Positions 1 to 64,000 of a stretch of DNA of 64,000 nt are shown here, piece after piece. The stretch is from Synechococcus sp. SB0662_bin_14 (GTDB taxonomy: Bacteria; Cyanobacteriota; Cyanobacteriia; PCC-6307; Cyanobiaceae). The stretch spans positions 1 through 64,000 of the forward strand of contig VXNS01000038.1 in NCBI GenBank assembly GCA_009840445.1. Direction: 5' to 3'. Every line of letters begins with the position of its first letter. Positions within the stretch are counted from its first letter, which is position 1. The translations under genes were made by a program, and so were the position numbers. The notes below the pieces were generated by a model that did not search any database, was not told the DNA's origin, and saw only the letters and a program-made list of their open reading frames with translations.

Positions 1-2
1 GT

Positions 3-968
3 TCCAGTTCCGTTTCCATGGAGCCGTTCCCCCAGCGGCGTCTGTTTCAGGCGGCATCCTGGCCGGAGGTGGAGAGCATTTCCCCGGTGCGTTGGGGGCT
101 GCTTGTCTGGAAAAACCCGGAAACCGGTGCACCCCGCGGCATCCTTGCCGTGGGCTTTGATCCCGACGACGACATCTTGCGCCTGGAGGGCCTTGAGGAG
201 CAAAAGAAGAGCCTGCAACTGGATAAACGGGTTCTCTACGACCGTCTCAGCCGCTCCGAGTTCGGTCCTGTGGAGGAGTGGCTCAAGGCTGGGCGCACCG
301 TCACCGCGGAAGTGGGGAACACAAGGCTACTGGTGGCGGATCTCGTGGAATTGGGGGTGTCCTTTGGAGCGGACGGGAACCTGCTCACCAGCAACCGCAC
401 CTTTAATCAGCTTCTGGGGTCGTCGGACGGCTCCAGCACCTCCATTGAACTGGGCCTGATTCGCCTTGTGCCTGGCGCGGATCCCGATACCGTGGCGGCA
501 GCCCTGAACAAGGCGTTGCCCGATGATGTGCGGGTGCTCACCAAGGCGGAGTTCCTGGCGTTTGAGCAGGACTACTGGCGCTCCAGCACCGCCATCGGCT
601 TCATTTTTAACCTGGGGGCAGCCATGGGCCTGGTGGTGGGGGCAGTGGTTGTCTACCAGATTCTGTTCAGTGACGTGGTGGACCACTTGCCGGAATACGC
701 CACCCTGAAGGCCATGGGTTACAGCTCCATGGATCTGGTGACGGTGATTTTGCAGGAATCCCTGCTGCTGGCGGGATTTGGCTACATCCCTGCCTTTTTG
801 GCGGGGAAGGGAATCTATGGCTTCGCCCGCAGCGCAACCAATTTGCCCATTGGCATGAGCAGCGGCATGGCCGCCTTCGTGTTTGCCATGATCTTCGTCA
901 TGTGCGTCATCTCGGGATTGTTGGCCATGGGCAAGATCAGGGATGCGGATCCTGCCGAGATTTTCTAG
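3..968 (+). CDS. devC: DevC-like ABC exporter permease (5' end outside window)
   Basis: Permease subunit of a DevBCA-type exporter, which in heterocyst formers moves glycolipids or peptides across the envelope with a membrane-fusion protein; in unicellular picocyanobacteria the substrate is unknown. The frame is open from the first bases of the window, so the N-terminal membrane helix and part of the periplasmic domain are missing; family members have roughly 385 residues and about 320 are here. The visible part has a periplasmic domain with the family phrase VWKNPETG, then three hydrophobic segments near the C-terminus (IGFIFNLGAAMGLVVGAVVVY; the LLLAGFGYIPAFLAG region; the FVFAMIFVMCVISGLLAMG region), as in FtsX-fold permeases. 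The ATPase gene starts 24 bases after its stop, so the two are cotranscribed. The fusion-protein gene devB is probably upstream of the window. Confidence 0.85.
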   Translation, partial: SSSVSMEPFPQRRLFQAASWPEVESISPVRWGLLVWKNPETGAPRGILAVGFDPDDDILRLEGLEEQKKSLQLDKRVLYDRLSRSEFGPVEEWLKAGRTVTAEVGNTRLLVADLVELGVSFGADGNLLTSNRTFNQLLGSSDGSSTSIELGLIRLVPGADPDTVAAALNKALPDDVRVLTKAEFLAFEQDYWRSSTAIGFIFNLGAAMGLVVGAVVVYQILFSDVVDHLPEYATLKAMGYSSMDLVTVILQESLLLAGFGYIPAFLAGKGIYGFARSATNLPIGMSSGMAAFVFAMIFVMCVISGLLAMGKIRDADPAEIF

Positions 969-991
969 CGGCCCCTGCCGAGATTTTCCAA

Positions 992-1711
992 GTGACCACC
1001 CTGCAACCCACACCGCCACAACCCCTTGTGCGCATTGCCGGGCTGAACCATTGGTTTGGCCGTGGCGACCAGCGCCGTCAAGTGCTCCACGACCTTCACC
1101 TCACCCTGAATCCGGGCGAGATGGTGTTGCTCAGTGGTCCCTCCGGTTGCGGGAAGACCACCCTGCTCACCCTCATCGGCGCCCTGCGCACGGTGCAGGA
1201 CGGCTCCCTGGAGGTGCTGGGGCAACAGTTGCTCAAGGCGCGCAAGTCCGTGCAGCGGCGGGTACGGCGTCAGATGGGGATCATTTTCCAAAGCCATAAC
1301 CTGTTGCGCTGCCTCACTGCCGCCCAGAACGTGCAAATGGCAGCGGATCTTTTGCCCGGCTTGAGCTTCGGTCAGCGGCGCCAACACGCCATTGATCTCT
1401 TGTCGGAAATCGGTCTGGAGGACCACCACGGCAAGTGGCCATCCGCCTTGTCGGGGGGACAGTGTCAACGGGTGGCCATTGCCCGCGCCCTGGCGGGGAA
1501 TCCCAAGGTGTTGCTGGCGGATGAACCCACCGCCGCCCTGGATCGCTGTACGGGTCGGGAGGTGGTGGAGTTGTTAAAGCGGATGGCCACCCAGCACCAC
1601 TGTGCCGTGCTGATGGTGACCCACGACCCACGCATCCTGGACGTGGCGGACCGCTTGCTGCAAATGGAGGACGGCCGGCTCTCCACGGCGCAGGCGATGG
1701 CTCCGCTGTAA
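992..1711 (+). CDS. devA: DevA-like ABC exporter ATPase
   Basis: ATP-binding subunit that drives the DevC permease. The GTG at 992 is preferred because homology begins shortly after it and it does not overlap devC; the frame is open further upstream inside devC. This gives 239 residues, normal for the family. Walker A GPSGCGKTT is at residues 49-57, the Q-loop region is around MGIIFQSHNLL, the ABC signature is LSGGQCQR (usual form LSGGQQQR, so Cys replaces one Gln) and Walker B is VLLADEP, followed by an H-loop histidine in VMVTHDP. The gene is directly downstream of devC and forms the end of the exporter operon. Confident as DevA or LolD-like; the cargo cannot be told. Confidence 0.88.
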   Translation: MTTLQPTPPQPLVRIAGLNHWFGRGDQRRQVLHDLHLTLNPGEMVLLSGPSGCGKTTLLTLIGALRTVQDGSLEVLGQQLLKARKSVQRRVRRQMGIIFQSHNLLRCLTAAQNVQMAADLLPGLSFGQRRQHAIDLLSEIGLEDHHGKWPSALSGGQCQRVAIARALAGNPKVLLADEPTAALDRCTGREVVELLKRMATQHHCAVLMVTHDPRILDVADRLLQMEDGRLSTAQAMAPL

Positions 1712-1761
1712 AGGAGCTCCGGTTTTGGGTAAGGGAGACCCCATGACGCTGCTTCAACAGT

Positions 1762-2928
1762 TCAAATCTCTGGCGGGAAGGCCTCACGCTCACGCCAGAT
1801 CTCCTTCACGTAGGGATCGGTGACGTCGTAGCGGCCATGGCTGGGGCGCATGAGGATATTGTCCGCCAACAACTCGTTGACCACGGATTGAATCTCGTCA
1901 GTCCGCACCTCGCGGCCAACCGCCTTGGCGTATTCTGCGGCAGCCTCTGCCGAGAAGAGACCACGGGCAAGGGAGTCGGCGCGAGCCACGCGGCTGAAGA
2001 CGGCCATGGCCAGGCTGCCAATCCTCTCCACCTTGCTGAGTTCAATGTCCACGGCCTTGGAGCGCAGCGTGCTGGCAATCACTGACAGGAGTGTGTCGGG
2101 TTCAACACCTGAAGATGCGTTGGCGTGCATCTGCCGAAGGGCCTGCCCGAGTTCTTCCGGCCGGTTGCCCAGGGTCTCGAAGCAGGCAACAGCCCCATCC
2201 AGCGACGGCAACGGCCTGATGCCAGCTTCCCCTAGCCGTTGCAGCACGTGCTCCACGTAGTCCCGTCCCAGAGCGGGATAGGGGAGAGACGTGGCTCCCG
2301 CGAATGCCTGGTTACGCCTGGCGGTGAGTTCACTGACCTGGGCACGGTGGGACCCCGTACCGATGAACAGGAAACTACCCGGCATGTGGGGTTGGAGATT
2401 GACGGCATCCCGTGCTGCTTTGAGGGCAAGGAGCATCTGATTGCCGTCGTCGCTGGTGACGGCCTGCTGCACCTCGTCGATGATTAACACCAGATCCGCC
2501 TTGGCCTGATCCACAACTTCCGCAAAAGCCTGCGCCATGGTTGCTCCTCCTTCCCGGCCCAGGGTCTCAAGCTGAAAGCCGAACGTGAAGCCCATGGCCG
2601 CCACGTCCACCTGTCTGAGGCTGGCAAGTTTGGCCCGCAGCAGGGAAGACACGGGCGACTGCAATTCAGCCAATGCCTGACGCACCGCCCCGCGGACCAA
2701 TGCACCAGGACTCGCTTTGGTGTCGCTCCAAAGATCCACGTAGATCACCAGAGCCCCCTGTTGCTCCAACGCAGGGATGAGGTCGTTGCGCAGAAAGGTG
2801 GTTTTGCCGGTGCGCCGCAAACCGGAGAGAAAGAGACCGGATCGTAATCCCTCATCCAGGACGCCTGGATGGAGCAGTTGGCTGGCCATCTGTGCGGCCA
2901 GTTCAGGGCGCCGGAAAATTGCCGCCAC
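1762..2928 (-). CDS. Stand-alone AAA ATPase with C-terminal winged-helix-like tail
   Basis: A 388-residue P-loop ATPase of the archaeal-ATPase / ORC-CDC6-like kind. Walker A is GLRRTGKTT at residues 36-44 and Walker B is DLVLIIDE ending near residue 152. A sensor-like segment (FLFIGTGSHRAQ) follows. The last 80 or so residues (AVGREVRTDEIQSVVNELLA.. then RYDVTDPYVKEIW) resemble the winged-helix end of such ATPases, which often sense nucleic acid or act in toxin, mobile-element or defence settings. It lies alone between devA (convergent) and aroB with no partner gene. No membrane segment is seen. Family level is well supported; the biological role is not known. Confidence 0.75.
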   Translation of the reverse strand: MAAIFRRPELAAQMASQLLHPGVLDEGLRSGLFLSGLRRTGKTTFLRNDLIPALEQQGALVIYVDLWSDTKASPGALVRGAVRQALAELQSPVSSLLRAKLASLRQVDVAAMGFTFGFQLETLGREGGATMAQAFAEVVDQAKADLVLIIDEVQQAVTSDDGNQMLLALKAARDAVNLQPHMPGSFLFIGTGSHRAQVSELTARRNQAFAGATSLPYPALGRDYVEHVLQRLGEAGIRPLPSLDGAVACFETLGNRPEELGQALRQMHANASSGVEPDTLLSVIASTLRSKAVDIELSKVERIGSLAMAVFSRVARADSLARGLFSAEAAAEYAKAVGREVRTDEIQSVVNELLADNILMRPSHGRYDVTDPYVKEIWREREAFPPEI

Positions 2929-3022
2929 GGAATTGCGCTTTTTAGATAAGAGAAATAATTATGGCTGATGCCTAAAATCGCATAAACCGCATGGCCGGTG
3001 AGCAGGCTCTTACTTGGCAGCC

Positions 3023-4132
3023 CTACTGCAACGCCTCCAGCGCCTCCCCCACCCGCTCGGCGCTGATGTCGTCACGAATCTCCACCCGACCCAGGGCGCG
3101 GGGCACCACGAAGCGCACCCGACCATGGCGCACTTTTTTGTCGCTGTTCAGGCAGGCCACCACAGCCTCCGGATCCAGAGGGGGCCAGCGGAGGGGCAGG
3201 CCGGCTTTGGCCAACACTGCGGTCTGGCGTTGGTGTTCCGCCTCCTGCCAATGGCCCTCCCGGCTGGCGATCCAGCCCATGGCTTGCATCCCCAGCGCCA
3301 CCGCCTCCCCGTGGAGATAGGTGTTGTACCCCGTCAGGGTTTCCAGGACATGGCCCAGGGTGTGACCGTAGTTGAGGATGGCCCGGCGGCCGCTTTCCCG
3401 CTCATCGGCTGCCACCACGGCGGCTTTGGCGGCAGCGGAGCGACATAGCAGTTCAATCAGCAGGGCCGGTCCCACGGCAGTGGCGGAGCTCAGATCCTCC
3501 GCTTGCTCCAGCTTGGTGAACAGGTCCACGTCTCCGATGACCCCGTATTTGATCACCTCCGCCATCCCCGCTTGAAACTCCCGCTCCGGCAAGGTGGACA
3601 AGGTGTCCGGATCCACCAACACCAGGCGGGGCTGATGGAAGGCGCCGATGAGATTTTTGCCCCCCGGATGGTTCACGCCGGTTTTGCCGCCAATGGCGGC
3701 GTCCACCATGGCCAGCAGGGTGGTGGGCATTTGCGCCACGGCGATGCCCCGCAGCCATGTGGCGGCGGCAAAGCCCGCCATGTCCCCCACCACGCCGCCC
3801 CCAAGGGCCACGATCAGGGAGCCCCGCTCCAGGCGCTCACGCCAGCAGGCATCATGAATCCGGGCCACGGTGGCAGGGGTTTTGTGGGTTTCTCCCGCCT
3901 CCACCAGCAGGGAATTGGCGGTGAAGCCAGCGGCCCGCAAGGCCTCCATGACGTGGGTCCCATAATGGTGAAAGACGACGGGATTGCTCACCACCAGCAC
4001 CTTGAGCCCCGCCCCGTACCCCAGCCGCCGCAACGCTTCCCCCACATGGAACCGGCAACCCCTGCCGATCACCACCTCATAGCCCCTCTGTGCCAGGGCA
4101 ACGGGAATGCGTGTCAGGTTGGTGGGGGTCAC
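3023..4132 (-). CDS. aroB: 3-dehydroquinate synthase
   Basis: Second enzyme of the shikimate pathway: converts DAHP to 3-dehydroquinate with NAD and a divalent metal, in the cytoplasm. The 369 residues match the family length. The NAD-binding glycine-rich stretch GGGVVGD is at residues 111-117. The predicted metal ligands are Glu192 (in MAEVIKYG), His257 (NYGHTLGH) and His274 ([10 protein letters not shown]). The start gives an N-terminus typical of cyanobacterial AroB. It is divergent from the sugar permease gene with only 36 bases between starts, so promoters overlap. The aroB, permease, purK order is a picocyanobacterial gene order. Confidence 0.95.
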
Positions 4133-4168
4133 GGTGACGGGATCTCTTCACGGTGATTCTCGCTTGCC

Positions 4169-5050
4169 ATGACCCCATCCAGCCGCTCTGCAACGCCATG
4201 GCTGTTGCTCATGCCCGCCTTGCTGTTGTTGTCCCTGTCGGTGCTCGTCCCGGCGGTGTTGGCGTTGCTGATGAGCTTCACCCGCAGCGGCCTGGACGTG
4301 AGCGAACCCCTCACCTGGGTGGGCTTGAGCAATCTGCGACGCCTGTGGGCTGATGCCGCGTTCCGACGGGTGTTGGGCACCACGGTGCTCTATCTGGTGG
4401 GTGTTGTGCCCCCCATTGTGGTGAGTTCCCTGACCCTGGCCATTCTGGTGAACCGGAAGCTGCCCGGGATCCAGTTGTTGCGGGCCGCCTACTACACCCC
4501 TGTGCTGGTGTCCATTGTGGTGGCGGCCATTGCCTTCCGCTGGCTCTATGCGGAGAACGGCCTCCTCAACGGTCTGCTGGGCGCCTGGTTGGGGAGCGAT
4601 GCACACCCCATCGGTTTCCTGACCGATCCACGGCTGGCCCTGGTTTCCGTCATGGTGGTGACCTTCTGGAAAGGAATTGGCTATTACATGGTGATTTTTC
4701 TGGCGGGGTTGCAGGGGATTCCCACGGAGCTCTACGAGGCTGCCGCCCTGGACGGCTGCCGGGGCTGGCGCGTCCATCTGCACGTCACCCTGCCCCTGCT
4801 GCGCCCCTACGTGGTGCTGGTGGCGGTAATCTCCGCCATTGCGGCCACCAAGGTGTTCGAGGAGGTGTTCCTCATGACCCAGGGCGGCCCCGCCGGCAGC
4901 ACCCGCACCCTGGTGTACTACGTGTACGATCAGGCCTTCCGGGAACTGGACATCAGCTATGCCTGCACGGTGGGCCTGGCCCTGTTCCTGCTGGTCATGC
5001 TGCTGACGCTGTTGCGCTTCAGCCTGGCCCAGGGCAGTCGTTTCCTCTGA
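4169..5050 (+). CDS. Sugar ABC transporter permease, MalF/UgpA type
   Basis: Inner-membrane permease of a carbohydrate-uptake ABC transporter (binding-protein-dependent family). The 293 residues hold about six hydrophobic helices, starting with PWLLLMPALLLLSLSVLVPA and ending with GLALFLLVMLLTLL. The EAA loop that contacts the ATPase runs from Glu190 to about residue 213 (EAAALDGCRGW..LPLLRP). Substrate could be glucosylglycerol, sucrose or another compatible solute as in related cyanobacterial systems, but nothing here decides it. The cognate second permease, ATPase and binding protein are not in this window. PurK follows after 19 bases, suggesting co-transcription. Confidence 0.88.
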   Translation: MTPSSRSATPWLLLMPALLLLSLSVLVPAVLALLMSFTRSGLDVSEPLTWVGLSNLRRLWADAAFRRVLGTTVLYLVGVVPPIVVSSLTLAILVNRKLPGIQLLRAAYYTPVLVSIVVAAIAFRWLYAENGLLNGLLGAWLGSDAHPIGFLTDPRLALVSVMVVTFWKGIGYYMVIFLAGLQGIPTELYEAAALDGCRGWRVHLHVTLPLLRPYVVLVAVISAIAATKVFEEVFLMTQGGPAGSTRTLVYYVYDQAFRELDISYACTVGLALFLLVMLLTLLRFSLAQGSRFL

Positions 5051-5069
5051 TTGGGAGATCGGGCGGACC

Positions 5070-6224
5070 ATGCGGGTGGGCATCATTGGAGCGGGCCAAT
5101 TGGCCCAGATGCTGGCCATGGCGGCCCGGACCATGGGCATCAGCCTGGTGGTACAGGGTCCCTGTGGAGATGATCCCGCCGTGGCGGCGGCCAGCGGCTG
5201 GGTGCCTGGTCCCCTGGGGGCGCCGGAGGCGGTGCAGGCCCTGGCGGATCAGGTGGACGTGATCGGCTTTGAAAACGAACTCGTTGACTTGGCGCCCCTC
5301 CGGCCCCTGGAGCAGGCCGGTGTGGTGTTCCGTCCCTCCCTGGATACCCTCTCCACTTTGATGGACAAGCGGCGTCAGCGTCATGTCTTGCAGGACTTGA
5401 ACATCCCGGTCCCCACCTGGGTCGACCTCAACGAGGCTCTGACACACCCGGAGCGCCTCCATGATTTTGACTATCCCCTGATGGCCAAGGCGGCATCCGG
5501 CGGCTATGACGGCCGGGGTCTCCAGACCATTGACGACGCCGAAGCACTCAAGGCATTTGCGGAAACCGTGGACACGGAAGACTGGTATCTGGAGCGCTTC
5601 GTGGACTTTGAACGGGAACTGGCCATGGTGGGGTCCCGCTCCGTGACGGGAGAGGCCCGCTGTTATCCCCTGCTGGAAACCCGCCAGCCTGGGCAGGTGT
5701 GCACCACGGTTCTTGCCCCGGCATCCGTGCCCCAGGACGTGGAAGCCCGTGCCGTCACCATCGTTGGCTCCATCCTGCAGCAACTGGACTACGTGGGTGT
5801 GCTGGCGGTGGAACTGTTTTTGGCGCCGGAAGGCCTGCTGGTGAACGAGTTGGCTCCCCGCACCCACAACTCCGGCCACCTCACCATCGAGGCCTGCGCC
5901 ACCAGCCAATTCGAGCAGCATCTGCGGGCGCTGACGGGCACGTCCCTGGGGCCGACGCACCTGTCTACACCAGGGGCCGTCATGGTGAACCTGCTGGGAT
6001 TTGAAGACAGCCGCAAGACCTATGCCCATGAACAGCAGGCCCTGGCTGCCCTGCCCGGCTTCCATCTCCATTGGTACGGGAAGCGGGTCAGCCGACGGGG
6101 CCGCAAGCTGGGTCACGTGACCCGCTGCCTCACCGGTTCCACTCCTGCTCAACGGCAGCAGGCCGTCAAGGAGAGCTTGGCCGCCGTGGATCGGATCTGG
6201 CCGGTGGCCCAGGCCATGGCTTAG
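5070..6224 (+). CDS. purK: N5-carboxyaminoimidazole ribonucleotide synthase
   Basis: ATP-grasp enzyme of purine synthesis that joins bicarbonate to AIR using ATP, giving N5-CAIR for PurE. The N-terminal nucleotide-like fold starts with GIIGAGQLAQMLAMAA; the ATP-grasp central domain includes MAKAASGGYDGRGLQT; the C-terminal part has NELAPRTHNSGH and WYGKRVSRRGRKLGHV, both strong PurK signatures. Length 384 is normal. It follows the sugar permease in the same direction. purE is not in this window. No defects seen. Confidence 0.95.
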   Translation: MRVGIIGAGQLAQMLAMAARTMGISLVVQGPCGDDPAVAAASGWVPGPLGAPEAVQALADQVDVIGFENELVDLAPLRPLEQAGVVFRPSLDTLSTLMDKRRQRHVLQDLNIPVPTWVDLNEALTHPERLHDFDYPLMAKAASGGYDGRGLQTIDDAEALKAFAETVDTEDWYLERFVDFERELAMVGSRSVTGEARCYPLLETRQPGQVCTTVLAPASVPQDVEARAVTIVGSILQQLDYVGVLAVELFLAPEGLLVNELAPRTHNSGHLTIEACATSQFEQHLRALTGTSLGPTHLSTPGAVMVNLLGFEDSRKTYAHEQQALAALPGFHLHWYGKRVSRRGRKLGHVTRCLTGSTPAQRQQAVKESLAAVDRIWPVAQAMA

Positions 6225-6430
6225 GATGACAGCGGAACTGCCGTGTTGGTCTTTTGCTTTCTCCAGTGTTCTGATCTGACTCCCTTTCGATGTGGGAAGC
6301 ATGTCGCGACGGTGAAGTAAACTGGCCCTTGTGCCGGAAATGGATCCCAGCTTTTGCTTCCCCCCTGGCTGATCCCAGGTCGAAACCTGAGGCAGGACGG
6401 CATGGCGGTTCCAAACTCTGACCTCAGCCT

Positions 6431-6715
6431 TCAACGATCCAGAATGCGCCGCACGGCGTTCTGGATCACGGCTTTCTCCAGTTGGGTGGTGATGAACACC
6501 TCCTGGCTGGAACGGCCTCTGCGGGCGATGGCCTTGAAACCACCTCCCCAAGGCAGGGGTGTGGTGATGCGCAACTGGAAGGTTTCGGCATTGGCGCTCC
6601 CATGGCGGATCACCGCCGGGGTACATGTGGTGACCCCCTCCACTGCAGCCAGTTTCCTGAGAACCTTGAGCAGCCCCGGGATGTAGGTGGAGTGGGTGAC
6701 AACAACTCGGCCCAT
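6431..6715 (-). CDS. DUF2103 family protein (putative metal-binding)
   Basis: A 94-residue protein starting MGRVVVTHSTYIPGL and containing KAIARRGRSSQEVFITT, which matches the cyanobacterial DUF2103 family annotated as metal-binding. The frame stays open 63 codons further upstream, but that extension is low-complexity and overlaps the likely promoter region, so the ATG at 6715 is chosen because family similarity begins exactly there. Soluble, no signal peptide. It lies alone, convergent with purK. Function is unknown; family assignment is from remembered motif pattern. Confidence 0.75.
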   Translation of the reverse strand: MGRVVVTHSTYIPGLLKVLRKLAAVEGVTTCTPAVIRHGSANAETFQLRITTPLPWGGGFKAIARRGRSSQEVFITTQLEKAVIQNAVRRILDR

Positions 6716-6930
6716 GGTCGCGCCCTGACAACTGTGCTGATATGAACTGCCCACGCTAAGGTGAGGCGGCAACGACCCACCGTTCATGTTGATTTCCGTT
6801 GGCTGGGCTGCCCTGGCCGCCATGTTCAGCCTTTCCATCGCGTTTGTGGTCTGGGGACGGGATGGGGATAACACGCTCAAGTTCTGAGACCCTTCCGGTC
6901 CCACAGCCCCAGTCTCTGTTGTGAGTGCAG

Positions 6931-7089
6931 ATGGCGGAACTTTTTACGGCAAGCCGTGCCCTGGGCCTGATGGCCGTGGTGTTGCTGGTGTTTGTCACGG
7001 CCGGCGTCATGTACCTGTCGTTGATGGAAGCCAACGACAGGCGCCGCCGCCGCAAACCGGAGCAATCCTCAGATCGCCAAAAGCGTTAA
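6931..7089 (+). CDS. Small single-span membrane protein
   Basis: A 52-residue protein with one hydrophobic helix (GLMAVVLLVFVTAGVMYLSL) followed by a strongly basic cytoplasmic tail with a run of five arginines and a hydrophilic end. The layout resembles small conserved membrane proteins of marine picocyanobacteria that often escape annotation. ATG start. It ends 34 bases before the stop of the convergent thioredoxin-like gene. No function can be given. Confidence 0.6.
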   Translation: MAELFTASRALGLMAVVLLVFVTAGVMYLSLMEANDRRRRRKPEQSSDRQKR

Positions 7090-7123
7090 GGGGGACTGCA
7101 ACAGCGCGGGCAAGGGCGGCCGA

Positions 7124-7441
7124 CTAGGCTTCCCCTTGCGGCAGAAGAGCCGCCAGCTTGCGGCGAAATTCCCCCTTGGGCATGCCCCCCTTCAACTCGC
7201 CATGGATGGTAAAGGCTCCTTCCGGATTACTGACCACCAAATAGGTGGGCCAGCCCATGCCCTCCTTATTGGGGTACCGGGCCAGGAGCACCTTCCTGTA
7301 GCGCCGGTAAACGTCGGTGTCCTGAAGCATCACGGTGATCAACTCCGCGCCCATTTCCAGGGCCACCTTGGCGTCGTAGTGGGCCATGCGATGGCAGGTG
7401 CCACAGTCTTTGGAGCTGAACTTGATCACAGCAAGCGTCAT
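7124..7441 (-). CDS. Thioredoxin-like protein
   Basis: A 105-residue single thioredoxin fold. The redox motif is CGTC at residues 13-16, after the usual first strand (LAVIKFSSKDCGTC). The cis-proline region GWPTYLVV is present. The active site differs from classic CGPC and is closer to cyanobacterial thioredoxin-like proteins of unknown partner. No signal peptide, so probably cytoplasmic. It is convergent with the small membrane protein gene, and a CCA-enzyme remnant lies upstream on the same strand. Confidence 0.8.
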   Translation of the reverse strand: MTLAVIKFSSKDCGTCHRMAHYDAKVALEMGAELITVMLQDTDVYRRYRKVLLARYPNKEGMGWPTYLVVSNPEGAFTIHGELKGGMPKGEFRRKLAALLPQGEA

Positions 7442-7467
7442 GGCGTAAGGCCCTGGACGCCCATACC

Positions 7468-7854
7468 TTAGGCAGGCGCCGGCGGCGTCCGGAGGCCGGG
7501 GATGGTTGCGGGGATTCTCTGCTCAGCCGCTTCAACGGCTTCGATCCGCAACGCACGAAGCTGCCGGCCCAATTCGGGGCCTCTGGGGACACCGGCAGCG
7601 AGTAATTGTTGAGCGCTTTGCCGAGGCTGAAGACGGCGCCAGCGGAGGCGCCAGCGCAGCAGGGGACGACGGGGCTGGAGTCCGCACGCCAGCGCCAAGG
7701 CCACTGCCTGCTCCATGGCCACGCCGGGCACACGTTGGGGACCGCCGGCGCCGGGCCACCCTTCCAAAGCAGCCGTCCACTGGCCTGCAGACCAGTTCTG
7801 TCCTGGCGCCATGGGAGCCTTCCCCATCAATTTTCCAAAAATTTCAGGCGACAA
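7468..7854 (-). pseudogene. Remnant of CCA tRNA nucleotidyltransferase C-terminus
   Basis: The downstream half of this open frame (RRPLLRWRLRWRRLQP.., then AAGVPRGPELGRQLRALR) resembles the very C-terminal end of cyanobacterial tRNA nucleotidyltransferase/poly(A) polymerase family proteins, where a G-P-x-LG-x-x-L helix closes the protein. The catalytic head domain (GGxVRD, DxD) is absent here and upstream, where the M23 peptidase gene begins in the other direction. I read it as a broken 3' fragment, with an intact copy expected elsewhere. It could instead be a chance frame in GC-rich DNA; confidence is moderate. Confidence 0.4.
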
Positions 7855-7967
7855 ATATTATTCGAGAAAATGGAGACGCTGGGGCTTGCAAGAAGGACCT
7901 TAAGGTAGTTTACTGATTGTATCGGGGTGCGGATTGCATCCTCCATCTCCATGATTCTGGATCCACG

Positions 7968-9311
7968 GTGCGGTCTCTCTCCAAGTTTGCTGTCGCTTCC
8001 GCGCCCGTCCTGGCTGCTGTTGCGCTCCTCTCTGTATCTGCAACAAACATCAGGGCGGCTATTGAAAACTTGCACCCACGGATCTTTCGAGAACTGGCTC
8101 CCAGCACGTCACCTTCTGGAAAACAAGCTCACCAGCAACACCTGGTCTGGGTGCAATTGGAGCAAGATGCCTCCCACCTTGCATTGGCTGAGGCGCTGGA
8201 CCTGCCACTGCAAACACTGCTTCATTTCAATGGGGTCACCGAATCCCAACCGCTGAAGAAGGGCAGTTGGATCAGTCTCCCGGTCCTGTTCAAGTCCCAT
8301 CTGAAGGCCTACGCCGGGCCATGGATCAACCTCTCCAGCCTGCGGGAGAAGCCGCCCGAGTCTTTAGCCACGTCCGCCACCCTGGCCCAGCGGGAAGCCA
8401 CGGTCTTTGAAGACCAGCAACCCCTGATTTGGATTCAGCTTGCCCAGAAAGTCTCCTACGAGGAGTTGGCCAGCCAAATCAAAATGTCTCCCAATCTCCT
8501 GCGGTGGATCAATGGGGGGTGGACAGACGAGAAACCACTGGCCCGGGGGAGTTGGGTCAGCGTGCCCCAGGACTGGCGCTTGATGGTGAAGTATGCAATT
8601 TCCCTTGACCTCCTGACCCTTCGAGACACGCCCCCGCCTGGGGTTGCCTTCTATGCCACGGTCCCCGGGCGAGGAGAGCGCATCCACACCGTGGCAGAGG
8701 GAGAGCAACTGATGGGCATTTCCGCCCAGGGGGGCTATCCGCTCACCTCTGTCCATGACCTCAACCCAGGCCTTGGCGGTCAGGATCTACGGCCGGGCAT
8801 GAGAATCAAGGTTCCCGTGCCAGATCGCAACAGCCAACGCCTGGCCGCACGACCGGGTGTTGCTGGTCTGTCCTGGCCCAACCAGCAGTTGGCCGGCCAC
8901 CCGCAAGGGTTACGATTTGATACACGCTGGGGTTGGCCCACCCTGTCCGGGTTAATCACCTCCGGTTATGGCTGGCGCTGGGGACGCATGCACAGCGGCA
9001 TTGACATTTCCGACCACGTGGGCACACCCGTCCTGGCTGCTGCGGATGGCCAAGTGAAACGGGCCTCGTGGCACCACAACGGCTATGGCTATCTGGTGGA
9101 GTTGACCCACCCTGACGGCAGCCTCACCCGGTATGCCCATAACTCCAGAATTCTTGTGAAACCCGGGCAGGCCGTACGCCGCGGCCAGGTGATCAGTGAA
9201 ATCGGCTGCACCGGCATCTGCACCGGTCCCCATCTGCACTTTGAAATTCACCCCACAGGCCGCGGCGCCGCCGATCCCCTGGCCCTGTTGCCTGCCCGCA
9301 TCGTCAACTGA
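7968..9311 (+). CDS. Secreted LysM-like/M23 family metallopeptidase
   Basis: Cell-wall hydrolase or hydrolase-like regulator (M23, lysostaphin fold) acting in the periplasm. The GTG at 7968 is preferred over the upstream TTG because it puts a clean signal peptide at the very N-terminus (MRSLSKFAVASAPVLAAVAL, cleavage after a later Ala). Three LysM-like or LysM-derived segments follow (for example HTVAEGEQLMGISAQGGYP). The C-terminal peptidase domain has the zinc motifs HSGIDIS and HLHFEIHP, plus GYGWRWGRM upstream. 447 residues. All zinc residues appear to be kept, so it may be active. A tRNA gene follows on the same strand. Confidence 0.88.
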   Translation: MRSLSKFAVASAPVLAAVALLSVSATNIRAAIENLHPRIFRELAPSTSPSGKQAHQQHLVWVQLEQDASHLALAEALDLPLQTLLHFNGVTESQPLKKGSWISLPVLFKSHLKAYAGPWINLSSLREKPPESLATSATLAQREATVFEDQQPLIWIQLAQKVSYEELASQIKMSPNLLRWINGGWTDEKPLARGSWVSVPQDWRLMVKYAISLDLLTLRDTPPPGVAFYATVPGRGERIHTVAEGEQLMGISAQGGYPLTSVHDLNPGLGGQDLRPGMRIKVPVPDRNSQRLAARPGVAGLSWPNQQLAGHPQGLRFDTRWGWPTLSGLITSGYGWRWGRMHSGIDISDHVGTPVLAAADGQVKRASWHHNGYGYLVELTHPDGSLTRYAHNSRILVKPGQAVRRGQVISEIGCTGICTGPHLHFEIHPTGRGAADPLALLPARIVN

Positions 9312-9367
9312 CCTTTGGACTAGTCTTTGGAAGCAGTTCCCTGGCGTGTTGTTAGGATCACTACCAT

Positions 9368-9441
9368 GGCTCGGTAGCTCAGCCGGTTAGAGCGTGGGAT
9401 TCATAACCCCAAGGTCGGGAGTTCAAGTCTCCCCCGAGCCA
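9368..9441 (+). tRNA. tRNA-Met (anticodon CAU)
   Basis: A complete 74-nt cloverleaf. The acceptor stem GGCTCGG pairs with CCGAGCC, the discriminator base is A, the D-arm is GCTC..GAGC, the anticodon loop ATTCATAAC gives CAU, and the T-arm contains GTTCAAGTC. CCA is not encoded; the next bases are CTT. The mismatch-free first acceptor pair argues for elongator Met rather than initiator, but tRNA-Ile with a modified CAU cannot be excluded by sequence alone. Confidence 0.9.
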
Positions 9442-9937
9442 CTTCCATACCACCGAACACCACGTCCCCTGGACGATAGAGGCCATGCAGTGGGCCTGGG
9501 TCCGGGGGGATGAGAAACCCAACCCTGGCCTCCCTCAAGTCCTGCTGGTGGGGCTGCGATTTCACCGTTGTGGTGGTGATACCCTGGGGTCAGGGCGGGG
9601 AGCCAAGCTCCTAGTTCTGCTCTGAGCCCCCTGCCGGAAGAGGAGTGAAGATTTGTAAATGTGGGTAGCCCTTATCACAAGGACGGTGTCAGCTTTGCGG
9701 GTCCGTCAAGACCCGTCCGGATGCGAGTATATGCCCTATGGGGTGGCAGAGCCATACCCAATTATCCACCTTCTACCTTCACCACTGACGTGCTCATGGC
9801 ACGGACATCCCATGGGCAAGGGTGTCTGTTTCCATCTACCACGTTCTCATGCTCATCCTTCATGGAAACTAGAAAATGAGACCAACTTAGGACTTGTTCC
9901 CTTGCTTTGGTATTATCCCATGTAAGTCCCTTCATCA
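9442..9937. other. Gene-poor stretch after the tRNA
   Basis: About 500 bases without a recognisable gene. Several short open frames overlap on both strands but none has a known motif, a plausible start signal or sustained codon structure. Composition is less GC-rich than the flanks. It joins a core gene and tRNA to a restriction-type nuclease gene, so it may be an old integration scar; no direct repeat of the tRNA 3' end was seen. Confidence 0.4.
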
Positions 9938-10939
9938 TCATTTTGCAAGATGCCACTTAGCTCCTCTGGCCTTGCCCTTCATACAGATTGTGTCACTGGC
10001 TTGCAACTGTTTGAGCATTGCTCTGATTTGTGGTCGCGTCTTGCCAGGCATAGCCTGCATAAGCTCACTGATGCTTGCGCCTTCTGATCCGCAGCCTCTA
10101 ATGTGCTGGAAGACAAACTGCACATCTGTTTCTTGCTGTGCTGTAACAATATCATTGGAATCCTTAGCTTCTGCGGCATCCTGTTCATCTGACTGGTGAT
10201 CATGTTCGTTAATCTCTACTGTTTTAATTGCCTTATCCAAGGTTTCATTAATGCGGTCAGCAATATAAGACTGGATGGCCTCGGCAACGATTAGGCGGAA
10301 GCTGTCCAGGATTTGAGCACGAATCCGCCTGGCAGAGTGAACCCGCTGGGCCATTTCCTTGACCAGCCAATCACTGGGCGCAGTCAATTCCTTACGAATT
10401 TCATCCTTGACACCTTTGATATATTTCAACTTTTCAGCAATGCCCAGTAGCTCGTCCAAGTTGAATTTGTGCTTGGTGACATGCTTTAACTGGCTCAGGG
10501 GCGCCTGACGAAGGTTGAGCAGATTGATCTCGGCAAAAGGCTTCTCATCCATCTTGTTGACCTCGTCCAGATCGGCGAAAAATTGAAAAACATGACCGTT
10601 GGTGAGAATGCCGATCCGTGCCTTGGTGGCATGAAAATACCGTTGCAACTGGCCACGCTCCGCCTCATCCAAGTTGGTTCGATATGCTTTGACTTCCACC
10701 AGAATCCTGGGCTGGTTGTTTTCCAGAATGGCGTAGTCAACCCGCTCGCCTCTCTTGATGAGGGGCAGATCAGCGGAAAACTCCGGCATCACTTCAGTCG
10801 TGTCGAAGATGTCGTAGCCCAAAGCACGGAGAAAAGGGGCCACCAAAGCCATCTTCGTGGCTTCCTCATTGGGGGGAGCCTGCCAGTTGGGGGCCTTTGT
10901 TTTTTTAGCCAGGGCCTCAAGCTGCTCGGTCCAATCCAT
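9938..10939 (-). CDS. HsdR N-terminal-type restriction endonuclease domain protein
   Basis: A 333-residue protein whose first half matches the type I restriction subunit R N-terminal nuclease domain: PFLRALGYDIFDTTEVMPEF, then VDYAIL and ILVEVKAY, giving the PD-(D/E)xK core residues Asp, Glu and Lys. No helicase motifs follow, so it is a stand-alone nuclease-like protein of the common 'type I restriction enzyme HsdR N-terminal domain' kind. The C-terminal part has a helical segment and a small helix-turn-helix-like end (GASISELMQAMPGKTRPQIRAMLKQL). No HsdM or HsdS is nearby. Soluble. Confidence 0.8.
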   Translation of the reverse strand: MDWTEQLEALAKKTKAPNWQAPPNEEATKMALVAPFLRALGYDIFDTTEVMPEFSADLPLIKRGERVDYAILENNQPRILVEVKAYRTNLDEAERGQLQRYFHATKARIGILTNGHVFQFFADLDEVNKMDEKPFAEINLLNLRQAPLSQLKHVTKHKFNLDELLGIAEKLKYIKGVKDEIRKELTAPSDWLVKEMAQRVHSARRIRAQILDSFRLIVAEAIQSYIADRINETLDKAIKTVEINEHDHQSDEQDAAEAKDSNDIVTAQQETDVQFVFQHIRGCGSEGASISELMQAMPGKTRPQIRAMLKQLQASDTICMKGKARGAKWHLAK

Positions 10940-11057
10940 TGGAGAATGTTTACTGGGGCTGATTTTGCCACAAAGCCAAGCCCCAGTGGGAGACAGGAGG
11001 GGGCCATCCCGGCCTGGACCATGATGGCCCCATGGTCAACCCTATCTCAAACCCGTC

Positions 11058-11309
11058 TCAGCGCATGTCAACGGCATTGAGGCGTTGACGGAAGGATCGG
11101 GACCGTTGTTTCTCCTGGCTTCGCCTTTGGCTTGAAGTGTTCCCCCGTGACGCTGCCGAGGCGTCTCTATCGGAGTCCGGAGCAGTTGTGGGGAGCCGTG
11201 GCGCCAAGTCGTCCTTGTTGTCCTTGCGCAGCTCGCCCCGAAGCTGATGAATCAAGCGCTGGTGGCTGGTGGTGGCAAATTTGCGCATGATGCCGGGGTC
11301 CCATCCCAT
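11058..11309 (-). CDS. Small basic conserved-looking protein
   Basis: An 83-residue basic protein beginning [19 protein letters not shown], then a hydrophilic low-complexity tail rich in Ser, Arg and Gln. The N-terminal 35 residues look like a real helical domain, and the tail looks disordered. The ATG at 11309 is chosen because the upstream extension to 11363 lacks protein-like character. Divergent from the peroxiredoxin gene. No family is recognised. Confidence 0.45.
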
Positions 11310-11441
11310 GGGCAAGCGATCCGTGTTGACGTCCTCGCCACTATACCCCCCGCCCGGACCCACATGTTGCTAGGATTAGGAGCCACTGAGCAGGCCAGCG
11401 GCAGCATGCTGTGCTCAGGCCACCTTGACCCAATACCCACC

Positions 11442-12032
11442 ATGACCATCCGTGTTGGCCAGCAAGCCCCAGATTTTACGGCAACAGCCGTGTTTGACCA
11501 GGAGTTTCAGGAGGTCAAGCTATCCCAATACCGCGGCAAGTATGTGGTTCTCTTCTTTTATCCACTGGACTTCACCTTCGTTTGTCCCACAGAGATCACG
11601 GCATTCAGTGATCGTCACGAGGAGTTCAGTAGCAAGGACACGGAAGTTCTAGGTGTTTCCGTCGATAGTGAGTATTCTCACCTGGCCTGGTTGCAAACAG
11701 ATCGGGAAGCCGGTGGTCTTGGGGATATTGCCTATCCCCTGGTCTCTGATTTGAACAAGACCATTGCCAGGGACTACAACGTTTTGGACGAAGAAGCCGG
11801 TGTGGCCGTGCGGGGGCTGTTCATCATTGATCCGGATGGGGTGATCATGCACGCTACGGTCAACAATCTGCCGGTGGGCCGCAACGTGGACGAAACCTTG
11901 CGGGTGCTCCAGGCGTTCCAGTACATCCGCAGCCACCCGGATGAAGTGTGCCCCGCCGACTGGACACCCGGTGATCCCACCATGAACCCTGACCCGGTCA
12001 AGTCCAAAGAGTATTTCGCCGCCGTCAACTGA
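11442..12032 (+). CDS. Typical 2-Cys peroxiredoxin
   Basis: Thiol peroxidase that reduces H2O2 and organic hydroperoxides, recycled by thioredoxin or NTRC. From the ATG at 11442 it has 196 residues. Peroxidatic Cys48 sits in DFTFVCPTE, resolving Cys170 in DEVCPADW. It carries a GGLG motif (residues 91-94) and a C-terminal YF (191-192), the pair that in other 2-Cys enzymes makes them sensitive to over-oxidation, as known for cyanobacterial 2-Cys Prx. The longer upstream frame is not conserved-looking. Its 3' end overlaps convergent purQ by 8 bases. Confidence 0.95.
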
Positions 12033-12693
12033 GACCCATCCAGTCCGCCAGGCCCTGGAACAGGACCTGTCCGTCCGTGCCGCCTGTGGCCTGGTCACAG
12101 GCTCGCTCCGGGTGGGGCATGAGCCCCAAAACATTGCCCGCCTCGTTGCTCACACCGGCAATCCGGTCAACAGAGCCATTGGGGTTGTCCAGGTAGCGCA
12201 GGGCAACCTGGTCGTTGTCCTCCAACTGGCGTAGGCCGGGAGGATCGATGTGGTAACACCCTTCCCCATGGGCAATGGGCAAGGTGAGAGACTCCCCCTG
12301 GGCAAAGTGGCGCAGCCAGGGACAGCGGCTGCTGGCAACCTGCAACCGCTGATTCCGGCAAATGAAGTGAAGGCCTCTGTTGCGGAGAAGACCTCCAGGC
12401 AGCAACCCCGCTTCCGTCAACACCTGGAAGCCGTTGCAGATGCCCAGCACCGGCCCGCCCCTGGCCGCGAAGTCCGCCACGGCCCTTAACAGCGGCGCGG
12501 AACTGGCAATGGCCCCGCAGCGCAGGTAATCCCCGTAACTGAAGCCGCCGGGCAGGATCAGGGCGTCCAGCTTGGGCAACGTGGCGTCCTGATGCCACAG
12601 GAAAGTGACGCGCCAGCCCAGGCAACCCGCCAAGGCCCAGCCCACGTCCCGGTCACAATTGGCGCCGGGGAACACCGCCACACCAACGTGCAT
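12025..12693 (-). CDS. purQ: FGAM synthase glutaminase subunit PurQ
   Basis: Glutamine amidotransferase subunit of phosphoribosylformylglycinamidine synthase; supplies ammonia to PurL in step four of purine synthesis, in complex with PurS. The class I amidotransferase core shows [13 protein letters not shown], nucleophile Cys86 in LGICNGFQ and the His/Glu pair in MPHPERA. The ATG at 12693 is preferred; an ATG 6 codons upstream would overlap purS. It follows purS after one base. purL is not in the window. Confidence 0.95.
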
Positions 12694-12694
12694 C

Positions 12695-12955
12695 TCAACC
12701 CTCCTGGTCATGGAGTTCCAGACTCCAGGTTTCCATCACGGGATTGGCCAGCAAGTTGGCGCTGAGGGACTCCAGTTGTTGCCGGGCGGTTGCCGCGTCA
12801 GGAGCTTCCAGCCGGATCTCGACGGCCTTGCCGATGCGGATGGATTGGATGGCGCCATGGCCCAGCCGTTGGGCAGCCGCACAGACCGCGTCCCCGGCGG
12901 GATCCAGCACGGATGCTCGCAGACCCACCCGGACGGTGGCATGGAAGTGGGGCAT
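12695..12955 (-). CDS. purS: FGAM synthase subunit PurS
   Basis: Small 86-residue structural subunit that bridges PurQ and PurL. Recognised by length, by the phrase [22 protein letters not shown] cut as VxxxRxGKxxE-like, by the [14 protein letters not shown] end and by its position right before purQ. The pair form a minimal operon with a one-base gap, implying coupled translation. Confidence 0.92.
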
Positions 12956-12983
12956 GGCGACAGGTGTTGTTGGGGGCCTGTCT

Positions 12984-14084
12984 TCAGGATGGCAGACGCA
13001 GGTCCGCCAAGGCGGTACGCAGGGGCGCAGGATCCACCGACAAGCCGATGAGCACCATGGTCAAGCCCCCATGGTGGTCGGATCTGGCCTGGTACCAGGT
13101 CTCAAGGCGGGGTCCTACGGCCTGGATCGTCAGCGGCAGGGACTTACCGGCAATGGCGGCATGGCCCTTGGCCCGCAGCAGGCCCATGGCCGTGAACTGT
13201 TGCCGCAATAGCGCCTCAAGGGCCTGGCGCTCCCAGACCCCCTCCAGCTTCACCACGGCGCTGGTGACCGGCGCGTGGTGATGGTCATGGTGGTCGCCAC
13301 CATGGTGGTCGCCATGGCCAGCAGGGTGGTGCGGGCCTGTCCGGCTCGGATCGTCCTCCGCGCCACGCTCCAGACCCAACAACACCTCGGAGGGCACAAC
13401 ACCGTGGTGACTGGGCAGCACCGGCACCCCCGGACGCATGTGGGGATGGATGCGCGCTTGAACAGCGGCCATCTCGTCAGCGGAAAGCTTGTCGGCGCGG
13501 CTCACCAGCACCACGTCCGCACTGCGCAATTGATCCGCCAACAAGGTCTCCAAACTGGTGAGATGCTCCAGTTCCGGATCGGCCTGGCGCTGCCGCTCCA
13601 CCGCTGCGGCATCCCCCACCACGCTGCCTGCGGCCAGGGCCTCCCCATCCACCATGGTTACCACGCTATCCACCGTGACGGCCGTGCGAATCTCCGGCCA
13701 GCGAAACGCCTCCAGCAGTGGTTGGGGCAGAGCCAGGCCGCTGGTTTCAATGACGATGCCGTCCAAGCTCCGACGCCGCTCCAGCAACTCCAGCATCACC
13801 GGCAGGAACTCCTCCTGCACAGTGCAGCAGAGGCAGCCGTTGGCCAACTCCACCACGGTGGGGCGCTGGGGACCGGGACGGCTGGCGGTGCTGGCGGGTT
13901 CCGCATCACAGATGCCGCAATCCGCCAGGGCGGCGCCATCCAGGCCCACGTCGCCAAACTCGTTGACCAGCACCGCCAGACGACGGTCCTGTTGGGTAAG
14001 CGCATGGCGGAGGACAGTGGTTTTCCCGGCGCCCAGGAAGCCGGTGACGATGGTGACAGGGAGCTTGGTGCCAGTCATGGCCAA
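12984..14084 (-). CDS. CobW/COG0523 family metal-chaperone GTPase
   Basis: G3E-family GTPase related to CobW, HypB and UreG, which delivers or senses metals such as Zn, Co or Ni. Walker A GFLGAGKTT is at residues 15-23, the metal motif CLCC at 84-87, ETSG at 113-116 and a VSRADKL guanine-binding motif near 194-200. A histidine/aspartate-rich loop at 251-270 (12 His in 20 residues) precedes the CobW C-terminal domain. It lies 24 bases downstream of a HupE/UreJ transporter gene, so import and delivery of Ni or Co are probably linked. Which metal cannot be told. Confidence 0.88.
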   Translation of the reverse strand: MAMTGTKLPVTIVTGFLGAGKTTVLRHALTQQDRRLAVLVNEFGDVGLDGAALADCGICDAEPASTASRPGPQRPTVVELANGCLCCTVQEEFLPVMLELLERRRSLDGIVIETSGLALPQPLLEAFRWPEIRTAVTVDSVVTMVDGEALAAGSVVGDAAAVERQRQADPELEHLTSLETLLADQLRSADVVLVSRADKLSADEMAAVQARIHPHMRPGVPVLPSHHGVVPSEVLLGLERGAEDDPSRTGPHHPAGHGDHHGGDHHDHHHAPVTSAVVKLEGVWERQALEALLRQQFTAMGLLRAKGHAAIAGKSLPLTIQAVGPRLETWYQARSDHHGGLTMVLIGLSVDPAPLRTALADLRLPS

Positions 14085-14108
14085 ATTGGGTTTGCAAGGG
14101 GAAGGGGC

Positions 14109-14735
14109 TTAACCCCACAAGCCTTCAATGGTCCAGATCACCCCCAGGACCACCAGCAGGATTGTGGTGGCCATGCGGAGCCTCTGCAACAGCGCCAGGC
14201 TGCCCCTGGCTCGGGCCAGCAGAGAAGTTGCCACCAGCAGCAAGGCCCCCTGGGAGAGGAACAACCCCAATCCGTAGGCCACCAGTGGCGTTGGCTCAGC
14301 CCCGATCATGGGCTCCCCCAACAGGAATCCGTGAACTCCCATCAGGGGCAAGAGGACCCAGGCCGGCAGCCAGCCCCCATGGATCAGACCCGCTGCCACC
14401 AGGCTCAAGCTGACGACAAGCTCCAACGCCAGACCCAGTCCGGGTTCCGGTGTGGCGCCCACCAGAACCGCCAACCCACTGCCCGCCAGCCCACTGACCA
14501 GGAGGGGCAGCGCCCACCGGCGTGTGGTGAGGGCAGTGATCACGACAATGGCCAGCAGGAAAACCAGATGGTCGGTTCCCAGAAGAGGATGACCCAGCCC
14601 GCTCACCAGGCCCTGAACCAGGCTGAAGTCCTGGGGCTCCACACCCTCGAAGGGGTGGTGGGTCCAGCCGGGAGTCGCCGCGAGCACGACACCCACCACA
14701 ACCAGGAGCAAGACGCGGGACAAACGAGACATCAT
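14109..14735 (-). CDS. HupE/UreJ-type metal transporter
   Basis: A 208-residue membrane protein with an N-terminal signal-like helix (MMSRLSRVLLLVVVGVVLAA), then HHPFEG and the family signature GHPLLGTDHLVFLLA, and about six further helices including AAGLIHGGWLPAWVLLP. Family members import Ni or Co and in cyanobacteria often sit with cobalamin-related genes. Here it is directly upstream of the CobW GTPase and about 4 kb from urease gene ureD; nickel for urease or cobalt for B12 are both possible. No cobalamin riboswitch fits in the 54 bases upstream. Confidence 0.85.
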   Translation of the reverse strand: MMSRLSRVLLLVVVGVVLAATPGWTHHPFEGVEPQDFSLVQGLVSGLGHPLLGTDHLVFLLAIVVITALTTRRWALPLLVSGLAGSGLAVLVGATPEPGLGLALELVVSLSLVAAGLIHGGWLPAWVLLPLMGVHGFLLGEPMIGAEPTPLVAYGLGLFLSQGALLLVATSLLARARGSLALLQRLRMATTILLVVLGVIWTIEGLWG

Positions 14736-14789
14736 CCAAAACTTCGAGAGAGAAAAACACCACCGGCTGGTGCTCCGGGGTGATGGGAG

Positions 14790-15299
14790 TCAGCCATTGG
14801 GTTGGGGGCAGTTGAGGCTAGCCCGTGTATCCCGATCCGTGATGCTGTTGTGACCGTCAGCCCGTTGGCAGAGTTGCGGCAACTGGCTCCGATCCACCAC
14901 AGCGTCTGTGAAATCAGCCCCGCTGATCCGCGCATCCGTAAAGCTGCTTTGCATGAACAACCCGTCTTCCAACACGGCATTTCGCAAATCGGCGCCGTTG
15001 AACCGGCTGGCAAAAGCCACCACGTCACGGAGAACGGCGTCCCGCAGATCCGCGCCGCTCAGGTCGGAGGTGTTGAACACCGCACCGGTGAGGTCACTGG
15101 CGGAAAGATCCACCTTGGCCAGGTTGGCCTTGATGTATTCCGCCCCCTGCAGTTGGCGTCCATGCATGTCCGAACTGATGGCCGCATTGGCGCCGGCGCC
15201 GCGCAACTCCGGCGCCGTGATCGCCAATGCCGGAGCAGGGGGCAAGAGGATCAGCAGCACGGCCGTCGCCAATCCCAGCAGGCGCCCCAGGTGAACCAT
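14790..15299 (-). CDS. Secreted pentapeptide-repeat protein
   Basis: 169 residues with a signal peptide (LGLATAVLLILLPPAPALA) and a right-handed quadrilateral helix made of pentapeptides such as ANLAK VDLSA SDLTG AVFNT SDLSG ADLRD AVLRD. Two cysteines lie in the C-terminal cap (QLCQRAD and LNCPQ), suggesting a disulfide. Similar lumenal pentapeptide proteins are common in cyanobacteria, with no firm biochemical role. It probably shares transcription with hupE downstream. Confidence 0.85.
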   Translation of the reverse strand: MVHLGRLLGLATAVLLILLPPAPALAITAPELRGAGANAAISSDMHGRQLQGAEYIKANLAKVDLSASDLTGAVFNTSDLSGADLRDAVLRDVVAFASRFNGADLRNAVLEDGLFMQSSFTDARISGADFTDAVVDRSQLPQLCQRADGHNSITDRDTRASLNCPQPNG

Positions 15300-15367
15300 C
15301 GTCTTCCCCTCGTGTCCAAGTACTCTGGCAAGGGCAGACTAGCGAACCCCTTGGAGAGGATTGCCCC

Positions 15368-16051
15368 ATGGCGCTGACACTGCGGGTTGTGGTGCCTCCT
15401 CATCCCCTCATTGCCCATTGGCTCACCGTGGCCAGGGATGCCCGGACACCAGCTCCCCTGTTCAGAACCGCGCTGCAGGAGTTGGGGCGTTGGCTGAGCT
15501 ACGAGGCCCTGCGGGACTGGCTGCCTCACCACGCCATGACGGTCACCACACCGCTGGGGCAAACCACGGGCCACGTGGTGGATCAGGCGGTGGATTTGGC
15601 CGTGGTGCCCGTTCTGCGGGCTGGTTTGGGACTCTGGGACGGCGCCCAGGCGGTGCTGCCCCACGCCCGGGTTTGGCACGTGGGGCTTCGTCGTGGTCAG
15701 GAGGCGGAGACGGTGCAGTGGTATTACAACGGCTTGCCGGACGCCGTTGGCCAGAAGACCGGGGTGCTGGTGCTTGACCCCATCCTGGCCAGGGGCGCCA
15801 CCATGCTGGCCGTGCTGGAGCGCTTGAAAGCCATGGGCGTGGAAGGCAAACGGCTACGGGTGATTACAGCGCTCTGCTCTGCACCAGGCCTGCAGCAGAT
15901 TGGGTCCGCTTTCCCCGATCTGGTGATCACCACCGCCTGCATCGACCCGGAGCTGGATCCAGCGGGGTTCATTGTGCCGGGTCTGGGGGATGCGGGCGAC
16001 CGCCTGTTTGGCACTGGCGACCGGGGTTGCTTCAATAATGACAATACCTGA
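15368..16051 (+). CDS. upp: Uracil phosphoribosyltransferase (divergent)
   Basis: Salvage enzyme making UMP from uracil and PRPP. The ATG at 15368 gives 227 residues; the longer upstream frame runs through the antisense of the pentapeptide gene. The PRPP loop reads DPILARGATM, where classic enzymes have DPMLATGGT, and the uracil-binding end reads PGLGDAGDRLFGT. The early part (SYEALRDWLP, VPVLRAGLGLWDGA) fits the family. The altered loop and the missing KRDE-like stretch make activity less certain. Confidence 0.82.
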   Translation: MALTLRVVVPPHPLIAHWLTVARDARTPAPLFRTALQELGRWLSYEALRDWLPHHAMTVTTPLGQTTGHVVDQAVDLAVVPVLRAGLGLWDGAQAVLPHARVWHVGLRRGQEAETVQWYYNGLPDAVGQKTGVLVLDPILARGATMLAVLERLKAMGVEGKRLRVITALCSAPGLQQIGSAFPDLVITTACIDPELDPAGFIVPGLGDAGDRLFGTGDRGCFNNDNT

Positions 16052-16072
16052 CAGGGAATCCGGGGCAACACC

Positions 16073-16378
16073 ATGACGGATCGACCGGCAAGCGGCACCA
16101 TCTTCACGGCCATGGTCTATGGAGCCGTTCTGGGTGGAGTGGCCATGGCCTGGCTGCTGCTGGCCCCAAGGCAGCGTGACCACTTGGCGAGTCGTCAACG
16201 GCGCATGCTCCATATGCCGCGCATGACCGGTGACGACAACTACGACTACGAAGAAGAGGAGAACACTGTCGCCCATGGGAAGGCTCTGCCCAAACCCCTG
16301 GAGGACCGCATGAGCCAGATCCAGGCCTCCATTGAAGACGTGCGGCGCCAACTGGAGGCCATGGGCAACGATGGGTGA
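16073..16378 (+). CDS. Small membrane-anchored hypothetical protein
   Basis: 101 residues: one N-terminal transmembrane helix ([22 protein letters not shown]), an acidic middle (YDYEEEEN) and a C-terminal helix likely to form a coiled coil ([18 protein letters not shown]). It lies 21 bases after upp and 28 bases before ilvD in the same direction, so the three may be one transcript. No family recognised. Confidence 0.65.
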
Positions 16379-16406
16379 GGGGTTTCCCATCCGTGCTCCA
16401 TCCGAC

Positions 16407-18116
16407 ATGACCACCACAACCGCCACTGCTCCCCCGGCCATGCGTCGTTCCGCGGCCATCACCCAAGGGGTGCGCCGCACACCCAACCGCGCCATGCTCC
16501 GCGCCGTGGGGTTTGGCGACGACGACTTCAACAAACCCATTGTGGGCATTGCCAACGGCTACAGCACCATCACCCCCTGCAACATCGGCCTCAACGACCT
16601 GGCCCGGCGTGCGGAGGCCAGCCTGCACGAGGCCGGGGGGATGCCCCAGGTGTTTGGCACCATCACGGTGAGTGACGGCATCTCCATGGGAACCGACGGG
16701 ATGCGCTACTCCCTGGTGTCACGGGAGGTAATTGCCGACAGCATCGAGACCGCCTGCAACGGACAATGCATGGACGGTCTCCTGGCCATTGGCGGCTGTG
16801 ACAAGAACATGCCCGGCGCCATGATCGCCATGGCCCGCCTCAACATTCCCGCGGTCTTTGTGTATGGGGGAACCATCAAGCCAGGCCATCACGCCGGCGA
16901 GGATCTGACAGTGGTCAGCGCCTTTGAGGCGGTGGGTCGGCATGCAGCGGGCCGCATCACGGATGCGGAGTTGCTGGCTGTGGAAAGAAAAGCCTGCCCC
17001 GGCGCCGGCAGTTGCGGGGGCATGTTCACCGCCAACACCATGGCCGCCGCCTTTGAGGCCATGGGCATGAGTTTGCCCTTCAGCAGCACCATGGCGGCGG
17101 AAGACTTCGAGAAATCGGACAGCACTGCCGCCTCGGCCGAGGTGTTGATGCAGGCTGTCGCCCGACAGATCAAGGCCCGGGACCTGATGACCCGTCAGGC
17201 CTTCGAGAACGCCATTCGCGTGGTCATGGCCGTGGGGGGCTCCACCAATGCCGTGCTCCACCTGCTGGCTGCCGCCCACGCCGCCGCCGTCCCCCTCACC
17301 CTGGAGGACTTCGAAGCCTTGCGGGCGGATACCCCCGTGCTCTGTGATCTCAAGCCCAGCGGCCGCTACGTGACGGTGGATCTGCACCGGGCCGGCGGCA
17401 TCCCCCAGGTGATGAAAATGCTCTTGGCAGAGGGGTTGCTCCATGGGGATTGCCCCACCGTTTCCGGTCACACCATTGCAGAGACCCTCAAGCCCATTCC
17501 CCCCCAGCCGAATCCCGGGCAGGAGGTGATCCGGCCCATCCATGCCCCTCTCTACTCCACAGGCCACCTGGCGGTGTTGCGGGGCAATCTGGCGGAAGAA
17601 GGCGGCGTGGCCAAGATCAGCGGCGTCAAGCATCCTGTCATCACCGGCCCTGCCAAGGTCTATGGCAGCGAGGAGGAGTGCCTGGAAGCCATCCTCGGTG
17701 GCGCGATCCAGGCTGGGGACGTGGTGGTGATCCGCTATGAGGGTCCCAAGGGGGGGCCTGGAATGCGGGAAATGCTGGCGCCCACGGCCGCCATCATCGG
17801 CGCCGGCCTCGGAGACAAGGTGGGACTCATCACCGATGGGCGTTTTAGCGGGGGCACCTTCGGGATGGTGGTGGGCCATGTGGCGCCGGAAGCGGCCGTG
17901 GGGGGCACCATTGCCCTGGTGAAAGCGGGGGACACCATCACCATTGACGCCCCCCGCCGGCTGTTGCAACTGAACGTCTCCGACGCGGAACTGGCTCAAC
18001 GCCGGGCAGACTGGACTCCGCCGGTGCCCCGTTTCCGTCGGGGGGTTCTGGGCAAGTACACCCGTTTGGTGAGCAGCAGCAGCCGTGGTGCGGTCACTGA
18101 TGCGGATCTCACTTGA
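16407..18116 (+). CDS. ilvD: Dihydroxy-acid dehydratase
   Basis: Penultimate enzyme of isoleucine/valine synthesis, an Fe-S dehydratase. From ATG 16407 it has 569 residues; ATG 16440 ([10 protein letters not shown]) is an equally good start by homology. Cluster cysteines Cys58 (TPCNIG), Cys131 (GGCDKNMPG) and Cys203 ([16 protein letters not shown]) are present, as is the C-terminal DGRFSGGT motif. It ends 8 bases into the convergent CIA30 gene. Nothing odd is visible. Confidence 0.96.
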
Positions 18117-18657
18117 TCGCCTCGATGGTATGGAGGACAAAGCGCAGAGGGCCGGCTCGAAAACCGGGATTCTCCCCACCGCTGTCGTTAAAACGGGAAT
18201 GGAGCAACTGGAAGCGGCTCACCCGCTGCGCATCAAAGCCGATGGGCATGGCCACCGGCTTGGCGCGCACCACCGGCCGCAGCGCCGTGAACGGCACCAC
18301 CACCGCACTGGCGCCGTCGGCAACCGTGTCAAACTCGCTCACCCACCGCAGGCCGCCGGGGATCAGGGCGCTGGCGCGACTCACCGGATCGTTACAGGTG
18401 AGGCCCAGCTTGTAGCGGCGCCCGCCCCCGCTCACCGTCAGGCGCAGTGCAGAGAAGGTGCGCAGATCCAGGGGGGGAGACAACACGGGAGAACGGCAAC
18501 TGATAAAGCCGCCCCCCTGCCGCACCAACTGGGCCGTGAACTCCAGTCCCCAGCTTCCGCAGTGGCAGTGGCCCTGGCTTCGACCCCCCATGATGGTGTC
18601 GTTGAGGGCCTGCCACCCCACGAAGCCGTCACCACGGAACAGAGTTGTTGTGTGCAT
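18109..18657 (-). CDS. CIA30 family protein
   Basis: 182 residues with the CIA30/NDUFAF1 hallmark near the N-terminus, [15 protein letters not shown], and a jelly-roll-like body ([20 protein letters not shown]). In eukaryotes the family assembles complex I; cyanobacterial members are unassigned, with NDH-1 assembly one possibility. The ATG at 18657 is chosen because similarity starts there; a longer frame runs to 18729 and would overlap ureD. Divergent from ureD with 48 bases between starts. Confidence 0.85.
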
Positions 18658-18705
18658 TGGTGAGGTGGTAGCGCTGTTGTTTATGGTGATCGCTATTGCT
18701 ACAGG

Positions 18706-19656
18706 ATGCCCGCCGCTGACCTGCAACAATTCAGGACTTCAGTAGGGGGCATGGCTGTGGGCCGGCAATGCTGGCAAGGGAACGCCTCCCTTCGGTTCTA
18801 CCGCTCGGGTGGGCGGACGGTTCACCAGGGTGGTTGCACGGCACCCTTGAAGCTGTCCCGTGCTGTTGCCCATGGCGGCACTTGTGAATTGTCTCTCCTC
18901 CACACCGCAGGTGGATTGGTGGGGGGTGACGCGCTGCACGTCAACTGCCACTTGGCGCCCCAAAGCCGCGCCCTGCTCACCAGCGTGGCGGCACAAAAGG
19001 TCTATGGCAGTGTGGGGCGCTCCCGACTCCAGCCGGAGGGGACTTGGGCCCGGCAACGGCTCACTTGTCGGGTGGAGGATGGGGCATGGCTCAGTTGGCT
19101 GCCCCAGGAGACGGTGGTGTTTGCCGACGGCTTGCTCCAGCAGGAACAACGGGTGGAACTGGAGGGATCCGGCGCCTGGCTGGGGGCGGAGGTGGTGCGG
19201 CTGGGACGCACAGCGGCAGGCGAGACCATTGGGCGGGGCTGCTGGCGCTCCCGGCTGGAATTGTGGCGTGGGCAGCGCCTCTTGCTGGGGGACCCCACGG
19301 CGCTTGATGGCGCCTCCCTGGGACGGCTCCATGGCTTGGCGGGACAGGCGGTGGTGGGGATGTTGAGCTGGGCCGGTGGATTGCGGTTGGATACCACAGC
19401 GGTGGACGCCTGCCGCCAGGCCCGCACGGGGCTCTCCGGGGAGATGGAGGCGGGGCTGATTCACGATGATGGGGGAGATCTCCTCTGCTGCCGCTATCGG
19501 GGGGACTCCACCCAAGCGGCCCGATGCTGGTTTGTGCGCATCTGGGCCTTGATCCACCGGTGGCGGGGTGAGCCGCCCCCTGTTCTGCCCCGGGTCTGGC
19601 CCTTGCAGGAGGATCTCTTGGCGCCCGGCGCAATTCAAGCGTGGTCTGCTCTTTGA
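18706..19656 (+). CDS. ureD: Urease accessory protein UreD
   Basis: Scaffold that binds apo-urease with UreF and UreG during nickel insertion. 316 residues; GGLVGGDALHVNCHL, TSVAAQKVYGS and LPQETVVFADG are UreD signatures. In free-living marine Synechococcus ureD is normally followed by ureABC; here no urease structural gene follows, and a restriction-modification locus on the other strand starts 34 bases later. The remaining urease genes must be elsewhere or lost. The gene itself looks intact. Confidence 0.9.
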   Translation: MPAADLQQFRTSVGGMAVGRQCWQGNASLRFYRSGGRTVHQGGCTAPLKLSRAVAHGGTCELSLLHTAGGLVGGDALHVNCHLAPQSRALLTSVAAQKVYGSVGRSRLQPEGTWARQRLTCRVEDGAWLSWLPQETVVFADGLLQQEQRVELEGSGAWLGAEVVRLGRTAAGETIGRGCWRSRLELWRGQRLLLGDPTALDGASLGRLHGLAGQAVVGMLSWAGGLRLDTTAVDACRQARTGLSGEMEAGLIHDDGGDLLCCRYRGDSTQAARCWFVRIWALIHRWRGEPPPVLPRVWPLQEDLLAPGAIQAWSAL

Positions 19657-19690
19657 TATGAGGGTGCGCCATGGGTGTGGGCAAGGGGAT

Positions 19691-20409
19691 TCAAATCTGG
19701 TTCATTCCGTCTGTCAGCAACAGCAGACGGGCATTAGATCGTTTTGCATTGATGATTGCATCAACATCACCAATAATATCGCTCACTTTTGAGCCAGTTG
19801 CGCCACAGCCTTTAACTTCTATCAGGATACAAGATTGTGTCTTGTTTGGAATTGGAAAATCGCATTTTGCAGTGCCATTGCTACCTTGAAATATGTAGCG
19901 TGATTCGTAAGTATTATCAAAAATCTTCTGGATGATATTCTCTGCAAAATTCCAAGTCCCTACCCCTCTGCCGTCCTTGAATGGCGCTACCTCTGCCAAA
20001 ACGAAGGCGCTCCTCAAGAATATCACTCCAGGCCAGTTTTCTGTTAATCGTAGCGGCCATTGCACCACAAAGACCCATGTCTTCCAACACAGCAAGGAAG
20101 GCTTGGGGATCAGCCTTAAAGTGCTTAATCCCTTTCCCCCACAAGGCCAAGGCGCTCCTTCAACTCACTTTCGAATCTATCCTTTGATAAACCAAGGAAT
20201 AAACCGGCACAAAGCTTGGCAGCATCAAAGTCAAATTTATTTTCTACGTTCATCAAGACGCTAATATCGTTGCCACAGTACTGTTTCTTGACTGGGATAG
20301 TCTGTAGCCGCGCCATAATTACCTTGGCGGTATCATCCATCCAATCCGCCTCCAGGTTGGAGAGGCTATCCATGATTTCGTCAAGCTGTTGAGTAACAAT
20401 CTTCATCAC
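19691..20409 (-). pseudogene. Restriction endonuclease, broken by two frameshifts
   Basis: Three overlapping minus-strand frames read as one protein of about 235 residues. The N-terminal piece (20409 to about 20125) begins with ATG overlapping the methyltransferase stop by 4 bases. The middle piece (about 20150-19917) contains AWSDILEERLRFGRGSAIQG; the C-terminal piece (about 20000-19691) contains WNFAENIIQKIF, KCDFPIPNKTQ and ILIEVKGCGATGS, which supply Asp and Glu-x-Lys of a PD-(D/E)xK nuclease. Frame changes fall near 20.13 kb and 19.96 kb. The pairing with a DNA methyltransferase supports a type II restriction role that is now probably lost, unless the shifts are sequencing errors. Confidence 0.7.
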
Positions 20410-21509
20410 TGCCCCACAATCAAATACTCTTCAACGGCTGCCCGCTTCACGTTGCAATGATTCCCAAAATGATAGGTGTGGTCACGCTTGAAAACCTGGA
20501 TGTTTTTCTTGGTTTCTGCCAGAATATCAGTGAGCTGATCAAGGGCAGGATATCCATTTGAGCTATAGGATAGAACAATTTTACTGCTCTGAAAATGCTT
20601 GAAGAGCTGCTGGAAAGCATCGACAGCCTGTCGTCTGTAGCTGAATGGCGTAAAACGTTTGGGAATCTTTCGGACCTTTGTGGAGTAATCGATATCCAGA
20701 CCTTGCCAATAGCATGATAGCCCCTCAAGAAAGTGATAACGTTTAACATAGCAATTGTCGTCATGTCGAGGTACATAAGGAGGGTCTAAGTAGACCAGGT
20801 CCACATCAGACGGGTTGACTTTGAACACATCTGCGCACTCTGCCCTGTTGTGGCGACCATTGAAAAAAACGGCTTCGTTAAATTTTCTAACTTGCTCAAA
20901 AAAGTGTTCTTCAATTGAAAGCTGAAGATCACGACGACCATCATCATACTTGGACAGGTTCCCGGAAATTGTGAAAACACCCCGTGGTTGTCGTTTTGCA
21001 CAAGAACGGATCAGCACAGCCATGGCCAAAGCACGCTGGTGGGAGTTGTCCAGTTGACGTATGTTCCACGACATACGGTCAAGGAATCTTAAGTCTTCAG
21101 GATTATAAAATACCCCTTTGAATGTATCTTCAACGAAACTGGTGGTGTTCCTTGGGGTTCTCAGCAAGGATTGTATGGCTGGACCATCAAGATGCACCGC
21201 GTTGTTCTCGATGAGCGCTTTGCCCAGGGTGGTGGAGAGATTGAGAAAGTCACTGGAAACCGTTTGCCGACCCATTGCCTTCATAAGATATGCGACCGCT
21301 CCACTGCCGCTAAACGGATCCAGAGCGGTCTCAAAATCCAAATCTTCCAAAACGCCATGGATCCAAGGGAGGAGACGTCTCTTGGAACCCATATAGCGGA
21401 TTTCCGGGAACAGACTGATCTGGTCAAGCGCAAAAGATCTACCGATGCCTGGAACACGGGATCTCAATTCCGTGCTTAGCGTACCATTGCAAAGACTGAG
21501 CTGATTCAT
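20406..21509 (-). CDS. D12-class DNA adenine methyltransferase
   Basis: N6-adenine methyltransferase of the Dam/D12 type. It shows RYMGSKRRLLPWI, SAM-binding motif I DPFSGSGAV and catalytic motif IV LDPPY. The ATG at 21509 follows AAGGAGG very closely and gives 367 residues; the frame is open to 21716 with other ATGs at 21620 and 21638, so the start is uncertain. It overlaps the downstream endonuclease gene by 4 bases (ATGA), the classic coupling in restriction-modification pairs. The methyltransferase is intact while its endonuclease is not. Recognition site unknown. Composition is more AT-rich than the neighbours, suggesting transfer. Confidence 0.85.
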   Translation of the reverse strand: MNQLSLCNGTLSTELRSRVPGIGRSFALDQISLFPEIRYMGSKRRLLPWIHGVLEDLDFETALDPFSGSGAVAYLMKAMGRQTVSSDFLNLSTTLGKALIENNAVHLDGPAIQSLLRTPRNTTSFVEDTFKGVFYNPEDLRFLDRMSWNIRQLDNSHQRALAMAVLIRSCAKRQPRGVFTISGNLSKYDDGRRDLQLSIEEHFFEQVRKFNEAVFFNGRHNRAECADVFKVNPSDVDLVYLDPPYVPRHDDNCYVKRYHFLEGLSCYWQGLDIDYSTKVRKIPKRFTPFSYRRQAVDAFQQLFKHFQSSKIVLSYSSNGYPALDQLTDILAETKKNIQVFKRDHTYHFGNHCNVKRAAVEEYLIVGQ

Positions 21510-21716
21510 CGCCTCCTTAAGTGTCGTCCCGCACGGGCCTTGTTTTCCGATGCCCTGGGTCTGCTGGCAGAGGGAATCTTGATCCAGGGTAGCTTGAGAC
21601 CCGTCTGTCGAGACAGTCATTTTGCAAGTTTCGGACATCCCTGGAAAAGAGGCTTTCCTCAACTTACCATTAACTCCGCTCCCGCCAACGGGGCAGGACG
21701 TGTCTCGAATAATCAC

Positions 21717-22317
21717 ATAATTTATCCCTCCCCACCTTCATGCCTGACCTGAAACCTGGTTCTCCAGCATTTCCTAAAGTACATGTTATCCATAACACGC
21801 ATCTACGGCCTGGGGTCTTTTGCATTCTGAGTGGCCGCCGCTGCCCAGGCACAGCGCCCCCGAATCAGTTCGCCAGCAAGCCCCCTCCCGGCAAGCTTCC
21901 GGGAGATTGCATCCAGGAGTTGTCATGGTTGTGGGTCGGTTACTTCCATGGTTAGGGCACGAGCCGCCCATCCCTGGCCTGGTACGGAGGGGGCTTGATT
22001 TTACCCAGACCTCCAGGCACCACGTCTTCACCATTCGGTATCGTCTCAACCTGGCCAGCAGGAGCCCGTCAGCTTGCAGTGGTGTGGCCCGGAGGATCAG
22101 ACGTCTGCCAAGGAAGCGCCTCAACGGTTCCCCTGAACCTGCTCCACAGCCCTCGGCCATGAGGCGCCCAGGGCCGCCGGCAGACGGGTCAGGTCGCCAC
22201 CCGTCACGGCAGCCAGACCAGCAGCAGGGGCAACCAGCGCCGTAACCAGCAGAGGGCGCCCCGCCCCGTGCCAGGATGGGTGCCGATCATCAGCCTTCTC
22301 CCGTGGCCAGTGAGTCC
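21717..22317. other. Intergenic stretch between R-M locus and FKBP gene
   Basis: About 600 bases with overlapping short frames on both strands and no recognisable domain. No tRNA, hairpin array or insertion-sequence end was seen. It probably marks the junction of the restriction-modification insertion with core DNA. Confidence 0.35.
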
Positions 22318-22968
22318 ATGCAACACATTCTCGTCAGCGCTGGTGTTTGCGTATCCTGCCTTCTGGTGGCTCTGGTGAGCCAGTGGCTGGCCCCGGCGCC
22401 AGCAGGTGCGCAGACATTGGGAGCGGATCAGCCTGTGGCGGCAAGCCCACAGGCCCCGGCCACCGTCCCGTCAATCCCGCGTTGGGAGTTGGACCCTGAC
22501 GATCCCAATCCCACCCTGTTTGCCATGGCCAGCGGGGCCAGCACCGAGGCCGGCGCCATGGACGGGGCCGCCATGGCCCAGACCGCAGATGATCCCCAAG
22601 CTCAAGACACACCCCAGGACCCGCCCATGACCATCACCCCATCCGGTTTGAAAATCATTGACGTGCAGATTGGCACGGGCCGTGAAGCCGTCGCCAACAC
22701 CAACGTGACTGTCCATTACGACGGTCGTCTGGAGGACGGCAAGGAATTTGACAGCAGCCGTCGCCGCGATCAACCCTTCCAATTCCGATTGGGGGCCGGC
22801 CAGGTGATCAAGGGCTGGGATGAAGGCCTGGTGGGCATGAAAGAAGGGGGCAAGCGGCAGTTGGTAATTCCCCCGGAGCTGGGTTATGGCCAGCAAGGGG
22901 CCGGTGGCGTCATTCCTCCCAACGCCACCCTGGTGTTTGACGTGGAGTTGCTCAAGGTGGGGGGCTGA
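22318..22968 (+). CDS. Secreted FKBP-type peptidyl-prolyl isomerase
   Basis: Folding catalyst of the FKBP family exported to the periplasm or lumen. The ATG at 22318 places a signal sequence at the N-terminus ([20 protein letters not shown], ending around PAGAQ). A Pro/Ala-rich linker of about 75 residues follows, then one FKBP domain of about 105 residues: [46 protein letters not shown] and VFDVELL. All core pocket residues appear present. 216 residues. Its last 17 bases overlap convergent queA copy 1. Confidence 0.92.
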
Positions 22969-24034
22969 GCACCGCCTCCGGGGGGATCCACATGGCATCC
23001 CCGAAGGAATAGAAGCGGTACCCCTGGGCCAGGGCCTCCTGGTACAGCCTCAGCAGCCGTTGGCGGCCAATGAGGGCGCTCACCAGCAACAGCAGGCTGG
23101 AGCGGGGCAGGTGGAAATTGGTCAGCAAACCATCCATCACCTGGAAGCGAAAGCCGGGGCGGATGCAAAGCTCCACCGAGCCGCTGTAGGGCTGAAGCTG
23201 GCCCCCATGGAGGGCGGCGACCCCTTCCAGTGCCCGGCAACTGGTGGTGCCCACCGCCAGCACCCGACCCCCCTGGGCCTTGGTGGACTCCACGGCGCTC
23301 ACCGTGGCAGAGCTGATCTCCACCCGTTCCCTGTGGAGTTGCACCTGGCTGAGGTCTTCCGTTTGCAGGGGCTGGAACGTGCCCAGGCCCACGTGGAGGG
23401 TGACGGCTGCACTGGCCACGCCGGCCGCCGCCAACCGCCCCATCAATTCCTCGCTCAAGTGCAGACCCGCCGTAGGGGCCGCCACGGCGCCGGGGCGGCA
23501 AGCATAGGTGGTCTGGTAGCGCTGCTCGTCCCGGCAGCCGGAGCGAATGTAGGGGGGTAAGGGCAGTTCTCCATAGATATTCAGGAATTGCTCCATGGCC
23601 TCCAGCTCCAGGGTGGCAAATTGCAGGAAACGGGCGCCGCCGTCACCGTGGCGACCCAACACCTGCACCGCCACGGGTGGTTGCCCCGGGGGCGGCTGAA
23701 TCTGCAGCCACTCTCCGGGGCGAACCCGCTGACCGGGCTTCACCAAGCCCAGCCAGGTGGTGTTCCGGTGGGGCTCCAACACCAGGAGTTCCACAAGGCC
23801 GCCACTGGCCCGCCGGGCCTTCAGGCGGGCCTTCAGCACCCGGGTATCGTTCAGGATCAGCAGGTCACCGGGTCGCAGCAGGGCAGGCCAGTGGGCCATG
23901 GTGGTGTCCCGCCAGCCCGTGCCGGGTTCCACGCAGAGCAGTCGCGCACTGTGGCGCGGCTCCACCGGCGTCTGGGCGATGGCCGCCTCCGGCAGGGTGT
24001 AGTCGTAGCTGGAGAGGTGGTTGTCCTGGTTCAT
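22952..24034 (-). CDS. queA: tRNA ribosyltransferase-isomerase QueA, copy 1
   Basis: Transfers and isomerises the ribosyl part of SAM onto preQ1-modified tRNA to give epoxyqueuosine. ATG at 24034 ([15 protein letters not shown]) gives 360 residues; the open frame further upstream to 24802 is antisense of the divergent gene. Family phrases [40 protein letters not shown] and [13 protein letters not shown] are intact. A second copy lies about 10 kb downstream with roughly 45 differing residues by hand count. Whether both are used is unknown. Confidence 0.93.
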
Positions 24035-24100
24035 GCCCCTGCAGGCACAGGCCTCCCCATCCTGCTTGGGAGCCTTAGCCTGATGCATTGGCCGCCCACC

Positions 24101-24457
24101 ATGCCACCCACCGCGGAACAGAACATCTTGCGGGTGACAGCCATGATCCCCAGGGGGACTGTCACCACCTATGGCCGCGTGGCGGAGTTGGCAGGCTACT
24201 TTGGCGCCGCTCGACAGGTGGGTTGGGTGTTGCGTCGTCAGGATCCCGCTGACACAACTATCCCCTGGCACCGGGTGGTCAACGCCACTGGCGCCATCTC
24301 CATGAGCATCGGCCGCAACGGCTCCGATTGGATTCAGCGGGAATTGCTGCTGGAGGAGGGCATTCCGGTGGACCGGTCCGGTCGTTTGCCCCTGCAGGCT
24401 TACCTGTGGACCCCCGACCCTCTCCAAATCCTCCAGGCCCTGACGGGTGACCAGTGA
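24101..24457 (+). CDS. Alkyltransferase-like protein (ATL), copy 1
   Basis: 118 residues of the MGMT C-terminal DNA-binding fold. The alkyl-acceptor Cys of MGMT (PCHRV) is replaced by Trp: PWHRVVNATGAIS. Proteins with PWHRV bind O6-alkylguanine without repairing it and flag it for nucleotide excision repair. The helix-turn-helix part (VTTYGRVAELAGY) and the arginine finger region are present. The ATG at 24101 is chosen; another at 24083 is in frame. Divergent from queA copy 1 with 66 bases between starts. Confidence 0.85.
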   Translation: MPPTAEQNILRVTAMIPRGTVTTYGRVAELAGYFGAARQVGWVLRRQDPADTTIPWHRVVNATGAISMSIGRNGSDWIQRELLLEEGIPVDRSGRLPLQAYLWTPDPLQILQALTGDQ

Positions 24458-24532
24458 GTCCTTGCGGTTGACCTTCCGTTGTCCCCCGTATACATTTCTC
24501 CTGGCCACCAGGGCAGGAAGGGAGTCAGGAGC

Positions 24533-25522
24533 ATGAGAAAAGCAGCCTTGGCCACACTCGCTGCCTTGGCCCTCCTGGTGAGCCCGTCGGTTCAGGCGGA
24601 CAATCGGATCACTGCCCATGAAGTGATGGACCGGCCCACGCTCAAGGTTTTTGGCCAGTCCGCGAAGGACTATATGGAGAGCACAAGGACGGTCACGGAT
24701 ATAGCACGGCTGCGGGACGTCTTCCGGGACGAAGAAGGTCCGTGGAAATTGGATGATCTCTACTTGATCATCATGGTGCGAAGTGGAGTCGTCCTGGTGC
24801 ATAGCGCCGACCCGACCGTGGAGAACAGGAATGCGTTCGACGTGGAGGACGAGCGCGGCAGGCCGGTGGTTCAGAATATCCTCGCCGCTGCTGAGCGGGG
24901 CGGTGATTTTGTGGACTATCGATGGGGCGGAGTGGACCGTGTTGCCTACGCCACCTACTACACGTCGGGTCTGACGGGCGAGAAACTGGTCATCGTCGCA
25001 GGCTTCTCCCAGGACCTCTCCTCGCTCCCGGTGGAGATCGAACCGTTGCCCCGTCCCGAGGTGACAGCCGCCCAGGTGGTGGACCGGGAGACGCTGATCA
25101 CCTTCGTCAAGGCGGCAAGCAAGGTGTACCGGGATGCCATGACCAGTCCTGGATTAAAAGCGCTGCCGAACACGAAGAATGCCCTCCGACAGGAAGGGGG
25201 TGACTGGAAATCGGGTGAGGTTTATGTCTTTGTCATTAGCACCGACGGGTACACGCTCTTTCACGGGGCACAACCCGTTCGGTTTGAGGGCCGGAAGTTC
25301 GAGGATATCGAACGGCAGGATGTTCACGGGGTCCCCTACCTCAGGGAATTGCTGGCGGCGGGTGAGGCGGGCGGTGGTTTCGTCGAGTACATGTTTGACA
25401 ATCCGGCGATAGAGGGCGACGAAGAGATTGGCTCACCGAAGATTGCCTACGCTACAGGCTTCACCCTGCCCGGTCGTGACTCGGTGTTCGTCGTTGGCTC
25501 CGGCTTTTATCCCGACCCATAA
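24533..25522 (+). CDS. Secreted protein with two single-Cache domains
   Basis: 329 residues: a signal peptide (MRKAALATLAALALLVSPSVQA) and two Cache-like halves, at about residues 25-165 and 185-329. Each has the sensor pattern of a basic/WK-containing strand, a short hydrophobic strand, a GG-F-V-Y/E-Y strand and a closing V-G/A-F strand: EEGPWKLDDLYLIIM..GGDFVDYRWGG and GGDWKSGEVYVFVIS..GGGFVEYMFDN. There is no transmembrane helix, histidine kinase, cyclase or chemotaxis domain, so it is a free periplasmic ligand binder. It sits between atl and the cut rsmB, a place where copy 2 has no gene. Codon use looks different from core genes; likely acquired. Confidence 0.75.
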   Translation: MRKAALATLAALALLVSPSVQADNRITAHEVMDRPTLKVFGQSAKDYMESTRTVTDIARLRDVFRDEEGPWKLDDLYLIIMVRSGVVLVHSADPTVENRNAFDVEDERGRPVVQNILAAAERGGDFVDYRWGGVDRVAYATYYTSGLTGEKLVIVAGFSQDLSSLPVEIEPLPRPEVTAAQVVDRETLITFVKAASKVYRDAMTSPGLKALPNTKNALRQEGGDWKSGEVYVFVISTDGYTLFHGAQPVRFEGRKFEDIERQDVHGVPYLRELLAAGEAGGGFVEYMFDNPAIEGDEEIGSPKIAYATGFTLPGRDSVFVVGSGFYPDP

Positions 25523-25541
25523 CCCCGGCGGTCGTTGAACC

Positions 25542-26174
25542 TTGGATAGGAATGAATCGCCGGGCGCGGATGTGTCCCTGCCCCGTCAGGTGGCCTGGAA
25601 GGTGCTCCGGAGTGTGGCCGCCGGCGCCTTTGCCGACGTGGCCTTGGCGCGGGAGTTCCGGCGGCACGGCAACCAACTGGGTGCAGCGGACCGTGCCCTG
25701 GCGACGGAGTTGACCTACGGCAGCGTTCGCCAGCGGCGCCTGCTGGATCGCTGGCTGGACCATTGCGGCGCCCGTGCCGCTCACCAGCAGCCGCCAACGC
25801 TGCGCTGGCTGCTCCATCTGGGGCTGTATCAGATCCTCTTTGCGCACCGCATCCCCGAGGCGGTGGCCGTCAGCAGCAGCGTTGAGCTGGCCAAGGCCCA
25901 TGGCATGGGAGCGCAGCCAAACCTGCCGCCGCACCAAAGGACCGTTGAGTTCAGTCACCTCATGGAGTCGTTGAGAGGAGGGGAGGGTTTCCGGCTCCAT
26001 GCCGATGAGTTCCACCTCCACCCTCTGACCGGTGAGCAGTTGCAGATGGCGGGTTGGGCTCCCGTCTCCCATGAGCATCAAGCGCCAGGCAGGGCTGAGT
26101 TGCACCGGGGCTTCCCCCCAAAGAACGATACGACGACTGGCTGTTCAGAGAAAGCGCAGGTGCGGATCAGTTGA
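25542..26174 (+). pseudogene. Truncated rsmB copy 1 fused to antisense of a DUF98 gene
   Basis: The first 123 or so residues match the N-terminal NusB-like RNA-binding domain of the intact RsmB at 34.6 kb (KVLRSVAAGAFADVALAREF and onward to LAKAHG). After base 25910 the frame runs into an inverted 283-bp copy of the 5' end of the DUF98 gene at 63.3 kb. The remaining residues are therefore antisense-coded and have no family. The whole methyltransferase domain is missing, so it cannot methylate 16S rRNA. A stable NusB-domain fragment is possible but unproven. Confidence 0.85.
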
Positions 26175-26193
26175 ACAGAGAACCATGTACGAA
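25911..26193 (-). repeat. Inverted copy of the 5' end of a DUF98 gene
   Basis: Reads, on the minus strand, the start of the chorismate lyase-like gene found at 63260-63542 with only scattered substitutions and no indel visible. It includes the 7 bases before the ATG and the first 92 or so codons, then stops at the rsmB junction. Not functional as a lyase because the C-terminal half is absent. Confidence 0.9.
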
Positions 26194-26281
26194 TTGGGCC
26201 GCGTGGATGCCGAGGCCAGCCCCCATGACATGGAGGGTCTGGCGACCGGGGAGACGAGGCTCCGTATCCCTGCCTTCCGCC

Positions 26282-29200
26282 TCACCAGCGGCCTGTGAAC
26301 TCGAAGCCCAGAACATGCTTCGGGGATTCTCCGGCCGCCTCCCTGCGCACCGCCTTCGGTCCGAAGGATACATCCGGCGCACCCGACGACTCTGGAACCA
26401 GCCGCCAACCGACGGTCCAGTCCCGTGCGTCCGCGGAATGGCTGAAGCCCGCATGGGGGCTCCCCATGAAGCGCCCTCCAAGGACTGGCAAGCCATACGC
26501 CACTTCCAATTTCCAGCGGTTTCCGGTTCCGTTGCCAACGGCGGTGTGATCCTCAAAGGGTGTGGGCGCGAACAGTGCCTCCAGGCCGCCACTCGACTGC
26601 CCGCCGGTTTCCTGCCGCAGAGACAGTGACAGGCCGCGGCTACTGGACGGGTCCCGGTCGTAGGCCACGGAAGCGGAAAAACCCCGGTCTTCAAGATCAT
26701 CGTCCTCATGGGAAACCAGCATCCGACCGGATACCTCAAGTGCAAGACCAAGCTGCGGATCACGCCATGAAAGACCGCCGCCGACCTCCACCCCGGAGCC
26801 CGTCTCCGCGTCCCCGCCGTCCTGGCGGATGCCAAGCTCCAGACTCGGCGTCAATTGCGTGTCATGGTCCAGCAGGATCTTCCAGCTCCCCTCCAGACCC
26901 AGACGCAGGCGGGTGATGTCCGACTCCGATCCTGCAAGTCCCGGAACACTGTCCGACGAGGTCCTCGCCCATAGGGCGTCCGAAATCCACTCCAGGGACA
27001 TTCCTCGCCCGCCATTGCCGGAGCCGGAAAGAACCCCGCTGAGGCCGAGGGCCGCCATCGTCCATTCCGTGTCCGCGCTGTATCTCTCCTCCATCCCCTC
27101 CAGCGTCACCTCGCCCGTCCCGCGCCCCGCCACACCCCATATCCTGATGGCCTCGGTGGCCTGCATTGAGACATACGGGACGACAGCGGTCAAGGACGTT
27201 TCCAGGGTGCCGCTGCCGGCTTCTTCGTTTTCCTCGACTTCTCCAGTCTCTTCGCCCACTATGGGCCAATACTTCCCGTCTCCCGAGCTGTGCGCCAGCG
27301 CAAGGCCCATCAGCCAGCCGTCCCGGGCGTAGTCTGCCCCGAGGAAGCCCGTCGTCACCGTGCCGTCCAGGAAGATGTCCATCCCATCGCCCCGTTCGGC
27401 CCCGTCGAAGCTCCCCTCCGCGGCACGGCCCCAGAAGGACCAGTTCCCCCCGAGGGCATCTTCTGCCCCGGTAGCTGCAAATCCGGCTGTCAATAAGTTC
27501 CCCAGGTAGTCTTCCGCGTCTCCGGTGGCGTCGTTTAGGGCATCCGGATCCGTTGAATCGAAGGAATCGAACGGACCGGCGGTATCCGGCGAGTCCACTC
27601 GGGAAGCTGAAAAACGCCGAGAGACCGCGACCAGGGACTGCTCGGCCACCGTGCGCCCGAAGCGCGCCAGGAACGCCACCGGCACCGGGTCGTCGTTGGT
27701 GATGGTGCCCACCGCCACCCCGTCGCCAACATCGGCGCCCCTGACCTCGGAGAGCACCACCTCGAAGCGCTCTCCTCCATCGTCGTGCAAGTCGTCGAAG
27801 ATCCGGACCCAGAAGCTCACCGAGGTCCGGCCCGGCCAGATGCGAATCTCGCGGTCCAGGTGCCGGAAGTCGTGGCGGTAGTCGTCGCCCGCCGTCGCCG
27901 ACACCGGATTCGTCTCGCGCGTGCGCACCCGGAACAGGACAGGATGGCTCACCGCCTTCGACAGCGTCGCGGTGAACTCCATGGAGCCCCGGCGCTCGTT
28001 CGCGGTCGCGTCCGCCACCGACAGCGTCACCGCGCCGCCGTCGTTATCCCGCACCGCCACCTGGGCGCGGTTCGGACTGCCCAGGCGGTAAGCGCTGCCC
28101 AGCACGATCACCCGCGCCTTCACCGCGCCGTCCGCCTCGCCCATGCGGTCGTCCTCCGTGCGGACCCAGAGGTTCGCCGTGGACGACCCAGGATGTATGC
28201 GGACGAAGCGCATGCCCATCTGCGCCTGATGTGGGCTCACGTACGCGCCGTCCTGCTCTACCTGCACCCGCACACCAAGTCCCTGGGGCGGCGCCGGGTT
28301 CACCCGGACCGTGAAGCGTGCGAAACCGCCTTCGTCGATGGCCGGGCCGGCCTCGATGGAGACCCTCGGGGCCAGCCCCTCGTCGTCGTCCACCGTCACC
28401 CGGACCCCGGACGCGGGTGCTCCCGCCCAGTCGCCCGGTCCCGCCACCGTGTGGGTGATGTTCACGTTCTCGTCGGTGCCGTCGGCGTCTTCCCGTGCGT
28501 GCACCTTCACCGTCTTCGGCGCGTTCCAGTCCGCCGCGGTGAAGCTGAGAACGGCGCTCGCGCCCCGCACGCCGTCCGGCCCGGCCACCTGCATCGCGCC
28601 GGCGTCGCCGCTCGCAGCGGTCACCGTCACCGTCTGCCCCGCCTTCGGCGCCCGGGTCAGGGCCACCGTGTAGCGCCCCGAAGGTCCCCCCTCGACGAGT
28701 ATGAGCGCCGTCTTTGAGATCATCGCGCCGGCCGCGGGCAGCACGGGTCGAGCGCCATCGGTCAGCGTCAGAGTCCCGAGGGCGGTGTCGAGCGTGCCGC
28801 CTGGATCATCCAAGCGCAGCGCCACCGTCTCGTCGCCCTCGGCGGCGCTGTCCGTCAGCGCCCGCACCCGGAACGTCACCGACCCGCCCGAGGGCGCGAG
28901 GGTGTCGTTCGCGCCGAGCACCGCGCCGCCCGCACGCAGCAGCCGGTAGTCCGTGCCCCGCACCGCCGTGCCGCCCGCCGCGGCGAGCGTCACCGCCGTG
29001 TAGTCCGCCGGAATGCCGGAGACCGTCACTTCGAGCGTCTCGCCCTCCCAGAACTCCGCACCCGAGAGCACCGGCGACACCGTGAGCGCCGTGGTGTCGT
29101 CGTCGTCGATCCGGAAGGCCGCCGTGCCGATGCCCGTCACGCCGCCGGCGAGGTTCGTGCCGGACGTCGCGTCCAGCGTACCGAACCCAACGGACACCCG

Positions 29201-32200
29201 CTCGCCAAGGCCCTCGTCGATGCCGTCGTCGATCGCCGCCAGCGTCAGCGTCACGCTCTGCGCCGACGGGCCCTCGAAGTCGATGCGCGGCCTGTCGGCG
29301 TCGAGGTTGCGGCAGGTCACGCCGGCCGCCGTGCCGCAGGCGACCCTGTAGTCCGTCCCCCGCCGCGCCCCGTCGCTGAAGACCAGCGGCACCGTCAGCG
29401 CCTCCGGCGAGACCAGCGGCCGGCCGGTGGCCACCGTCAGCACCTTCGTCCCCCCGTTCTCGGCGATGTCGTCCGAGGAGGCCGAGAGCCTCACTTCGGT
29501 GGCGTCGTCGTCGGTGACCGCGATGCTCGCCGCATTTTTCGTGGTGGACCTGTGGTAGCCCGGCCCGTTCCGCACCGTCACGCCGACGCCGCCGTCCGGC
29601 TCGTCCGTGCCGTCGTCCTGCGTCGGGACGTTGTACGTGACGGACGAGGAACCCGCCGGAAAGACGGCCTCCAGGTTCCCCTCGTCGCCGGACGCCACGA
29701 AGTCGCCGCCGCCGCCGGCGGTCTCCGCCACGGCAAGCCGGACCGTGAGCGGCGTCAGCGCCAGGCCCGTCCGCGTCAGCGTGAACGCCGCATCCGTCCC
29801 CTCGGCGACCGGCTCCGCGCCGGCCGATACGCTCACGACCTGCTGTTCCGGCCTCGGCTCGTCGTCGTCCTCGATCGTCAGCGTGTGGACGGTTTCGCTG
29901 CCAAGCAGGTAGCCCGCGCCTTCCGACAGCTTCAGGATCACCGTCTCGTCCGGTTCGTCGTTCGTGTCGTCCGTGATCCCCACCGGGATGCTCACGCCCG
30001 TCCAGCCGGCGACCGCGTCCAGGCTGCCCTTGTCCACGATGCTGTAGTCCCCCGACCCCGCCGTGCCGCTCACCGTATAGTGCAGCGTCAACGGCGCCTT
30101 CAGCCGGCGGGAGAAGTCCACCCGCACGCTCTTCGAGCCCGCGTCCTCGCCGGCGCTCGACTCGGCGAGGGCGAAGGTGGCCACCGGCACGTCCTGCGGC
30201 GGCGTGTCCTTCAAGGTGATGACGGCCAGGATGTCCGGGTTGCCGTGAAGATCGATCCACAGCCGGATGGTCTCGTCGCCCTCGGTCACGCGGTCGGCGA
30301 GACCGGTCAGCTCGAACGAGTCACGGCCGGTTACCTTAATGGCGTAGTCGACATTGCGGGTCGCCGTGCCCGGATCATCGGGGCGCGGGATGACGGTTGG
30401 GTGGAGGCTCCCGTCCGCCACGTTGGACACGGTGAAACGCACCGTCTCGCCCTCGCGCAGGGACCCGGGGCTCACGGCGATGTCGGTCCCGTCATCGTCC
30501 CGCACCGTCACCGCGGCCGTGCGCACCGCGCCCACGACGTAGCCCGCGCCGCGGTTCACCGTGACCGTCACCGGCCCGGACTGCTCGTTCGTCCCATCGG
30601 CCACTGTGGCCACCGTGACATCCTTCTCCGTCTCGTCCGCGTTGAAGGTGACGCTCCCGGCGCCTTCCGTCGCGGCGGCCAGGAAGTTGCTCAACTCGGC
30701 GTCGGCCACCGTGTAGCTCACCGTCAGCGCGGCCCCGGACCGGGTCCGGGTCAGGGTGAAGACGGCATTGCCGCCCTCCGTGACGGCCGGCCCGCCGGCA
30801 ACCGACACCACCTGGGCGCCCGGCGGCGGGTCGTCGTTGTCGTCGATGGTCAGCGTGTGGACCTTGCTCGCCCCCACGACGTAACCCGTGCCGTCCATCA
30901 GCGTCAGCACCACCGTCTCCCGGTCGGGTTCGTGACCCGGGTCATCGGTGACCGACACCGGAATGGTCACGCTGGTCGCGTCCGCCGGCACCCGGACGCT
31001 GCCGGAGTTCGCGATGCTGAAGTCGCTCCCTGCCGTCGCCGTGCCGCCCACCGCGTAGTTCAGCGTGATGGCCGACTGCGGCGCCCGGGAGAGGTTCACC
31101 CGCACGTTCCGCGCCCCCGCACCCTCCCGGGCGCTCGAGCGTTCCGCAGCGAAGTCGGCCCACGGGGCGTCGCTGTCCTTCACCGCGACCGCCGCTTCGC
31201 GCCTGGCGCTGTCGATGATGTAGCCGTCGCCCGGGCGGATCGAGACCCTGACCTCGCCGTCCGGCTCGTCGATGCGGTCCGCCACGGTCGTAACCCTGTA
31301 GGTTTCCGACCTTGAAGCTTGAACAATCCAGACACGCTGGTCTCCCTCCGAGTGTCCGGCCAGGAAATCCTGCCCCCCCGAGGTGTCCTCGCCGACCGAA
31401 AGGTTGACCCTCGTCCTCCTGCTGTGATCCCCGCCCTTGCGGGTGACCGTGAACATGGCGCCCGCGCCCTCGGTCACCGGACCGTTCGCGGCCGTTATGC
31501 TGACGACCACGGGGCCGTCGTCGTCCTCCACGGCAACGGCCGCTTCGCCGGCGGCGCTGTCGATCGAGTACCGGTCCGACTTGCGGATGGCGACCCTCAC
31601 CTCGCCGTCCGGTTCGGCGACGCTGTTCGAAACGATAGTGCGCAAGACCGTGACCGAGGCGGAACCGGCCGGAATGACGAACGTATGGTTCCCTTTCTGC
31701 TTTGCCCGCAAATATTCCTGGCCGTCCGAGGTTTTCTCGCTGACCGAAAGCCCGACCACGAGCGGAGAGGTCCTCGGCCCCGTGCGGCGCACCGTGAAAG
31801 CGACCCTTGGTACGCTCTCGTAAACGCTGCCGCGAGCGCCCGCGGTGCCGCGAGCGACCGTCACGCTCACCTCGGGCAGGACTGTCGTCGGGGGCGGGCC
31901 GGCGTCGATGATGTTCACTGGGAGACTGGCGGTTACACGGTTATAATTCCGGGTGTCGACTCCGTAAACAAAACCCTGACCCGCATTCAGCCTCAGGTTT
32001 ATCGTTTCATTCCCCGAATCATCATCCTCGACCACGGTCACAGTGAAGGTCTTGGGAGCATCCCAGTCGTTTTTTGTGAATCCCAGGGTAGCAGGAGTCA
32101 CAATCACGCGAGGGCTTGAGAAAGAAGGAATGTATGCTGCGGCCCTGATCTCATCCTTTACCGATCCGCTAATTCCCACCGTGACCATTTTGTTTGCCGG

Positions 32201-32872
32201 TACTGGCGCGGCGGTCAATTTCACGGTGAATGTCGCGCTTTGCCCTTCAGTGACCGAAAGTGTCTCTGGCTTGACGACAATCGCCCCATCCGCGTCATTG
32301 CGGTCGTCGTTGTAGATCCAGTGGACGTGCTCGCGAGTGCCCAGCACAGCGCCCGGATTCGGGCCGAAGGTTTCCAGGGTCGCAACGATCCGCTCGTCCC
32401 GTTCCTTTACCGTTTCCCCATTCACCTGAACATGGACGGGGGTTTGGGAGAGGGACCTCGAGGAAGCGCTGAACATGCGATAGGATGTGCAGCTCTTGGC
32501 CGTCGGCGTGGCCTTGTGGTTTTCCTGAAGGCGGTAGTCCGTGCCGGCCCGGAAGCCGCTGCCGCCGCTCGTGTCCAGGGTCGCCATCTCGATTTCGCTC
32601 CCTATGCCGCTGCCGCTGCTGAAGCAGATCCTCCACAACACGATGCGCGACACCGGCTCGGACAGGCTCACCGTGTACTTCAGGTTCCGCGTGCCCGAAT
32701 CCCCCTCATCGGCGCCATGGACGGGTCCGCCGAGCGACAGCGTGGGCTGCGCATCGGCCACGGCCGGCAGCCCGGCGAGCAGCCCCGCGGCAAGACCCCA
32801 CCCAAGGCAGCGGGCGGCGGAAGAACTGAAACGGTCGGGGGAGAAAGCGGAGGATTCAGGCTGTATGGACAT
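26282..32872 (-). CDS. Giant Calx-beta-like repeat autotransporter
   Basis: About 2,196 residues. The ATG at 32872 gives an extended signal sequence (CLGWGLAAGLLAGLPAVADA). By eye it holds about 14 tandem beta-sandwich units of 100-150 residues, each opening with a phrase like VTEGGNAVFTLTR and closing with acidic loops such as VRDDDG or IDDNDD, typical of calcium-binding Calx-beta or related adhesion repeats. A linker (FLARFGRTVAEQSL) leads to a C-terminal beta-barrel of about 380 residues that ends in Trp (FEFTGRW), as in outer-membrane autotransporters. The linker and barrel style are proteobacterial rather than cyanobacterial. Very high GC and repeats suggest transfer. Likely a surface adhesin for host or cell contact; no ligand can be named. 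Confidence 0.85.
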   Translation of the reverse strand: MSIQPESSAFSPDRFSSSAARCLGWGLAAGLLAGLPAVADAQPTLSLGGPVHGADEGDSGTRNLKYTVSLSEPVSRIVLWRICFSSGSGIGSEIEMATLDTSGGSGFRAGTDYRLQENHKATPTAKSCTSYRMFSASSRSLSQTPVHVQVNGETVKERDERIVATLETFGPNPGAVLGTREHVHWIYNDDRNDADGAIVVKPETLSVTEGQSATFTVKLTAAPVPANKMVTVGISGSVKDEIRAAAYIPSFSSPRVIVTPATLGFTKNDWDAPKTFTVTVVEDDDSGNETINLRLNAGQGFVYGVDTRNYNRVTASLPVNIIDAGPPPTTVLPEVSVTVARGTAGARGSVYESVPRVAFTVRRTGPRTSPLVVGLSVSEKTSDGQEYLRAKQKGNHTFVIPAGSASVTVLRTIVSNSVAEPDGEVRVAIRKSDRYSIDSAAGEAAVAVEDDDGPVVVSITAANGPVTEGAGAMFTVTRKGGDHSRRTRVNLSVGEDTSGGQDFLAGHSEGDQRVWIVQASRSETYRVTTVADRIDEPDGEVRVSIRPGDGYIIDSARREAAVAVKDSDAPWADFAAERSSAREGAGARNVRVNLSRAPQSAITLNYAVGGTATAGSDFSIANSGSVRVPADATSVTIPVSVTDDPGHEPDRETVVLTLMDGTGYVVGASKVHTLTIDDNDDPPPGAQVVSVAGGPAVTEGGNAVFTLTRTRSGAALTVSYTVADAELSNFLAAATEGAGSVTFNADETEKDVTVATVADGTNEQSGPVTVTVNRGAGYVVGAVRTAAVTVRDDDGTDIAVSPGSLREGETVRFTVSNVADGSLHPTVIPRPDDPGTATRNVDYAIKVTGRDSFELTGLADRVTEGDETIRLWIDLHGNPDILAVITLKDTPPQDVPVATFALAESSAGEDAGSKSVRVDFSRRLKAPLTLHYTVSGTAGSGDYSIVDKGSLDAVAGWTGVSIPVGITDDTNDEPDETVILKLSEGAGYLLGSETVHTLTIEDDDEPRPEQQVVSVSAGAEPVAEGTDAAFTLTRTGLALTPLTVRLAVAETAGGGGDFVASGDEGNLEAVFPAGSSSVTYNVPTQDDGTDEPDGGVGVTVRNGPGYHRSTTKNAASIAVTDDDATEVRLSASSDDIAENGGTKVLTVATGRPLVSPEALTVPLVFSDGARRGTDYRVACGTAAGVTCRNLDADRPRIDFEGPSAQSVTLTLAAIDDGIDEGLGERVSVGFGTLDATSGTNLAGGVTGIGTAAFRIDDDDTTALTVSPVLSGAEFWEGETLEVTVSGIPADYTAVTLAAAGGTAVRGTDYRLLRAGGAVLGANDTLAPSGGSVTFRVRALTDSAAEGDETVALRLDDPGGTLDTALGTLTLTDGARPVLPAAGAMISKTALILVEGGPSGRYTVALTRAPKAGQTVTVTAASGDAGAMQVAGPDGVRGASAVLSFTAADWNAPKTVKVHAREDADGTDENVNITHTVAGPGDWAGAPASGVRVTVDDDEGLAPRVSIEAGPAIDEGGFARFTVRVNPAPPQGLGVRVQVEQDGAYVSPHQAQMGMRFVRIHPGSSTANLWVRTEDDRMGEADGAVKARVIVLGSAYRLGSPNRAQVAVRDNDGGAVTLSVADATANERRGSMEFTATLSKAVSHPVLFRVRTRETNPVSATAGDDYRHDFRHLDREIRIWPGRTSVSFWVRIFDDLHDDGGERFEVVLSEVRGADVGDGVAVGTITNDDPVPVAFLARFGRTVAEQSLVAVSRRFSASRVDSPDTAGPFDSFDSTDPDALNDATGDAEDYLGNLLTAGFAATGAEDALGGNWSFWGRAAEGSFDGAERGDGMDIFLDGTVTTGFLGADYARDGWLMGLALAHSSGDGKYWPIVGEETGEVEENEEAGSGTLETSLTAVVPYVSMQATEAIRIWGVAGRGTGEVTLEGMEERYSADTEWTMAALGLSGVLSGSGNGGRGMSLEWISDALWARTSSDSVPGLAGSESDITRLRLGLEGSWKILLDHDTQLTPSLELGIRQDGGDAETGSGVEVGGGLSWRDPQLGLALEVSGRMLVSHEDDDLEDRGFSASVAYDRDPSSSRGLSLSLRQETGGQSSGGLEALFAPTPFEDHTAVGNGTGNRWKLEVAYGLPVLGGRFMGSPHAGFSHSADARDWTVGWRLVPESSGAPDVSFGPKAVRREAAGESPKHVLGFEFTGRW

Positions 32873-33032
32873 GAGGCTAGCTTGCGTAACAGGGTGAAGG
32901 TTTCCCAAAATACCACCAGGGCAGCAACGGCACGCGAACTTTGCTCCCCTTGATTATTTTAGGCATAACGCCAAGGACTGGCAAACCCGGCGACCGTTGG
33001 GCCCGTGCTTTTCCCTGGCGAGAAGGCAGGTG

Positions 33033-34136
33033 TCAGGCCCCCCGTTTTGGCATGGCGCTGCTGAGCACCGCCTCAGGGGGGATCCACATGGCATCCCCGA
33101 AAGAGTAGAACCTGTACCCCTGGGCCAAGGCCTCTTGGTAGAGGGTGAGCAGCCGTTGGCGGCCAACGAGGGCACTCACCAGCAACAGCAGGCTGGAGCG
33201 GGGCAGGTGGAAGTTGGTGAGCAAACCATCCATCACCCGGAAACGAAAACCCGGACGGATACACAGCTCCACCGAACCGTTGCAGGGCTGGAGTTGGCCG
33301 CCATGGAGCGCAGCAACCCCTTCCAATGCCCGGCAACTGGTGGTGCCCACCGCCAGCACCCTCCCGCCCTGGGCCTTGGCGCGCTGGACGGCACGCACCG
33401 TGGCCGGGCTGATTTCCACCCGTTCGCTGTGGAGCTGCACCTGACTGAGGTCCTCTGTTTTCAAGGTCTGGAAGGTGCCCAGGCCCACGTGGAGCGTGAT
33501 GGTTGCCCTGGCCACACCGGCCGCCTCCAGGCGCTCCAGCAATTCTTTGCTCAAGTGCAGCCCCGCCGTGGGGGCCGCCACGGCGCCAGGACGGCTTGCA
33601 TAGGTGGTTTGGTAGCGCTGCTCATCCCCACAGCCGGAGCGGATGTAGGGGGGCAAAGGCATCTCCCCGTAGGTGTTCAGGAATTGCTCCATGGCCTCCA
33701 GCTCCGGCGACAGGGCGGCAAAACGCAGCAAGCGGGCGCCGCTTTCACCATGGCGCTCCAACACCTGCACCGCCACAGGCGGCTGGCCGGGCGGAGGCTG
33801 GATCTGTAGCCGCTCCCCCGGACGCACCCGCTGACCAGGCTTCACCAGCCCCAGCCAGGCGCCGTTGCGCTGCGGCTCCAACAGCAACAGCTCCACCAGG
33901 CCGCCACTAGCCCGTCGCGCCCTGAGGCGGGCCTTCAACACCCGGGTGTCGTTGAGGATCAGCAAATCACCCGGCTGTAGCAGGGTCGGCCACTGGGCCA
34001 TGGTGGTGTCCCGCCAGCCTGCGCCAGGCTCCACACAGAGCAGTCGCGCACTGTGGCGCGGCTCCACCGGCGCCTGGGCAACGGCCGCCTCCGGGAGGGT
34101 GTAGTCGTAGCTGGAGAGGTGGTCGTCCTGATTCAT
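33033..34136 (-). CDS. queA: tRNA ribosyltransferase-isomerase QueA, copy 2
   Basis: Second full-length QueA, 367 residues, with the same signature phrases ([39 protein letters not shown]). It differs from copy 1 by about 45 scattered substitutions, an extra Ser-Pro near residue 143 and a longer tail (PKRGA). Substitutions are conservative and motifs are untouched, so both copies look under selection. It is divergent from atl copy 2, itself followed by the intact rsmB, so this is probably the native arrangement. Confidence 0.93.
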   Translation of the reverse strand: MNQDDHLSSYDYTLPEAAVAQAPVEPRHSARLLCVEPGAGWRDTTMAQWPTLLQPGDLLILNDTRVLKARLRARRASGGLVELLLLEPQRNGAWLGLVKPGQRVRPGERLQIQPPPGQPPVAVQVLERHGESGARLLRFAALSPELEAMEQFLNTYGEMPLPPYIRSGCGDEQRYQTTYASRPGAVAAPTAGLHLSKELLERLEAAGVARATITLHVGLGTFQTLKTEDLSQVQLHSERVEISPATVRAVQRAKAQGGRVLAVGTTSCRALEGVAALHGGQLQPCNGSVELCIRPGFRFRVMDGLLTNFHLPRSSLLLLVSALVGRQRLLTLYQEALAQGYRFYSFGDAMWIPPEAVLSSAMPKRGA

Positions 34137-34213
34137 GCCCCTGCGGGCGCAAGCCTCCTAATCCTGCCTGGGAGCCTTAGCCTGAAGTATTGGCTGCACA
34201 CCGGCTGCACACC

Positions 34214-34567
34214 ATGGCGCCCACTGCCGAACAGAACATCTTGCGGGTGACAGCCATGATCCCCAGAGGCCATGTCACCACCTATGGCCGCGTGGCGGAA
34301 CTGGCGGGCTACTTTGGCGCCGCCCGACAGGTGGGTTGGGTGTTGCGCCGTCAGGATCCTGCCGACACAACCATCCCTTGGCACCGGGTGGTGAACGCCG
34401 CGGGCGCCATCTCCATGGGCATCGGCCGCACCGGATCCGACTGGATCCAGCGGGAGTTGCTGCTGGAGGAGGGCATTCCCGTAGATCAGGCTGGCCGCTT
34501 GCCCCTGCGGACCTACCTCTGGACCCCTGATCCTCTCCAAGTGCTCCAGGTCCTGGCTGGTGGCTAA
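34214..34567 (+). CDS. Alkyltransferase-like protein (ATL), copy 2
   Basis: 117 residues, nearly the same as copy 1, again with PWHRV in place of the MGMT PCHRV, so it should bind but not repair alkylated guanine. The ATG at 34214 (MAPTAEQN) is taken by alignment to copy 1; an earlier in-frame ATG at 34190 exists. Its last 8 bases overlap the GTG start of rsmB, giving translational coupling between a DNA-damage protein and an rRNA methyltransferase. Confidence 0.85.
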   Translation: MAPTAEQNILRVTAMIPRGHVTTYGRVAELAGYFGAARQVGWVLRRQDPADTTIPWHRVVNAAGAISMGIGRTGSDWIQRELLLEEGIPVDQAGRLPLRTYLWTPDPLQVLQVLAGG

Positions 34568-35942
34568 GTCCAGACCCTCCGCAGCGAGGGGTGTGTCCCT
34601 GCCTCGCTTGGCGGCCTGGAAGGTGCTCCGGAGTGTGGCCGCCGGCGCCTTTGCCGACGTGGCCTTGGCGCGGGAGTTCCGCCGTCACGGCAAACAACTC
34701 AGTGCGGCTGACCGCGCCCTCGCCACGGAATTGGCCTATGGCAGCATTCGCCAACGGCTGCTGCTGGATCGCTGGCTGGACCACTGCGGCGCAATTCCCG
34801 CTCAGCAACAGCCGCCACTGCTGCGCTGGCTCCTGCACCTGGGGTTGTATCAACTGCTCTTTGTACAGCGCATCCCCGATGCGGTGGCGGTCAGCAGCAG
34901 CGTCGACCTGGCCAAGGCCCACGGCTTGGCGCCCCTGGCCTCCGTGGTCAACGGCCTCTTGCGCGCCGTTGTGCGTTGCCGAGAGCAACAGGAGAAGCCG
35001 CCCCTGCCGCAGCAGAGCGCTGCTCACCTGGCAGCCCAGCACTCCCTGCCCAACTGGTTGGCGGATCTCCTGCTGCAATGGCTGCCGGAAGGAGAAGCGG
35101 TGGAGTTTGCAGCACTAACCAACCGGCCACCCCGCCTGGATCTGCGGGTCAATCCCCTGCGGGCCTCTGTGGCGGAGGTGCAGGCGGCCTGGGCAACGGT
35201 GGACCAGCCGTTGTTGCCCATTGCCATGGCGCCGCAAGGTCTACAGCTCTCCCAGGGAGTGGGGGCCATGGCCCGGCAACCTGGCTACAGCACTGGCCAG
35301 TGGTCTGTACAGGACCGGGCTGCCCAACTGGTGGCCCCCTTGCTTGAGCCCCAACCCGGTCAGGTGGTGGTGGACATGTGTGCCGCCCCCGGCGGCAAGA
35401 CAACCCACATGGCTGAACTGATGGGCGACCAGGGCCGGATCATTGCCGTTGATCGCTCCGCGGCCCGTCTGCGGCGCCTGCAACGCAATGCCCGGCGCCT
35501 GGGCTTGGCGGCCATCCAAACCCAGTGTGCCGATGCCCGTGCCCTGCCCCATCTCCATGGCTGTGCGGATCGCGTTCTCCTGGACGCCCCCTGCTCCGGG
35601 CTGGGCACCTTGGCCCGCCATGCCTGCGCCCGCTGGCGCCTGAGTCCAGCGGCCATTGCCGAGATGCAGGTGCTGCAGCAGCAACTCCTCAGGGAGGCGC
35701 TCCGGCTGATTCGCCCTGGCGGACGGCTGGTCTATGCCACCTGTACGGTCCATCCCGGGGAAAACCAGGCCCAGATTGATTCCCTCCTCAACCACCATCC
35801 CCATTGGCGCCAATGCCTGTTGCCGGAGCCGTTGCAGCGGCTCTGCGGCCACCGAACCCAACTCCAGCTCTGGCCCCAGCGCCATGGCTGTGACGGGTTT
35901 TTTGCCGTGGCCCTTGAGCCGGTAACCGCCATTCAGCAGTGA
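34560..35942 (+). CDS. rsmB: 16S rRNA m5C967 methyltransferase RsmB
   Basis: 460 residues: N-terminal NusB-like domain (to about residue 140) and a SAM-dependent RNA C5-cytosine methyltransferase domain. SAM motif VDMCAAPGGKTTHM, motif IV DAPCSGLGT and motif VI ATCTVHPGENQ carry the two cysteines needed for catalysis and release. The start is GTG inside the 3' end of atl; no better start is seen. This is the intact member of the pair, copy 1 being truncated. Confidence 0.94.
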   Translation: MAKSRPSAARGVSLPRLAAWKVLRSVAAGAFADVALAREFRRHGKQLSAADRALATELAYGSIRQRLLLDRWLDHCGAIPAQQQPPLLRWLLHLGLYQLLFVQRIPDAVAVSSSVDLAKAHGLAPLASVVNGLLRAVVRCREQQEKPPLPQQSAAHLAAQHSLPNWLADLLLQWLPEGEAVEFAALTNRPPRLDLRVNPLRASVAEVQAAWATVDQPLLPIAMAPQGLQLSQGVGAMARQPGYSTGQWSVQDRAAQLVAPLLEPQPGQVVVDMCAAPGGKTTHMAELMGDQGRIIAVDRSAARLRRLQRNARRLGLAAIQTQCADARALPHLHGCADRVLLDAPCSGLGTLARHACARWRLSPAAIAEMQVLQQQLLREALRLIRPGGRLVYATCTVHPGENQAQIDSLLNHHPHWRQCLLPEPLQRLCGHRTQLQLWPQRHGCDGFFAVALEPVTAIQQ

Positions 35943-35945
35943 AGC

Positions 35946-38048
35946 TCAGCCTTGAAACGGCTGGATGTCCCCCAGGTCGAATTCGTTGGTCTCCGGATCA
36001 AGCGGTCGCAACGGGGGCGGCTGTTGCAAGGGGGGAGCGGGCAATTCCACAGGGGTTCTCCTGCGAGACCCGCTATCGCGGTTGCCGTTGGTTCCACCGG
36101 AAGGATCCGCCTGTGGAGTCTGTGGTTGCGGCTCACCAGGGGGGGTAAGGGGGGGTGGTCCCTGATTACCTTGGGGCAGGCTTTTCAAGTTTTGTACTTC
36201 CTGGCGCTTCATGCGTTGCATCATGGGCGCAGGCAGGGAGGGGAAGTCCTGCTTGGGGAGCGTGGCCACAATGGGCAGCATGAATTGTTTCCAGGTCCAG
36301 GCGGCTTCCCCGCTCACCTGGCTGGTATCCCGCTCATCGTCGTAGCCATACCAAACGCCGGTGGTCAATTGGGGGATGGAGCCAATGAACCAAAGATCAC
36401 GGTTCCTTTGGGACGTCCCCGTTTTGCCCGCCACGGGACGCTGGTCCGGCAGTTGGGCAGCAATGCCTGTGCCGGATTTCACCACCTCCTGAAGCATCCA
36501 GGTCATGGTGTCGGCCACCCGGGAATCCAGAACCCGTCGCCCCGGTCGCCCATCCCGCTCACCGTTCCATAGCTCTTCCCCATCCGGACCCGTAATGCTC
36601 AGGAAAGGCGTGGGGGAAGCATAGACGCCCCGGTTGGTCACAGCGGCGTAAGCCGTGGTCATGTCCAACAGGGTCTGCTCATAGGCGCCCAACGCCAGGG
36701 GCCAGTAGCGACCCATTTCCCCCTGAAGCCCCAAGGCCTGGGCAGTTGCGATCACCGGATCAGCGCCGATGCGGGCCATGGCCTGCACGGCCACGGTATT
36801 GACCGAGCGGCTGAGTGCGGTCTTCATGGTGATGAGACCAAAATGCTTGTTGCCAAAGTTTCCGGGGCAGTATTCGCCAAAGCACGTGGGCTGATCAATG
36901 AACACCGTGCTGGGGTTGAGTCCCTCCCGCAGCGCAGCCGTATAGACAAACAATTTGAAGGTGGAGCCGGGGGAGCGCAGCGCCTGGGTGGCACGGTTGA
37001 ACTGACTGTCATAGAAACTCTGTCCACCCACCATGACCCGCACCTGGCCGGTGGCCGGGTCCATGGCCACCATGGCGCCTTGAATCTCCTGGCCTGGCCG
37101 ATGCTCCTTCATCACCTGCCGGGCATGGCGTTGCCAGTCCAGGTTGAGGGTGGTGCGAATGGTGAGACCACCCCGCTCAACTTGATCCAGGCTGAGGATC
37201 CTGGGCAGTTCCCGCTCGACCCATTCCGTGAAGTAGGGCGCGGCGCTGGCAAAGTGCTTGGGTTCTGCCGGCGCCAGGTTGAGGGGCGTGGCATCGGCCT
37301 GTTGTTCTTCCGCTTTGGTGATAAAGCCCGCTTCCCGCATGTTCTGGAGGACGGAGCGCCGTTGCTGTTGCGCCAGATCGGGATTGACCAGAGGTGAGTA
37401 GACCGAGGGCGCCGGGGGGAGGCCGGCAATGAGGGCTGCCTCCGGCAGGGTCAGTTGTTCGGGGCGCTTGGAGAAATACACCCAGGCCGCATCGGCGGCG
37501 CCGTAGGCATTGGACCCCAGATAGACGTTGTTGATGTATTGCTCAAGAATCCGCTCCTTGCTGAGTTGACGTTCTAGCTTGAGGGCCAGGAGCGCTTCTT
37601 TCACCTTGCGAATCAAGGTTTGCTCCTGGCTCAGAAACACCATCCGGGCCAATTGCTGGGTGATGGTGCTGGCCCCTTCCCGAATCCCCCGTTGTTGCAC
37701 GTTGCTCACCAACGCCCGGGCCACCCCCCAGCCGTCAATTCCGCCATGCTCGTAAAAACGGCGATCCTCCGCGGCAATAAAGGCCTGCTTGAGCCGTTCA
37801 GGCAACTGACCGACGGGGATTTTGTCCCGGCTGATGGGGCCTTGCTGCTGAATGATTTGCCCGTCCAGGGCCAGCAAAGTGATGGTTTGGGCCCGGTGAA
37901 AGCTGGCCAGTTCCCGCACGTCCGGCAACTGGGGATCGACGAGATCAATGGCTGCTCCCAGTCCCACGGCCCCAAGAATTCCCAGGCCCAGGCCGATGGC
38001 TGCAGTGCGGACCAGTTTGCGCTGCTGGGAAAGTCTGGGGTGCGCCAC
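35946..38048 (-). CDS. Class A penicillin-binding protein (PBP1A type)
   Basis: Bifunctional peptidoglycan synthase, 700 residues. One N-terminal membrane helix (about 13-35), then a GT51 glycosyltransferase with EDRRFYEHGGID (94-105) and GASTITQQLAR (125-135), then a transpeptidase with STFK (362-365, catalytic Ser362), SVN (415-417) and KTGT (542-545). The tail of about 75 residues is Pro/Gln-rich and disordered. It is convergent with rsmB, with 3 bases between stops. Complete, no defects. Confidence 0.95.
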   Translation of the reverse strand: MAHPRLSQQRKLVRTAAIGLGLGILGAVGLGAAIDLVDPQLPDVRELASFHRAQTITLLALDGQIIQQQGPISRDKIPVGQLPERLKQAFIAAEDRRFYEHGGIDGWGVARALVSNVQQRGIREGASTITQQLARMVFLSQEQTLIRKVKEALLALKLERQLSKERILEQYINNVYLGSNAYGAADAAWVYFSKRPEQLTLPEAALIAGLPPAPSVYSPLVNPDLAQQQRRSVLQNMREAGFITKAEEQQADATPLNLAPAEPKHFASAAPYFTEWVERELPRILSLDQVERGGLTIRTTLNLDWQRHARQVMKEHRPGQEIQGAMVAMDPATGQVRVMVGGQSFYDSQFNRATQALRSPGSTFKLFVYTAALREGLNPSTVFIDQPTCFGEYCPGNFGNKHFGLITMKTALSRSVNTVAVQAMARIGADPVIATAQALGLQGEMGRYWPLALGAYEQTLLDMTTAYAAVTNRGVYASPTPFLSITGPDGEELWNGERDGRPGRRVLDSRVADTMTWMLQEVVKSGTGIAAQLPDQRPVAGKTGTSQRNRDLWFIGSIPQLTTGVWYGYDDERDTSQVSGEAAWTWKQFMLPIVATLPKQDFPSLPAPMMQRMKRQEVQNLKSLPQGNQGPPPLTPPGEPQPQTPQADPSGGTNGNRDSGSRRRTPVELPAPPLQQPPPLRPLDPETNEFDLGDIQPFQG

Positions 38049-38095
38049 GCGAGAAGGGGGAGGCAGCGGAGCGATTGGGGAGCTAAGGGGGAACT

Positions 38096-39055
38096 TTAGG
38101 CCAGGGCCAGAGTGCTGTGACCCAGCGCCACGGCGCTGACCAACATGCCCAGCACGAGGAAGGGTTGAGCGCTGGCTTGATATTGCACGTCAAAGCGCAA
38201 CGGATCCCGCAAGAGCCACATATCCTGAAACACCATCTGGGGAACGACCAGCAACACAAGGACAGCGCCCGCCAGATGCTGGCCCAGACCCATGAGCACC
38301 ACGGCGATCAGCAGTTGAAACCCGTCCATCAGGGCAGCAGACACCCAACTGGCCGCCTGGGGACCCAGCAGCACGGGGAGTGGCTGAAGCCCCAACTGAC
38401 GATCTCCCGCCATGCTCTTGAAATCGTTCACTACGGCAATCCCCAGCCCCGCCAGGCTGTAGACCAGGGTCAAGCCGATGATGGGCCAACCGAGGTGGCC
38501 AAACAAAGCCTGGCCAGCCCACCAGGGCAAGGCAATGTAGCTGGCACCCAGGGCATAGTTGCCCAGCCAGCCGTTCTGCTTGAGCTTGATCGGGGGGGCA
38601 GAGTAAAGAATGCTCACCAGGGATCCCCCCAGGGCCAGGAAGAAGAGGGTGGTTGTGGTGTGCCCTGCCCAGCGGTCCAGCCCCCAGGCCAGGGCCAGGC
38701 CGGCAACCAGCAGGACGACCACCTGCACCCTGACCTGCCACAGGGGAATGGCTCTGGAGGGAATGGGACGGTAGGGCTCGTTGATGGCGTCAATATCCCG
38801 GTCGTAAAAGTCGTTGATGGTCTGGGTAAATCCCGCCATCAGGGGGCCGCTGAGCACCATGCACAGCAGTGCTGCCGCCAGATGATCCCAGCGCCACTGG
38901 AACTGGCCGGAGGCGGCCGCGCCGCAGAGCACGCCCCAGATCAAGGGAATCCAGGTGATGGGCTTCATGAGTTGGAGCCGAATGACCCAGATATTGCGGC
39001 TGCGGGACGCTTCCTTCATGCCCAGCAACTGCCGGGCGTCTGTGGTTTGTCCCAT
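38096..39055 (-). CDS. chlG: Chlorophyll synthase
   Basis: UbiA-family prenyltransferase that esterifies chlorophyllide a with phytyl or geranylgeranyl diphosphate in the thylakoid membrane. 319 residues, with about eight helices. The prenyl-diphosphate/Mg motif NDFYDRDIDAINEPYRPIPS is present, as is the second Asp-rich stretch VVNDFKSMAGDRQLG. The residue after IPS is Arg where Gly is usual. Its start overlaps the DUF2862 stop by one base, the common cyanobacterial arrangement. Direct evidence for a phototroph. Confidence 0.96.
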   Translation of the reverse strand: MGQTTDARQLLGMKEASRSRNIWVIRLQLMKPITWIPLIWGVLCGAAASGQFQWRWDHLAAALLCMVLSGPLMAGFTQTINDFYDRDIDAINEPYRPIPSRAIPLWQVRVQVVVLLVAGLALAWGLDRWAGHTTTTLFFLALGGSLVSILYSAPPIKLKQNGWLGNYALGASYIALPWWAGQALFGHLGWPIIGLTLVYSLAGLGIAVVNDFKSMAGDRQLGLQPLPVLLGPQAASWVSAALMDGFQLLIAVVLMGLGQHLAGAVLVLLVVPQMVFQDMWLLRDPLRFDVQYQASAQPFLVLGMLVSAVALGHSTLALA

Positions 39056-39270
39056 CAGGCCGGGGTGATCTCGTCGTCGAAGAACCAGCAGGAACTGCCG
39101 TCGGGGAAAGTGACCACTGCGCCAACGCCACTGCCGTCCGTCATCTGAAAGCCGGTGACTTCACCGACGTTGTTGGCCTTCAGCTTGTTCACCAGGTCCT
39201 GGGGAACGCGTTCCCGCACACGGGTGACCTTGACGGTTGTGCCGAGGTTGATGGCCGCCTGAGACATGGA
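39055..39270 (-). CDS. DUF2862 family protein upstream of chlG
   Basis: 71 residues from the ATG at 39270 (MSQAAINLGTTVKV); the frame has another ATG 4 codons earlier. Contains VTFPDGSSCWFFDDEI, characteristic of the small SH3-like DUF2862 proteins encoded with chlG across cyanobacteria. Its function is unconfirmed; the fixed neighbourhood suggests a role in chlorophyll synthesis or handling. Confidence 0.85.
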   Translation of the reverse strand, partial: SMSQAAINLGTTVKVTRVRERVPQDLVNKLKANNVGEVTGFQMTDGSGVGAVVTFPDGSSCWFFDDEITPA

Positions 39271-39349
39271 CTTGCGGATCACTGGGGTGCATCAGTTACC
39301 TTAAATGTCTGTTGTCCCCCATGGCTGATCCTGAGGCGCCGATTCCACG

Positions 39350-40135
39350 ATGGTTGCCAAACGCATTGTTCCCTGCCTGGATGTGGCGGCAGGAAGGGTC
39401 GTCAAGGGGGTCAACTTTGTCGGCCTCCGGGATGCCGGGGATCCGGTGGAATTGGCCAGCCGCTACGACCAGGCTGGAGCTGACGAACTGGTGTTTCTGG
39501 ACATCACCGCCAGCCACGAGGACCGCCGCACCCTGGTGGATCTGGTGCGGCGCACCGCCGAGACGGTCTACGTGCCGTTCACGGTGGGGGGCGGCATCCG
39601 TGACCTGAAGGGCATTACGGAGTTGTTGCGGGCCGGGGCCGACAAGGTGAGTCTCAACTCCGCGGCGGTGGCCAACCCGGACCTGGTGGCCCGTGGCGCA
39701 GAGCACTTCGGCTGCCAATGCATCGTGGTGGCCATTGATGCCCGGCAACGGCAGCCGCCCGCACCACCCGGTTGGGATGTGTACGTCAAGGGGGGACGTG
39801 AGAACACGGGCCTGGATGCCGTGGCCTGGGCCCGGAAGGTGGTGGCTCTGGGGGCCGGTGAAATTCTTCTCACCTCCATGGATGGGGACGGCACGCGCCA
39901 GGGCTACGACCTGACCTTGACCCGCACGGTGGCGGAGGCGGTGTCGGTGCCGGTGATTGCCTCCGGCGGGGCCGGCACCGTGGAGCACGTCGCCGCGGCT
40001 CTGACCGAGGGAAAAGCTGCCGCAGCGCTGCTGGCTTCCCTGCTCCACGACGGCGATCTCAGTGTTCCCCGGATCAAGACCCACCTGCTGGAGCACGGCA
40101 TTGCGGTGCGCCCCCCGGATCACCCGGATCACTGA
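39350..40135 (+). CDS. hisF: Imidazole glycerol phosphate synthase cyclase subunit
   Basis: TIM-barrel subunit that with HisH forms IGP and AICAR in histidine synthesis. 261 residues. Catalytic Asp11 (PCLDV) and Asp130 (VAIDARQ) are present, as are phosphate-binding GGGIR and ASGGAGT. It is divergent from the DUF2862/chlG operon, and menG begins 4 bases after its stop, so the two are cotranscribed. Confidence 0.96.
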
Positions 40136-40139
40136 GGTG

Positions 40140-40856
40140 ATGCCCCACCCCTTTGCCAAGGCGGATCCGGCCACCGTGTTCCGGTTGTTTGACAGGACGG
40201 CACACACCTACGACCTGCTCAACGACGTGCTCAGCCTGACCCTCCATCGCCTCTGGAAACGCCAGGCCGTGGCATTGCTCCAGCCTCGACCGGGCGAGCG
40301 GATTGTGGATCTTTGCTGTGGCACGGCCGATCTGGCCCTGTTGCTGGCGGAACGGGTGCGGCCCCATGGGGGCGTGATCGGGGTGGATGGGTCAGCCGCG
40401 GCCCTGGCGCTGGCCCGTCAACGGGCTGCGGCGCGACCCTGGCTTCCCCTGGAGTTCATCCATGGGGACGTGCTGGCGCTGCCCCTGTCCCCTGGCGCCG
40501 CGGACGGGGTGATGATGGCCTATGGATTGCGGAATCTCGCCAGCGCCGCGGCAGGACTGCGGGTCATCCGCCACCTGTTGAGACCCCATGGCCGTGGGGT
40601 GGTGCTGGACTTTAACCGCCCCTCCCATACCCTGTGGGCCCAAGCTCAACGCAGCTATCTCCAGCGGGTGGTGGTGCCCGTGGCCAGGACACTGAAGCTG
40701 GAAGCGGAATACGCATACCTGGAGCGCAGCATCGCCACCTTCGCCACAGGTCCCCAGCAGGAAACATTGGCGCGCCAGGCAGGGTTCGCCGTGGCCCGCC
40801 ACCATCCCATTGCCGGGGGGCTCATGGGCCTGCTGGAACTGAAAGTGTCAGACTGA
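40140..40856 (+). CDS. menG: Demethylphylloquinone methyltransferase
   Basis: UbiE/MenG-type SAM methyltransferase; in cyanobacteria it methylates 2-phytyl-1,4-naphthoquinone to phylloquinone for photosystem I. ATG at 40140 gives 238 residues. SAM motif I is VDLCCGTADLA, followed by GVDGSA, MAYGLRNL and the family end HHPIAGGLMGLLEL. The family also methylates plastoquinone precursors in some organisms, so the substrate is by analogy. Confidence 0.92.
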   Translation: MPHPFAKADPATVFRLFDRTAHTYDLLNDVLSLTLHRLWKRQAVALLQPRPGERIVDLCCGTADLALLLAERVRPHGGVIGVDGSAAALALARQRAAARPWLPLEFIHGDVLALPLSPGAADGVMMAYGLRNLASAAAGLRVIRHLLRPHGRGVVLDFNRPSHTLWAQAQRSYLQRVVVPVARTLKLEAEYAYLERSIATFATGPQQETLARQAGFAVARHHPIAGGLMGLLELKVSD

Positions 40857-40875
40857 GCCTGACGGCCGGACGACC

Positions 40876-41169
40876 TCAAACCGGCTCCCCCTGGATGGCC
40901 TCCAGGAGCAAATCCAGTTGATCCCCCAGCACATCCGGATCCGGGTCAAAGTCCCCTGGGCATTGCCACCGTTCATTGATCAGGCAGAGGCGCTCCACCA
41001 GGCCTGACGGACCCAGCTTTGCGTTGGTTCGCGCCAATTCGTTCAGGAGCATGGGCAGCGGTGCGGAGGGCAGCCCCAGGGCATGCCCCAGATCCGCGGG
41101 TGTGCGTCCAGCCTGGCGAAGCCAGTGCTTCACAAAAGCCTGGAGTTGCTTCCGGTCGGCATCATCCAA
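40876..41169 (-). CDS. Conserved-looking hypothetical protein
   Basis: 97 residues, acidic and soluble, mainly helical (FVKHWLRQAGRTPADLGHALG.. resembles a small helix-turn-helix or Cro-like core) with an acidic DPDPDVLGDQLDLLLEA tail. Convergent with menG and divergent from the DUF2214 gene with 56 bases between starts. No family can be named; it could be a small regulator. Confidence 0.6.
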   Translation of the reverse strand: MDDADRKQLQAFVKHWLRQAGRTPADLGHALGLPSAPLPMLLNELARTNAKLGPSGLVERLCLINERWQCPGDFDPDPDVLGDQLDLLLEAIQGEPV

Positions 41170-41225
41170 GAGTCTTGCGGGCGCCCCCGGGAATTACCCG
41201 CCAGGCTAGACCAACGGGCACAACG

Positions 41226-41732
41226 ATGGATACGGTTGAGCAGCGTCTCCTGTTGTTCTCCATGGGTCAGGTTTTAACCAGCGCAGTGGCGGCTTACGTT
41301 CACGACCTCAGCTTCATGGTCTGTTTTGGCGCTCTGGTGATGGAGCGCCAACTGATTCAGCCCGATCCTGATCGTCAGCGGGCCGTCAGGATGGTCATCA
41401 CCGACGTCATCTATGGTTTGGCGGCGTTGCTGCTGCTGGGAAGCGGTATTTTGCGGGTGCTCTATTTCGGGCAAGGGGCGGGCTTCTACACCCACAACCC
41501 CCTCTTCTGGACCAAGGTGGGGGTGTTCCTGGCGGTGGGGGCATTGTCTCTTTATCCCACCATCACCTACATCCTGTGGGTCCTGCCCTTGCGCAAGGGG
41601 GAGTTGCCGCAGGTGAGTGAAGCACTGTCCACGCGCTTGGCCTGGATCATCAACGTGGAGTTGGTGGGCTTTGCCTCCATTCCCCTCTTGGCGGCGCTGA
41701 TGGCCCGTGGCGTGGGGCTTGCCCCCGCTTGA
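41226..41732 (+). CDS. DUF2214 family membrane protein
   Basis: 168 residues with four hydrophobic helices, starting about residue 15. Contains MVCFGALVMERQL, LLLLGSGILRVLYFGQG and FWTKVGVFLAVGALSLYPT, the pattern of the DUF2214/COG3556 family of predicted membrane proteins. The conserved histidine in YVHDLSF may bind a cofactor; this is inference. ATG 41226 is taken because upstream coding is antisense to the neighbouring gene. It marks the left edge of the defence island. Confidence 0.8.
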   Translation: MDTVEQRLLLFSMGQVLTSAVAAYVHDLSFMVCFGALVMERQLIQPDPDRQRAVRMVITDVIYGLAALLLLGSGILRVLYFGQGAGFYTHNPLFWTKVGVFLAVGALSLYPTITYILWVLPLRKGELPQVSEALSTRLAWIINVELVGFASIPLLAALMARGVGLAPA

Positions 41733-42158
41733 TTGGCGTTAGCCGTCGTTCATGTGGCATCCCAGCCGCTCTGCCCAGGCCAGGCACGGTCACTGGCAGT
41801 GCGGCTGCCCACCACCGCCACGGCTGCCGACGGTTCAAGCAGGCGTTCAAGCAGGCCAAGTGCTCTCCTGCCAGAAAAATTGCAGAGGGAGACGATCCAG
41901 GTGGCAGCGGAGCAGGGAAGGTGCGGGCCGGTGGGTGCCAGCCGCTGCAGCGGCAGGGGTGGTCTACGTCGACCCGGCGGATAGCTCCACCAGCCGCCGC
42001 CAGGGTCGGTCTACCAGTCTTACTTGAGAGTGGCAGCTGCATGATTTTCCGCCTCTCCGGCACCGACACCCGTGGGGTACCCTGCGCCTCTATCTGGAGT
42101 GCTATGAGCCCAGCAGTGGCGCCCTCTTTGATTGATGCAGACAGGGGGAGGGTCACGC
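41733..42158. other. Left border of the defence island, no gene seen
   Basis: About 425 bases with only short overlapping frames. This is where a class 1 DISARM locus would carry drmC (phospholipase D-like); neither HxK-type motifs nor a long minus-strand frame was found. No terminal repeat or tRNA end is visible. Confidence 0.4.
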
Positions 42159-44063
42159 TCAACCGCCCGCGTTGATAAAACTCCAGAAGCTAGGGTCGGC
42201 AGCTTCATCTGTGGCTACGGTTGGGCTCACCAGAGCGCGATCAAGGAACTCATTATGCCGCTCACAGGAGGTTTCGGCGATGAGTTCGCAGCCATGACAG
42301 GCGGCGCCATGGGTGGGGCGGATGTCAAAAGGGTGATTGGGATCGTGTTCCGAGCAGAACGGATCATTGCTGCAAAGTTGACCCCGTTCAAAAGCCTTCT
42401 CCAGGTAGGTCACAATGCGCTTGCCAGCTCCCACAAGCCCGCCGAGCGTGCCTTCTGATCCAGAGCTGCTCGTAAATAGCAAGATGCCATATCCGATTGC
42501 GCTGTTTGCATAGATCCGCTCGCGGATGGAGCTAGCCCCATAGCCACACTCCAAAGCGATTTCTGTAATCAACAGATGGCTGAGGCTATGGAGCAGCAAA
42601 TAGGGTGCGCCTGGAAAGGGGAATTGCGTGGCATTGAGTCCACGGGTTGCAAGCCACTCCCTCTTGAATGCCTCCATGAAGTTCCTGGTCCACATTGTCA
42701 CAGCATCACTTCTGTCCCAGGCCCTGATCCTGCCTGGGTCCAGTTCAATAAAGATACCCTCGCCTTTGTTTTCGCTGGCAGGAGCCCAGGTCAAGTTATT
42801 GGCCAACGGAGCTCTGCGATTGCTGCTTGTGGTGTCAATTGGCAATCCACCAAGGCTGCTGGTGCGAGGGGTAAAGCGCGTGAAACCCACCAAGGCCTGC
42901 ACTTCCCGCAGGCGATGTACCAGCAGAACCCGCTGAATGGCTTTGCGATACCAGGTAGGCGCGTCCGACGTCCGCCACACATCCGCTTCAAACAGGCTGT
43001 CTTCCGAAGAACTGGAGACCCCATCCATTGGGCCAACAAACAGCTTCAACTCCTCGTCTTTTGGCGAGGGAACTTCCGTGCCTGGTCTACCGCGCTGGGC
43101 CTCAATTTCTTGCCACAACAACACTGGATCAACGCCAGCGAAGGCGCTCTTGAGTCGGGGGTTGAACTTGAGTGCAGCCGGTACGTCAGTCTCTGCCGTG
43201 ATGCCCTCCAGGTCGTCTTTGAGTTCGCAGACGCGCTTTGCCAGTCTGTTGGCTTCTTCCGGCAGGGAGATCACCGAGAGCGTTTCCGTGAAATAGGCAT
43301 TGCTGGCCGAACGCACCAGCAAGCGGTTCCTGGTGCGTTCCCCATCGGTGATGCACATCTCGGAATCAAACCTCCCACGACCCAACCATGGGGTGCGTCC
43401 CTGGCAGTCCCCCAGGGGGTTGCTTTCGGTAACCAGGGCATCGGCAAGCTTACGTGTCACACCGCTCTCCGACTGCACATAGATCTGGGTGAAATCATTA
43501 CCCGTACCGGCCTCAAGCAGGTAGAGGCGCTCGGTGTTTTTGCAGTTGAACTGACGGAAACAAAAATCACGCCAGGGGATGTCGCTGAGATGGCCATGGG
43601 GGCAAGCCATCACAAAGCGCACCGGTACCAGAGGATACTTGCCTTCATCATCCTGGTAGCGGCGCCAGTCCTGGATGCAGCCGTCATTGAAATGCACCAG
43701 TGGCCTTGCACGGCAAGGGATTGAATCGCCCGCCAACCGCTCGCTGACTTTCTGGGCAACAGACCATTCAGGAAAACGAAAGGCCTTGATGGAGCCACTG
43801 ATGTTTCTGAGTCGATCAACTTCCTTCGGTGGTGTTTTCAAGTCCAAATGGGCTACGCCTGTTGCTTGCTGGACAAGCTGGAGTAGTCGCGGTTCATAGA
43901 CCCTGTCACAGCCTTTGTCGTCCCAAAGGTCAAGACCACCAATCAGCAAGGCGTAGTCCGGAAGGTCCACCATGGCTCCTGGGCCATACAATTGGAGCAC
44001 CTGGCTTTGTCGGGCTTGGCCGAGTGGTGGCCGGGCAGTTTGGCAGCGGGTGGATGCAGGCAT
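42159..44063 (-). CDS. drmB: DISARM protein DrmB (DUF1998)
   Basis: 634 residues. Core DISARM component found with the DrmA helicase; its DUF1998 domain is typical of helicase-partner proteins. Seen here: N-terminal QVLQLYGPGAMVDLPDYALL, CPHGHLSDIPW, PYLLLHSLSHLLITEIALECGY and a C-terminal cysteine cluster (HGAACHGCELIAETSC) that probably binds zinc. It starts 20 bases after drmA on the same strand. In DISARM, DrmA and DrmB form the DNA-binding complex that blocks incoming phage DNA. The gene is intact. Confidence 0.88.
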   Translation of the reverse strand: MPASTRCQTARPPLGQARQSQVLQLYGPGAMVDLPDYALLIGGLDLWDDKGCDRVYEPRLLQLVQQATGVAHLDLKTPPKEVDRLRNISGSIKAFRFPEWSVAQKVSERLAGDSIPCRARPLVHFNDGCIQDWRRYQDDEGKYPLVPVRFVMACPHGHLSDIPWRDFCFRQFNCKNTERLYLLEAGTGNDFTQIYVQSESGVTRKLADALVTESNPLGDCQGRTPWLGRGRFDSEMCITDGERTRNRLLVRSASNAYFTETLSVISLPEEANRLAKRVCELKDDLEGITAETDVPAALKFNPRLKSAFAGVDPVLLWQEIEAQRGRPGTEVPSPKDEELKLFVGPMDGVSSSSEDSLFEADVWRTSDAPTWYRKAIQRVLLVHRLREVQALVGFTRFTPRTSSLGGLPIDTTSSNRRAPLANNLTWAPASENKGEGIFIELDPGRIRAWDRSDAVTMWTRNFMEAFKREWLATRGLNATQFPFPGAPYLLLHSLSHLLITEIALECGYGASSIRERIYANSAIGYGILLFTSSSGSEGTLGGLVGAGKRIVTYLEKAFERGQLCSNDPFCSEHDPNHPFDIRPTHGAACHGCELIAETSCERHNEFLDRALVSPTVATDEAADPSFWSFINAGG

Positions 44064-44083
44064 GGCGTTAAAGGCTGTGGAGT

Positions 44084-47000
44084 TTAGGTGTCAGAGGTGG
44101 TCTCCCTGAAATTCACCATTCGAATCGGAACCGAAGGCTCCACATCGCGAAGGCTCCAGTTGGCGGAGAAATGCTTGTAACCCTCTGTTTGATAGATGGG
44201 GTCGTTGTCGAGTGGGGTATGGAGGAAGCCGGTCCCGGCCCCCTTCTCTTCATGGGTCCAATACTGCAACTTGGCTTCCGGCTCCTGAGCAAGCCTCCAC
44301 CAGGCCTGAAGAAGATTGACCACGTGATCATGCACATCCCTGGATAGGTGTTGAGCGTGGAGGGCGTCCGCGGCACCCGTTGCAACACAGCGGTCCTGAA
44401 GGGCTTTTGCAATCTGTTCTGTTACGCTTTTCAGAGCCTCTGATGCCATTGCACCGCTTGGGGCTGCAAGCTCCGGCTTGCTGTGGCGCGCCATGGCAAC
44501 GGCAACCCCAGGAAGGCCACGATCCAATGCCCGGCTGGCGAAGGGTGTGCAACTCGTGGCCTCCACATGGCGGTAGAAGGTCTGATGCCAATAAGGAAAC
44601 AATTCGAAGTGGGAGCGATCCCGTGGGCGGTTGGGATTCAGGAGCACCAACACCAGCCCAGGTTTGTTCCGGGTTGGATCAGGGCTCAGTTGCCGGCCAA
44701 CGCGGCTGGTGGCCTGGATGTATTCCGCGGCGGTCTTGGGCTGATTGAGGACCACCATCAAGCCCAGTCGCGAGATGTCCAGGCCCACTGAGATCATGTT
44801 CGTGGCCAGGGCCACGTCAAGATGATCCCTGTCGACGTAAGGCTTGGAGAGGCGGTCCTTGGTTTTGCTGATGGTAGCTGTGTTGACCCGTGAGGTGAGT
44901 TCCTCCGGCTCACAAGGCCTCTTCCGTGCCGCGAAGGGATTTGCAAAGTCTTCCATGGCAAGGGCGCGGTTGTTGGCGAACTGCTCCAGTTGCCCACCGA
45001 GTTCGTCTTCCAGAATGCTGCGCGTCACACCCAACTCCCTCAGACTGGAGAAGTAACCCAGGAGCGTCATGTAGGGGTCAGCCGGGTTTTCCCTTCCCAG
45101 GTTCTTGTGGTCGTTCCATGCCTTTTGTGCAGCCGCCATCAGGCCCAGGTAAGCACGCAGCAGCACACCCTTGAGGTTGCGGCCTGGAGCTGAGAGGCCC
45201 ACATACAACCGTGCCTGATCGTCGTCGTCAACAGTGCGAGAAAAGAAGATATCGTTCCGCTCAGGTCCTGGCGGTGGAAACACACGCACCTGGCTACGAG
45301 CAAACAACGCTTTGATCTGGGCTTCCGCTCGCCTGACCGTGGCGGTGGAAGCAACGATCTTGGGTGGCGGAGAGAGTGCATCCGGCATCATCAGGCATTC
45401 AATCACGGATTCATAAAGACCTGCCAGCGTTCCCAGAGGACCACTGATGAGGTGCAACTCGTCCTGGATGATCAATTCGGGCGGCAACAAGCGACCATGG
45501 GGAATTTTCCGGCCCACAGCTTCTTTCTCTGCTGGCCCCCAGAAGCCCGCCATCCCGTTGGGCGTGACCGGCTGGTAGTGGCTGACGTTGCCAAAGATTG
45601 ACGAGGTTTTACCCAGCCAGGGCAGGGCTGCGAATTTGTCGACCGTGGCGATCAAGAAACAAGGCAGGCGTCGATAGATCTGCTCATCCACGGCCAGCAA
45701 CGGCAATGGTGTTTCTCGATGGAATGGGCAGGCGCCCATGTGGGAAAACTTTTCTTTGTCCTCGCGTTTTCTCGGCTCACGACAGTAGATCTCCAACCGG
45801 TCAGGGTTCTTTGGCTTGTTTGGTAAAAGAAAGAAACCCTCGTGTTGAAGTGGGTGATTACACCAAGGGCAAGTCTCAACCGGAATCGGCCTGTTGCCTT
45901 GGCGAGTTTTCCACTGATTGAGCTTGATATACATGGATTGCTCGTCGTGCCGGTCCCCTGGTCCACCAAGCTTATTCGGGGTGGCAGTCTTCCCAACCCA
46001 CATGCCAATTTCAAACGGCCAGTCACCAAGCTGGTGTGGATGGCCGGCGTCTTTGCGGCGACGGAGACGCTCAAGCTCAAGGGCACAGATCAAGGTAGCT
46101 GCACGGCCCAACTGATCCAGGGAGAGCAGGCGTAGAGTATAGCGCATCAGCACCGTAACCCCGGCTGACACAATACCGGGATGTTTGAGCCGCCGATATA
46201 CCAACGTGAAAGCAGCCAGGCCCAGGTAAGCTTCGGTTTTGCCGCCGCCTGTGGGAAAAAACAGCAGCTCAACGGTCTCCCGATCAAGCTTCCCGTTGGA
46301 CGTTTCTGGCGCTGCTAGACCCGGCAGATTCATCAGCACAAACGCCAACTGAAAAAACCGCCAACCAGGTGTGCGGGTATTCGGAGCTGTGCCGACTTGA
46401 TCCGGCGGAACCTTGGCGTCAAACGCCATGCGTTGGCGCTGGGCCTTGGCCATTACCAGATTCATGGTGCGGAAGGCTTCCCGCACCAGGGGATTACCAA
46501 GCAGTTGGATGCCGCTGTTGATGCGCTCAGCACAGTACTGGGAATCGCTCCGAAGCTTTTTTGCCGTTTCTTTCTGCTCTTGGTTGACAATTGGGTGCTT
46601 CGGTTGCTGAAGAATCCAATCCCGGTAGGCTTGCACCATTGGCATCAAGCACCCGGTGATCCGCTCGCTTGCGGCTAAATCCGCGAGGGCTTCCATTTCC
46701 ATGGGCACGTTGATGTGCGGCGGAGGTTCCGGCAGAGTGTGGCGCACCTTGGCTGTGGGCAGCCATGTGGTGGTAAGGGTGTGGCAGCGATCAGGCTGGT
46801 TTGACGTGGCTTCCCCTTCGGTCACGGCAACATTGTGCCCGCTGGCGAAGCAGTAATCCCGCCTGTATTGCAACGCAGCAAGCTGTTCATCAGCGTCTTT
46901 ATCTGCCAACTGCAAGGCATCACGACGTGCTGAAAAGCCTGTTTCACACTTCAAACTCAACTCAACTTGAAAAGCGGAAACTGGATCACGATGACGAATC

Positions 47001-47638
47001 CGATTTGTATTTGGCGCCGGACGCCTGTTGAGTAGAAAGAGAGAGACAGACAACTGGTTACTGGGGTAGCCCAGTTTCCTTGGTGCAGGCCTGGCGATCC
47101 AGCGCAAGCACATCCCCTCGGGGTTGCTCTCAAGTGGAATGTTATCACTGGCGCCTGGTCCGTCAATTGACAGACTGACCTGCTGCCTTTGGGGGCTACG
47201 CACCCACACTTTGCTGCTGTTGTCATCCCCACCAGCAGGTGGGGCATAGTCGCCCCAGGAGGCGGTGACCGCCAGCGTAGAACCCTGCTCAAGAATGAAG
47301 CTCAGGCCCAGCGACGACGGAAACCAACTGCGCCGCGTGTTGCCCTGGTCGAGGGAGTCGTTGGCGTCCTCGTCACCCTCCTTCCTCTCAAGGCGCTTGG
47401 CTGCATCGTTGCTGGGCTCTTCTCCAGCAAGATCCAGGAACGAAAGCTGCCCGTTTTCTGAGGTACGCTTGGCTTCCTGCTGGAAGACGTGGGGCACGAG
47501 GAAGCCGGTTGTGTACCAAACCGAAGGCGGTTGTTGCAGTTGTTCATGGCGACGGGCGTGGTCGTCCCAACCCGGTCCGATCAGGTCACTGCGCAGAGCA
47601 GCCACAAGCTGTTGGCGGATTTGGGCAGAGGTGGCCAT
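44084..47638 (-). CDS. drmA: DISARM helicase DrmA
   Basis: 1,184-residue superfamily 2 helicase-like protein. The N-terminus (IRQQLVAALRSDLIGPG) is typical of DrmA. Walker A/motif I is FPTGGGKTEAYLGL around residues 461-474, motif II is LIIQDELHLISGPLGTLAGLYE, and motifs V-VI read ATNMISVGLDISRLG..QATSRVGRQ. A CPWCNHP-CREPRKRED-CPFH cysteine set suggests a zinc insertion. It is followed by drmB and preceded by a divergent ATPase-HNH pair. Complete by length and motifs. Confidence 0.9.
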   Translation of the reverse strand: MATSAQIRQQLVAALRSDLIGPGWDDHARRHEQLQQPPSVWYTTGFLVPHVFQQEAKRTSENGQLSFLDLAGEEPSNDAAKRLERKEGDEDANDSLDQGNTRRSWFPSSLGLSFILEQGSTLAVTASWGDYAPPAGGDDNSSKVWVRSPQRQQVSLSIDGPGASDNIPLESNPEGMCLRWIARPAPRKLGYPSNQLSVSLFLLNRRPAPNTNRIRHRDPVSAFQVELSLKCETGFSARRDALQLADKDADEQLAALQYRRDYCFASGHNVAVTEGEATSNQPDRCHTLTTTWLPTAKVRHTLPEPPPHINVPMEMEALADLAASERITGCLMPMVQAYRDWILQQPKHPIVNQEQKETAKKLRSDSQYCAERINSGIQLLGNPLVREAFRTMNLVMAKAQRQRMAFDAKVPPDQVGTAPNTRTPGWRFFQLAFVLMNLPGLAAPETSNGKLDRETVELLFFPTGGGKTEAYLGLAAFTLVYRRLKHPGIVSAGVTVLMRYTLRLLSLDQLGRAATLICALELERLRRRKDAGHPHQLGDWPFEIGMWVGKTATPNKLGGPGDRHDEQSMYIKLNQWKTRQGNRPIPVETCPWCNHPLQHEGFFLLPNKPKNPDRLEIYCREPRKREDKEKFSHMGACPFHRETPLPLLAVDEQIYRRLPCFLIATVDKFAALPWLGKTSSIFGNVSHYQPVTPNGMAGFWGPAEKEAVGRKIPHGRLLPPELIIQDELHLISGPLGTLAGLYESVIECLMMPDALSPPPKIVASTATVRRAEAQIKALFARSQVRVFPPPGPERNDIFFSRTVDDDDQARLYVGLSAPGRNLKGVLLRAYLGLMAAAQKAWNDHKNLGRENPADPYMTLLGYFSSLRELGVTRSILEDELGGQLEQFANNRALAMEDFANPFAARKRPCEPEELTSRVNTATISKTKDRLSKPYVDRDHLDVALATNMISVGLDISRLGLMVVLNQPKTAAEYIQATSRVGRQLSPDPTRNKPGLVLVLLNPNRPRDRSHFELFPYWHQTFYRHVEATSCTPFASRALDRGLPGVAVAMARHSKPELAAPSGAMASEALKSVTEQIAKALQDRCVATGAADALHAQHLSRDVHDHVVNLLQAWWRLAQEPEAKLQYWTHEEKGAGTGFLHTPLDNDPIYQTEGYKHFSANWSLRDVEPSVPIRMVNFRETTSDT

Positions 47639-47736
47639 GCTTGCAGACTTCTCTGGTTCTACAATGAACGCCTACCATAGACCTTCACGTCCCAGCGCCT
47701 TTAGCCTCAATCCGTCTCCACGGATGCCCCGTTGCC
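47639..47736. promoter_or_regulatory. Divergent control region of drmA and the ATPase-HNH pair
   Basis: Only 98 bases separate the two start codons, so both defence units must be driven from here. No clear repeat or operator could be read by eye. The close spacing suggests shared control of DISARM drmAB and the Septu-like pair. Confidence 0.45.
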
Positions 47737-49047
47737 ATGCTCCACCGTCTGCATCTGAAGAACGTGGGTCCAGCACCGGAGTTGGCCTTGGACCCGCTGG
47801 CGCTGCGCCTGAACTTGATCACCGGCGATAACGGCCTGGGCAAGAGCTTCTTGCTGGACGTGGCCTGGTATTGCCTCACCCGACGGTGGCCCCAGGAGGT
47901 GAATCCAGGCCTGACCAACGGCGCCATGGCATTGCCGAGGGATCGCAAACAGACGGCCACGTTGACGTTCACTGTGGACGGGGAGCAGCGACAAGAGAGT
48001 GAATATGCTTGCCGCTTTGATCTGGAGGAGGAGACCTGGCTTGGCAATGCCGGCCGCCCCGTGAACCCGGGGCTGGTGCTTTACGCCATGGCCGATGGCT
48101 CCTTCGCCTTGTGGGACCCGGCCCGTAACGCCTGGAAGCGCAAGGGCAACAGTGATGCGCCAGAAAAGATCAAGGCCTATGTGTTCAGCAACCAGGAAGT
48201 GTGGAGGGGCAAAGTCAATGCTGCCGACGAGCGCAACTGGCTGTGCAACGGACTGATACGGGACTGGGCCAACTGGCAGAGGGAAAACGGCGAGGCCTTT
48301 GCGCAATTGAAGCAGGTGTTAGAGGTGCTCTCTCCCGAGCCCCACATGTTGAAGCCGGGGCCACTACAACGCCTTCGTCGCGACGACGCAACCGACTACC
48401 CCACGATCATTGGCGCGGACGAGGTGCCCGTGCCGGTGGCGCATGGCTCCTCGGGCGTGCGCCGGATTCTGGCATTGGCCTACCTGTTGGTGTGGGCCTG
48501 GCAGGAGCATCAACGGGCCAGCGAACTCCTGGCCAAACCACCTTCCCGCCAGATGATCTTCCTTATTGACGAAGTAGAAGCCCATCTCCATCCCTCCTGG
48601 CAACGGCGGGTGGTGAGGGCGTTGCTGCAGGTGGTGCAGGGACTTCACCGCCAGACGACTGTGCAGCTTCTCCTGGTGACCCACTCTCCCCTGGTGATGG
48701 CATCAGTGGAACCACACTTTGACCCCAATCAGGACCGCTGGTGGGATCTGGACCTGAACCCGGAAACCAGGCGGGTGGAGCTAATCCAGCAGGACTTTAC
48801 GAGGCTGGGTGACGCCAACAGTTGGCTGCGGAGCGAAGCCTTCCACCAGGACGACACCGGCTCTCTGGAACGGGAGAAGATCCTCAGAGCAGCGCGGAGG
48901 GCCATTCATCAAATAGAGCGAGGGGAGGCCGTCGATTCCCAAGAGGTGCAGCGTCTTGAACAGGAGTTGCAGAAGGTGCTGGGGAGCACGGATCCCTTCT
49001 GGAGTCGTTGGCGTTTTGCCGAGCGGCAGGGTGGCCAGCGACCATGA
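47737..49047 (+). CDS. AAA/OLD-like ATPase, Septu PtuA-type
   Basis: 436 residues. N-terminal LKNVGPAPELALDPLALRLNLITGDNGLGKS holds the Walker A (residues 30-37); an ABC-signature-like SSGVRRILALAYLL and Walker B IFLIDEVEAHLHPSWQ follow, then a switch His in LLLVTHSPLV. This is the layout of PtuA and related defence ATPases that act with an HNH nuclease. The HNH gene begins 7 bases after its stop. Could also belong to another AAA-15 ATPase plus HNH system; Septu is the closest named type. Confidence 0.75.
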   Translation: MLHRLHLKNVGPAPELALDPLALRLNLITGDNGLGKSFLLDVAWYCLTRRWPQEVNPGLTNGAMALPRDRKQTATLTFTVDGEQRQESEYACRFDLEEETWLGNAGRPVNPGLVLYAMADGSFALWDPARNAWKRKGNSDAPEKIKAYVFSNQEVWRGKVNAADERNWLCNGLIRDWANWQRENGEAFAQLKQVLEVLSPEPHMLKPGPLQRLRRDDATDYPTIIGADEVPVPVAHGSSGVRRILALAYLLVWAWQEHQRASELLAKPPSRQMIFLIDEVEAHLHPSWQRRVVRALLQVVQGLHRQTTVQLLLVTHSPLVMASVEPHFDPNQDRWWDLDLNPETRRVELIQQDFTRLGDANSWLRSEAFHQDDTGSLEREKILRAARRAIHQIERGEAVDSQEVQRLEQELQKVLGSTDPFWSRWRFAERQGGQRP

Positions 49048-49054
49048 TTCCCAC

Positions 49055-49741
49055 ATGATTCCCATATCAATGCCACAAGAGCCGGCTTGTTTTGATTCAA
49101 CAGTGCGGCAAAGAGGCCTGGCTTTCTTGCAACGGCAAGGACAGGATCCCCAGCAGGAGCCGCAAAATGGTAGCAGTATCTGGAGAAATGGTGCTGGCAA
49201 CTTCTGGAGGGCAGTCAAGGATGAGCTACGTACAGGCTACAACAATCGCTGTGTCTACTCCTGCTTTGTCCTGGAGGAAGAGCGCCAACAGGATGGCACT
49301 CTGCGCTCAACCCATAGCATCGATCATTTTCAGCCCAGGTCTCGCAGCCCAGCTTATCTGGCTTATGAGTGGAGTAACCTGCGCTGGACCTGGAATGTAA
49401 TTGATAACGAGTGCAAGAAAGACCATCTCATCCCTGAGGAACACGATCCTATCCGACTGACTCGTGACATTATGGAGCTTAAAGAAGATGATAATGGCGA
49501 CTGGATCGTGGTTCCAGATTCGTCGCTGACCACTTCAGAACAGGAAAAGATTGGCAGGACAATTCAAGATCTGGGCCTGAATAGGCGTAGAGTGAAGATA
49601 AGACGCAATCAGTATGTCGAAGATTTTCTGGACAAGGACAACCATTACGGTTCTGACTTCATGGAAGAACGCCAACCATTTATCTATCGTGAGCTGAAGC
49701 GTTTGGGGTGGATCCAAGAAGCCAAAGAAAAAAATCTTTAA
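49055..49741 (+). CDS. HNH endonuclease, Septu PtuB-type
   Basis: 228 residues. HNH-like core: CVYSC (Cys66, Cys70), STHSIDHFQPRSRSP with His87 and His91, WSNLRWTWNVIDNEC and KKDHL. These positions match the Cys/His pattern of PtuB-like HNH nucleases that damage nucleic acid when the ATPase partner is triggered. ATG 49055 is used; ATG 49070 is also possible. It is coupled to the ATPase gene upstream. More AT-rich toward its 3' end. Confidence 0.72.
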   Translation: MIPISMPQEPACFDSTVRQRGLAFLQRQGQDPQQEPQNGSSIWRNGAGNFWRAVKDELRTGYNNRCVYSCFVLEEERQQDGTLRSTHSIDHFQPRSRSPAYLAYEWSNLRWTWNVIDNECKKDHLIPEEHDPIRLTRDIMELKEDDNGDWIVVPDSSLTTSEQEKIGRTIQDLGLNRRRVKIRRNQYVEDFLDKDNHYGSDFMEERQPFIYRELKRLGWIQEAKEKNL

Positions 49742-50331
49742 GGACGATCACCTTCCCTCACGCGTGGAGAATGGTTGTCAGGAGCTGTTGTCAACGGCAT
49801 CATCCTTTCGTTGACTAAGATTTGGGACATTGCGGGCTGTCTTGGTCCAAACTGCTATAAAGCTGGGCCACATCCGGCAGATGTGGAGGGTGAGGTGTCG
49901 CAGCCCAGGCCAGTGGCCCCAATCGTGGTCAACCACAAGGCTTCTCATGGCTGCTTGGCCTCCCGCCACCCTCTGCAGGCTGCTCGGTGGTCCTGGAGAA
50001 GAACAAGCGAACGGTTTTCCCGAGTGTCAGTTCCACCTGGGTGCTGGTTCTCTCCTGGGGAGGAGTCACTGTCTTGCTTATAGCAGGCTGCGGCCCTGAC
50101 TGGGCACTCACTGAAGCTTGGTAAGAGGATACCACTCCTGTGCAGTGGCATTGACAGCTCAAAATTATAAGTGGATTTGGAAGGAACTCCCTGGCATTCT
50201 TAGATTTCTTCATTATTAGAAAAGAGTTTTATCATCTTTATTTAAGAAGTGCCGGGGAACCTCGGGGAGGATTGGGAAACTCCTTCCGCCTCAGTCCCGT
50301 TCTTTTGAAAAGCCTTGCTATGACAAGGGAG
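49742..50331. other. Intergenic stretch inside the defence island
   Basis: About 590 bases between the HNH gene and a truncated HepT gene. Composition changes midway to an AT-rich run (around 50.15-50.25 kb). No gene or repeat family recognised; it may contain the lost 3' end of the HepT gene or an inserted fragment. Confidence 0.35.
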
Positions 50332-50610
50332 TCAAGGCCTTATGTGGGCCCTTTCAGGACTGTCTAGCGCTCTGATCCCGCAGCCATTAGTACGGAAATC
50401 CGTACCAAAAGCCTTGACGGCAAATGCAATCCATCGCACTGCTTCCTCAGGCCAGGCAGGGATCCAACGATCACCCCACCGGCAAACAGGGCCGGATCGA
50501 CTCAGACGGCTGGCTTTGTCGTCCTCAAGGGTAAGGCCAGCTACAGCCATGGTGACGGCATCGGCGGCCTCGATGATGTCGTAGAGGAAGACCTTGGGAT
50601 TACGCTTCAT
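50332..50610 (-). pseudogene. HepT-like toxin, truncated
   Basis: The first 30-35 residues (KRNPKVFLYDIIEAADAV..FAGLTLED-like) match the start of HepT/DUF86 HEPN RNases. After that the sequence no longer fits: the Rx4-6H active-site region is missing and the rest looks unrelated. HEPN toxins of this kind pair with an upstream MntA nucleotidyltransferase, which is exactly what precedes it, overlapping by 11 bases. Probably inactive. Confidence 0.6.
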
Positions 50611-50911
50611 AGATCAACTGCTTGCTGGCCTGAATCTCGGCCCACACATGGGGATTGTGGATGGCGCCCGCCATCACCAGGTCCACCGGTTGGTCCAGGA
50701 TACTGGCGAGTTGCTGCTCCAGACTGAAATAGGCATCCACCAAGGCCGTGGGCTCCAGAGACTGGAACTCCACCAACCAGTCCAGATCACTACAGCCCGG
50801 CTGGAAATCATCCCGCACGGCCGAGCCGAACAGGTGCATGTGCTTCACATGGTGCCGCCGGCAGGCCAGAGCGACGGCATGGCGCTGGCTGGTGGAGATG
50901 GTAAAGCTCAT
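50600..50911 (-). CDS. MntA-type nucleotidyltransferase antitoxin
   Basis: 103-residue minimal nucleotidyltransferase. The signature FGSAVRDDFQPGCSDLDWLVEF provides the GS..D-x-D metal site. Family members silence HepT by adding AMP groups. It overlaps the end of the drmMI gene by one base (TGATG-type coupling) and the HepT-like gene by 11 bases, so it would be translated with the DISARM transcript. Looks intact, unlike its partner. Confidence 0.8.
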   Translation of the reverse strand: MSFTISTSQRHAVALACRRHHVKHMHLFGSAVRDDFQPGCSDLDWLVEFQSLEPTALVDAYFSLEQQLASILDQPVDLVMAGAIHNPHVWAEIQASKQLIYEA

Positions 50912-53900
50912 CAGCGGAGATCCAGGCTCCCCCCCTGGGAAGACGGCGGGGTTTTCGGTGGCCGACCCCGCCGTCTTCCCGCCTTCCCGCTGGCCGTGGC
51001 AGCCTTCTTCTTGCCGCTGTGCAACCCCTGCGCCACCTCTTCAGCGTAGCGCTCGGCATTGAGGGCCAGCAGGCGGGCCAACACGTCATACCGCACGGAA
51101 TCGGGCCAGCGGTAACGCCAGGGCAGCGTCTTTCTGGCACTGATGGCGCCATGGGCTTTGAGTTGATCCTGAAAGTCAATGGCATCTTCAGCATTCCGGA
51201 AAAAGAGACTGCCACTATCGATCCGGTCTTGCAACTCGTCGGGAAGCTGGGTGTCTTCATCAGGATCGAGGTAATCGAGGCCAAAGCCGCAGGTGGTGGG
51301 CACATCGTGCCAGCCGTAGGCATTCAGCACGGCTTGGTCCATCTCGCTGTGGAGACGGCGCAACTCCATGATTTGGGAATCTGTTTCTTCAGGATCGTGG
51401 AAACGATTGTAGGTTTTGGTAAGACCCTCGTTGTTTTCCACCATCAGCGCGGCGCGGAATTGGTAGTAGTGCTTGCCAAGGGATTCGAGAGTCTGACGCT
51501 GGATGGCTGCTTCTTGACTTCCATGTAAATGTTCAAGAAGAGCAGCGGGAAATGGAAAAGTCTCAAAGCACGCTGATGAATTGTATCGCAGTCCATCACC
51601 TAAGGTGGCACAGTTGAACCGACTCCAATCATCATGTAGTCGTGATGTAAGAAGTCCAAATAGATCATAGGCACCTAGTCGAAAAACACACAAAGTATTT
51701 AGATAGACTTGATTGGAGGAAAGAAAAGCAAAGGAGAAGTGCTTTGTGGCCGTGGATCCTCCTGGGCAAACCAGGATATGGTCGCAGCCATCAATTGCCA
51801 GAGCAAGCTCCTTACGATCAGCTCCAAACAACCACCATTTTGCAGCTACTTGTTTGTTCCAGGCGTTCTTAGGAGGTAAGCCGATGCGTCCTGGCTTTAC
51901 TTTCCGCTCCACAATCTTCATGAGTTCTGGCCATTGATGCCGACACTCCTCTTCCCTACGTCCACCAAAGTTAATCACATAGCGATGATAAGCATGAGTG
52001 GGACTGTTGTTAACTTCCTCGCTACCGATTAAAGGGAAAATAACGTCCTGATTTTTAGGAGCTTTAGCAGTCAAGCGCTCCATCGTTTTGATTGGCGAGG
52101 GAGTCCCAGAAGTTTCGTCACTAGCATCGCTTGAGTCATTAAAAGTGAAGCCCAACCCAAACACGGTGCTGCCCTGAAAGCTCTTGCCTGCATTGGCGGC
52201 CAGTGGTTTGGGATCCTCATGGCCGCCATTGGCGAACAGAAACGCGGTGATCTTGTCCACCGACTGCCCATCCAGCCACTTCTTACCTGCATAGTTACCC
52301 TTGAGCACATGCACCACACTTACCACCACTGCCGCCACGCCGGGCCACTTGTAACGCTTGCGGGCCGCGTAAATGGCGCCGCCATGGGTACAAATCCAGC
52401 TTAGGCCTGTGCTGCGGGTATCCCCTTGGGCGATGGTGTTGGTGGCAACCAATCCCAATGATCCACCGGGCCGCAGCAAGTTAAAACAGCGGCGAAAGAA
52501 ATGGGCCACCAGGTCGGCATTGCCGTGGCTACCTTCGTGGATATGTTTGAACCAGTCGAGAATGGCGGCTGGTGAACCCTTGGCGATGGTGTTTTTGCCC
52601 GCAAAGGGCGGATTGCCAACAAATACGTCAAAGCCTGGTTGATCGCGGTTGAATACTTCTGGAAACTCCATCTGCCAATGGAAAGGGGTGATGCCGTGTT
52701 CGCCGTCTTTGAGGCGGTTGAGAAGCTGCTGCACAGCCTCATTTAAGCCTTCATCACGAAAGGCATCGCCCACCATCGCTGCGTAGACACGGGCTTTCTC
52801 TTCCCGCTCTTTGGGTTTCCTGCTGTTAAAGAAGGCCGCCACCATGAGGTCACCAACGAGCTTTAAGGGTTTGGCGTCCTCTTCTTGATGGGCTAGTTCC
52901 TGCCGCTTTTGCCAGTCTGTGGCATCGTCACGGCTATCCATGCCAAAGGTTGTCTGGCGAGCGGTGCTCAGCTTCGGCAGAACTTTTAACTGCTCGTCAA
53001 GGAATGTCAGTTGGACTTTCGAGAAAAAGTCACTGATCTCCGTGTCGCCATAGCCCACCAGGGAATCGCCACACTTGAGGGCGTGATCCACAAAGGTGAA
53101 GGGCGCGTCTTTGCTCAGTGTTACCAGCCAGAGGGATAGCTTGGCCAGATTGACAGCGAAGGGATTTTTATCCACCCCGTACAAACAGCTTTGAGCAATT
53201 AAGCGGCGGGATATAATCAAGGTTTCTTCCCCATGGGCGCCACCACCCGGTTGGAGGGCTGGCGGCAAACCCTCCCGGATCCAGGCCTGCTCCAGCAACT
53301 CCGCCAAATAACGGCAGGTCTCCACGAGGAAGGCGCCGGAGCCCATGGCCGGGTCGCAGATTTTCAACGCGAGAATCCGAGCGGCTGTGGGCTTGCGCTC
53401 ACAACGCTCCAGCCATGGCCGCAGCGCCTCCTCCACGATGGGCCGGGTCAGGGAACGGGGCGTGTAGTGGCTGCCGCTGCAACGCCGCTCCGCCGTCGGC
53501 TGAAACACCAAGCTGCCAGCGGGCTGCGGGCCATCGAAAAGCTCTCGATCAATGCGCGGCGCCAACGCCTCCAGCACGTTCGCCTCGCTGCTGGCAGTTT
53601 TCAAGGCCCGCGCTGCTTTGGTGGGCAGCTTGGTCTGGGCTTGATCCTCCAGCCATTTTTTTACGTTGGCCCCATCCAGCGTCAGCAGTGCATCAAGGTC
53701 AATGGCAGTGGTGAGTTGCTTTTTGGCGCCCTGGGGCTTGCTTTTGACGCCAATGCAGCGCCCGCCCATGCGCCGCACCTGGTAGCCCATGATGCCCTCG
53801 TACACCGAACCAATCTGCTCCACGTCCAGCGCCCGGTAGCTGATGCGCTCCCCGTTCACCACCAGCAGGTTGCGCAGCACGTTGAGCACCACCCCGTCAC

Positions 53901-55081
53901 TGAGCCACGGGGTGTCCAGCCACGGATACACCCCAGGATCAAACAACTGCCCGCGCCGCGCCGGGAGATAGTCTGCCGTGGCGCCGCCGCCGTGGAACAC
54001 CAGCCGACAGAGACTCATGAGTCCGGCCCAGGCGCCGTAGCGCTGCTCCATGGTGTCGGGGAACTCCGCAGCGTCCTGCTGGAGTTGCTCAAAGATCCCG
54101 CTCACCTTGTAGTTCTGCTCATACACCGCATCAGCAGGCATCAAGGCCTCGTCTTCCGCGTAGAGCAGAAACACCAGGCGCATCAACACCGTGATCAAAC
54201 CGCCGTAGAGCCGTTGCGGGTTCTCGTCCGGAATGAAACTCAGCAGCGTTTTCCCTGGGCGCCGGGTGGGTTGGTGCTTGCGCAAAGCCCCGCAGCAGGT
54301 CCCATAGCGCTGACAACACCTGATCCGCCAGGGTGTTGCTCACCACCGCCTGGAAGCTGCGGCTTGCCTTGAGCACGTCCGCCAGCCGGGCGCCGTCGGG
54401 ATCAAAAAACACACGGCTCTGGCCCAGCAGCAGATCCAGGGCCGAGAACATCAGCCGGCCGCTCACCTCTGCCAGTTCCTGCAACGGGAAGGTGAGATGG
54501 CCGGAACTCTCCCCCTTGGGCGCCACCACCAAGCGCAGTTGACCGCCGTTGAACAGGAACCCTGCTTCGACGCCGGTTTCCCGCAGCAATCGCTCAAAGC
54601 GCTCTTGCGGCGTGGCCCGCCATACATGCTCCCCATCACTGGTCTTCCGGTCCAGGGGCGTCAGCGGCGCCAACTCTTTCACCAGCATCTGCGCCCCATG
54701 GCCCGTCACGGCGGGGATCACGGCGGTGGGCTTCAGGGTTTCCCCCAGTTCCGGCAACGCCTTGGCATAGGCCTTAAGCTGGGTGGGATCGCTCCGGATT
54801 TGATCCTCGCTCCAGCCCAGGTGCTCCATCAATAGATCGTTCAGACGGGAGAATCCCTTGCTGTTGTCCTCCAGGTCAGCGTCCTCAGCGGGATTGAGGG
54901 GTTCCAGGGCGTCCCGATAGCGCTGTTGTCGCTCAACGAGATCACTGCCGCTGCGGGTCAACACCCAACCGGCGTCCCGGATGGCCGCCGGGGCCACCAC
55001 CAACCCCACCGGCTGCAAATAGCCCAGCCATTCCTGGTGCGCTCTCAACTCGGGGGCAACGGTGGGGGAGCGACGGGGCAT
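50911..55081 (-). pseudogene. drmMI: DISARM class 1 methyltransferase DrmMI, frameshifted
   Basis: Large adenine DNA methyltransferase of the PglX/Eco57I-like kind, about 1,390 residues if read through. The 5' part (55081 to about 54.27 kb, beginning MPRRSPTVAPELRAHQEWL) and the 3' part (from about 54.285 kb to 50911) are in different frames and join where DLLRGFAQ should meet the LLSFIPDENPQRLYGGL region. The 3' part has motif I DPAMGSGAFLVE, motif IV VGNPPFAGKNT, a target-recognition half and an AT-hook-like tail (GRRRGRPPKTPP). It would mark host DNA as self for DISARM. One indel explains the break; sequencing error or true loss are both possible. Confidence 0.8.
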
Positions 55082-55162
55082 GGCGTCAAAAAGCTGGAAC
55101 GTGTGGGAGTTGAGTTGCCTTATCGGTGGGGCAATCCTGCCATGGAGACTGATGGGGCAGCC
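54871..55162. repeat. drmMI 5'-end direct repeat, copy A
   Basis: About 292 bases, including the ATG and upstream region of drmMI, present again 1,796 bases to the right with scattered substitutions. The two copies flank the fic gene in direct orientation. Confidence 0.9.
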
Positions 55163-55195
55163 AGGAGGCTGGTAGAAACCCTATTTCCGGTTGTC

Positions 55196-56326
55196 TTATT
55201 CCCGTTGCTCCGGTTGGCTTAACACCCAACCGGCCCATGGTTGGACCAAGCGCCAAGTGCGAATGCGCTGGCCCTCCTTGGCGGGACGCAGGAAGCCCTC
55301 CCGCTCCCATGCCTTAAGCCACTCCTGGGCGGTGGTGGACGAGATGGCAAACCACCCCTCCAGGTCGCCGGGTTTGAACAGTTCGGCATGAGCCTGCCCG
55401 GCGACAACCCGTGCCCGGAGGCGGGTCAGCAACTGTTGGCTGCGCCGGTCCAACGCTTCCCAGGGGTGGGGAGCCGCTGGCTCCTGGCGGGCCTGCTGGG
55501 CCAGGGCCGCAGCCGCTTGGCACACCACATCAGTAAAAAACACCAGCCAGGGACTGTGGTCCGGATCATGGCGGCCATCGTAGAAATTGACCGGGCAGCC
55601 TAGTTGCAGGGCCGCGTAATAAGCCTCCCGATCCTTGCTGAACCACTCTTCAATGCTCAAGAACCCACGGAAGTCGTAGCCACAGCGCCCAAGGGATGCG
55701 GTGGCCAGCAAGCGGCCGCAACGGCCGTTGCCGTCGTCGAAAGGATGGATGGAGATAAAGCGATGGCTCAGCAGAGCGGCCCGCACCACGGCAGGGAGGT
55801 TCTCGCTCTCTTGCCACCACTGGCACAGTTGCCCCATCAGGGCGGGAACGCCATCGGGAAAAGGTGGAGCGTAGTCAATGCGGTGCGTCAGGTTGTCCAC
55901 CACCGGCACTTCCGTGCTGCGGTAGGGGCTGCGCTGCCGGCGACGGCCCCGTCCCCGCACGATCACCACGGCGTGAAGCTGCTGAATCCATGCCTCGCTC
56001 AGGAGCTGCTTGCTCTGAGACCAATCCTCCACCATGTCCAGGGCGCGCCAGTAGTTGCGCACCTCCTGTTCCGCTTTGCTGCCGGTGCGATCACTGCTGG
56101 CCACCGCAAGCTGCACGGCTTCATCATCCAACGGGTTGCCCTCGATGCGGGTGCTGCTGCGGGTGCTGCGCTGATAGGCCCCATGGCGCAAGCGCAAATT
56201 CTCGTCCGGGGGGAGCGGCAGGAATTCCACTACGGCGCGGGCTGCCGCCGTGGCGCAGAGATCCGCCACCAAGTGGTTGCTGTAGGTGTAGCGCGGCGCC
56301 CAGGCGGGCAGATTGGTGGCAGCCAT
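55196..56326 (-). CDS. Fic domain protein with N-terminal inhibitory motif
   Basis: 376 residues. The catalytic Fic motif HPFDDGNGRCGR is at 194-205 with His194, the residue needed to transfer AMP or another nucleotide part to a target hydroxyl. The inhibitory helix motif S-x-x-x-E-G is at 58-63 (STRIEG), which makes it a self-restrained class II Fic. A winged-helix-like tail follows (FAISSTTAQEWLKAWEREGFL). It starts 2 bases after the stop of a drmD-derived open frame and lies between drmD and drmMI. Target unknown. Confidence 0.85.
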   Translation of the reverse strand: MAATNLPAWAPRYTYSNHLVADLCATAAARAVVEFLPLPPDENLRLRHGAYQRSTRSSTRIEGNPLDDEAVQLAVASSDRTGSKAEQEVRNYWRALDMVEDWSQSKQLLSEAWIQQLHAVVIVRGRGRRRQRSPYRSTEVPVVDNLTHRIDYAPPFPDGVPALMGQLCQWWQESENLPAVVRAALLSHRFISIHPFDDGNGRCGRLLATASLGRCGYDFRGFLSIEEWFSKDREAYYAALQLGCPVNFYDGRHDPDHSPWLVFFTDVVCQAAAALAQQARQEPAAPHPWEALDRRSQQLLTRLRARVVAGQAHAELFKPGDLEGWFAISSTTAQEWLKAWEREGFLRPAKEGQRIRTWRLVQPWAGWVLSQPEQRE

Positions 56327-56328
56327 CC

Positions 56329-56877
56329 CTATCCGCTGATGGGCCAGAGATAGACAAGACCGGCGGGCTCCAGCCGGTGGGTGATCACCCGATAGCTTTC
56401 CTGAATGCGCTTCGGTTCGCTGGTGAGTTCACCTTCAATGGCTTCCAGCCCCCGTTGCCAGTGCCTCTGGTCCGCGGAGAGTTGTTGGCGCTCTTGCCTG
56501 GATAGGGTCTGAAGATCCAACGCCGGAACATCAATCTGCTCCTTTAGACCTGGAATCACCCCAAGGGGTTCTTCCACTGCGGCGGTCTTGTTCATCTTGG
56601 CCAGGTCTCGATTCCGTTGGCGCAGGGTGGCGTTGATGCGTTTGCGCTGGGATCGCAGCGCCTCCTTCAGGGCGGCGTCTTCAACGGGATTGAGGCGTTC
56701 CAGGGCATCCCGATAGCGCTGTTGTCGCTCAACGAGATCACTGCCGCTGCGGGTCAACACCCAACCGGCGTCCCGGATGGCCGCCGGGGCCACCACCAAC
56801 CCCACCGGCTGCAAATAGCCCAGCCATTCCTGGTGTGCTCTCAGCTCGGGGTCAACGGTGGGGGAACGACGGGGCAT
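56329..56877 (-). pseudogene. Chimeric frame: drmMI N-terminus joined to drmD C-terminus
   Basis: 183 codons with an ATG (56877) at the equivalent place to drmMI. The first 70 or so residues repeat the DrmMI N-terminus (MPRRSPTVDPELRAHQEWL). After base about 56667 the frame becomes a helical, charged segment ending HRLEPAGLVYLWPISG. I assign this segment to the C-terminus of a DrmD-type SNF2 helicase from remembered family ends; the cut helicase gene 1.5 kb upstream lacks its C-terminus. The chimera has neither catalytic centre. Confidence 0.6.
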
Positions 56878-56958
56878 GATGTCAAAAAGCTGGAATGTGT
56901 GTGGGTTGAGTTGCCTTATCGGTGGGGCAATCCTGCCATGGGGGCTGAGGTGGCAGCC
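56667..56958. repeat. drmMI 5'-end direct repeat, copy B
   Basis: Partner of copy A, same orientation, in the chimeric frame. The shared part runs from upstream of the ATG to the codons for about residue 70 of DrmMI. Confidence 0.9.
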
Positions 56959-57056
56959 ATGGATTAGACAAACAATGCTAAGAGTCACTGGATGGGACAG
57001 CCCTGGGGTTGGTCTGACGGTGGCCCTGGGGATGGCTCCAGGGTTTTCCTATTTAA

Positions 57057-58478
57057 TTAGCCTGTTTTTTCATTATTATAACTAAAGATCTCAAGTAATG
57101 ATTCAGCAATTCCGTTTATTTTCCAAGTGAAAATAGCATGACCTTGCTGATATAAAGGTAAGCTAATAGATAAAATTTTTCCATTAATTAATAGCTGTAG
57201 ATGTTCTTCATAATTAAGAATTATATCATTACTGGATTGTGAGCCTTCTTTCCCTTCCCACTTAAAATCTTTACCATCAATTCTAATCGATAAATTATGG
57301 TAGAATCCGCTTTCCCTTACTTCCTGGTCTACAATATTCGGGTCATTATTAAATCTAATCCATAAATCTTTATTGTCAAACATTATAGCGGCCTTTAGAT
57401 CTTCATAAGGTAAAGATATTTTATTAGAGGAAGAAATTGTTTTGCTTGATGCGATTAACCCACAGACTTCATTAAAATTATTTAGTGCTTTAATTATTTT
57501 CCACTTACAATAACCTGTAGCCCATTTTCCCTTTTCACTGTTAAAGTTACCCTTACTGATAAGATACTCCATTAGGAAAGAGTTATTTTGCTGAATGATT
57601 AATCCTAAAGGAGTTCTTTTACTCCAACCTCCCTTAGCATAGATATTTGCTCCAGAGTCAATCAATAATTTTGCTATTTCTACTTTTCCATCTTCAATTG
57701 ATTTATGTAATAAAGTCCATTCTCCAGGTAAAATTGTATAATTAGGATCTAAACCGTCCCTAGTAATTAATAGTCTTAGTTGGGATAAATTATCATTATT
57801 AATCGCATCTTTTGTCTTCATCAGAATATCAACTCTATCTTTACGATTAGAAAATGGTGACTGGGAAGGCTCTTTGGAAGTCTCATTAGAAGTCTCCTCG
57901 ATAGTTTCCTTAACTGTCTTCTTATGAAGTCTCTTTTTTAGTGGCGTTATTAATTTTTCCGTTATATTTAACATTTCTCCATAAATAAATATACAAGCTA
58001 ATGGAATTGTAATTATTTGACCAACAAAACATAAAAATATACCAAAACAGCTTACAATTGCCGCTATTGTAGATTTAATAATGAAAGATGGATCTTCAAG
58101 AGATTCTGACATTGATTCTCTGATAAGATCGAAAGGTTCGTCGTCTTTAGTAAAGACGTAATGAGAGTAAAATGGTAGAGAAGCAAAACCTAATATAGGT
58201 ATTAAAGACAATAACCAACCAACTAAAGAGCATTTAATAAATCTATTCGTAAATACTAGTGCCTTAAAGTCTTTGATAGAAGGATATTTTCCATGAACGT
58301 AGGCCATTGACAATGGGTAAAACCAGAAAACAGGAGAAAGTAAATAACCGGCAAAATGGCTAAACAGAAACAGACCTAAATTATCTGTTAATTGTGTAAC
58401 AGTTTTAGTGGCTGTGGGCTGGCCTGGAGGAAGAGAATTGGGCATGAGAATGGTTTTGTGGGCAACATATCCTACCAT
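57057..58478 (-). CDS. AT-rich membrane protein with ankyrin repeats
   Basis: 473 residues. The N-terminal half has several hydrophobic helices (LGLFLFSHFAGYLLSPVFWFYPL, the LVGWLLSLIPILGFASLPF region, AAIVSCFGIFLCFVGQIITIPL), then a Lys/Glu/Ser-rich linker and a soluble half with at least two ankyrin-like repeats (GEWTLLHKSIEDGKVEIAKL with LIDSGANIYAKGG, then RTPLGLIIQQNNSFLMEYLI). DNA is strikingly AT-rich against GC-rich neighbours, and codon use is unlike everything else here. It interrupts the drmD gene. The ATG at 58445 is an alternative start. Function unknown; recent foreign insertion is likely. Confidence 0.8.
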   Translation of the reverse strand: MVGYVAHKTILMPNSLPPGQPTATKTVTQLTDNLGLFLFSHFAGYLLSPVFWFYPLSMAYVHGKYPSIKDFKALVFTNRFIKCSLVGWLLSLIPILGFASLPFYSHYVFTKDDEPFDLIRESMSESLEDPSFIIKSTIAAIVSCFGIFLCFVGQIITIPLACIFIYGEMLNITEKLITPLKKRLHKKTVKETIEETSNETSKEPSQSPFSNRKDRVDILMKTKDAINNDNLSQLRLLITRDGLDPNYTILPGEWTLLHKSIEDGKVEIAKLLIDSGANIYAKGGWSKRTPLGLIIQQNNSFLMEYLISKGNFNSEKGKWATGYCKWKIIKALNNFNEVCGLIASSKTISSSNKISLPYEDLKAAIMFDNKDLWIRFNNDPNIVDQEVRESGFYHNLSIRIDGKDFKWEGKEGSQSSNDIILNYEEHLQLLINGKILSISLPLYQQGHAIFTWKINGIAESLLEIFSYNNEKTG

Positions 58479-58487
58479 AGTCGTCTT

Positions 58488-60611
58488 CTAGGGATGGCCT
58501 GGGGATGGCCCACGGCGCGCCCCGGCGGCCCACGTGCAGGCTCTTTGACGTTGCACCAGCGGCGAGAGGGATCCCAACTCCTTGCGGATCACCTCTGTTT
58601 TTTTCACCAACACGTCCATCACCCGATCTTCCGGGCGGTCCTCCAGCACGAAGTAGTGACACCAGACCCGAGGAGCACGCTGCAGTTTGCGATCAATCCG
58701 GCCGTTGCGCTGCTCAAGCTTGCCGGGATTCCAGGGAATGTCAAAATGGATCAGGTGGCGGCAGTGATTTTGCAGATTGACCCCCTCCCGGGCCGCATCG
58801 GTGGCGATCAAGATCCGCAGCGGCTCCTCTTCCGGATCGGCGTTGAATCGAGCCTTCAACCGCTCCCGGCTCTCGTCGCCCATGCCACCGGTGAAAGAAG
58901 CAATGCGGCGACTGGCGTCGTCATCTCCCAGAAGCACACGCAGTTGACGCTCTAAATAGCGCTTGGTATCGACGTAGTCGGTAAAAATCAACAGGCGCGT
59001 TGGCGCCCATCTTGCCTGAGCCTCTCCGAGATTGTGGCAGAAGTGCTGGCGTAAAAAAGCCTCCAGCTTGTGGATGCGTGGATCCGGGCGGTAGCGATTT
59101 GCTTCAGCGATTGTCCCCATGGCCTCCAGCATGTCCAAATCGCTCTGATTGGTGTCCACCGTCTCCCGCAGGGCAGCGCGGGTCTGGGCGGCCTCCATGG
59201 TGAGCAGCTCATCTTCCGGGAGCTCGGCAGTATCGCTGTCCCGATCAGCGCCACCCCGTAGGAGATCCAGAGATGCTTCCGCAGCCGCCAAAGCCCCATG
59301 ACGTTGCTGCTGCCGGGCTTCCATGGTGTTTGCGTGTACCTTGAGCGTGCGCGCAAAGGCCTCAATGGAACTGAGCAGACGCTTTTGCAGATTGGTGGTC
59401 ACCAACCGGTCGGCATTGCGCTGGCGTTTGCTGGCCCCCTCTTGAACCAGGCGCTGCTGCCGTTGTTTGCAGTATGCCTGCAACAGCCTTGACAGTCCCA
59501 GTTCCGGGGTCTCGGTTGGCAGGCTTCCTCTGGGAATGGTGAGCGGCTGCACCACACGCTCGGGGAATTCCTCGCCAAGGCGCCGCAAGTCGTCCTTCAG
59601 GCGCCGCACCAGAACGCTGTTCAGATCCCTGGGGTTAAACGGCACACCGCGCACAAAGCGCGTTGGATCCAGCAGTTCCAACAGCGCGGTGAAGCTGTTG
59701 CTGTGGCCGTTATGCGGAGTGGCCGAGAGGAACAGCCGGTGCTCGAACAGGGGCGCCAGATCCCTGAGGCTGCGCGTCAGACCAGAATCAACTGCATAGC
59801 GCAGGGTGTTGCCGGCGGGTGCAGCGTTATGGGCCTCATCCAGGATCAACAGCGACTGCAGCGGCGCCCGATTCTCCCCACATTTGCCTTCCTCAAGCCA
59901 CACCCGCAGCGGTGCCGCATATTCCGAATGACGCAAGAGCGCATGGGAAATCAGAAAGCGGCTATGGGTGCTCCAGGGATTGGCGCCGTAGCCGCGCTCT
60001 TGGCGCACTTTGGCCACATAGGCCCGGTCCATCACCGTGAACGCCAAGCCGAAGCGGTTCGCCATCTCCTCCTGCCACTGCCGCAGCACTGAAGGTGGGC
60101 AACTGATCACGACCCGCTTGATCCGCTGCCGCAACAGCATCTCCCGCAGAATCAAGCCAGCCTCAATGGTCTTCCCCAAGCCAACGTCGTCAGCGATAAA
60201 CAGACCCACCCGCGGCATCTGCAGGGCCTTACGCAGTGGTTCCAACTGGTAGGCCTTCACGTCAATTCCCGCCCTGTAAGGGGCCTGGAAAAGGTGGGCG
60301 TCCGTGGCGGTAACACAGTTCCAACGGAGAGTGTTGATATAAGCGGCGAACTGCTTGGGTTGGTCAAATCCACGCTGGGCCACGGCCTCCCAACTGCTTT
60401 CCCCAAGCACTGCAAAGTCGATCTCCCGCTCTCGGAACACCGTCAGCCGGCCGCCAATGGCGTCATCTTCCATGCAAGCCATGGAGACCACCGTGTCCCC
60501 ACCTGGTTCCAGGGGAGCTTGCACGTCTTCCACCAGATAACGGCGGGTACGACAACGGACCACGGCTCCCGGCTTGAGCTTGGTGTGGGGTTGGGTGGTG
60601 ATCGTGGTCAT
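58488..60611 (-). CDS. drmD: DISARM class 1 SNF2-like helicase DrmD, C-terminally cut
   Basis: 707 residues with a full SNF2 helicase core: motif I DVGLGKTIEAG (142-152), DEAH box (258-261), LSATPHNGHSN, then late motifs around DAAREGVNL and LEQRNGRIDRKLQ. The N-terminal region (LFQAPYRAGIDVKAYQLEP) matches DrmD. Normal DrmD runs several hundred residues further; here the frame ends soon after VKKTEVIRKEL with a short, unrelated tail, just before the AT-rich ankyrin gene. Core ATPase might fold, but the DISARM C-terminal domain is missing. Divergent from mnmG with 80 bases between starts. Confidence 0.82.
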   Translation of the reverse strand: MTTITTQPHTKLKPGAVVRCRTRRYLVEDVQAPLEPGGDTVVSMACMEDDAIGGRLTVFREREIDFAVLGESSWEAVAQRGFDQPKQFAAYINTLRWNCVTATDAHLFQAPYRAGIDVKAYQLEPLRKALQMPRVGLFIADDVGLGKTIEAGLILREMLLRQRIKRVVISCPPSVLRQWQEEMANRFGLAFTVMDRAYVAKVRQERGYGANPWSTHSRFLISHALLRHSEYAAPLRVWLEEGKCGENRAPLQSLLILDEAHNAAPAGNTLRYAVDSGLTRSLRDLAPLFEHRLFLSATPHNGHSNSFTALLELLDPTRFVRGVPFNPRDLNSVLVRRLKDDLRRLGEEFPERVVQPLTIPRGSLPTETPELGLSRLLQAYCKQRQQRLVQEGASKRQRNADRLVTTNLQKRLLSSIEAFARTLKVHANTMEARQQQRHGALAAAEASLDLLRGGADRDSDTAELPEDELLTMEAAQTRAALRETVDTNQSDLDMLEAMGTIAEANRYRPDPRIHKLEAFLRQHFCHNLGEAQARWAPTRLLIFTDYVDTKRYLERQLRVLLGDDDASRRIASFTGGMGDESRERLKARFNADPEEEPLRILIATDAAREGVNLQNHCRHLIHFDIPWNPGKLEQRNGRIDRKLQRAPRVWCHYFVLEDRPEDRVMDVLVKKTEVIRKELGSLSPLVQRQRACTWAAGARRGPSPGHP

Positions 60612-60691
60612 CCCTCCTTCAGCAGTTTGATGATGTTGAGAGGATTTGGCCGACGCTTCAGCACCAGCGCAGCCCCGCTTAAAGTGGAACC

Positions 60692-62617
60692 GTGGATCAT
60701 TCTTGCAGTGAACGGTTCGACGTGATCGTCGTGGGCGGTGGCCACGCCGGCTGCGAAGCCGCTTTGGCTGCCGCCCGCCTCGGTTGCTCCACCGCTCTGT
60801 TTACCCTCAATCTGGATCGCATCGCCTGGCAGCCCTGCAATCCCGCCGTGGGCGGCCCCGCCAAAAGCCAGTTGGTTCACGAGGTGGATGCCCTGGGGGG
60901 CGTCATTGGCCGCTTGGCGGATGCCCACGCCATTCAAAAGCGCCTGCTGAACGCCAGCCGCGGCCCGGCGGTTTGGGCGCTGCGGGCCCAAACCGACAAG
61001 CGGCGCTATGCCCTTGGCATGCAACGTCTCCTGCAAGAACAACCCAACCTGTCCCTGCGAGAGGCCATGGTGACCGACCTGCTCATCAGCGGCAGCCGCG
61101 GCGAGGGCAACCTGCGGATCCATGGGGTGGAAACCTACTTCGGCAGTCGCTACGGCGCCGAGGCGGTGGTGCTCACCACCGGCACGTTTCTGGGGGGGCG
61201 CATCTGGATCGGGGGCCGCTCTCAAAGCGCTGGCCGGGCCGGGGAGGCGGCGGCCACAGGCTTGACCGATGCTCTACAGCGGCTGGGGTTGGAGATGGAC
61301 CGTCTCAAAACCGGCACCCCCGCCCGGGTGGAGCGGGACAGTGTGGCCTTGGAGGACCTGGAGGCCCAGCCCAGTGATGGGGCGGATCGCTACTTCAGCT
61401 TTGATCCCGAGGCATGGATCAGTGGTCCCCAGCTTAGTTGCCACATCACCCGCACCACTGCCGCCACCCACCGGTTGATTCGCGACAACCTCCACCTCAC
61501 ACCCATCTATGGGGGCTTTCTGGATGCCAAGGGTCCCCGCTATTGCCCCTCCATCGAGGACAAAATTGTCCGTTTTGCCGAGAAGGAGTCCCACCAGATT
61601 TTTCTGGAACCCGAAGGTCTGGACAGCCCTGAGTTGTACATCCAGGGCTTCAGCACGGGGCTACCCGAGTCTTTGCAGTTGCAGTTGCTGCGCACCCTGC
61701 CGGGGTTGGAGCACTGCGTCATGCTGCGGCCCGCCTATGCGGTGGAGTACGACTACGTTCCCGCCACCCAGTGCTGGCCCAGTCTGGCGGTGAAGGGCAT
61801 CGGCGGCCTGTACACAGCGGGCCAGTTGAACGGCACCACCGGCTATGAGGAGGCGGCGGCCCAGGGTCTGCTGGCTGGTCTCAATGCGGCGCGGCAGGTG
61901 GGGGGTCAGCCGCCCCATGTGTTGTCCCGGGACAGCAGCTACATGGGCACCATGATTGACGACTTGGTGAGCAAAGACCTGCGGGAGCCCTACCGGGTCC
62001 TCACCAGTCGCAGTGAGTATCGGCTCCTGCTGCGGGGTGATAACGCTGATCGGCGGCTCACACCCGTGGGGCGGAGGTTGGGACTGGTGGATGATCGCCG
62101 CTGGCGTGCTTTTGAGGCCAAGCAACTGGCCATTCAGGCGCAGCAAGACCTGTTGGAGACCACCCGCCTCAAGGCCGGTGATCCGGCGGGTGTGGCCCTG
62201 GCCAAGGCCAGCGGCGCCGCCATCAAGGGCTCCATCACCCTGGCGGAACTCTTGCGCCGACCAGGTGTCCACAGCTCCGATCTTCTCCGCCATGGGCTCA
62301 TCTCCCCCCACGTCCCCCCGGATGTTCGGGACGGGGCGGAAATCGACGTCAAGTACAGCGGTTACCTGGAGCGACAACGCCAGCAGATTGCCGTGGTGCG
62401 CGAGCAGCACGGTCGCCCCTTGGCGCCCACCATCCCCTACCACAGCATTACCACCCTCTCCAAAGAGGCCCGGGAGCACCTCAGCCATGTGCAACCCCTG
62501 ACCCTGGGGCAGGCCAGCCGCGTTCCGGGGGTCAGTCCAGCGGATGTCAACGCCCTCCTCCTCTGGCTGGAACTACAGCGGCGGCGGCAGGATCAAAGCT
62601 CCGGGGTTCCGGCCTGA
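60692..62617 (+). CDS. mnmG: tRNA modification enzyme MnmG (GidA)
   Basis: FAD protein that with MnmE adds the cmnm5 or nm5 group to wobble uridine in tRNAs. 641 residues from GTG 60692. FAD-binding [17 protein letters not shown] is at the N-terminus; [40 protein letters not shown] and the C-terminal [19 protein letters not shown] motif are all present. It is the first core gene right of the defence island, suggesting the island inserted next to it. Confidence 0.96.
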
Positions 62618-62660
62618 ACCGGCCTGACATTTAAGCTGGACTGAGGCCATCACAGGTTCC

Positions 62661-63257
62661 TTGCCCCTTCCTCTTCTCCTGAACGCAGAGTCTTTCTGTT
62701 GGTCGGCGAATTTCAGGGATGTCCTGGCAGGACAGAGTCCTGTGCCGTTGCCTGCCTTCTGGCGCCTCATGCTCATGAGTGACGGTAGCCCCACGCGCCA
62801 TTTGAAGTCGCTGACGGGTGACGAGGTTGAGGTGGAACTCATCGCCATGCAACCGGAAACCGAGCTTCCTCTCCAGTGCCCCAACGGCGCTCAAGACCTG
62901 GTCGCTCCTCCTTTCCTGCGACGACAGGTGTGGAAGTTCTGTAGCAAGGCAACCCTCATGTGGGCCGAAAGCTGGTGGAATCAGCAAACCGCGCAAGAGA
63001 TCTTCCGTGACCGAAACGTCACCATCTGGCATAACCTCAGGGGGGATCTCGTGGAGTTGAATCGAGACATCGACCAACTGGGACAGGTTCAGGATCCACG
63101 GTTGCAAGAGCGCTTCGGCAGGACGGGACCCTTTTGGAGCCGCTCCTACAGCCTCTTCAAGGGCGGACAGGCGCTCACCGTGATCCGGGAAGTGTTTTCC
63201 CCTGCTTTGGAGAGCTACCTGGATGGGGAGCCCCACCCGGGACCAGGGGAACGTTAA
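62661..63257 (+). CDS. DUF98 chorismate lyase-like protein, paralogue 1
   Basis: 198 residues from TTG 62661. DUF98 proteins of cyanobacteria are chorismate pyruvate-lyases that make 4-hydroxybenzoate for plastoquinone. Visible: PAFWRLMLMSDGSPTRHL, EVEVELIAMQPE, AESWWNQQTA and FKGGQALTVIREVFSP. It lies 43 bases after mnmG and 9 bases before a paralogue. The first 30 residues are not shared with the paralogue. Catalytic residues cannot be verified by eye. Confidence 0.78.
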   Translation: MPLPLLLNAESFCWSANFRDVLAGQSPVPLPAFWRLMLMSDGSPTRHLKSLTGDEVEVELIAMQPETELPLQCPNGAQDLVAPPFLRRQVWKFCSKATLMWAESWWNQQTAQEIFRDRNVTIWHNLRGDLVELNRDIDQLGQVQDPRLQERFGRTGPFWSRSYSLFKGGQALTVIREVFSPALESYLDGEPHPGPGER

Positions 63258-63266
63258 GCTTCGTAC

Positions 63267-63851
63267 ATGGTTCTCTGTTCAACTGATCCGCACCTGCGCT
63301 TTCTCTGGACAGCCAGTCGTCGTAGCGTTCTTTGGGGGGAAGCCCCGGTGCAACTCAGCCCTGCCTGGCGCTTGATGCTCATGGGAGACGGGAGCCCAAC
63401 CCGCCATCTGCAACTGCTCACCGGTCAGAGGGTGGAGGTGGAACTCATCGGCATGGAGCCGGAAACCCTCCCCTCCCCTCAACGACCCCATGAGGTGGCT
63501 GAACTCAACGGTCCTTTGGTGCGGCGGCAGGTTTGGCTGCGCTGTGGCGAGGAAACCCTCGTGTGGGCTGAAAGCTGGTGGAATCAGCAGGATGCCCAGG
63601 ACCATCTCCGGGATCTGCGCCAGCCCGTCTGGGCCAGCCTGTGCCAGGATCGGGTGGAACTGTTCCGGGAGGTGGACGGCCTGGGACAGGTGGACAGTAC
63701 GGCTCTGGAGCAGCGCTTTTCCGTCTCCGGCCCCCTTTGGTGTCGCCACTATCGCTTTTTCAAGGGGGGGCAAGTGCTGACGGTGATTCGAGAAGTCTTT
63801 TCACCGGCTCTGGAGGCCTATCTGGGTGGCAGTTCCGTGACCACGTCCTGA
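63267..63851 (+). CDS. DUF98 chorismate lyase-like protein, paralogue 2
   Basis: 194 residues from ATG 63267. Same family as the gene before it, with PAWRLMLMGDGSPTRHLQLLTG, EVELIGMEPE, AESWWNQQDA and FKGGQVLTVIREVFSP. The two paralogues share the middle and end but differ in the N-terminal 30 residues. The first 92 codons of this gene are found again, inverted, at 25911-26193. Could be the main lyase for plastoquinone synthesis, with paralogue 1 specialised; not decidable here. Confidence 0.82.
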   Translation: MVLCSTDPHLRFLWTASRRSVLWGEAPVQLSPAWRLMLMGDGSPTRHLQLLTGQRVEVELIGMEPETLPSPQRPHEVAELNGPLVRRQVWLRCGEETLVWAESWWNQQDAQDHLRDLRQPVWASLCQDRVELFREVDGLGQVDSTALEQRFSVSGPLWCRHYRFFKGGQVLTVIREVFSPALEAYLGGSSVTTS

Positions 63852-64000
63852 TGGATGGCTCTCCATATCTTGAGACAAGCCGCCCCATCAAGAGTTTGGA
63901 TCAGCTTGAGGGAAGTGTGTCATCTGACACCAACAACCTGTGGATCATGGTAAACGAATTTTTGAATTCTCGTGAATTCATCTGTTCAGCGATTCACAAC
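63852..64000. other. Window end, no feature assigned
   Basis: 149 bases after the DUF98 gene. A GAATT-rich palindromic stretch (GAATTTTTGAATTC then GTGAATTC) near the end may be a promoter or operator for a gene beyond the window. No coding sequence is visible. Confidence 0.3.

Follow-up and report, generated by a model that had tools for sequence, protein, structure and literature searches.

DISARM anti-phage systems that carry both drmD and drmMI are reportedly the class 1 type of Ofir and colleagues (2018). The core components of DISARM, taken here as in PMC9142583, are the helicase DrmA and the DUF1998 protein DrmB, and the phospholipase-D protein DrmC is non-essential (PMC9142583). Ankyrin proteins, which also enter into this comparison, have been reported in all genomes of Ca. 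Synechococcus spongiarum studied (PMC6506613). The window analyzed here is a 64-kb stretch of a draft genome of 85 contigs and 2.16 Mb, and the close relatives of its locus are sponge symbionts of the Ca. S. spongiarum type, the nearest named ones being Synechococcus sp. SB0668_bin_13 (G004) and Ca. S. spongiarum SP3 (G005); G003, G006, and G009 are other sister genomes. A literature search found no paper mentioning both Ca. S. spongiarum and DISARM.

The window contains a DISARM locus composed of drmA, drmB, and a drmD–fic–drmMI cassette. Both core genes are present as open, intact frames on the minus strand: drmA at 44084–47638 (PADLOC DrmA model, 2.5e-248) and drmB at 42159–44063 (PADLOC DrmB model, 1.1e-64). 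The fic gene (55196–56326, minus strand; Fic, PF02661, 9e-17) is likewise an open, intact frame and lies directly downstream of the drmD 3′ end, as it directly follows drmD in SB0668_bin_13. An intact methyltransferase DrmMI is absent; drmMI (50911–55081, minus strand) is broken into two frames, each matched by DrmMI models, because it has lost 2 bp near 54262, as alignment with SB0668_bin_13 and SP3 shows. An intact DrmD is also absent, its C-terminus sitting on a separate chimeric frame, and no DrmC was recognized among the window frames scanned with PADLOC. We read the locus as one that is decaying by rearrangement, along a path of crossover or duplication, deletion, and insertion, and give this reading a probability of roughly 0.7.

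Several other elements lie within or beside the locus. A Septu-like pair (47737–49741, plus strand; PtuA ATPase 4.5e-163, PtuB 1e-35, both PADLOC) is in the opposite orientation and separates drmA from the drmMI side of the locus. Just downstream of drmMI (50332–50911, minus strand) are a small nucleotidyltransferase-like frame (PADLOC PDC-S09, 1.7e-28) and a second small frame, which we take to resemble a HEPN/MNT toxin–antitoxin pair. A dispersed repeat of approximately 75–80 bp at 50273–50354 has at least 40 copies among the matches listed for G003 and one to three matches in most other genus members, and a second dispersed repeat of approximately 160 bp (41964–42125), immediately 3′ of drmB, has copies of approximately 80% identity in most of ten genus genomes.

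The remaining pieces of drmD and the chimeric frame

The 5′ part of drmD (codons 1–689; 58545–60611, minus strand) encodes a complete SNF2/SF2 helicase core, with SNF2-rel_dom and Helicase_C domains, that shares 93% amino acid identity with the intact DrmD of SB0668_bin_13, a protein of 1116 codons starting with MSTITTQ. The frame that includes this part (60611–58488, minus strand) matches the PADLOC DrmD model PDLC02621 at positions 7–677 of 1040, in agreement with the initial annotation, which had the DrmD frame stopping after its helicase core. The alignment it had proposed for the last residues of this frame shows that homology to the intact protein ends at codon 689 (...LSPLVQRQ); the final 18 residues are not DrmD. 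The 3′ end of drmD, comprising the last 110 codons and ending VYLWPISG, is found at 56329–56661 (minus strand). It starts at approximately codon 1007 of the intact protein and has 81% amino acid identity to it over a 128-aa match, which bears out the proposed assignment of this segment to the DrmD C-terminus. The same ending is found in 14 uninterrupted DrmD frames of free-living (Cyanobium/Synechococcus) and sponge-associated relatives, a count that includes SB0668_bin_13 and one frame with a one-residue variant. Approximately 317 codons (690–1006 of the intact protein), or approximately 950 bp, are absent from the window; by these alignments, drmD is not merely split but has lost its middle third as well. 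Along the minus strand, the two pieces are separated by a 54-bp junction sequence, an ankyrin gene, approximately 62 bp of filler, and a second copy of the start of drmMI. The dN/dS of the 110-codon C-terminus is 0.52, a value resting on 21 changes only.

The frame at 56329–56988 (minus strand) matches the DrmD model at positions 890–1035 and the DrmMI model at positions 4–47 (PADLOC), as expected from the chimera of a drmMI 5′ end and a DrmD C-terminus that had been recognized previously. The drmMI portion (56663–56959, minus strand) consists of an upstream region and the first 71 codons, and is 93.3% identical to the original copy (54867–55163, minus strand) and 93.0% identical to drmMI of SB0668_bin_13. 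The direct repeat of the drmMI start reported in the initial annotation is thus real, with its length corrected from 292 to 297 bp and its identity given as 93%. The second copy includes approximately 75 bp 5′ of the drmMI start, reaching into the fic–drmMI intergenic region, so it was apparently taken along with its upstream region. From the native start codon at 56877 the chimera would be 182 aa long, and it is most likely without function. The repeat and an insertion had been offered as an explanation of the whole arrangement; both elements exist, but together they are insufficient because approximately 950 bp of drmD, a loss overlooked previously, is gone.

The homologies to drmMI and DrmD overlap for 20 bp (56663–56682), and in the crossover patch formed by this overlap (56662–56682, minus strand) the two parental sequences agree at 15 of 21 positions, an agreement that random drmD/drmMI registers reach at a frequency of 5e-5. 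Given that drmD, fic, and drmMI are consecutive in both SB0668_bin_13 and the window, the join of the drmMI 5′ end to the drmD 3′ end fits a tandem duplication of drmD-3′/fic/drmMI-5′. The 7% divergence of the repeat copies implies that such a duplication was not recent, and a single recent self-duplication of drmMI is ruled out by this distance together with the nearly equal distance of both copies from SB0668_bin_13. This second junction, between the drmMI copy and the drmD 3′ end, was seen in no other genome. An assembly artefact might be suspected in a draft of 85 contigs, the more so because the SP3 contig ends within the first junction; however, the divergence of the copies makes a collapsed repeat unlikely and the first junction also occurs in an independently assembled genome, and we regard an artefact as very improbable.

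Instead of tandem duplication, the source of the chimera could be recombination of two divergent DISARM copies once present in the same genome, one at an mnmG site and one at an mnmA site. SP3 has DISARM remnants at both sites, and the second drmMI copy, which is 94.8% identical to the genome's own drmMI versus 94.4% to that of SB0668_bin_13, groups weakly with the latter (support of 0.87). This grouping, however, rests on 213 bp only, the window genome is without a second DISARM remnant, and over the 96 bp available the SP3 copy at the mnmA site is 92.7% identical to the window's own drmMI versus 88.5% to the duplicate copy. We consider this origin possible but doubtful and favor tandem duplication.

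The codon-689 break and the dN/dS of the helicase core

The non-DrmD junction sequence of approximately 54 bp that follows codon 689 (58490–58544, minus strand) was delimited by alignment with the contigs of SB0668_bin_13 and SP3, and it appends the 18 residues RACTWAAGARRGPSPGHP to the truncated DrmD frame. The first 38 bp of the junction match SP3 at 95% identity, with all other matches being short, and SP3 contig C44 stops 38 bp into the junction sequence. The broken drmD of C44 adjoins the same gene as in the window, which we take to be mnmG. The presence of the codon-689 break in an independently assembled genome makes an assembly error unlikely for this junction.

The helicase core has a dN/dS of 0.155 between the window and SP3, and of the 55 changes assigned to the window branch, 18 are nonsynonymous, well under the share of roughly 70% expected without selection. 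Given that the break is shared with SP3, these values suggest constraint on the helicase core after truncation. Such purifying selection counts against our reading of the locus as decaying: a dead gene would not be expected to show it if the two genomes diverged after the break that they share. The dS to SP3 is 0.175 for drmD and 0.399 for the adjacent mnmG; given the lower divergence of drmD, the broken allele may have been transferred from one species to another. At 60508–60707, identity to SP3 steps from approximately 94% in drmD to approximately 90% in mnmG, which hints that the DISARM allele was exchanged laterally.

These observations bear on whether the truncated DrmD still functions, as a helicase-core-only protein that selection maintains as part of a minimal DISARM alongside drmA and drmB. 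The low dN/dS after the split from SP3, which has the same break, and the intact drmA and drmB frames are what such a system would predict; against it, drmMI is frameshifted, the truncated drmD of SP3 carries indels within its frame, and the dS difference (0.18 vs. 0.40) may reflect a recent move of the allele, with most changes older than the break. We therefore judge a working minimal system unlikely; residual function of the truncated DrmD is possible, not likely. Bolder still is the proposal that selection kept a DrmD cut to its helicase core in two sponge-symbiont species after loss of the C-terminal third; DISARM could then be pared down in symbionts, and the island would have recruited the membrane-ankyrin gene. 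This proposal strikes us as quite improbable.

The AT-rich block and the membrane-ankyrin gene

The interruption of drmD by an AT-rich gene of different composition was correctly recognized in the initial annotation: GC content, about 60% in the flanking sequence, is about 30% across roughly 57.05–58.48 kb. The block contains one frame of note, a gene for a 462-aa protein (57057–58445, minus strand; GC of 31.9%, GC3 of 23.8%) with a start set by alignment with relatives. This protein is composed of a transmembrane domain of approximately 165 aa, within which the hydrophobic segments lie, followed by ankyrin repeats (Ank_2, 6e-8) and a C-terminal part. A structure prediction from the single sequence has a mean pLDDT of 43.7 and was not used for inference.

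Three sister genomes (G009, G006, and SP3) encode the membrane domain with no ankyrin repeats attached; SB0668_bin_13 has a shorter form of it, and the window genome contains a decayed copy at another place. All copies found, of which there are several with a GC content of 31 to 46%, belong to this genus; in a search of 386 cyanobacterial genomes, the matches outside the genus were weak and mostly to the ankyrin repeats, not to the membrane domain. By these comparisons, the membership of the ankyrin gene in a genus-specific, AT-rich family is established. The earlier description of the insertion as foreign relied on composition alone, and since the membrane domain was found in this genus alone and the GC content of its other copies likewise falls well short of 60%, a foreign origin is not established. 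A phage or plasmid origin was considered and rejected, there being no relatives of the gene in viral contigs, phage records, or plasmid records.

The AT-rich block lies between two copies of a 12-bp direct repeat, CCTGGGGATGGC, at 57025–57036 and 58498–58509 (both plus strand). The repeat has four copies genome-wide, the other two being inside unrelated coding frames, and two such flanks would have a 12-mer in common by chance with a probability of 0.00065. Direct repeats at the ends are a feature of mobile elements, and those found here fit an insertion of the block; they may also predate the insertion rather than be its product. The block contains no transposase or integrase, and no inverted repeats of at least 7 bp were found between its ends. 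Between the repeat and the drmMI copy is the GC-rich filler of approximately 62 bp (56963–57024), which has no convincing match in the genus. Known dispersed repeats were considered as a source of the GC-rich fillers and rejected, with only short, weak matches found.

Proposed history and comparison with known systems

From the present anatomy we infer the following path and order of steps. An imperfect-homology crossover would have joined drmMI codon ~69 to drmD codon ~1006, as a tandem duplication of drmD-3′/fic/drmMI-5′ would do. Next, a deletion starting at drmD codon 689 would have removed the first copy of the drmD 3′ half together with fic, ending approximately 75 bp before the start of the drmMI duplicate. 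GC-rich filler would have remained at this site, and the membrane-ankyrin gene was presumably inserted into it, between the 12-bp repeats. These steps would leave a DrmD that retains the helicase core but not the C-terminal third, along with a chimeric frame. The predicted intermediate with two fic genes is carried by no relative. The initial annotation favored recombination over slow decay; at this spot the evidence is indeed for rearrangement and not point-mutation decay, but slow decay is also ongoing, as seen in the 2-bp deletion of drmMI and the indels of SP3 drmD.

Breakage of the drmD–fic–drmMI cassette is, on the contigs compared, recurrent in the genus, based on a fusion in SP3 and degraded copies in other genus members. 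In the second SP3 remnant, located beside mnmA (contig C93, 871–2745), drmD codon ~608 is fused by deletion straight to drmMI, an event independent of the window chimera, and in G003 both drmD and drmMI are broken. This locus, from a sponge-living cyanobacterium, is good documentation of a defence system being broken by rearrangement and does not represent a new system. It provides a base-level record of the breakage of a multi-gene defence in a host-restricted cyanobacterium, with a duplication-type join, a large deletion, a gene insertion, and a frameshift at one locus and an intact sister locus available for comparison, and the break common to SP3 lets one ask whether the truncated DrmD core retains a role.

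Like DISARM systems with drmD and drmMI, the locus has drmA, drmB, the drmD helicase core, and drmMI (PADLOC models); unlike them, its drmD is reduced by ~317 codons, its drmMI is frameshifted, a Septu-like pair and a fic gene lie inside it, and no drmC was recognized in the scanned frames. The ankyrin protein shares ankyrin repeats with the eukaryotic-like proteins of sponge symbionts (PMC6506613), but in the window protein the repeats come after a genus-specific membrane domain that is found alone in sister genomes. In the SP3 contigs JXQG01000108 and JXQG01000075, drmD is broken at the same point as in the window, with 38 bp of the same junction sequence and mnmG as neighbor; they differ in that the SP3 contig ends in the junction, its drmD has further indels, and a second deletion fusion, drmD::drmMI, lies beside mnmA. 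The intact cassette of SB0668_bin_13 (contig VXWH01000041) has the same drmD–fic–drmMI order at 92–93% DNA identity; in contrast to the window, its genes are uninterrupted by any insert and it is located beside mnmA rather than mnmG.

What the first reader, a model, noticed from the sequence alone, without database searches (positions are those of the whole stretch)
57057..58478. Membrane-ankyrin protein with composition unlike all neighbours
This gene is very AT-rich in a GC-rich region and combines three or more membrane helices with ankyrin-like repeats. Ankyrin proteins are abundant in sponge symbionts and are thought to affect host cells, but here it sits in a defence operon. It could be a host-interaction gene, a membrane effector of defence, or a passenger.
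Basis: partly seen in the sequence, partly recalled or inferred. Interest (0 to 1): 0.6.

Follow-up and report, generated by a model that had tools for sequence, protein, structure and literature searches.

The report
Membrane-ankyrin gene inside a dead helicase
A very AT-rich gene for a membrane-anchored ankyrin protein sits as a passenger inside the broken helicase gene of an anti-phage system, so its place in a defence operon says little about what it does.

Summary
The gene at 57057-58478 (-) (likely start 58445, 462 aa) is 32% GC (GC3 0.24) among neighbours with GC3 0.53-0.79. It has 3-4 membrane segments, three well-predicted ankyrin repeats and a weakly modelled C-terminal beta domain that resembles the IalB fold.

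The surroundings are a DISARM operon (drmB, drmA, drmMI, drmD) with Septu and Fic genes. A same-genus genome has this operon with intact drmD and no such gene. In the window, 930 bp of drmD (residues 690-992 of 1116) are replaced by 1862 bp: a copy of the drmMI 5' end, the ankyrin gene and short GC-rich fillers. The drmD truncation junction recurs in another genus member. drmMI also carries a 2-bp frameshift.

So the gene is most likely a passenger in a decayed defence locus, not a defence effector. It looks native to the genus, not contamination: its membrane domain is a genus family, standalone in three genomes and a pseudogene elsewhere in this genome. The full architecture was found in 1 of 10 genus genomes. 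Function is inferred only: an inner-membrane-anchored ankyrin binding protein, possibly symbiosis-related.

The parts
57057..58478 (-). AT-rich membrane-ankyrin gene (ORF 473 aa; probable start 58445, 462 aa)
57921..58445 (-). N-terminal membrane domain, residues 1-175; homologous to a standalone 161-aa genus family
   Evidence: 58-60% identity to L033, L010, L011; three hydrophobic stretches
57516..57806 (-). ankyrin repeats, residues 214-310
   Evidence: Pfam; predicted fold with pLDDT 90-97 over residues 201-300; Foldseek top hits ankyrin/DARPin
57060..57467 (-). C-terminal beta-rich domain, residues 327-462, IalB-like fold (weak)
58488..60611 (-). drmD N-terminal remnant (707 aa; residues 1-689 homologous to intact drmD)
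   Evidence: PADLOC DrmD 1.7e-254
56332..56703 (-). drmD C-terminal remnant (residues 993-1116 of intact G004 drmD)
56663..56962 (-). extra copy of the drmMI 5' end, fused in frame to the drmD C-terminal remnant (chimeric ORF 56329-56988)
   Evidence: 93.3% to own copy at 54867-55163 and 93.3% to G004
57025..57036 (+). 12-bp direct repeat CCTGGGGATGGC, left of the insert
58498..58509 (+). 12-bp direct repeat CCTGGGGATGGC, right of the insert
58508..58544 (.). GC-rich filler at the drmD truncation, shared with G005:C44 (95% over 37 bases)
55196..56326 (-). Fic gene of the operon (also between drmD and drmMI in G004)
50911..55081 (-). drmMI, split into two ORFs by a 2-bp deletion relative to G004
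44084..47638 (-). drmA
42159..44063 (-). drmB

Best explanation
The gene is a passenger that landed in, or was carried into, an already decaying DISARM operon. drmD lost residues 690-992 and gained GC-rich filler plus a copy of the drmMI 5' end (shown by comparison with G004; that this came by illegitimate recombination is inferred). The AT-rich gene sits in that filler, on the operon strand, 10 bp after the drmD remnant, so it may be read from the drmD promoter (inferred). Its product is most likely an inner-membrane protein: a 3-4 helix anchor from a genus-specific small membrane family (shown by homology), a cytoplasmic linker and three ankyrin repeats that bind a partner protein (fold predicted, side of the membrane and partner inferred), and a C-terminal IalB-like beta domain (weak evidence). 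It probably works as a membrane-tethered protein-binding adaptor rather than as part of phage defence.
For: DISARM operon with intact drmD (1116 aa), Fic and drmMI in G004:C40, no ankyrin gene. Window drmD lacks 930 bp, replaced by 1862 bp. drmD found in 4 of 10 genus genomes at 53% identity or more, intact in 1. drmMI frameshift. Junction shared with G005:C44. Membrane domain 58-60% identical to standalone genes in G005, G006, G009 and homologous to a C36 pseudogene in the same genome. dN 0.16, dS 1.13 against the pseudogene copy over 87 codons. Ankyrin fold. No phage, plasmid or viral-contig relative.
Against: No expression data. The order of events (truncation before insertion) is not proven: G005's contig ends at the insert boundary, so its neighbouring sequence is unknown. 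The 12-bp flanking repeat could be a common intergenic word: 2 of 500 random window pairs with the same spacing share 12 or more bases. DISARM without full-length DrmD might still act, as DrmD is called a less-conserved component (PMC9142583, passages). The membrane domain model is only moderately confident (10-residue means of pLDDT 47-83) and its orientation was not tested. In G009 the standalone membrane gene lies next to what I read as type I restriction genes, so a link to defence loci is not fully excluded.
Confidence: 0.65

Rival explanations
1. A symbiosis (host-interaction) protein: the ankyrin/IalB-like part acts on sponge cells, for instance against phagocytosis, and its genomic place is incidental.
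For: Ankyrin matches are numerous in this genus (Ank_2 in 10 of 10 genomes, 6-44 matches each); a paper's table lists ankyrin proteins in all six Ca. Synechococcus spongiarum genomes studied (PMC6506613, passages). The C-terminal model aligns best with Bartonella IalB, Z 9.1.
Against: A multi-pass anchor makes export unlikely; no secretion signal or secretion system was tested; the IalB-like match rests on a model of pLDDT 51.8 and there is no Pfam hit; the sponge host itself is inferred.
Confidence: 0.25
2. A membrane effector that replaced DrmD function in a remodelled DISARM or acts as an abortive-infection partner.
For: Same strand and 10 bp from the drmD remnant; a long open frame kept intact; weak PADLOC PDC-M72A match 4.4e-4.
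Against: The PADLOC match covers only ankyrin residues 254-320; drmD and drmMI are both broken; the only intact operon lacks the gene; full architecture in 1 of 10 genus genomes.
Confidence: 0.06
3. Assembly chimera or contamination placed foreign AT-rich DNA in this contig.
For: Sharp composition change at both edges; the insert itself is in one assembly only.
Against: A homologous pseudogene of 33% GC lies on another contig of the same genome, between genes I read as cyanobacterial; the drmD-side junction recurs in G005; the repeat copy at 56663-56962 differs by 7% from the other copy, unlike an assembly duplicate.
Confidence: 0.05

Closest known systems
Standalone 161-aa membrane protein downstream of acs (name from my reading) in genus relatives G005, G006, G009/L033
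   Same: 58-60% identity over the whole membrane domain
   Different: no ankyrin repeats, no C-terminal domain; GC 0.40-0.46 instead of 0.32
Bacterial ankyrin-repeat proteins of sponge symbionts
   Same: ankyrin repeats in a genome of a genus rich in them
   Different: only about three repeats, fused to a multi-pass anchor and a beta domain
IalB (invasion-associated locus B) fold, PDB 3dtd
   Same: best structural match of the C-terminal model, Z 9.1, rmsd 3.2 over 112 residues
   Different: 11% identity, no Pfam match, model confidence low, here fused to a membrane-ankyrin protein
Class 1-type DISARM operon (drmD, drmMI, drmA, drmB; class recalled)
   Same: the gene lies within this operon
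   Different: not a known component; it interrupts drmD

Membership tests
Ankyrin-repeat protein | repeats above Pfam cut-off | tested here: met
   Ank_2 33.5 bits (cut-off 27.3), Ank 27 (21.1), Ank_3 26.5 (22.3)
Ankyrin-repeat protein | ankyrin fold | tested here: met
   pLDDT 90-97 over residues 201-300; Foldseek best hits ankyrin/DARPin, best E 1.0e-3, prob 1.00
DISARM component | gene conserved in the operon of relatives | tested here: not met
   absent from intact G004 operon; full architecture in 1 of 10 genus genomes
Functional class 1 DISARM | intact drmD and drmMI | tested here: not met
   drmD lacks residues 690-992; drmMI frameshifted
Transposable element | transposase gene in the insert | tested here: not met
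   only the membrane-ankyrin ORF fills 57037-58497
Transposable element | target-site duplication | tested here: inconclusive
   12-bp direct repeat at 57025 and 58498; 4 copies of the word in the genome; 2 of 500 random pairs do as well
IalB family | Pfam or NCBIfam match | tested here: not met
   no match for the C-terminal 165 aa nor for that part of the full protein (one search gave one weak unrelated match at E 0.15)
IalB family | IalB fold | tested here: inconclusive
   Z 9.1, next row 6.1, but model pLDDT 51.8
Genus membrane-protein family (standalone 161 aa) | full-length homology | tested here: met
   58-60% identity, 161 aligned codons

The most novel reading that the evidence does not exclude
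The gene is a new chimeric symbiosis protein, an inner-membrane anchor fused to ankyrin repeats and an IalB-like domain, moved as a one-gene AT-rich cassette flanked by 12-bp repeats into restriction and defence loci of this genus, with the loss of DISARM as the price or the opportunity.
Probability: 0.1. Interest if true: 0.6.

Novelty: new variant of a known kind. Interest (0 to 1): 0.35.

Why it matters
It warns against reading function from a defence neighbourhood: the operon is broken exactly where the gene sits, and counts that call DISARM from drmA/drmB alone would score it as intact. It also suggests how ankyrin architectures arise in this genus, by fusion of a local membrane protein with ankyrin repeats and a beta domain.

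Tried and rejected
Contamination: rejected because a homologous pseudogene of the same composition is on contig C36 and one drmD junction recurs in G005. Phage or plasmid origin: tblastn in phages and plasmids and a viral-contig scan gave no relative. Transposon: no transposase; the inverted-repeat search gave only short pairs, nearly all inside the AT-rich part. Origin of the two GC-rich fillers: no match in the ten genus genomes beyond G005:C44 and short words. The genome-contig scan gave one locus, L033, which is the G009 contig by length and position. The C-terminal domain: Pfam nothing, NCBIfam nothing relevant, Foldseek only weak mixed hits with IalB not among its 50 listed rows (best E 0.034), VIA-align second look gave IalB first. 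My IalB suspicion came first from a motif recalled from memory. A search with the related secreted protein L094 matched 4 of 60 genomes at E 0.01, three of them in the genus, not the window's own genome. I asked whether AT-richness marks foreign DNA; the genus copies of the membrane family are all AT-rich (GC 0.30-0.46), so composition alone decides nothing. A paper search for DISARM with cyanobacteria and sponge gave 23 papers, ten listed, none of those titles on this subject (listing only); searches were seen as listings, too.

Full report
What is there. The ORF 57057-58478 on the minus strand codes for 473 aa. Homologues, and the DNA homology with a copy on contig C36 (window 57953-58450), begin at the internal ATG at 58445, so the protein is probably 462 aa. 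Its GC is 0.321 and GC3 0.243, whereas eight neighbouring genes have GC3 from 0.534 to 0.785, and the lowest 1-kb GC value of the window lies here. The coding frame fills the AT-rich block, which runs from about 57050 to 58440.

Domains. Residues 1-175 hold three hydrophobic stretches, the last 45 residues long, so 3-4 membrane segments. Residues about 214-310 match ankyrin models above the curated cut-offs and solved ankyrins. AlphaFold2 gives pLDDT 90-97 for residues 201-300; the mean for the whole protein is only 63.8, with low values in residues 320-462. Foldseek's best hits are ankyrin and designed ankyrin proteins. The C-terminal part has no Pfam match, but pairwise BLASTP relates it to two secreted-looking proteins of the genus, L089 (6e-8) and L094 (9e-7) (found at E 0.0074 and 0.145; signal peptide by my reading). 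A model of it alone is weak (pLDDT 51.8); among 1000 chains re-aligned, Bartonella IalB (3dtd) stands first with Z 9.1, rmsd 3.2, 112 residues, next row Z 6.1. Plain Foldseek did not list it among its 50 best. The IalB-like fold is a lead, not a result.

Surroundings. PADLOC models name the neighbours: DrmD (58488-60611), DrmMI (50911-55081, two ORFs), DrmA (44084-47638), DrmB (42159-44063), a Fic protein (55196-56326), and a PtuA-type Septu gene on the plus strand (47737-49047). This is a DISARM operon.

The gene interrupts drmD. In genus member G004 (contig C40, locus L064) the same operon has an intact drmD of 1116 aa, then Fic, then drmMI of 1391 aa. Blastn shows L064 1236-7442 = window 50494-56682 (91.9%) and L064 8373-10443 = window 58545-60615 (93.0%); the 930 bp between are replaced in the window by 1862 bp. 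By protein, the window keeps residues 1-689 and 993-1116. The replacement consists of a 300-bp copy of the drmMI 5' end (56663-56962), about 75 bp of filler, the AT-rich insert, and 35-45 bp more filler. The repeat copy is 93.3% identical to the window's own drmMI 5' end and 93.3% to G004's, so it is neither a recent duplicate nor an assembly echo.

Other genomes. Of ten genus genomes, drmD homologues at 53% identity or more occur in four: G000, G003, G004 and G005 (rows at 30-38% I take for other helicases and dropped). Only G004's is intact; G003's is in pieces, and G005 has two broken copies. G005's copy on C44 stops at the same residue 689 and its contig begins with the same filler (95% over 37 bases, window 58508-58544). 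So the truncation is real and older than the split of G000 and G005, or was exchanged between them. In G005's assembly no gene of this architecture was found, but the contig ends at the very boundary of the insert, so absence there is not proven.

Flanking repeat. CCTGGGGATGGC occurs at 57025-57036 and 58498-58509 in direct orientation and 4 times in the genome. No shuffle of 500 gave a 12-base match between the flanks, but 2 of 500 random window pairs of the same spacing did. It may mark a target duplication or recombination at a short dispersed word; I leave it open.

Origin of the gene. The membrane domain belongs to a family of the genus: standalone 161-aa genes lie next to the end of an acetyl-CoA synthetase gene (acs, named by my reading of the ORF, no family search) in G005, G006 and G009, a fragment in G004, and a frameshifted copy on C36 of this genome. 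Weaker relatives, about 225-280 aa, occur elsewhere in the family (13 of 388 genomes of the class matched at 1e-3, own genome included). All genus copies are AT-rich for their genomes (GC 0.30-0.46), so the composition is partly a family trait. Against the C36 copy dN is 0.158 and dS 1.13 over 87 codons: the membrane domain was under purifying selection for much of its history; against the standalone genes dS was saturated and gave no value. The complete three-part architecture was found only here: no other place matched both the membrane and the ankyrin part.

Function. Shown: the place, the break, the kinship of the membrane part. Predicted with good confidence: the ankyrin fold. Inferred: inner-membrane anchoring with the ankyrin part in the cytoplasm; partner binding; possible reading from the drmD promoter. 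That DISARM is inactive is inferred from the damage to drmD and drmMI; a structural paper on DISARM calls DrmD a less-conserved component (PMC9142583, passages), so a residual DrmAB activity is possible. A comparative paper on sponge cyanobacteria lists ankyrin proteins in all six Ca. Synechococcus spongiarum genomes (PMC6506613, passages); that the window comes from this group is my inference, not a looked-up name.

Verdict. The gene is best seen as a passenger in a decayed defence operon, with an unusual but explainable domain fusion. Interest 0.35.

Noticed in passing
window 56329-56988: Chimeric ORF: drmMI start fused in frame to the drmD C-terminus, made by a 300-bp copy of the drmMI 5' end.
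   Followed up: yes
window 54275-54291: 2-bp deletion relative to G004 splits drmMI into two overlapping ORFs.
   Followed up: yes
window 47737-49741: Septu-like pair (PtuA 4.5e-163 and a possible HNH protein) nested on the opposite strand between drmA and drmMI.
   Followed up: no
window 55196-56326: SoFic-like Fic gene between drmD and drmMI, also in G004; an extra member of this DISARM operon in two genomes.
   Followed up: partly
window 50332-50911: Small nucleotidyltransferase gene (Pfam 4.2e-9) with a short partner ORF, a toxin-antitoxin-like pair, next to drmMI.
   Followed up: no
L065 (G005:C93) 970/971: Another rearrangement joins drmD directly to drmMI, so this operon looks like a recombination hot spot in the genus.
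   Followed up: partly
L002 about 2073-2202: MITE-like element with inverted ends GGCACCTCGAAAAATT next to the membrane-gene pseudogene on C36.
   Followed up: no
L033 8499-12088: In G009 the standalone membrane gene is followed by what I read as type I restriction genes (hsdM-like, hsdS-like); in G005 by another gene.
   Followed up: partly
window 19691-21737: Second lower-GC patch (ORFs at 46-48% GC) in the window.
   Followed up: no
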